This document shows positions 1 to 20,181 of a DNA stretch of 20,181 bases, piece after piece. The notes beneath the pieces are model-generated. The model did no database searches and was not told where the DNA came from. It saw nothing but the letters and a program-made list of their open reading frames with translations. Source of the stretch: a virus. Within the stretch, counting starts at the first letter, position 1, and the number at the start of each line of letters is the position of its first letter. The position numbers were made by a program, and so were the translations under genes. Location of the stretch: IMG/VR virus record IMGVR_UViG_3300034954_000558, positions 1-20,181 of that record. One strand, given 5' to 3'.

Positions 1-297
1 AATTCCTATGAATATAGATTCTCTCTTGACTGGAGGCATCTTGTCTCCTAGACCTCCTTTGGCAAAATATCTAAATTTTTTATTTTCTCTGAGTAGATTT
101 GTTGGATGATTATGAGCTGCAGATGCGTTATATGGTGGAGCTCCTTCAGGTAGATTCCAAACTATTGTAGAATCTAGTGAGCCTCTTATTACATCTTTTA
201 AAGCCCATGATTCGTTTTCTTTTAAAACACGGACTTTTTCATCGCGGGTGCGAGCCTTGGTTACTTCTTCAAGGACTTCAAAAACATACTGTTTCAT
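1..297 (-). CDS. DUF6433-like conserved phage protein, 3' end cut by the window
   Basis: The minus strand reads open from an ATG at 297 to the window edge, giving 99 codons with no stop. The protein begins MKQYVFEVLEEVTKARTRDE and continues through LPEGAPPYN, a short asparagine/histidine stretch, FRYFAKGG and KRESIFIGI. These blocks match my memory of a small family in T4-like marine phages catalogued as DUF6433, whose function is unknown. Its start overlaps the stop of the RNase H gene as ATGA, which suggests translational coupling. A late-type promoter lies about 100 bases upstream inside rnh. The C-terminal part is missing only because the window ends. Being a real gene is close to certain; the family name is from recall. 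Confidence 0.85.
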   Translation of the reverse strand, partial: MKQYVFEVLEEVTKARTRDEKVRVLKENESWALKDVIRGSLDSTIVWNLPEGAPPYNASAAHNHPTNLLRENKKFRYFAKGGLGDKMPPVKRESIFIGI

Positions 298-1157
298 GAA
301 ATAAACTCCTGTACACTTTCAATCAAATTATTACAACGCTTGTTAACTAAGTAGTTAAATGTCTTAAACTTATTATTCCAAACGTCTTGCCTTATAAAAC
401 TATTTATAATCTCTTTTCTCAGATCTTCTGGAGTTTCAGTGAGATCAATTAATTTTTTATTTCTACAATAATTACGGTACCAAGATGCTGCGTATAGCAA
501 CTCTCCTTCCTCAAGATCTTCTATAATAGTATCTATCTTTTTCTGACTTACAGGCGTTTGTCTAAATCCTTCGACAAATACATTATCGTCTGAAAATATA
601 TTTGGCACACCGTCACCCTTATCACCTTTGATGATATGCGTTTGTAGATATAGCCTTGGATTTTTCTCTACTAATTCTTTTTTAAGAAGTGGTGAGTATT
701 GTCTTACAAACTTATACTTTTGTAGTTGTAAGAAGTCTCTATCGGAAGATACTATCATAATCTTTTCTGGATTAAAATCATTGTTTGGATCTGGATTCAT
801 AGTAACTATAGTACCTATGATGTCATCAGCTTCGCAACCATCGATATGAATAACTTTATAAGGAAAGTTTTCAGCAATCTCTTCCCTTACCATGTTAAGT
901 ATTCTAAACGCTTCATTCCAATCAAAAGAAGATTTATCTCTATCTTTTTTTCTACCAGCTTTATACTGTGGAAAAGCTTTTCTACGCCAGTTATTTGGTC
1001 CATCGACTGCTAAAACTAATTCGCCATATTCGTCTTTAAATTTAGTACGGTACATTCTTAAAGAGTTAAGTATCATATGACGAATTAACTGTTCATCAAA
1101 AGTTTTATTGATGATAATACTCGCTAGAGCAATACCACTATAATCAACAATAATCAT
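294..1157 (-). CDS. rnh: T4-type RNase H / 5'-3' exonuclease (FEN-1/PIN family)
   Basis: This 287-residue protein has the layout of the T4 RNase H / flap exonuclease family, which removes RNA primers and 5' flaps during lagging-strand synthesis. Acidic metal-ligand motifs appear in the expected order: D5 in IIVDYSG, D52 in AVDGPNNWRR, the basic YKAGRKKDRDKS patch at 65-76, EADDIIG at 109-115, SSDRDFLQLQ at 137-146 and KGDKGDGVPN at 177-186, the last being the helix-two-turn-helix region. The length is slightly below the roughly 305 residues of the T4 enzyme. The start overlaps the preceding 86-residue gene by ATGA, and the stop overlaps the following gene in the same way. Nothing suggests inactivation. 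The role follows from the family and was not tested. Confidence 0.93.
   Translation of the reverse strand: MIIVDYSGIALASIIINKTFDEQLIRHMILNSLRMYRTKFKDEYGELVLAVDGPNNWRRKAFPQYKAGRKKDRDKSSFDWNEAFRILNMVREEIAENFPYKVIHIDGCEADDIIGTIVTMNPDPNNDFNPEKIMIVSSDRDFLQLQKYKFVRQYSPLLKKELVEKNPRLYLQTHIIKGDKGDGVPNIFSDDNVFVEGFRQTPVSQKKIDTIIEDLEEGELLYAASWYRNYCRNKKLIDLTETPEDLRKEIINSFIRQDVWNNKFKTFNYLVNKRCNNLIESVQEFIS
400..410 (-). promoter_or_regulatory. T4-type late promoter, inside rnh, facing the DUF6433 gene
   Basis: On the minus strand this reads ATTATAAATAG and contains TATAAATA, the T4 late-promoter element recognised by the gp55 sigma factor. The same 11-mer occurs at 9510-9520 and 17949-17959, always on the minus strand, and I found it nowhere else. 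It lies near the 3' end of rnh, about 100 bases before the DUF6433 start at 297. T4 late promoters are often placed inside an upstream gene. The T4 consensus is established; activity here is inferred. Confidence 0.55.
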
Positions 1158-1414
1158 ATTACGTGCCTCTTATAAACATATACATCCCACAGTGTAGCAT
1201 TTTTGATACCACCTACTGGACTACCAAAACTTGTGAAACCATTAATTGGTTTTCTACCTTTCTTTTCGACTCTAAATTTCATTGTGGGAGAACTGCACGC
1301 TCGTACAACTGCCTTAACCATTTCGTATTGTTCCATGTCGTCAGGATTTTTTGGATCGAATCTACCAATCCAAGAGTCTGATACTCGATTGTGTTTGCCA
1401 ATGTGAATACCCAT
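1154..1414 (-). CDS. Small conserved-looking phage protein, function unknown (86 aa)
   Basis: I do not recognise this family. The 86-residue protein opens MGIHIGKHNRVSDSWIGRFD, is mixed in charge with no membrane segment, and ends in a short basic stretch, VYVYKRHVI. Its stop overlaps the rnh start by four bases (ATGA), and its own start lies one base after the upstream stop (TAATATG). It is therefore the middle gene of a short cluster of an 84-residue protein, this one and rnh, which begins at the sigma-70-type promoter at 1703-1731. Co-transcription with rnh suggests a role in replication or early infection, but that is inference from position only. Confidence 0.75.
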   Translation of the reverse strand: MGIHIGKHNRVSDSWIGRFDPKNPDDMEQYEMVKAVVRACSSPTMKFRVEKKGRKPINGFTSFGSPVGGIKNATLWDVYVYKRHVI

Positions 1415-1415
1415 A

Positions 1416-1670
1416 TTACACGCCTTTCATAATATAATCAAATTTTAAAACTGGCTCGCCAGTAACGCCCCAAAACATTTCAGTTTCAGCAAGAGTCTTT
1501 TCAGCATCTTCCTGCGTCATGTAATCGGTATACCTATCATAAGGTTGAATAAAACCTTCTGACTTATCGATTGAACCGACATACCAGCCAGCTGCTGATG
1601 CCATAACGATTGGCTCAGATATGCCACTAGTATTGAACTTAATGTTTTTGGTATCTTTTAATATTTTCAT
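1416..1670 (-). CDS. Small phage protein, function unknown (84 aa), first gene after a promoter
   Basis: I do not recognise this 84-residue protein. It begins MKILKDTKNIKF and contains the compact aromatic segment AAGWYVGSIDK, then YDRYTDYMTQEDAEKTLAE, and ends FDYIMKGV. It has no signal peptide or membrane helix. The start is well supported: AGGAG lies a few bases upstream of the ATG, and an excellent sigma-70-type promoter lies 33-61 bases upstream. The next gene starts one base past its stop. As first gene behind an early-type promoter it is probably expressed soon after infection; this timing is inferred. Confidence 0.75.
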   Translation of the reverse strand: MKILKDTKNIKFNTSGISEPIVMASAAGWYVGSIDKSEGFIQPYDRYTDYMTQEDAEKTLAETEMFWGVTGEPVLKFDYIMKGV

Positions 1671-1702
1671 AACAACTCCTAATTTTTTATTTTGATAGTT
1701 AT

Positions 1703-1731
1703 ATTATACACTATTTTTTTGCATTTGTAAA
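1703..1731 (-). promoter_or_regulatory. Sigma-70-type (early-like) promoter for the 84-aa / rnh cluster
   Basis: Read on the minus strand, TTTACA (1731-1726) is followed by exactly 17 bases and then TATAAT (1708-1703). The -35 box sits in a longer motif, GTGAAAACTTGTTTACA, that is nearly identical to the one before nrdJ at about 4685-4667. T4 early promoters are known to use a GTTTAC-type -35 element. The predicted start leaves a leader of about 25 bases with AGGAG before the ATG at 1670. The element starts right after the TAA of the upstream GIY-YIG gene. Confidence 0.85.
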
Positions 1732-1742
1732 CAAGTTTTCAC

Positions 1743-2144
1743 TTAACTTGTTAAATGTTTTGCGTGTATCCTACAACCAATAAAATTATTAAAGTAGTCG
1801 TCTCTGAATAAAACGTTGTTATCAAACTGTAACTTTGCTTCATAATAAGACATTTCGCCTTTTGTCTTACAAAGTTTTAATATTTCTCTTTTGAATTGGT
1901 CTTGTCCATTTGTTTCCACAAGGTTGCGTACTTCATTGGAGGATCCGTAATATTCTTTCCAATCTGATTCGACGCGCGTGCGTACGCGTCTCTTACGTGT
2001 TTTAGTGATGGGGAGGGTCTTGGGTTTCCAGAAGTTCTTCTTTCCAATATACTTTTTGTTGGAACTAACTTCGGTGAGTTGATATACAAAGCCTTGATAC
2101 TCCTCTGGCGTGTCTTCAAAAATTACATTATTATATGTCCACAT
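1743..2144 (-). CDS. GIY-YIG-like nuclease (possible homing or seg-type endonuclease)
   Basis: From the ATG at 2144 this is a 133-residue protein. It has GFVYQL at 18-23 and KKYIGKK at 30-36, which match the GIY and YIG strands of GIY-YIG nucleases. A basic stretch follows (TRKRRVRTRV, 49-58), then YYGSS at 65-69, FKREIL with R86, and SYYEAK with E102. R86 and E102 are candidates for the family's catalytic Arg and Glu. Such small nucleases are often mobile seg-type endonucleases in T4-like phages, but could also act in DNA repair. A GTG at 2177 in the same frame would add 11 residues; I prefer the ATG because it overlaps the upstream zinc-ribbon gene less. It lies just before a promoter, at a boundary between two transcription units. 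Confidence 0.72.
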   Translation of the reverse strand: MWTYNNVIFEDTPEEYQGFVYQLTEVSSNKKYIGKKNFWKPKTLPITKTRKRRVRTRVESDWKEYYGSSNEVRNLVETNGQDQFKREILKLCKTKGEMSYYEAKLQFDNNVLFRDDYFNNFIGCRIHAKHLTS

Positions 2145-2262
2145 CTTGAACTTCTTCTGCTTCGACTTTACTACCACATATAGGACAACGCTTTGGTTCT
2201 TTATAAGATGCTACGTAAGAAACCTCATCGCATTCTTCGCATTCTATCTGGTAATCTTTCAA
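2131..2262 (-). CDS. Tiny zinc-ribbon protein with a TTG start (43 aa)
   Basis: The minus strand encodes 43 residues with two CxxC knuckles: IECEEC near the N-terminus and RCPICG in the middle, about 16 residues apart. A second half rich in Glu and Asp ends VQDVDI. This is a rubredoxin- or FmdB-like zinc ribbon layout, so zinc binding is likely. An in-frame stop closes the frame seven codons upstream, and no ATG or GTG precedes the first Cys, so the TTG at 2262 is the only workable start. AAGGA sits about eight bases before it. The gene overlaps the end of the DUF1289 gene and the start of the GIY-YIG gene. Function is unknown; small zinc ribbons often act as protein adaptors or transcription modulators. 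Confidence 0.72.
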   Translation of the reverse strand: MKDYQIECEECDEVSYVASYKEPKRCPICGSKVEAEEVQDVDI

Positions 2263-2401
2263 GGATTTGTTCCTTTCTTTTCATCGTAGCGGTAGACCAT
2301 TCTGCTATTTCTTTTGTGGACCTGCCGCAACCTATGCAAAAATCATCTTGCAAAGTACATATTTTTACGCAAGGTGAAACGACTTTAGAAATCGATTTCA
2401 C
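2225..2401 (-). CDS. DUF1289 family protein
   Basis: The protein contains SPCVKICTLQDDFCIGCGRS followed by TKEIAEWSTATMKRKEQILE and ends RLPDRMRRMR. Four cysteines are spaced CxxxC and CxxC, with a helical basic C-terminus. This is the DUF1289 pattern common in proteobacteria, where the Cys cluster is thought to bind metal. I place the start at the GTG at 2401 (58 residues) because AGGTGG lies five bases upstream and the overlap with nrdJ is only 17 bases. An ATG at 2443 would give 72 residues, but with a 59-base overlap and a tail outside the domain. It sits between nrdJ and a zinc-ribbon gene, so a link to ribonucleotide reductase or metal handling is possible but unproven. Confidence 0.85.
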   Translation of the reverse strand: MKSISKVVSPCVKICTLQDDFCIGCGRSTKEIAEWSTATMKRKEQILERLPDRMRRMR

Positions 2402-4601
2402 AGGCGCCACCTGCACAGGCGGCTGCAGCGAGTGTATCAACATCAGTATACTTTCTTTCTTTTATGTCTTCTTTCCAGTCGACAGTTTTTAAAGTTGATT
2501 GTATCTTATTCCATTTATGTAATAAGTAAGCGTCTTTTAAGCAGTGCTCGGCTAAAATAGTATCAGAATCTAAATAGTTATCAGCAAACTTACCAAATCT
2601 TCTTATCCAATCTCTTTTCATTGCGTTCTCTGAAGATTCTAAAGATAAGTCTTCGCCGAATCCTTTTGCTGTAGAACAAGCATCCCATAGGTTATTGAAA
2701 CATTTCAGTGCGTCAACTACCATACCTGATGCAAACACAGCCGCATTACCATATTTCTTTACCATATCTTTTGCAGTAATTACGGCAGTATTTGGAGCTT
2801 GATTATAGTCTTTATCGCCACTCATAGCTAAGAAAGATATGCCAGCAAACGAATGTCTATTTTCAAATACGTATTTCTCAACTTCATCCCAGTCATCTAC
2901 GATAATAGTATTAGATACGTTATGTCTTACTCCTTTATCTGCGCATAAGTCTTCATTAGTACCAGCTTCAACCCAGTGCTTTTGAGCTTTCTTTACGAGT
3001 TCAAGATGTTTAACACCTAACAAGTCATCTTTGTACATTGAACCTTTTTTTGGTAATATTGGAAAAGATACGACTACATCAGTTCCACCAGCTGACCAAA
3101 CAGAATCTTCTACCATATACGGATTAGTTTTCATGATAGCTTGAGTTATCTCAGATTCTTTATTCATTTGTACATTTCTTATGTACATGTTTGAATGTTC
3201 GGCATGAATACCAGAAGCGGTTTGTAATAACACAGAAGCGTTACCACTTGGCTTTACGCATGTAGTTCTAGCTGCAGCGTTTATTCCAATAATTTGAGCA
3301 ACTTCTCTATTTACTTCTTTAACGATCTTTGCGCCTTTTTCCAGAATATTCTCGTCAAAAAGTATGTCTGGATTATTCATCCATCCTGTGATTGAGACTC
3401 CAAGTAAAGCTTCTCTATCAAAAATAAGTTTTGAAGTATCAGTTAAGAACTTGAAGTCAGTGTACCCTGCTTGTAGGGTACCGAGGATAGACGCAGCACG
3501 GCATGCCTTATAAAAGTCTTCCTCGGTATTGCATTTGCCTCCGTTGATCTCTGTCAAGTTGCATCCTTGCCAACCTGACTTTTTATTGATCTGTGGATAC
3601 ATACCAATCTCTACACATGGATTTGTAGTATGTTCTGTAGATTCAACGAAGACGAACCCGGGTTCGCCAAATTGTTTGACAGATTCCATAATCTTGCCAA
3701 ACTGTTCTGGAGTAGTTTCATCTCTTACAATAACTGCAGAGTTATTTGATCTACCCCTTTGTGGATTATCCATGAACCAATTTCCTGTCTTAGCGTTCAT
3801 CATCTCTTCGTCATCTGGCGAAAAAAGACAAATGGTTGCTGACCTACGAACGCCACCTGATAATACAGCGTCAGCCGCGTGCATAGCAATATCATAAGCA
3901 TTTATAGGTTTAAGATCTATTGGTTCTTTCGAGTCTAATACAATACCTTGTAATAAGTGTTCTATTTTATCTAATGACCTACGCAAACCATTTGGCCCAG
4001 GTGCTTTAAATCCACCAGATATTTTTGCTCCTTTTGGCCTGATTTGAGATAAGTCAAAGTAAACTCTACGACCTTCGTATTCTGGAAATTTTCCTCCTCC
4101 TACGAAGAATGAAGACATGAGTACATCAAGTGCTGATGCCCAGCCTTCTATAGAGTCTTCTACTATGTAACCTTTCGCTTGTTTAGTTCTATTTTGAATC
4201 TTTGGTAATTTTTTGATATGATGTCTCTGGACAGAAAAACCTGCTCCAGCTCCACACAACAAAATGTAAAATACTTCGCCAAAGAATTCTGGTCTATTAA
4301 CATAAGATGAAGTACAATTGTACATTCTCATCTGATGTTTCATTAACTGCTCACCGCCAAACTGTAATGCGCGTTGAGCTCCAAGAACTCTTTGTTCTTT
4401 ATAAGCAGTACGTGCTTCTTCTAAAAATGGTTGTAACGTATTATTCTGTACTTTATAATTATTTTCGTGCATATCAATAACACGATCTACCGCTTCATCC
4501 CATGTTTCATATCTACTTTCGCTCTCTTTAAAACGAGAGTAGCCTTCATAAAATTTAGTCTGAGACAAAAAATCCCTTGTGTCAACAATTTGATGCTGCA
4601 T
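2385..4601 (-). CDS. nrdJ: Adenosylcobalamin-dependent (class II) ribonucleoside-triphosphate reductase
   Basis: The 738-residue protein matches the monomeric class II reductase (Lactobacillus leichmannii type, about 739 residues), which converts NTPs to dNTPs with coenzyme B12 as radical source. MRMYNCTSSYV carries C96, one Cys of the active-site pair. NPCVEIGMYP carries the probable thiyl-radical Cys329 together with Asn and Glu. GCNL carries C347, the likely partner of C96. The C-terminus ends CAGGACEIDF, the CxxxxC tail (C729, C734) that re-reduces the active site. C329 and C347 are 18 residues apart, wider than I recall for the bacterial enzyme. The start at 4601 has GAGGAAAAG just upstream and a perfect promoter about 43 bases before it. 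The enzyme supplies dNTPs for phage replication and works only in a host that makes or imports cobalamin. Confidence 0.96.
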   Translation of the reverse strand: MQHQIVDTRDFLSQTKFYEGYSRFKESESRYETWDEAVDRVIDMHENNYKVQNNTLQPFLEEARTAYKEQRVLGAQRALQFGGEQLMKHQMRMYNCTSSYVNRPEFFGEVFYILLCGAGAGFSVQRHHIKKLPKIQNRTKQAKGYIVEDSIEGWASALDVLMSSFFVGGGKFPEYEGRRVYFDLSQIRPKGAKISGGFKAPGPNGLRRSLDKIEHLLQGIVLDSKEPIDLKPINAYDIAMHAADAVLSGGVRRSATICLFSPDDEEMMNAKTGNWFMDNPQRGRSNNSAVIVRDETTPEQFGKIMESVKQFGEPGFVFVESTEHTTNPCVEIGMYPQINKKSGWQGCNLTEINGGKCNTEEDFYKACRAASILGTLQAGYTDFKFLTDTSKLIFDREALLGVSITGWMNNPDILFDENILEKGAKIVKEVNREVAQIIGINAAARTTCVKPSGNASVLLQTASGIHAEHSNMYIRNVQMNKESEITQAIMKTNPYMVEDSVWSAGGTDVVVSFPILPKKGSMYKDDLLGVKHLELVKKAQKHWVEAGTNEDLCADKGVRHNVSNTIIVDDWDEVEKYVFENRHSFAGISFLAMSGDKDYNQAPNTAVITAKDMVKKYGNAAVFASGMVVDALKCFNNLWDACSTAKGFGEDLSLESSENAMKRDWIRRFGKFADNYLDSDTILAEHCLKDAYLLHKWNKIQSTLKTVDWKEDIKERKYTDVDTLAAAACAGGACEIDF

Positions 4602-4643
4602 CTTTTCCTCGTGATGTTGGTTTAATTTTTTATTGTTATAACT

Positions 4644-4672
4644 ATTATATATTAAAAATCAATTTTTGTAAA
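4644..4672 (-). promoter_or_regulatory. Sigma-70-type (early-like) promoter for nrdJ
   Basis: Minus-strand TTTACA (4672-4667), a 17-base spacer and TATAAT (4649-4644). The -35 is embedded in GTGAAAAACTTGTTTACA, one base longer than the motif at 1726-1742. The leader of about 36 bases ends in a GAGGAAAAG ribosome-binding site before the nrdJ ATG. The conserved block begins directly at the stop of the preceding 72-residue gene. Confidence 0.85.
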
Positions 4673-4680
4673 CAAGTTTT

Positions 4681-4899
4681 TCACTCGCCGTCAAAATATT
4701 TTTTTATCATTTCTAATACATCGTCATATTTAGCTATTTCCATCATCTGTTTTTCGAGCTCTTCCATTACTTGAGGATGCTCTCCAATACCAGCTGGATT
4801 ATTCATATACACTTGAACTGTAGCTTTTGCCATGGCAATCTTGCCTTCAGCATGTTTTTTAAGTGCTTTAATCATTTCATTTTCAAAATCAAAATCCAT
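4681..4899 (-). CDS. Conserved small helical phage protein (72 aa)
   Basis: The protein begins MDFDFENEMIKALKKHAEGK and contains NNPAGIGEHPQVMEELE before an acidic and lysine-rich helix ending in YFDGE. I recall close relatives in cyanophages and other marine T4-like phages with the blocks KHAEGKI and NPAGIGEHP; none has a known function to my knowledge. It looks soluble and all-helical, with no signal peptide. AGGAG stands about nine bases before the ATG, and the preceding DUF1353 stop is one base away. It is the last gene before the nrdJ promoter and so probably ends the long late-type operon. I infer a structural or virion-associated role only weakly, from position. Confidence 0.85.
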   Translation of the reverse strand: MDFDFENEMIKALKKHAEGKIAMAKATVQVYMNNPAGIGEHPQVMEELEKQMMEIAKYDDVLEMIKKYFDGE

Positions 4900-4900
4900 T

Positions 4901-5485
4901 TTATTTTTCTCCTACTTTAGCATTGACTTTTCTATGTTTATTCCATGCAACCCATCCACCTATTCGTAAAGCCCAATAAGCAAGATAGTTTAAGAAATAA
5001 AATCCATTGACCTCAATATTAATATCTCTGAATGTTTTATCCATCCACTGTTGAGATTTAATACCTATAGTCTTTCCATTTTTTAACAATAGTGTTTCAT
5101 ACTTATATCCATAATCATGAATAAGTCCACCGATTAACAATACACCGACCGGTGATAAGAATTGAGCTAAGAACTTTGGTACACTTGCACCATCGAACTT
5201 AAACCCTTTTGGTATAACAAAATTTTGTTTATTAATTGAGTAGTTGAAATCTTTCGCAACTTCCCAATGTCTAGTTCCAAATACCCATAACATAAGTGCT
5301 CCCCAGAAACCTTTACCTTTTGTGGCTATTCTGATAGGTTTCATATGAGGATAATCTTTATAAGTAAAATTTACTCTGTTATCTATTTTTTTATCAAATA
5401 AGTTAATAATGAATCCTAAAATGACCAAGACGATAAATACTGCCATTGGCCAAAATTGTTTTGCTAAATCTAAAATAAACTCCAT
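4901..5485 (-). CDS. DUF1353 family protein with N-terminal membrane helix
   Basis: This 194-residue protein starts with a hydrophobic segment (residues 10-30, AVFIVLVILGFIINLF). A DUF1353-like domain follows: IPKGFKFDGASVP at 91-103, SPVGVLLIGGLIHDYGY at 111-127 and a downstream MDKTFRDI (148-155). The His-Asp-x-x-Tyr pattern is the family's hallmark and may form a metal or catalytic site, but I know of no proven activity. DUF1353 proteins are common in tailed phages. Here it directly follows the spanin-like genes and a 48-residue protein, so a cell-envelope or lysis role is a reasonable inference. AAGGAG lies five bases before the ATG. A moderately hydrophobic aromatic segment near 163-181 may also contact the membrane. 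Confidence 0.85.
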   Translation of the reverse strand: MEFILDLAKQFWPMAVFIVLVILGFIINLFDKKIDNRVNFTYKDYPHMKPIRIATKGKGFWGALMLWVFGTRHWEVAKDFNYSINKQNFVIPKGFKFDGASVPKFLAQFLSPVGVLLIGGLIHDYGYKYETLLLKNGKTIGIKSQQWMDKTFRDINIEVNGFYFLNYLAYWALRIGGWVAWNKHRKVNAKVGEK

Positions 5486-5487
5486 TA

Positions 5488-5634
5488 CTACTCCTTACTT
5501 AAAATCCATTTAATCTCATTACTATTATCTATTATAGTTTCTTCAATAGACTCTAATTTTTTTTCTATTTTATCTGTTTTCATCTCATCCCATAACATAT
5601 TAGCAATCAATGAAGCAAAGATCGATTCAAGCAT
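5488..5634 (-). CDS. 48-aa protein in the lysis-like group, unknown
   Basis: The minus strand encodes 48 residues starting MLESIFASLIANMLWDEMKT and continuing as a charged helix with a heptad-like pattern (KIEKKLESIEETI), ending WILSKE. The ATG shares one base with the stop of the o-spanin-like gene (TAATG), and the stop lies two bases before the DUF1353 ATG. Its 3' end also carries the AAGGAG used as ribosome-binding site by DUF1353. The first 15 residues could form a short amphipathic or membrane-touching helix. The tight junctions on both sides make it a credible gene, although I recognise no family. Confidence 0.72.
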   Translation of the reverse strand: MLESIFASLIANMLWDEMKTDKIEKKLESIEETIIDNSNEIKWILSKE

Positions 5635-5993
5635 TATTTTTTATCTTTCGGTTTGACTGCCTCTTCATAATATAATATAACTTCTTTTTGCTGTTCTATA
5701 TATCTTTTTATTTGTTCGAAGTTTAAAGCTAAATTTTTAAATGATTGAGGATCTAATCCATATATTACAAACTCTCCCATACCAGCTTTAACTTTCTTAA
5801 TAACTTCAGGCAGATTTTTTTCAGTTATCACAACCACTTTAACGTCCAACATTTTTATTGGTTTAGTTTTTTGAGCAACTGCGATAGTTGGTGTTATAAC
5901 TTTTTCAACTGTTACAATTTCTTTTTCTGGTTTCCAACTACAACTACTTAGTAGCAGTGTTGATACCACTAAACATTTTGTTAACTTGTTCAT
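5634..5993 (-). CDS. Lipoprotein, candidate o-spanin (outer-membrane lysis subunit)
   Basis: The 119-residue product opens MNKLTKCLVVSTLLLSSCSW. This is a lipoprotein signal peptide with lipobox L15-S-S-C18, so it should be lipidated at Cys18 and sent to the outer membrane. The mature part contains a Val/Lys-rich stretch and a Glu/Lys-rich C-terminus. Its start lies 50 bases inside the end of the preceding gene in another frame, and that gene encodes a membrane-anchored coiled coil. Overlapping i-spanin and o-spanin genes are typical of Rz/Rz1 lysis pairs, which fuse inner and outer membranes at the end of infection. At about 100 mature residues it is long for an Rz1-type subunit. Alternatives are a superinfection-exclusion or other envelope lipoprotein. 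Lipidation is well supported; the spanin role is inferred. Confidence 0.78.
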   Translation of the reverse strand: MNKLTKCLVVSTLLLSSCSWKPEKEIVTVEKVITPTIAVAQKTKPIKMLDVKVVVITEKNLPEVIKKVKAGMGEFVIYGLDPQSFKNLALNFEQIKRYIEQQKEVILYYEEAVKPKDKK

Positions 5994-6318
5994 TTATTCT
6001 CTTTTCTTGACCTACAGGATCCGCAAGACTGTTTTTAACGATGTCTGTTTTAGCTAATAGGTTTGAAATCTTTTTATTATTCTCTTCAGCAATGGATAAC
6101 TTATTATTCAAGTCTTTTGTAAGCTTGATTTGTTTTTCCATATTTTCTTTGAGAGCTTTTATTGTGGAATCTTTTGCCTTGACAGCTACTTCTAACTTAG
6201 CGTTATTATCTCGCAAGACTGCCATACGTTGCATAGTGTCATTATATACAAAATACGCACCATAACCTATTCCACCTAGTATAACTAGGATAAAAAGAAA
6301 AACGTAAATCCTAGCCAT
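5944..6318 (-). CDS. Membrane-anchored coiled coil, candidate i-spanin
   Basis: This 124-residue protein has an N-terminal membrane helix (residues 5-25, VFLFILVILGGIGYGAYFVY), then a long charged coiled coil from about 30 to 95 rich in Lys, Glu, Asn and Leu, and a polar C-terminus. This is the usual architecture of an Rz-like inner-membrane spanin, with the coiled coil in the periplasm. The downstream lipoprotein gene overlaps it by 50 bases, as in classical spanin pairs. Its own start overlaps the preceding basic-protein gene by eight bases. Spanins diverge too much in sequence for a family match by eye, so the call rests on topology and gene order. Confidence 0.78.
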   Translation of the reverse strand: MARIYVFLFILVILGGIGYGAYFVYNDTMQRMAVLRDNNAKLEVAVKAKDSTIKALKENMEKQIKLTKDLNNKLSIAEENNKKISNLLAKTDIVKNSLADPVGQEKRINEQVNKMFSGINTATK

Positions 6319-7111
6319 AATTATCGTCTATGTATTTTCTAAAACGCTTTAGTAATACTGGATGCTTGTCTTTACGCCTTCTCTTGTCGTGAACAGCCGT
6401 TGTTTTAATTCTAGGTCCCATGTTCTTAGTATCTTGAGGAATGCCTGCCATAGCTGTAGTCATCTGTTCGCTTGATGCTTTCGCTTGAGCCATAGCCTCT
6501 GGAGAAGGCGCGCCTTTTTCGCCTTTCTTACGCATACGTTTTCCAGATTTTCTTCTCTGATTAATGTTATGCCATAGGCCTTTATTTTTTTCTTCTATGT
6601 TTTCTTTTTGCATTTCCTTAGTCTTCTTTTTCATTTTATTTATATAAGCTCGGTAGATAGCTGCAGCTGCAGTCTTGCCAGCTACTCTTGCTCTTTGTTC
6701 CATAGCTATTGCAGCTTGTATCTTATGAGCATGTTTTCTACCTGACTTCTTTATTTTAGCCACTGATGCTTTTGCATCAGCCGGAGTTGCAAACTTCAAA
6801 CCGTGAATCGTACCTTTTGGATTCTCATCTGTATATAAATCACTATGTTTATCTGAACCTGCAGGTTGTCCTTTTTTTCTTGGTATTCTTTTTGTAGCCT
6901 CGAACATGTCTGTACTTGGACTCTTACCAGATTGCTTAACAACTTTTAAATCATTGCCTATTAATGGCGAATACTTTTCAGCTGCTTTCTTTGCTCTTGC
7001 TTCTGAGCTATGCATGCTAAACGTGTATCTCGACTTTGGCGCGCCGGGATTTACCACAACGTGAGTATATGGTTTTATTTTACTTCCTTTTTGTCTACCT
7101 GCTACTCTCAT
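6311..7111 (-). CDS. Basic modular phage protein (marine T4-like modules)
   Basis: This 266-residue, Lys/Arg-rich protein looks like a string of separate modules. Residues 1-68 are a small beta-like domain (KPYTHVVVNP, RYTFSMHSSEARAKKAAEKY). Residues 72-168 form a block with RKKGQPAGSDKHSDLYTDEN, GTIHGLKFATPADAKASV and HAHKIQAAIAMEQRARVAGK. Residues 175-211 form a second block with KNKGLWHNINQRRKSGKRMR and KGAPSPEA. I recall both blocks in other marine T4-like phages, sometimes on different proteins, but know no function. Junctions DMFE|AT and NIEE|KN resemble prohead-protease sites. It overlaps the upstream gene by ATGA. The high positive charge suggests DNA contact inside the head, which is inference. 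Confidence 0.85.
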   Translation of the reverse strand: MRVAGRQKGSKIKPYTHVVVNPGAPKSRYTFSMHSSEARAKKAAEKYSPLIGNDLKVVKQSGKSPSTDMFEATKRIPRKKGQPAGSDKHSDLYTDENPKGTIHGLKFATPADAKASVAKIKKSGRKHAHKIQAAIAMEQRARVAGKTAAAAIYRAYINKMKKKTKEMQKENIEEKNKGLWHNINQRRKSGKRMRKKGEKGAPSPEAMAQAKASSEQMTTAMAGIPQDTKNMGPRIKTTAVHDKRRRKDKHPVLLKRFRKYIDDNYG

Positions 7112-7689
7112 CTTATTAACTCGCCGGCAGTTACATATACTTGTTTATTTGTATTAACATGAATCGCCTCATAAATATCTACACCAAATACTTCTCCAAC
7201 TGGAAAAGACTCGTTAGTTATTCTTATCTGATCTTTTGGCCAAACAAGTTCATCACAAGTTTTATTTAATAATTTAGGAGTTGAAACTCTATATATCCCA
7301 GGAGTTAACTGCTTATCATCTAGTAAAAACCATTCGTTCTTTTCATTTAAAAAATCTAGTACATCTACATTAAGTTCTTTGCAGATTTTTTCTAATCCTT
7401 TTGTTCCGACTTTTTCTTTAATGAGATAGAGCGCGCTCGCAAAAGATCCAAGTCGAGATCCACCCCCTGGAATTTTTGCAACGAGCCTTTTGATGTTAGC
7501 GGCAAGGCGAATAAAAGGAGTATAAGCAGACTTTTTTTCATCAGTATCCAGCTTCACATTCTTATTTCTCTTTCCGTTCTCGTCTATAATCCCTTGTTTA
7601 TAGGCGTCCCAGTCTTTCCAATCCATAACCATCATTCTTATGAATCGAAAAGTATATCCTAAGTCTGCTGCTCTTTTTAATATACCCAT
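7108..7689 (-). CDS. Conserved T4-like phage protein, function unknown (193 aa)
   Basis: The protein opens MGILKRAADLGYTFRFIRMM and contains WDAYKQGIIDENGK, AYTPFIRLAANIKRLVAKIP and GGGSRLGSFASALYLIKEK. The C-terminal half is less charged and beta-rich, ending NTNKQVYVTAGELIR. I recall homologues in cyanophages and rhizobial T4-like phages with the same PGG-S-x-x-x-S-[FY]-A-[AS]-AL-[FY]-LIKE core, where they are annotated as hypothetical or structural. The next gene downstream overlaps it by ATGA, and the upstream gene stops within its ATG (TAATG). Pairing with the 122-residue protein upstream appears to be a conserved gene order, so the two may act together. No enzyme motif or membrane segment is evident. 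Confidence 0.88.
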   Translation of the reverse strand: MGILKRAADLGYTFRFIRMMVMDWKDWDAYKQGIIDENGKRNKNVKLDTDEKKSAYTPFIRLAANIKRLVAKIPGGGSRLGSFASALYLIKEKVGTKGLEKICKELNVDVLDFLNEKNEWFLLDDKQLTPGIYRVSTPKLLNKTCDELVWPKDQIRITNESFPVGEVFGVDIYEAIHVNTNKQVYVTAGELIR

Positions 7690-8057
7690 TAAATCTTCCT
7701 TAATACGTTAACTACTTCAGGATCCATTGTAATTCCAGTGTATTGATCATTTCTAATATAATTTAAGAATATCAAAAATGGTTTTATAACCGGCCAATGG
7801 TTATTATCTAGCTTAAATTCTAAAATATTTAGAGCAGCTTCAATACCAAACACATTAAAAACCACTATCAAATGATTAAGAATTAGTCTTTCAGGTAACT
7901 CATCAGTTTCTAAATAACGATTCAATAATCTTTTAATATACTTAAACCTTTTTAAGTCTTCTTGAAACTCGTCTGCATCAACTAACTTATTAGTCCTATA
8001 ATGATTAGCCGCGTACAAGAAAAGGTTCTTATCATTTAACTCTTTAAATCTTAACAT
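7689..8057 (-). CDS. DUF7207-like conserved phage protein (122 aa)
   Basis: Key blocks are MLRFKELNDKNLFLYAANHY, FQEDLKRFKYIKRLLNRYLE, ERLILNHLIVVFNVFGIEAA and PVIKPFLIFLNYI. These match a widespread small protein of T4-like phages that I recall as DUF7207, with a signature of DL-x-RFKYIKRL followed by LNH-x-I-x-x-x-NVFG. The predicted fold is all helical and soluble. The stop shares a base with the start of the 193-residue gene (TAATG), giving tight coupling. No strong Shine-Dalgarno sequence precedes the ATG, although an AT-rich stretch containing TATAAT lies directly before it. Function is unknown; its conservation in virion-gene neighbourhoods suggests a head- or tail-related role. Confidence 0.88.
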   Translation of the reverse strand: MLRFKELNDKNLFLYAANHYRTNKLVDADEFQEDLKRFKYIKRLLNRYLETDELPERLILNHLIVVFNVFGIEAALNILEFKLDNNHWPVIKPFLIFLNYIRNDQYTGITMDPEVVNVLRKI

Positions 8058-8075
8058 AAAATTATATATTAAGAT

Positions 8076-8405
8076 TTAAATGACTTCTTTGAGTTCCTCA
8101 ATCAAATCAGATTTATTTTTTCTTCGATCAAGTTCGATACCGTGTTCTCTACCAAGAGCTTCCAGTTCTAACTTAGTCATCGAATCCAAATCAGTGGCTT
8201 CATCTCCGAACCATTCTTCTTTTGCTTCTTCAGCTGTAGTTGGTGATTCGGTTAAAGTTTGAATTTCTGGTTCTACACCAAAGAACTCGTCTATCTGAGA
8301 CTTTGATATTTTTTGAGCTACTAGTAACTCTCCAGTTCTTTTATTCTTCCAACCTTGTGGAGTTGGTATCGCGCCTTTCGCCCAATTTGGTGGTTTTATA
8401 GCCAT
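8076..8405 (-). CDS. Small phage protein with C-terminal HeH/SAP-like domain (109 aa)
   Basis: The N-terminus, MAIKPPNWAKGAIPTPQGWK then NKRTGELLVAQKISKSQIDE, is a Trp/Pro-rich segment that I recall from many marine T4-like phages. A Glu/Thr-rich linker covers about residues 45-70. The C-terminus (DLDSMTKLELEALGREHGIE, then DRRKNKSDLIEELKEV) has the two-helix pattern of HeH/LEM or SAP-like domains, which bind DNA or proteins. The acidic, compact design contrasts with its very basic neighbours, so it could partner them. The gaps on either side are short (12 and 18 bases). The exact role is unknown. Confidence 0.85.
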   Translation of the reverse strand: MAIKPPNWAKGAIPTPQGWKNKRTGELLVAQKISKSQIDEFFGVEPEIQTLTESPTTAEEAKEEWFGDEATDLDSMTKLELEALGREHGIELDRRKNKSDLIEELKEVI

Positions 8406-8417
8406 TATATTTTTCCT

Positions 8418-9437
8418 TTACTTATAAATTTCAGGGTGCATTGTCTTGTGATCCCCATCATAATGTTTCTTTAGATACTTTTGCAAGTCTCTCTTCTTAC
8501 CAGTAGCATCTGTACCAATTTTTTTCTTCTTAAGAGTAATGTTATGCTTCTTTTCAAAAGAACCAGCTTTACCTGTCATATGATCTATATCAACAGTATG
8601 AACTTTGTCTAAGTCTTCAACCATGTTTATGGCACTTAAAAGTTGATCCATAGTCTTTCCAAATATGCCATACTTATCATGTTTCTCAACACCTTCCATC
8701 TTAGCTGTTGGATCTTTTATTGGAGTCGCGCTTGGCTTGATATTTCTATCACCACTTGCTACGTTATCTCCGCCAGATCTTTTCTTTGCTTGTTTCATCT
8801 TTTTGTCGGCTTTATCTTTTTCGTTAGCCTCTAAAGATTTTTTAACGTCTAAGTCTGCAGCTCCAGATTTAATTTTATCTTGAGCTCCCTTAGCCATATC
8901 CATAGCTCCTTTAGAAGACTGACTCTTATCGAGAATGCCTTCCGGAGCAGTAGCGCTCTTATAATGAGATTTTCTATCTCCTTCGAGCATTGAAATTAAT
9001 TTTTCTCTAAAAGTCATTGTACTCTCTTTATGTGCGTGTTTATCTGATAATTTTTTTGCTGCATTATAAGCAGACTTATATTTATCACTATGGGCACCAT
9101 GTTTATTTAAAGTTTGACCGGCATTATCAACTGCCTTTCTAACTTTCATATGATCCATATGATCTTTGCCAGAATGCTTCTTATCAAGTCTTTTAAGATT
9201 ACTCATTGCTTGATTGTGTTTGACAATATGCATACGCTGTTGATCCATAGTAACTGCTTCTTTTTGATCTGCAATTTTAGTTGCAGTGTCTTTTTTCATA
9301 GTCACCGGATGAGTCTTTCCACCAAAGTTGAATTTCTTCTTACCGGCTTTTGCGGCTGCAGCTGCTGCGCCATGGAAGGCGGTTCTTTCATTTGCTGGAA
9401 TCTCCTCAGGTATATGATACTTTATACTTTCTTCCAT
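8418..9437 (-). CDS. Basic Lys/His-rich modular protein, candidate internal head protein
   Basis: I start this gene at the ATG at 9437 (339 residues), because AAAGGAGA lies directly upstream at good spacing. An ATG at 9458 adds seven residues but overlaps the previous gene. Blocks in order: ERTAFHGAAAAAAKAGKKKF with FNFGGKTHPVTMKKDTA (about 18-51); a His/Lys-rich helical stretch (60-137); MTFREKLISMLEGDRKSHYK then TAPEGILDK (141-171); a low-complexity Lys/Asp/Ala stretch; and a C-terminal part ending DGDHKTMHPEIYK. The MTFREKLISMLEGD block looks like the leader seen at the N-terminus of other proteins here, but is internal. A late-type promoter lies about 75 bases upstream. Packaging in the head is inferred from composition and modules. 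Confidence 0.82.
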   Translation of the reverse strand: MEESIKYHIPEEIPANERTAFHGAAAAAAKAGKKKFNFGGKTHPVTMKKDTATKIADQKEAVTMDQQRMHIVKHNQAMSNLKRLDKKHSGKDHMDHMKVRKAVDNAGQTLNKHGAHSDKYKSAYNAAKKLSDKHAHKESTMTFREKLISMLEGDRKSHYKSATAPEGILDKSQSSKGAMDMAKGAQDKIKSGAADLDVKKSLEANEKDKADKKMKQAKKRSGGDNVASGDRNIKPSATPIKDPTAKMEGVEKHDKYGIFGKTMDQLLSAINMVEDLDKVHTVDIDHMTGKAGSFEKKHNITLKKKKIGTDATGKKRDLQKYLKKHYDGDHKTMHPEIYK

Positions 9438-9448
9438 GGGATTCTCCT

Positions 9449-9730
9449 TTACATCCATACGTGAGCCACGTAGGCTCCAAGTACAGCAACAATTAATGCC
9501 ATACCAATTCTATTTATAATACCAACAGTTCTTGAGTTATCATCTACTGTTTTCTGTATCTCGTCTAATTTTACTGAGAGCTTATTCAGTCTTTCTCTCA
9601 TGTTCTCGTGGTCGTCTTGTAATGCTATAATCTTCTCCTCTGCTCTTGCTAAAGAAATCATAGCGTCTGCGAGCTTATCAATCTTCTGCTCTATTCTATC
9701 TAATCGTGATTCAGTAGTTTCTTGAACCAT
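9449..9730 (-). CDS. Coiled-coil protein with C-terminal membrane anchor (93 aa)
   Basis: Residues 5-68 form a long amphipathic coiled coil (SRLDRIEQKIDKLADAMISL and further heptads through LNKLSVKLDEIQKTV). A single membrane helix follows at 73-92 (INRIGMALIVAVLGAYVAHV) and the protein ends WM. This tail-anchored layout resembles the haemolysin XhlA family that assists phage holins, though no signature residue proves it. The ATG shares a base with the stop of the 46-residue gene (TAATG). A late-type promoter for the next gene lies within its coding region. Possible roles are a lysis accessory or another inner-membrane scaffold. The topology is clear; the role is not. Confidence 0.82.
   Translation of the reverse strand: MVQETTESRLDRIEQKIDKLADAMISLARAEEKIIALQDDHENMRERLNKLSVKLDEIQKTVDDNSRTVGIINRIGMALIVAVLGAYVAHVWM
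9510..9520 (-). promoter_or_regulatory. T4-type late promoter inside the coiled-coil gene
   Basis: Minus-strand ATTATAAATAG with the TATAAATA late element, identical over 11 bases to the elements at 400-410 and 17949-17959. It lies about 75 bases upstream of the ATG at 9437, so it could give the basic-protein gene and the following structural-type genes an extra late start. It overlaps codons for the coiled-coil protein's membrane region, so its activity is inferred. Confidence 0.5.
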
Positions 9731-9870
9731 TATCTTTTTCCTTGGCCTCTATACTTTTTAAAGCTTCTTCTCTTATGTTTATTCATAGTTGAAAATATTG
9801 GTTTGCGTCCAATAGTAGTACCATGCTTCTTTGGTTCGTGTACTGATACTGAACGAAATAACTTTGCCAT
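9730..9870 (-). CDS. Tiny basic conserved phage protein (46 aa)
   Basis: The minus strand encodes 46 residues starting MAKLFRSVSVHEPKKHGTTI, with GRKPIFSTMNKHKRRSFKKY and ending RGQGKR. The block KHGTTIGRKP followed by NKHKRRS-x-KKYRGQG is one I recall as a conserved tiny protein of marine T4-like phages. It is extremely basic, so nucleic-acid binding is likely. The ATG at 9870 shares a base with the stop of the 56-residue membrane gene, and the stop shares a base with the start of the coiled-coil gene (TAATG at both ends). This locks it into the operon and strongly supports that it is translated. Function is unknown. Confidence 0.85.
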   Translation of the reverse strand: MAKLFRSVSVHEPKKHGTTIGRKPIFSTMNKHKRRSFKKYRGQGKR

Positions 9871-10040
9871 TACTCAGCTTTCCAAATTGTCCATATTCCA
9901 TAAGCTATCGCTAAACCTGCAGCAATCTTTGCCAATGGTGATAAAAATAATATCATAAGACCAAGAGCAATACAAACTGCTCCGTCTAAAGATGTTCTTT
10001 CTTTAATTCTATTATTAATCCAGTTTTTAATCACTACCAT
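9870..10040 (-). CDS. Small membrane protein, holin-like (56 aa)
   Basis: The product begins MVVIKNWINNRIKERTSLDG and then has two hydrophobic segments, AVCIALGLMILFL (about 21-33) and AKIAAGLAIAYGIWTIW (about 37-53), split by a short SPL turn. It ends KAE. A small hairpin membrane protein with a charged N-terminus fits a holin or a structural membrane protein; I see no family signature. I start it at the ATG at 10040, where AAGGAG lies upstream and the overlap with the preceding stop is small. A GTG two codons later has better spacing from AAGGAG, and an ATG at 10058 would add six residues. Its separation from the spanin-like genes weakens the holin reading. Confidence 0.75.
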   Translation of the reverse strand: MVVIKNWINNRIKERTSLDGAVCIALGLMILFLSPLAKIAAGLAIAYGIWTIWKAE

Positions 10041-10348
10041 TTCTCCTTGTCTGCCCAATACGCTGCTGACATTTTACCTTTAGCTATGTTTTTAGCGTGT
10101 CTGGCTTTAAATGATTTACGTCTTGCCTTTTGTCTGTCAGACTCTCCTTTTTTGGGAGCTCCTGCAGTACTTACTCCTTGCTGACCAAATCTAATAGTCT
10201 TAACTTTATCACCATCTTTAGCGACTACGATATGACTACTGGTCGGATGATTTGGCGTACGCTTTGCTTTATTAAATCCTGATACTCCAGCTCTCTTGAG
10301 CCTTGGATCTTTTTCTTCTATAAATTTTTTAAATCTATCCAAACTCAT
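10034..10348 (-). CDS. DUF6321-like basic phage protein (104 aa)
   Basis: Blocks: MSLDRFKKFIEEKDPRLKRA, GVSGFNKAKRTPNHPTSSHI, VKTIRFGQQGVSTAGAPKKG and RRKSFKARHAKNIAKGKMSA before AAYWADKEKW. The core IRFG-x-x-G ... RRKSFKARHA ... YWADK-x-KW matches what I recall as DUF6321, common in cyanophages and related phages, with no known function. The protein is strongly basic. Its first 12 residues, MSLDRFKKFIEE, also fit the shared leader pattern seen in the large basic proteins upstream. It overlaps the preceding gene by 14 bases. A virion-internal, nucleic-acid-binding role is inferred. Confidence 0.88.
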   Translation of the reverse strand: MSLDRFKKFIEEKDPRLKRAGVSGFNKAKRTPNHPTSSHIVVAKDGDKVKTIRFGQQGVSTAGAPKKGESDRQKARRKSFKARHAKNIAKGKMSAAYWADKEKW

Positions 10349-11267
10349 GACCTGCTATCCTTTTCATTTGTTTATTAAATTCTGCTTGATCTGGTTTTGA
10401 CTTGTATAGTTTTTTAGTAAGTGCGCTGTTTTTCTTACCTTTAATTCTGTACTTATAACCTTTTTCTTTATGTTCAGGATCTGTAGTTTTTACTAATCTT
10501 CTTTTATACTGAGCTTCATAAGACTCTGGTCCTTTTGGAGCATCAGTGCTTCCTCTCATTCCTTCTTTTACATTTTCTCCGGGTGTAATCTTTTTCATTA
10601 ATCTTACAGATTCTGGTGAACCATAATCGTACTTATACTCACTCTTTATTTCTTCTCTTCCCTGAGCTTTATCTCTAAAAGCTTTTCTCTTTTTTGCTTT
10701 TGTAGTTCTTTCAACGTCTGTAATCATAGAAGGTTGCTTAACTATCTTTCTTAGTTTTTGTAATAATTGCCCTGGAGTCTTGTCGTCCATGTACATGTCT
10801 GGTAAACCAGCAATTGAAACTTTATAACTACCTTCTGTTGTAATTCCTAAAGCTCTTTTTGCTAATTGTTTTTTAGTGTCATCACGCTTTGCGAGTGCTG
10901 TATGGCCTCTTGCTCTTTTTGCTATTTCTTTTGCGCGTTTACCTGTATCTCTCATCCAATCAGGTCTTGCTTTTTTACTTGGTCCTCTTAAACCACGAGC
11001 TATCTTTGCTTTAGCTTTTAATCTCATAGATAGCTCTGGTATGTTTCTATCTAGTTCTGGCTTCGCTCCGTTTCTATTAAGTTGAGAGAATAACTTTAAA
11101 TTATTACCAGCTAGCTTAGCTTCTTTTTGACTATCACGTTTATCTAGATACGCTGCAATAGCCATTTGATGTCTCTTCTCTTTAGACTTACCTTTAAACT
11201 GTGGAGCCTTAGACTTTCTAAAGTCTTTTACGTAGTCTCCGGCTGTTGCATCTTTTCCTAATGGCAT
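10335..11267 (-). CDS. Basic three-module phage protein
   Basis: This 310-residue Lys/Arg-rich protein joins at least three blocks that I recall on separate proteins of marine T4-like phages. Residues 11-44 are DYVKDFRKSKAPQFKGKSKE followed by KRHQMAIAAYLDKR. Residues 147-204 contain YKVSIAGLPDMYMDDKTPGQ, LLQKLRKIVKQPSMITDVER and FRDKAQG. Residues 211-230 are YKYDYGSPESVRLMKKITPG. Basic helical linkers (90-140) and a basic tail (250-310) fill the rest. Possible protease-like junctions are TTE|GS near 145 and VKE|GM at 233-235. Unlike most neighbours it lacks the leader-like N-terminus. The start shares a base with the previous stop (TAATG). No catalytic motif is evident. Confidence 0.85.
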   Translation of the reverse strand: MPLGKDATAGDYVKDFRKSKAPQFKGKSKEKRHQMAIAAYLDKRDSQKEAKLAGNNLKLFSQLNRNGAKPELDRNIPELSMRLKAKAKIARGLRGPSKKARPDWMRDTGKRAKEIAKRARGHTALAKRDDTKKQLAKRALGITTEGSYKVSIAGLPDMYMDDKTPGQLLQKLRKIVKQPSMITDVERTTKAKKRKAFRDKAQGREEIKSEYKYDYGSPESVRLMKKITPGENVKEGMRGSTDAPKGPESYEAQYKRRLVKTTDPEHKEKGYKYRIKGKKNSALTKKLYKSKPDQAEFNKQMKRIAGHEFG

Positions 11268-11488
11268 TACTTAGCCTTCATTGCAGTTTGCATAGCTTTC
11301 ATGAGATTATTCATATCCTTTGAAAGAACCTGAATGTATCTACCTCTTTCACCATAGTTGATTTGATATCCTATACCACCTTTGAGACGAGTCTTTGTAA
11401 TTTGTATTCCAAATTTATCATAGACGTCTTCGCCTTCTTCAATTTTCTGAGGATGTAAAACATCGAGGATTGCTTTTCTTAAACTCAT
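11267..11488 (-). CDS. Small phage protein with leader-like N-terminus (73 aa)
   Basis: The product begins MSLRKAILDVLHPQKIEEGE, then DVYDKFGIQITKTRLKGGIG, and ends with a helix containing MNNLMKAMQTAMKAK. The N-terminal helix followed by KIEE|GE fits the leader plus (I/L)-x-E pattern of the neighbouring basic proteins, although it is looser. The centre appears to form a small beta sheet. It overlaps the DUF5824-like gene by ATGA and couples to the next gene by TAATG. I do not recognise a family. Confidence 0.8.
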   Translation of the reverse strand: MSLRKAILDVLHPQKIEEGEDVYDKFGIQITKTRLKGGIGYQINYGERGRYIQVLSKDMNNLMKAMQTAMKAK

Positions 11489-12567
11489 TTCATACTCCCT
11501 ACTTTTTTACGAGTACCAAATGCTTTAGTATCGCCTTTATCCATCATGCCTTTCATACCGGCTGCTGGATCTGCTTTACCGTGATAGCCTTGTGCGTACC
11601 CTGGTTTTAATTTTTTCATCTTACCTTTTTTAATAAAGTCGTCTATAGCTTTTCTTTCAGCGTCAGAAGTCGTAGCTTCAGTCTTTTTAAATCTTTTACC
11701 AATCGGATAAGACAAAGGACCCATAGATGTTATTTTAGTAGCTCTATCGATACCTGCAACGCGTTTTGCTGCTTTGCGTTCAGGACTTTTCTTATAGTCT
11801 TTAGTTGGTCCACCTAATCGGCTTATTGCATCTGCAGTACCTTGTTGTTGACCTTTATGATAAACATCTCTTGAAGCCTTACCAATGTATCTCATCGCAA
11901 GACCTTTTGATATTTCTTTTACTGTGCCCTCCGATTTAATGTTGAGTTTAGTGAGTTTAGTGTGCAACTTCAGTTTCGGAAAACTATGCTTAGGCGTACC
12001 CGTCTTAAATTTTCCAGCGTCTTTAGTTGTTCCAATAGCTGTCTGACTTAATGAATGAGCATCTTTAGCAGCTTTCTTATATTTTGATTGGTTAAGAGAT
12101 GAAGCAGCATCACGAGCTCGCATATGAGCAGCATGTGCTTGTTTATGAATGTCGATAGCGCGATAGTGCATATCTTCGTTATCATTATTATGTTTTCCAC
12201 TATCTCCTTCACTTTTATGACGCTTAGCGTGGCTAGCATGAGCCTTTGCCATGTCGTCATGATAAGAACTTTTTATCGGATGATACTCTGCTTCATTAAC
12301 TGATTCTTTTTTAGATTTCTTCTTACCCTTACCACTAAGATCAGAATCGGCACCGTAATAAGTACCTTTACCTTTTCCTATGTACGAGTTGACTCGAGCC
12401 ATTCCCCACTGCTGAGGAGTTGTCCCCGGTCTATGTCCAGTTTTCCAAGCTGCCATTCCTCTGTTATATACTTTCTTTAAAGTACCATAAGATATACCAG
12501 ACTTAGCTGCTTTTTTCTTGAGTCCTTCGTTTTCGAGTAACTCTTCGAACGTTGAAAATTTAAGCAT
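11485..12567 (-). CDS. DUF5824-like multi-module basic protein
   Basis: This 360-residue protein starts with the leader-like MLKFSTFEELLENEG. Residues 16-77 match DUF5824 as I recall it: LKKKAAKSGISYGTLKKVYN, then RGMAAWKTGHRPGTTPQQWG and ARVNSYIGKGKG. After VNE|AE (90-93) comes a His/Ala/Lys-rich helical module (95-180). After VKE|IS (216-219) comes KGLAMRYIGKASRDVYHKGQ and a KRVAGIDRATK motif. After KTE|AT (296-299) comes AERKAIDDFIKKGKMKKLKP, then YAQGYHGKADPAAGMKGMMD and GTRKKVGSM. Each junction resembles the (I/L/V)-x-E prohead-protease site. The gene overlaps the nucleotidyltransferase gene by eight bases. Modules are likely separate folded units; functions are unknown. Confidence 0.87.
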   Translation of the reverse strand: MLKFSTFEELLENEGLKKKAAKSGISYGTLKKVYNRGMAAWKTGHRPGTTPQQWGMARVNSYIGKGKGTYYGADSDLSGKGKKKSKKESVNEAEYHPIKSSYHDDMAKAHASHAKRHKSEGDSGKHNNDNEDMHYRAIDIHKQAHAAHMRARDAASSLNQSKYKKAAKDAHSLSQTAIGTTKDAGKFKTGTPKHSFPKLKLHTKLTKLNIKSEGTVKEISKGLAMRYIGKASRDVYHKGQQQGTADAISRLGGPTKDYKKSPERKAAKRVAGIDRATKITSMGPLSYPIGKRFKKTEATTSDAERKAIDDFIKKGKMKKLKPGYAQGYHGKADPAAGMKGMMDKGDTKAFGTRKKVGSMK

Positions 12568-13744
12568 TTGTTACACCCCTGTTTTTTAATTTTCTAATTT
12601 TGGCTCGATCTAACATGCGTGCATGTTTCATCTTGTCAACCATTTTTTCTCTTTCGATTTTCTTTTTAGCTATAGCAACTGCATCTTCTCCGTACATTCT
12701 TCTGTACTTCAATGTATGTTTACTTGGCTTAGTTTTAGCTGTCTTATCGCCCGGAGCTGGTTTATAAGCTGCAGGATTATTATCAGCCATTTTTGATGTT
12801 CTATTAAAATGTGAAAGTCTTTTCTTTTTGGTAGACTTTGCTAAACCTTTAAAATATACAGAAGGCTGACTTCCTTTAGCCTTCTTAACGTCTTTGTCTT
12901 GTGCTACTTCTTTTTTTCTTTCTTTTTCTACAAGCTCGATAGAATCAAGCCACTTTCTGTAGTGCTTACCGTCTTGCTCAATAATGACATAATTACTTCC
13001 AAGACTGGTAACACGAGCGAGTTGGTCACTGCCCACGACAGTAACACTATCACCAATATCAAACAGATGTCCTTTAACATATGCCTCCCTTTTCTCGGAG
13101 ACAGGCTCGAAATGTAACTTATTAAAATATGTCTTTTGTTCTTTTAGTCCCATACCTCTTCTTACTTCATTATATACCTTCTTTGCGTCTGCATTTGAAA
13201 CATTCCGTGGCAGCCCTTGTGAGAATTGTGTAAAGTCTCCTTCACTCGCCAAATTTCTCATCTTAGACGCTGACATTCCACTAACGTCGTCAGCATCCGG
13301 GTCTCTGTCACCGGCTGAAATTACGTTGATTTTATTGAAGTTATATAGACCGTGTCTACCTTTAACTCCATTATATTTTTTTAGTAGTGTGTTAAACTCG
13401 TTAACTCTATCTGATCCTACTACCATTGAAACATTCTTATATCCATCATTAAACATTTCAGTAACTGCGTCAAAAACATTCTTTACTTTCTTATCAAGCA
13501 TCACTTGTCTCGCATGCTTGGGAAAGAATTTTCTGACAGCTTTTACTTTTGTCATATAGTTCAATGGATTTTTTTTCTTATCTACTGATTGTGACAGGTA
13601 AATTCTATAAGAGTTTTTACCTGATTTCTTAGCTAATTCATTCATTAGTTTTTCATGGCCAGTAGTCGGAGGATTCATACGACCAAACGTAAAGAATACG
13701 GTCCTTTCCTCTTCTATCAAATAACTTTTAAATGAACTTATCAT
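12560..13744 (-). CDS. NMN-adenylyltransferase-like nucleotidyltransferase with basic C-terminal modules
   Basis: Residues 14-175 look like a cytidylyltransferase-type nucleotidyltransferase. FGRMNPPTTGHEKLM (20-34) carries the (H/T)xGH motif as T27-x-G-H30, VVGSDRVNEF (108-117) is the conserved strand, and GMSASKMRNLA (156-166) corresponds to the ISxTxxR motif that binds the nucleotide phosphates. The closest familiar group is nicotinamide-nucleotide adenylyltransferase, which makes NAD from NMN and ATP, but pantetheine-phosphate relatives cannot be excluded. Ahead of it is the leader-like MISSFKSYLIEEE. Behind it come a small KOW-like beta module (229-271), a module with SVYFKGLAKSTKKKRLSHF and TKPSKHTLKYRRMYGE (295-352), and a very basic tail. 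The fusion of enzyme, leader and basic modules suggests a virion-carried enzyme, which is inference. Confidence 0.85.
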   Translation of the reverse strand: MISSFKSYLIEEERTVFFTFGRMNPPTTGHEKLMNELAKKSGKNSYRIYLSQSVDKKKNPLNYMTKVKAVRKFFPKHARQVMLDKKVKNVFDAVTEMFNDGYKNVSMVVGSDRVNEFNTLLKKYNGVKGRHGLYNFNKINVISAGDRDPDADDVSGMSASKMRNLASEGDFTQFSQGLPRNVSNADAKKVYNEVRRGMGLKEQKTYFNKLHFEPVSEKREAYVKGHLFDIGDSVTVVGSDQLARVTSLGSNYVIIEQDGKHYRKWLDSIELVEKERKKEVAQDKDVKKAKGSQPSVYFKGLAKSTKKKRLSHFNRTSKMADNNPAAYKPAPGDKTAKTKPSKHTLKYRRMYGEDAVAIAKKKIEREKMVDKMKHARMLDRAKIRKLKNRGVTNA

Positions 13745-15261
13745 TAACTTTTTTTCCTCATCACTTCTTTCTTACGAACATCCTTAAACATTCTTTTTGA
13801 TAATACTTTAATTCTTCTTTGTAATGCTGGAGACTCGAGTCTCTTTTCGATCTCTCTCTTTCTAGCAGGAGTAAGATCTCTTTTTGGTATTCCTCTTGTG
13901 ATCTTTTGAGCTATGGCATTTCTGGCTTGTCTATCAGATCTTCTTCGAAGAACTTTCATATTAGCCATTCTCTTCTTCGCTCGTCTTCTACCAACTGCTA
14001 TGCGAGCTTTATTACGCTTCATGTCTCTTTTCTTTTTCATTCTTTGAGCCATGGTTAAAGCTTCATCAACTTCCACTTCTTCTTTTTTAATTACTACGTG
14101 AGTATTGATTGGTTTACCTTTTACTTTTGTTGCACCCTTTCCAGTATTTACAAATACTTTACCACCATGTTTTTTTGCGTGCGCGTGTGCATCATCTCTA
14201 TTGTCAAAGTATTTAAATGTCTTAGCTTCTTCAACTTTTTCTTTCTTTGCTGCAGCTGCTTTCTTAGCTTCTTTTTCTTTTCTTTTCTGTATATTAAGAG
14301 GATGAAGTGGATGTTTCATACCGTATGGAGATTTTGGATATGGATCTCTTTTCTTTGGTCTTCCTCTTAAATCCATTGGATCAACTATTTCATTAACAGA
14401 TTCAATTCTATTTGTTTTAGGATTTACACCAAGAATTTTCTTAACCATTTTTTCTGCTTGTGACTTAGAAATTCTTAATCCTTTCATAACACGATCTACT
14501 GCTTGCTGATAATTTTTAGTAGGTCCCATTAATTTTTCAGCTTTCTTCATAGCCATAGATGCTTCGTCAAGCGACTCTTTATGAATATCCATTCTAGTTC
14601 CAGATGGAGTCTTGACATAATTCTTTACTTTATAACCATGCTTCTTTGCAAAGTCTTGTCCGTCTTTCTCTTTGTGATAACTCTTCATGTGTAAGTGTAG
14701 ATGTTTATCACCTGACTTTTTAATCATACTTGGAATTTTTTTGACACTCATACTTCCATCTGAATGAGTTTGAGCATCACGGTTTGCATCACTATGATTG
14801 ATAGCTTCATTTGTTTTCTTTTTAAAAGGTTTAAATCTATCAGGATTAGATTGTTTCTTTGGACCGTACTTGTTAGTAACTGTGTGTGGTTTACCATTGA
14901 TGTGAACTACTGCTTCACCTTCTTTATCTACGTTGCCGTCCCACGTACCAGCGGCATGAGCTTTACGAGCTGCCTTAACTTTTGGATGATTGTCTATGGA
15001 TTCTTTCTTAATAACTTCTTTATCAGTCCTGACCATTCTGATTCCGACTTTGCCGTCTGGCTTTACATATTTTTCTGGCTTTCTGTCTGCACTATGTACT
15101 GAAGCATTAAGGTCGTCTCTAGCTTGACCTATGGCTTTCTTTCGCGTAAACTTACTTACGCCTTTTTTGCCTTTAACCGGTACTTTTAGATTTGGAAGTT
15201 TCTTATCCGACTTCATAGAGAGTTCGTTCATTAAGTCGAAAAAAGATTTTAATTGGGCCAT
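13744..15261 (-). CDS. Large Lys/Arg-rich multi-module protein, candidate internal head polyprotein
   Basis: The 505-residue product begins with the leader-like MAQLKSFFDLMNELS, then runs through several basic modules separated by Glu sites: LDE|AS (231-234), VNE|IV (289-292), VEE|AK (343-346) and VDE|AL (398-401). The pieces include a small beta-like unit with WDGNVDKEGEAVVHINGKPH (107-126), a His/Lys-rich unit (165-228), a helical unit with MGPTKNYQQAVDRVMKGLRI (245-264), an RGRPKK AT-hook-like motif (299-304) and a HAKKHGGKVFVNTGKG unit (361-376). The C-terminal block (402-505) contains MAQRMKKKRDMKRNKARIAV and RRAKKRMANMKVLRRRSDRQ, which I recall from many marine T4-like phages. It shares a base with each neighbour (TGATG, TAATG). 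DNA binding is likely from composition; cleavage is inferred. Confidence 0.86.
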   Translation of the reverse strand: MAQLKSFFDLMNELSMKSDKKLPNLKVPVKGKKGVSKFTRKKAIGQARDDLNASVHSADRKPEKYVKPDGKVGIRMVRTDKEVIKKESIDNHPKVKAARKAHAAGTWDGNVDKEGEAVVHINGKPHTVTNKYGPKKQSNPDRFKPFKKKTNEAINHSDANRDAQTHSDGSMSVKKIPSMIKKSGDKHLHLHMKSYHKEKDGQDFAKKHGYKVKNYVKTPSGTRMDIHKESLDEASMAMKKAEKLMGPTKNYQQAVDRVMKGLRISKSQAEKMVKKILGVNPKTNRIESVNEIVDPMDLRGRPKKRDPYPKSPYGMKHPLHPLNIQKRKEKEAKKAAAAKKEKVEEAKTFKYFDNRDDAHAHAKKHGGKVFVNTGKGATKVKGKPINTHVVIKKEEVEVDEALTMAQRMKKKRDMKRNKARIAVGRRRAKKRMANMKVLRRRSDRQARNAIAQKITRGIPKRDLTPARKREIEKRLESPALQRRIKVLSKRMFKDVRKKEVMRKKS

Positions 15262-16487
15262 CAGTTCCTCCCTGGTTTATCCCATCCTTTTAATATATCT
15301 GGCGAAAAGTTTGCGTATGAGAACTCCATACGGTCCACAATTTTCACGGCGTCACCACCAAGCTTGTCAATAGCTACATAACCTTCTTGACCTGTGGTTT
15401 GATAACCATTTCTAGTTTTCAAAAAAGTTTCTGTACTATTTAACTTATTAAGTATATTTATAAGTTTTAATTTCGCTAGAACAATAGATTTTTGTAATTC
15501 AAACATCATTTGTAAACTTATTTTATTTTGCGGTGAGAAGAATTTTAATATTTCATCTAATTTTTTCTGTTGAGCAGACTTTCCTTTTTCAGTCTTTCTT
15601 TTATCTATCTCTTTCTGAAACTTTTGTTTTATATGCGATATTAACTTCGTAACGTGGGTTTTGGTATTACCAATGACTTGGCCTTTTCGTACAAAAGTAT
15701 TATTAAACGTTTCAATAAGTTGAGCAATGTCTTGGTTAGCCTCGAGAGTACGTAGGGTACTACCAGAAATTTTATTAAAAATCCTGCCAGCGTTACTAAG
15801 ATGTGCATTGACGTCCTCCGTATCTGTCTTTGTCATAGTAAATCTTGTCATATCTCTTAACATTGCGTCTTGCGACCAGACGTTTTTACTATTACGAAAC
15901 TTACTAATATCGACTCCATAAGATGCTTTCATAGTTTCAAAAGAATTTCCAGTATAAGTGGTATGCCACACTATTCCAATCTTTGCGGCTTTGACTTTCT
16001 TTGCTGCCGCAGTTCCAGAAGGTATTGCGTAAACTATAGTGTTTGGATGAAAGGTTACATACGTCTTGCCTTTTATCTTTTTTGTCTTAATATCGCTCGT
16101 ATCAAATAAAAAGTCGCCTTGTATAACTCCTTTGATCCCGAGATCTGGTAAGTACTTGAGAGCGTTCTTTAATTTTAAATTGAGATCACCATCAGTATCA
16201 GCATCGATATCAGCGTTATTCTTGTAAACTTTTGGAGTGGCGTTAAATATCCCTTTCTTAGCAACAAAAAATTTACCGTCACGAGGATCAGTGCCACAAA
16301 AAATAGCTGGTGCTCCATCCCATTTAACGCTAACGTTTCCATCTTTGACTCCTCCTAGCATGTCTCTAAGAGAACGTAGAGCAAGTATAGCTTGTCTCGT
16401 TCCGTCGACTCCACCATATAGGACTTTGTCCTCGATATGAGTCATATGAGTATTTTTCTGTTCTGATATAAATTCTATAAAATTCAT
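15261..16487 (-). CDS. DUF6267-like protein with nucleotidyltransferase/ligase-like motifs
   Basis: This 408-residue protein starts with the leader-like MNFIEFISEQ. It then has THIEDKVLYGGVDGTRQAIL, SVKWDGAPAIFCGTDPRDGK with K55 in KWDG, FFVAKKGIFN, and KGVIQGDFLFD. Near the C-terminus are EGYVAID (368-374) and AVKIVDRMEFS (380-390). The order KxDG, GDFLF, EGxV and VKIV matches motifs I, III, IV and V of covalent nucleotidyltransferases (ATP-dependent DNA or RNA ligases and capping enzymes), with K55 as candidate adenylylated lysine. I recall this family from cyanophages as DUF6267 without a proven activity. The gap between motifs III and IV is unusually long and helical. A ligase-like activity is a reasoned guess; the gene itself is certain. 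Confidence 0.84.
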   Translation of the reverse strand: MNFIEFISEQKNTHMTHIEDKVLYGGVDGTRQAILALRSLRDMLGGVKDGNVSVKWDGAPAIFCGTDPRDGKFFVAKKGIFNATPKVYKNNADIDADTDGDLNLKLKNALKYLPDLGIKGVIQGDFLFDTSDIKTKKIKGKTYVTFHPNTIVYAIPSGTAAAKKVKAAKIGIVWHTTYTGNSFETMKASYGVDISKFRNSKNVWSQDAMLRDMTRFTMTKTDTEDVNAHLSNAGRIFNKISGSTLRTLEANQDIAQLIETFNNTFVRKGQVIGNTKTHVTKLISHIKQKFQKEIDKRKTEKGKSAQQKKLDEILKFFSPQNKISLQMMFELQKSIVLAKLKLINILNKLNSTETFLKTRNGYQTTGQEGYVAIDKLGGDAVKIVDRMEFSYANFSPDILKGWDKPGRN

Positions 16488-17944
16488 TATACAAACGCCT
16501 TTACGTAAACTGATGAATCTTCTGTTTGCGAACCTGCAATGTTAAATACATTTGTTGCAAACTGATCTCTATTTTTTTTGTTAGCTTTCATTATTGCATG
16601 ACATACATAAGTTGCCGCAAGTTTAGAATGTACGTCTGCAGCTTTTCTTGTTTTAGGATAATCATAAAAATCTTTTTCTTGAATATTTGTATCTGTTTCT
16701 TGAACCATCGACCAAAACTTTTTAGTGTCAGCTCCAATTTTACCTGTGCTTAGTTCAGTATGAATCTTTCTCGACTGAATTACTATTTTTTGATTTTCAG
16801 GTAAATTCTTTGCATTTAAGAATTCTTTTGCTGCATACTGTTGTTGTTTATAACCAACCTTTCCACCTCTTGCTTTTCCACCTAGTATTTCCATATTGAC
16901 TGCAACGAAGTCACTAAAAGATCTAAAGTCGAGTTGTTGGCCATCGATAAAAAGTGTCGCACTTTTACTACTCCAGAATTTTTTCTTTGCTAAAGTTAAT
17001 CTATCAAACTTTCGTTGTTTTTCTGGAAGTCTATCTAAATTATATACAGTTAATTTAATGCTGCCTTCGTCTTTAAATTCTGGTGCGATCTTAAGAGATA
17101 TTGGTACTATGTCTCTTTTTCTAAATGCTTCTGACAGACTAATATTTAATGCAGCAACTGAATGATCTTGTAATACCTTTTTAATGTCCACATTTTTCTT
17201 AATAGCATAGATGTCACCTGGGTTCCATTTATCATTACTTAAATCAGGTTTACCTTCAGCTGAATATGCATTCTTTTTTAGTTTATAAATCTCAGTCATT
17301 TTACCTTTACCACGAAATAACTCATGATCTTTAGTAACGTATTCTTCTTTAATTAATTTTTTACCTATCATATATCCTGATCGATGCCATTGAGGTGCTA
17401 GTGTTACTGCCTCCATTATATCTTTAAATTTTTTATCTACCTTTACATTATTATATGCAGTTTCAAGTACATTTTCTTGTGTAAAAAAATCATATTTTTT
17501 ATTAGTACCGTGCTTCAATAAAGCATCTAACATAACACATTGCAAAGATTCACCTTTAGCTGTGGCACCAGACATTCCTCCACCTGTTGGTTGACCGCCA
17601 AAATGTACAGATTTTGCAATCGATGTTATCGGTACTTTACCTACAGATGTGTCAAGTTCTATTGTTGGTAACTCTTTTAAAGCTTTATTTCTCGCAAGAC
17701 CTGTTTTATTTAATATTACGTTTTCGAAATCTTTTATCACTTTCTTATTTTCAGCGGTGTCCTTAACTATCATCTCTTCTTGATTTATTTTAGATTTAAA
17801 ATGAATGATCTTAATCTTATCTTTCATCGCTGTTCTTAAATTATCAAATCTTTCGGGTCTTTTATCCCATTCGGCAGGCGTCAGATTCGTTGAAAATAAC
17901 ACAGCTTCCTCCAAGTATTTCGTGTATGACTTAAACCTTAACAT
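16487..17944 (-). CDS. Large conserved phage protein, unknown, first gene after terminator and late promoter
   Basis: The 485-residue protein begins MLRFKSYTKYLEEAVLFSTN, with the shared leader pattern and a possible LEE|AV protease site. A Gly-rich loop (GGQPTGGGMSGATAKGESLQ) lies about a third of the way in, followed by a helical segment, KWNPGDIYAIKK near the middle, and a C-terminal helical region ending SSVYVKAFV. The loop plus K-W-N-P-G-D-I-Y is a combination I recall from large proteins of cyanophages and other T4-like phages, with no assigned function. The TATAAATA promoter lies so close that the predicted transcript would begin at the ATG itself, and no Shine-Dalgarno sequence is visible, so a leaderless mRNA is possible. 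Its stop shares a base with the next start (TAATG). Confidence 0.85.
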   Translation of the reverse strand: MLRFKSYTKYLEEAVLFSTNLTPAEWDKRPERFDNLRTAMKDKIKIIHFKSKINQEEMIVKDTAENKKVIKDFENVILNKTGLARNKALKELPTIELDTSVGKVPITSIAKSVHFGGQPTGGGMSGATAKGESLQCVMLDALLKHGTNKKYDFFTQENVLETAYNNVKVDKKFKDIMEAVTLAPQWHRSGYMIGKKLIKEEYVTKDHELFRGKGKMTEIYKLKKNAYSAEGKPDLSNDKWNPGDIYAIKKNVDIKKVLQDHSVAALNISLSEAFRKRDIVPISLKIAPEFKDEGSIKLTVYNLDRLPEKQRKFDRLTLAKKKFWSSKSATLFIDGQQLDFRSFSDFVAVNMEILGGKARGGKVGYKQQQYAAKEFLNAKNLPENQKIVIQSRKIHTELSTGKIGADTKKFWSMVQETDTNIQEKDFYDYPKTRKAADVHSKLAATYVCHAIMKANKKNRDQFATNVFNIAGSQTEDSSVYVKAFV

Positions 17945-17948
17945 ACTT

Positions 17949-17959
17949 CTATTTATAAT
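17949..17959 (-). promoter_or_regulatory. T4-type late promoter heading the basic-protein operon
   Basis: Minus-strand ATTATAAATAG contains the TATAAATA late element. It is located between the terminator and the 485-residue gene, which is the expected place for an operon promoter. With T4 spacing (element at about -13 to -6) transcription would begin at position 17944, exactly the A of the ATG. The same 11-mer occurs twice more on the same strand. Confidence 0.72.
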
Positions 17960-17970
17960 AGTTTGGAGTT

Positions 17971-18008
17971 TAAAAAAGCGCCTCAGACTCGCATTGAGGC
18001 GCTTTTTA
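17971..18008 (-). terminator. Strong intrinsic terminator after the Na/Pi cotransporter gene
   Basis: On the minus strand an eight-pair stem, GCGCCTCA (18002-17995 read as complement) with TGAGGCGC, encloses a nine-base loop and is followed by six T. An A-tract before the stem extends pairing to about 13 bases and makes the hairpin nearly symmetrical, so it might also stop plus-strand transcripts. It lies about 20 bases past the stop of the gene ending at 18029 and immediately before the late promoter. Confidence 0.92.
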
Positions 18009-18028
18009 TCACCGAAAGGAGAGGTGAA

Positions 18029-18496
18029 TTAAAATCTTCCGAGAAGTCTTGCGATGTGATGTACCCAAGGTAAGAGCATTACTGCCATAAAGAGATTTGC
18101 GCCACTATGAGCTAATGCTATTCGTAGAGTATCGCCTTTCGGCATACCGTCTGATACAAAGAAACCTGCGAGCCATATCGTACCAGTAGTTCCTATATTT
18201 GCTCCAAGAACTGCTGCTATAGCTGCTGGCAGTGGGAGAGCTCCACTTGCAACGAGAGCTATGATTGCAGTGGTAGATAACGATGAAGATTGCCAGAGTA
18301 ACGTCATGACAATTCCACCTATAAACATATAAATTGGATTACCTAGAAAGAAGTTTAAGTGATCTAAGTTTCCCATGGATTTCATTCCACCTGAAAACAT
18401 TTTAAGTCCTATGTAGAATACAACCAATCCTACGAGTGCCGTGATTACGGGATTACCTAGTTCCATTTTGCTCACCTTTTTAATTAATTCGTTCAT
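18029..18496 (-). CDS. Half-size Na+/phosphate cotransporter-like membrane protein
   Basis: The 155-residue protein has hydrophobic segments at about 15-34, 54-72, 77-97, 101-113 and 127-147. It contains LLWQSSSLSTTAIIALVASG (66-85) with the QSSS motif, and VLGANIGTTGT (96-106), followed by RIALAHSGANLF. These are signatures of the Na_Pi_cotrans (NptA/SLC34-type) repeat. Full-length members carry two inverted repeats with two QSSS motifs; here only one is present, so the protein would have to dimerise or work differently. No PhoU-like tail is present. AGGTGAG before an ATG at 18466 makes a start ten residues later possible. Phosphate uptake genes are a known theme in marine phages; transport and ion use here are inferred. 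Confidence 0.86.
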   Translation of the reverse strand: MNELIKKVSKMELGNPVITALVGLVVFYIGLKMFSGGMKSMGNLDHLNFFLGNPIYMFIGGIVMTLLWQSSSLSTTAIIALVASGALPLPAAIAAVLGANIGTTGTIWLAGFFVSDGMPKGDTLRIALAHSGANLFMAVMLLPWVHHIARLLGRF

Positions 18497-18507
18497 ACTA
18501 TTATGTA

Positions 18508-18669
18508 TTATCGACCGCGCCTCTTGAATGTTACAGTTTTGTTAAACCTTTTCTTTTGAGTCGTCTTTTTTCTTCTTTCAGTTTCGCGATTACGAGGATC
18601 GTACATCTCGTAACCACGAATACCGTTTTCTTTAGCCCATGCGGCTATCATTTCTGGTTTGTGTTTCAC
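18508..18669 (-). CDS. Small basic protein with GTG start (53 aa)
   Basis: The minus strand encodes 53 residues, MKHKPEMIAAWAKENGIRGY then EMYDPRNRETERRKKTTQKK and RFNKTVTFKRRGR. The first half looks like a helix-turn unit and the second half is nearly all basic, which suggests nucleic-acid binding. The GTG at 18669 overlaps the preceding TGA as GTGA, and GAGG stands about eight bases upstream, so I prefer it to the ATG six codons later. It fills what would otherwise be a 170-base gap between the glycine-zipper gene and the Na/Pi gene. I recognise no family. Confidence 0.72.
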   Translation of the reverse strand: MKHKPEMIAAWAKENGIRGYEMYDPRNRETERRKKTTQKKRFNKTVTFKRRGR

Positions 18670-19112
18670 TTATTAAACCTCACTGTGTAAGTTTTTCCGT
18701 CATAATTAAAAGTTATAGTTGAGTGCGAGTATATAGTTTCCATTGACTCTTTATAACGTGTTATCTTGTTACATACGAGTTTAGTACCATTACTAGCAGT
18801 ACTATTTTGATTGCCAAGAATACCACCAATAATTGCACCAGCGGTAGCACCGTCAGGCAAGTCTTTTGTAATATTTTGACCGATAGCACCACCGATGATC
18901 GCTCCTAAGATTGTATCTGCAGTTTTATCTCCTGATACATTTCTTTCAGAACAAACTTCAACAACCTGTGGTGTTCTTTTAATAATAGTCTTTTGGTGAT
19001 CATTAACTACTGCAGCATGTGGCTGAGTAGCAAATGCACTCTTACCAGTTACAAAGCCACCGACAAACGCTAGTGCCCATGTAACAGCTGTAATTTTTAT
19101 AAAAGTATTCAT
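18666..19112 (-). CDS. Exported glycine-zipper (2TM-type) protein
   Basis: The 148-residue protein begins with a signal peptide, MNTFIKITAVTWALAFVGGF, with probable cleavage after SAFA-T near residue 29. The mature part has a Gly-zipper hairpin: ADTILGAIIGGAIGQNI (about 65-81) and AGAIIGGILGNQ (about 91-102), separated by TKDLPDG. Two Cys residues, one before (EVCSE) and one after (LVCNK), could form a disulfide. This matches the glycine-zipper 2TM family of bacterial outer-membrane proteins (Rickettsia 17-kDa antigen-like). Phage copies are known to me, but their role is not. A change to the host envelope, such as superinfection exclusion, is plausible. The start overlaps the upstream gene by ATGA. 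Confidence 0.85.
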   Translation of the reverse strand: MNTFIKITAVTWALAFVGGFVTGKSAFATQPHAAVVNDHQKTIIKRTPQVVEVCSERNVSGDKTADTILGAIIGGAIGQNITKDLPDGATAGAIIGGILGNQNSTASNGTKLVCNKITRYKESMETIYSHSTITFNYDGKTYTVRFNK

Positions 19113-19297
19113 TTATTTAACTTCCATAAAATATACTCTTCACCATTTGCTTTCATGGTAATTGCAGGAACACCTGATGGTTTTGTCTTACCAACGTATT
19201 CCCATTTATAGCCGTCTTTCATTTGAGCGTTGGCTGTCTCTCTAAATTCTTGAGTGTCTATACTAAACATTCCAAGAACTAATACTACTATTCCCAT
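19109..19297 (-). CDS. Small exported or membrane-anchored protein (62 aa)
   Basis: I start this at the ATG at 19297 because AAGGAGG lies seven bases upstream and the ATG shares a base with the previous stop (TAATG). An ATG at 19321 would add eight polar residues (MQSRRREI) in front. The product begins MGIVVLVLGMFSIDTQEFRE, a short hydrophobic N-terminus that could be a signal or anchor, followed by ANAQMKDGYKWEYVGKTKPS and a small beta-like end, GEEYILWKLNK. I recognise no family. Coupled to the exported glycine-zipper protein, it may act in the envelope too. Confidence 0.72.
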   Translation of the reverse strand: MGIVVLVLGMFSIDTQEFRETANAQMKDGYKWEYVGKTKPSGVPAITMKANGEEYILWKLNK

Positions 19298-19488
19298 TAT
19301 TTCCCTCCTTCGACTTTGCATATTGGGTTTATTGATGTACCGTCGATATAGTCTCTACCGGTATAAGTTCTCGTAACGACTTCTTTTACAAGCATGCCAT
19401 TACGTTTTCTATATGTTATGAGCTCTCTAGACAGGACACCGTCACTGTCTAGGAGATCAAAAGCTTGTTTAAGCGGACCGTCAGTCAT
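19297..19488 (-). CDS. Small conserved phage protein (63 aa)
   Basis: The protein begins MTDGPLKQAFDLLDSDGVLS and contains LVKEVVTRTYTGRDYIDGTS followed by INPICKVEGGK. I recall the block VTR-x-[FY]-x-x-x-DYIDS-x-x-x-x-P in small proteins of cyanophages and other T4-like phages, with no known function. It is a soluble 63-residue protein without metal or catalytic motifs. Both ends share a base with neighbouring genes (TAATG), so it is translated in step with the DUF932 gene upstream. Confidence 0.78.
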   Translation of the reverse strand: MTDGPLKQAFDLLDSDGVLSRELITYRKRNGMLVKEVVTRTYTGRDYIDGTSINPICKVEGGK

Positions 19489-20181
19489 TACGCATCCGCC
19501 ATTTCAAGAGCTGTTTTAAGAGCATCTCTTTTTCTGGCTTGATCGCCAGCAAACCATGAAGAGTACATTCTGTTATCAGCATTTGCACCTTTCAAGTGGT
19601 CAGTTACGAAAGTAACTGAGTTAAAAGCTTGCCACCAAGAGCCTTCGGCATACTTTGAACCCGGTTGAGTATTGATATTATCGTAAGCTAACTTCGCGTT
19701 ACGTGATAACGTATCAACTGATAGAGGTTGATTTTGAACTCTCTTATCAGCAGTTCTTGGGAACACAGTATTATAATACTCTATAAGTTTATCTATACTA
19801 TATCTCTTTGAACCGAGAAATTCAGCCATTTCTTTATACTGCTCAAGTTTTGCAGTAGCGATACCAAGAGCTTTCTTGACTTCGTGAGCGTCGAACTCGA
19901 CTCTGTGGCCGACTCTTACAGCTCTTTCAGCTTCCATCTCAAGAGATAAAGATAAAGTATTGTTACAAACAACTCTGATAGGAGTAAACCTCACGTCAAT
20001 TGAATGACCATACCTATGTGGATTTGAAAACAATAAGTACGAATCGACTTGATCACCGCCAAAAAGATCGAATGACTCTTTAACTTTAGCGAGAGCCCAT
20101 ACTATCTGTCCATTTCTTAATGAACCTGCTGTATGCATCTCCATATCACCAGCGAGAACGTACTCACTGAAAAAGTTAAAG
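19488..20181 (-). CDS. DUF932 family protein, 5' end cut by the window
   Basis: An ATG exists at 20144, but the frame stays open to the window edge (FNFFSEYVLAGD precedes it), so the N-terminus lies outside. The visible part has HTAGSLRNGQIVWALAKVKE, YLLFSNPHRYGHSIDVRFTP and IRVVCNNTLSLSL, followed by a helical C-terminal region ending ALKTALEMADA. The core R-x-T-P-[IV]-R-V-V-C-x-N-T-L is the hallmark of DUF932, widely found in phages and plasmids and present in many copies in marine viruses. Its role is not known to me. It shares its stop with the next gene's start (TAATG). Confidence 0.92.
   Translation of the reverse strand, partial: FNFFSEYVLAGDMEMHTAGSLRNGQIVWALAKVKESFDLFGGDQVDSYLLFSNPHRYGHSIDVRFTPIRVVCNNTLSLSLEMEAERAVRVGHRVEFDAHEVKKALGIATAKLEQYKEMAEFLGSKRYSIDKLIEYYNTVFPRTADKRVQNQPLSVDTLSRNAKLAYDNINTQPGSKYAEGSWWQAFNSVTFVTDHLKGANADNRMYSSWFAGDQARKRDALKTALEMADA

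Follow-up and report, generated by a model that had tools for sequence, protein, structure and literature searches.

A conserved single-repeat relative of sodium-phosphate cotransporters in marine viruses, and its possible role as a dimeric half-transporter

The PF02690 family includes SLC34 and the NptA (TIGR01013), YjbB-type (TIGR00704) and NF037997 proteins. SLC34 has been modelled with two inverted repeats and a QSSS motif in each, and a version based on VcINDY contains eight spans and two hairpins; residues that serve as Na+ ligands have been modelled as well (PMC6325988). Eight spans and two hairpins correspond to three spans and one hairpin per core repeat. The viral protein described here shares with this family a homologous repeat and the motifs QSSS and G-x-N-I-G-T. 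In contrast to known members, which have two inverted repeats per chain, it consists of one repeat in 155 amino acids.

EmrE (SMR), Fluc/CrcB and DUF606 have folds that are unrelated to that of the viral protein. In these systems one short chain adopts two orientations and forms an antiparallel pair (PMC3962082), an arrangement that is proposed here for the viral protein. Inverted-repeat transporters are thought to be derived from a single-repeat ancestor by duplication and fusion, and antiparallel homodimers have been described as rare (PMC3962082). A phage precedent for two nearby starts in a membrane-protein gene is the lambda holin/antiholin pair S105/S107, where the longer form is likewise more positive and the choice of start changes the N-terminal topology via one added positive residue (PMC9636201), although protein and role are unrelated to those considered here.

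Eight HMO-2011-type marine phage genomes, from uncultured marine podoviruses, have been reported to contain PF02690 genes, and a role in phosphate uptake was proposed (PMC9038755). Pfam family, marine setting and proposed role are as in the present case, whereas the passage concerned is silent on repeat number, starts and topology, and the likeness is one of description. No paper on a single-repeat form, on two starts or on antiparallel pairing for PF02690 was found in the open-access literature. New here are a putative internal start with a conserved Shine-Dalgarno-like site and a basic N-terminal extension that appears to be coding.

A single PF02690 repeat in a phage contig

The window, i.e. 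the whole stretch of DNA that was analysed, is a virus record of 20,181 bases, and the PF02690 match was recovered in this record at 18143-18418 on the minus strand. The match covers residues 27-118 of an open and complete reading frame (18029-18496, minus strand), which encodes 155 amino acids when read from its first methionine, M1. A Pfam search with the protein returned this one match only (E 3.9e-16, 59.7 bits, gathering cut-off 29.1). QSSS (residues 69-72; 18281-18292, minus strand) and GANIGTT (residues 98-104; 18185-18205, minus strand) each occur once, which confirms the single repeat described in the first-pass annotation. The same holds for its description of an intact gene with its own strong terminator: 3' of the frame, at about 17973-18007 on the minus strand, lies a predicted intrinsic terminator with a 13-bp stem and a T-tract (-24.2 kcal/mol over 70 nt, z = -5.15, none of 200 shuffles equally stable). 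A simple terminator scan missed this stem, probably because its loop has 9 nt. A PHROG search assigned no PHROG to the window protein.

By sequence, the window is part of a contig of a T4-like marine phage. In a protein similarity search, its DUF6267 protein was closest to proteins of T4-like marine phages and others, with C48C1 at 65%; further relatives were found in Stenotrophomonas phage DLP_6, Methylophilales phage Melnitz, Pelagibacter phage HTVC008M and many cyanophages. C48C1 and Melnitz are classified under Kyanoviridae.

The gene directly upstream of the transporter gene (18666-19112, minus strand) encodes a 148-amino acid protein that matches a glycine zipper (PF05433, E 5.1e-6) and has relatives near the single-repeat gene in 15 loci. 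A DUF932 protein is encoded at 19488-20144 (minus strand, E 2.9e-31), and related frames lie about 1 kb upstream of the single-repeat gene in 15 loci. The window also encodes a ribonucleotide reductase-like protein of 738 amino acids (2385-4601, minus strand; phrog_367, E 8e-102) and a cytidylyltransferase-like protein (12560-13744, minus strand; phrog_3041, E 2.9e-77). The T4 late promoter consensus TATAAATA is present at 17950-17957 on the minus strand, immediately upstream of the gene at 16487-17944. Five such late-promoter-like sites were counted in the window, all on the coding strand, which is no clear excess over chance, since 16 of 100 shuffles reached the same number.

An auxiliary metabolic role, put forward in the first-pass annotation, stays plausible and has a published counterpart in the proposal for HMO-2011-type phages (PMC9038755), but among the neighbour clusters inspected, in which names were judged from sequence only, no phosphate gene was recognised.

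Spread of the viral form and its relation to cellular transporters

The survey of the single-repeat form that had been suggested along with the first annotation found it on many viral contigs: four overlapping scans yielded at least 577, 597, 595 and 591 confirmed matches. The loci kept from these scans comprise 290 reading frames, which represent 148 distinct genes as some contigs were fetched repeatedly, and every one is single-domain. This excludes the possibility that the second repeat was freshly lost by a frameshift in this isolate. The 148 relatives are about 145-165 amino acids long and 60-99% identical. A second PF02690-type gene per locus was absent from the sets checked, and a partner half was also sought within the same viral record: each of 36 records, which include the window and contigs of 328 (the longest), 177, 134 and 123 kb, contains exactly one PF02690 match, so that no viral partner half was seen.

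In a diverse alignment, 87 of 87 members match PF02690 at E <= 0.001. Among them S70-S72 as well as G98, A99, N100, G102, T103 and T104 are invariant, and Q69 is conserved in at least 90%. Differences within the gene body amount to 0.40-0.51 at codon position 3 versus 0.04-0.06 at position 2. Taken together, the analysis supports a genuine, intact and conserved single-repeat relative of Na+/phosphate cotransporters that is widespread in marine viruses.

A scan of viral contigs for two-repeat forms, which reaches the relatives of only one cellular subgroup, gave 43 pattern matches and no confirmed case. The window protein matched none of 50,697 cultured or annotated phage records at E <= 0.01, and plasmids that were searched contained no relative. 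With a relative (locus L084, see below) as query and E <= 10, only 13 weak matches to phage records were obtained, in unannotated records. OR849875.1, OR844989.1, OR848285.1 and similar unannotated entries with weak PF02690-like matches are named as Staphylococcus or Listeria phages and may contain bacterial DNA.

When the family profile was compared with the PDB, only SLC34A2a was found (9z60-9z66, E 1e-19), and both of its repeats were matched. The QSSS and GxNIGT regions align with both repeats of 9z60, and the QSSS alignment was also seen with a single sequence. The scores against the three NCBIfam models are all below the curated cut-offs (48.9 vs 210.1, 46.8 vs 50 and 35.4 vs 306.15). 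An alignment of five cellular proteins shows an invariant QSS in repeat 1 and varied residues before SS in repeat 2; conversely, GAN is strict in repeat 2 only and varied in repeat 1. The viral repeat combines QSSS and GANIGTT, as would be expected of a single chain that has to fill both positions. By alignment, Q69, S70, S71, T103 and T106 occupy the positions of Na+ ligands modelled in SLC34 (PMC6325988), and they are invariant or nearly so. Homology suggests phosphate as the substrate. AlphaFold predictions reached a pLDDT of 58 (41 sequences) and 65 (87 sequences), too uncertain to use, and a fold search with the second of these low-confidence models matched no transporter.

Cellular genome contigs were scanned with strict viral patterns, which a distant cellular single-repeat form could escape. 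The scan returned a single locus, L084, on a contig that was binned with a Chloroflexi metagenome-assembled genome. Its protein is 99% identical to that of a viral contig (L085) and its neighbours appear phage-like by eye, so the contig is taken for phage DNA. Reading frames that resemble isocitrate lyase (713-1990) and IMP dehydrogenase (3976-4959), named by eye from their translations, were seen in positions 1-10450 of this locus. Within 151 genomes of this one phylum, 30 had a PF02690 match, always in frames of at least 355 amino acids except for that of L084 itself (165 amino acids). The ancestral-type half considered in the first-pass annotation is not established by these data: a single-repeat cellular relative was found in these scans only on the phage-like L084 contig, so that the viral form may be either ancestral or derived. 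The viral profile covers columns of about 9-116 when aligned with repeat 1 of cellular two-repeat proteins (ending at about 110-116), and nearly its full length, about 17-154, with repeat 2 of several of them. The latter would also suit a derivation from a fused gene.

Two putative start codons and charge bias

In the window, M1 lacks a Shine-Dalgarno site, whereas the internal methionine M11 (ATG at 18464-18466) is preceded by the in-gene Shine-Dalgarno-like site AAAAAGGTGAG (18471-18481, minus strand), which is predicted from sequence and from conservation of the K7 codon. Thus, the start codon is uncertain, and a short form of 145 amino acids (18029-18466, minus strand) is likely also made. 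The M11 ATG is near-invariant among relatives with the extension, where it stands just before an [ED]xxNP motif with a purine-rich site upstream, and ATG and site are present in both main N-terminal types. Among representatives under 90% nucleotide identity, a Shine-Dalgarno-like energy of -3.3 or below was found for 85% of M11 starts; the share was 37% among 621 other in-frame ATGs within these genes and 34% among the upstream (long) starts. The L139/L111 lineage, which is without this ATG, has a TTG at the preceding codon, and AGGAG lies upstream of that TTG.

Of 71 KV-type genes, 65 use AAG for K7, and the tree shows 3 changes in this codon. By comparison, G makes up 14-34% of the other variable synonymous A/G columns (K32, K39 and Q69), which changed 6-11 times. 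The bias persists among representatives under 80% identity, where AAG is found in 19 of 22, against a share of 31% of the lysine codons in the long reading frames of the loci. Randomisation of synonymous codons over all representatives, whose rows are related, gave only a modest shift (mean -4.8 vs -3.05, median p 0.28).

An untranslated extension was considered at first and then rejected on the basis of codon-position patterns. Within the extension, substitutions are biased to the third position, and the pattern becomes non-coding further upstream; Leu4 is invariant, although 43% of comparisons show a difference at positions 1 and 3 of its codon. These patterns indicate that the basic extension before M11 is protein-coding too. 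Constraint on the extension at the protein level, together with the conserved synonymous position of K7, suggests that both starts are retained. A few relatives have the short start only (L142, L137, L149/L150, L159, L160 and L228), and two starts are therefore not essential to the family.

Charge bias was calculated by counting K and R on the two membrane sides, with the repeat topology borrowed from published SLC34 models (PMC6325988). Under this topology, the mean bias is +2.96 for the long form (n=73) and -2.96 for the short form (n=69). The window shows +1 and -2, respectively, and long forms of clade 2 are strongly biased, mostly +3 to +5. For comparison, the range listed for dual-topology proteins is -2 to +1 (PMC3962082). 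As a control, the same segments were scored in ten cellular two-repeat proteins; repeat 1 ranged from -1 to -5 and repeat 2 from -1 to +4, mostly opposite as expected. The control is imperfect, because the repeat-2 value is 0 or nearly so in three of the ten and -1 in one. The charge analysis is exploratory, with segments, thresholds and hypothesis picked on the same data, and the dual-start and charge ideas both arose from these same sequences after several thresholds and clades had been tried.

Possible modes of action

As the half is conserved and has remained intact, it may pair with a second copy of itself in the opposite orientation. Its best-supported function would be that of a half-transporter that needs a pair to work, most simply an antiparallel pair with itself, and the 'minimal dimeric transporter' that the first-pass annotation had listed among its options is probably the best reading. 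The gene product would represent a stand-alone repeat unit of the SLC34/NptA/YjbB sodium-phosphate cotransporter fold. By homology, it is predicted to have three membrane spans and one re-entrant hairpin, which would place its two ends on opposite sides of the membrane. Two oppositely inserted copies would rebuild the inverted two-repeat transporter, with QSSS and GANIGTT provided by each copy. In a second and weaker step, the long form with its basic N-terminal extension would favour an N-in orientation and the short form N-out, so that both orientations could come from a single gene. Such a pair would import phosphate with sodium during infection. We infer dimerisation, antiparallel assembly, transport, the substrate and orientation by start choice; the last is attractive in view of the phage precedent S105/S107. 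An antiparallel dimeric half-transporter, with start choice helping to set orientation, is the best explanation, which we hold tentatively as it falls somewhat short of probable. The complete chain, in which two starts yield N-in and N-out forms that pair into a working sodium-phosphate cotransporter from one unfused repeat, is rather unlikely.

An antiparallel homodimer could also form without a role for start choice, if the internal ATG is minor or a relic, or if M11 is the main start, with mixed orientation resulting from a weak charge bias or from selection by the partner. Relatives with the short start only, the better Shine-Dalgarno site of the internal start and, under the borrowed topology, window values that fall within the dual-topology range (PMC3962082) are consistent with this. 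It is nevertheless unlikely, given that the extension is constrained at the protein level, the internal site is conserved even where a change would be synonymous, and the clade-2 long forms are so strongly biased. Quite unlikely is a modifier that pairs with, replaces or blocks half of the host Na+/phosphate transporter or of another host membrane protein: only one half is found per virus, and both halves of cellular transporters are homologous to it, but 60-99% identity across varied viral contigs and two near-invariant motif regions look more like a self-contained active site.

It is improbable that the protein kept the repeat fold but lost phosphate transport and now moves a different anion, leaks ions or plays a structural part in infection. 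The near-invariant residues at the modelled Na+ ligand positions (PMC6325988) argue against such a loss, which would agree with a substrate assignment that derives from homology only, with inspected neighbour clusters devoid of recognised phosphate genes and with a holin as the only topology-switching dual-start precedent met (PMC9636201). Decay or truncation of a two-repeat gene is a hardly credible origin, and as a recent event in this isolate it is refuted. The nearly full-length match to repeat 2 of several cellular proteins would fit a remnant, but the gene is intact in 148 distinct versions with a strong third-position bias, it has its own terminator, and the one limited scan of viral contigs found no two-repeat form.

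If a single-repeat protein with the SLC34 fold is this widespread, it would offer a directly testable model of such transporters before fusion, or after a reversion to the unfused stage. For the question of how one gene supplies both orientations, the paired starts would point to a simple solution. The family would also give an indication of the number of marine phages that might alter phosphate uptake by their hosts.
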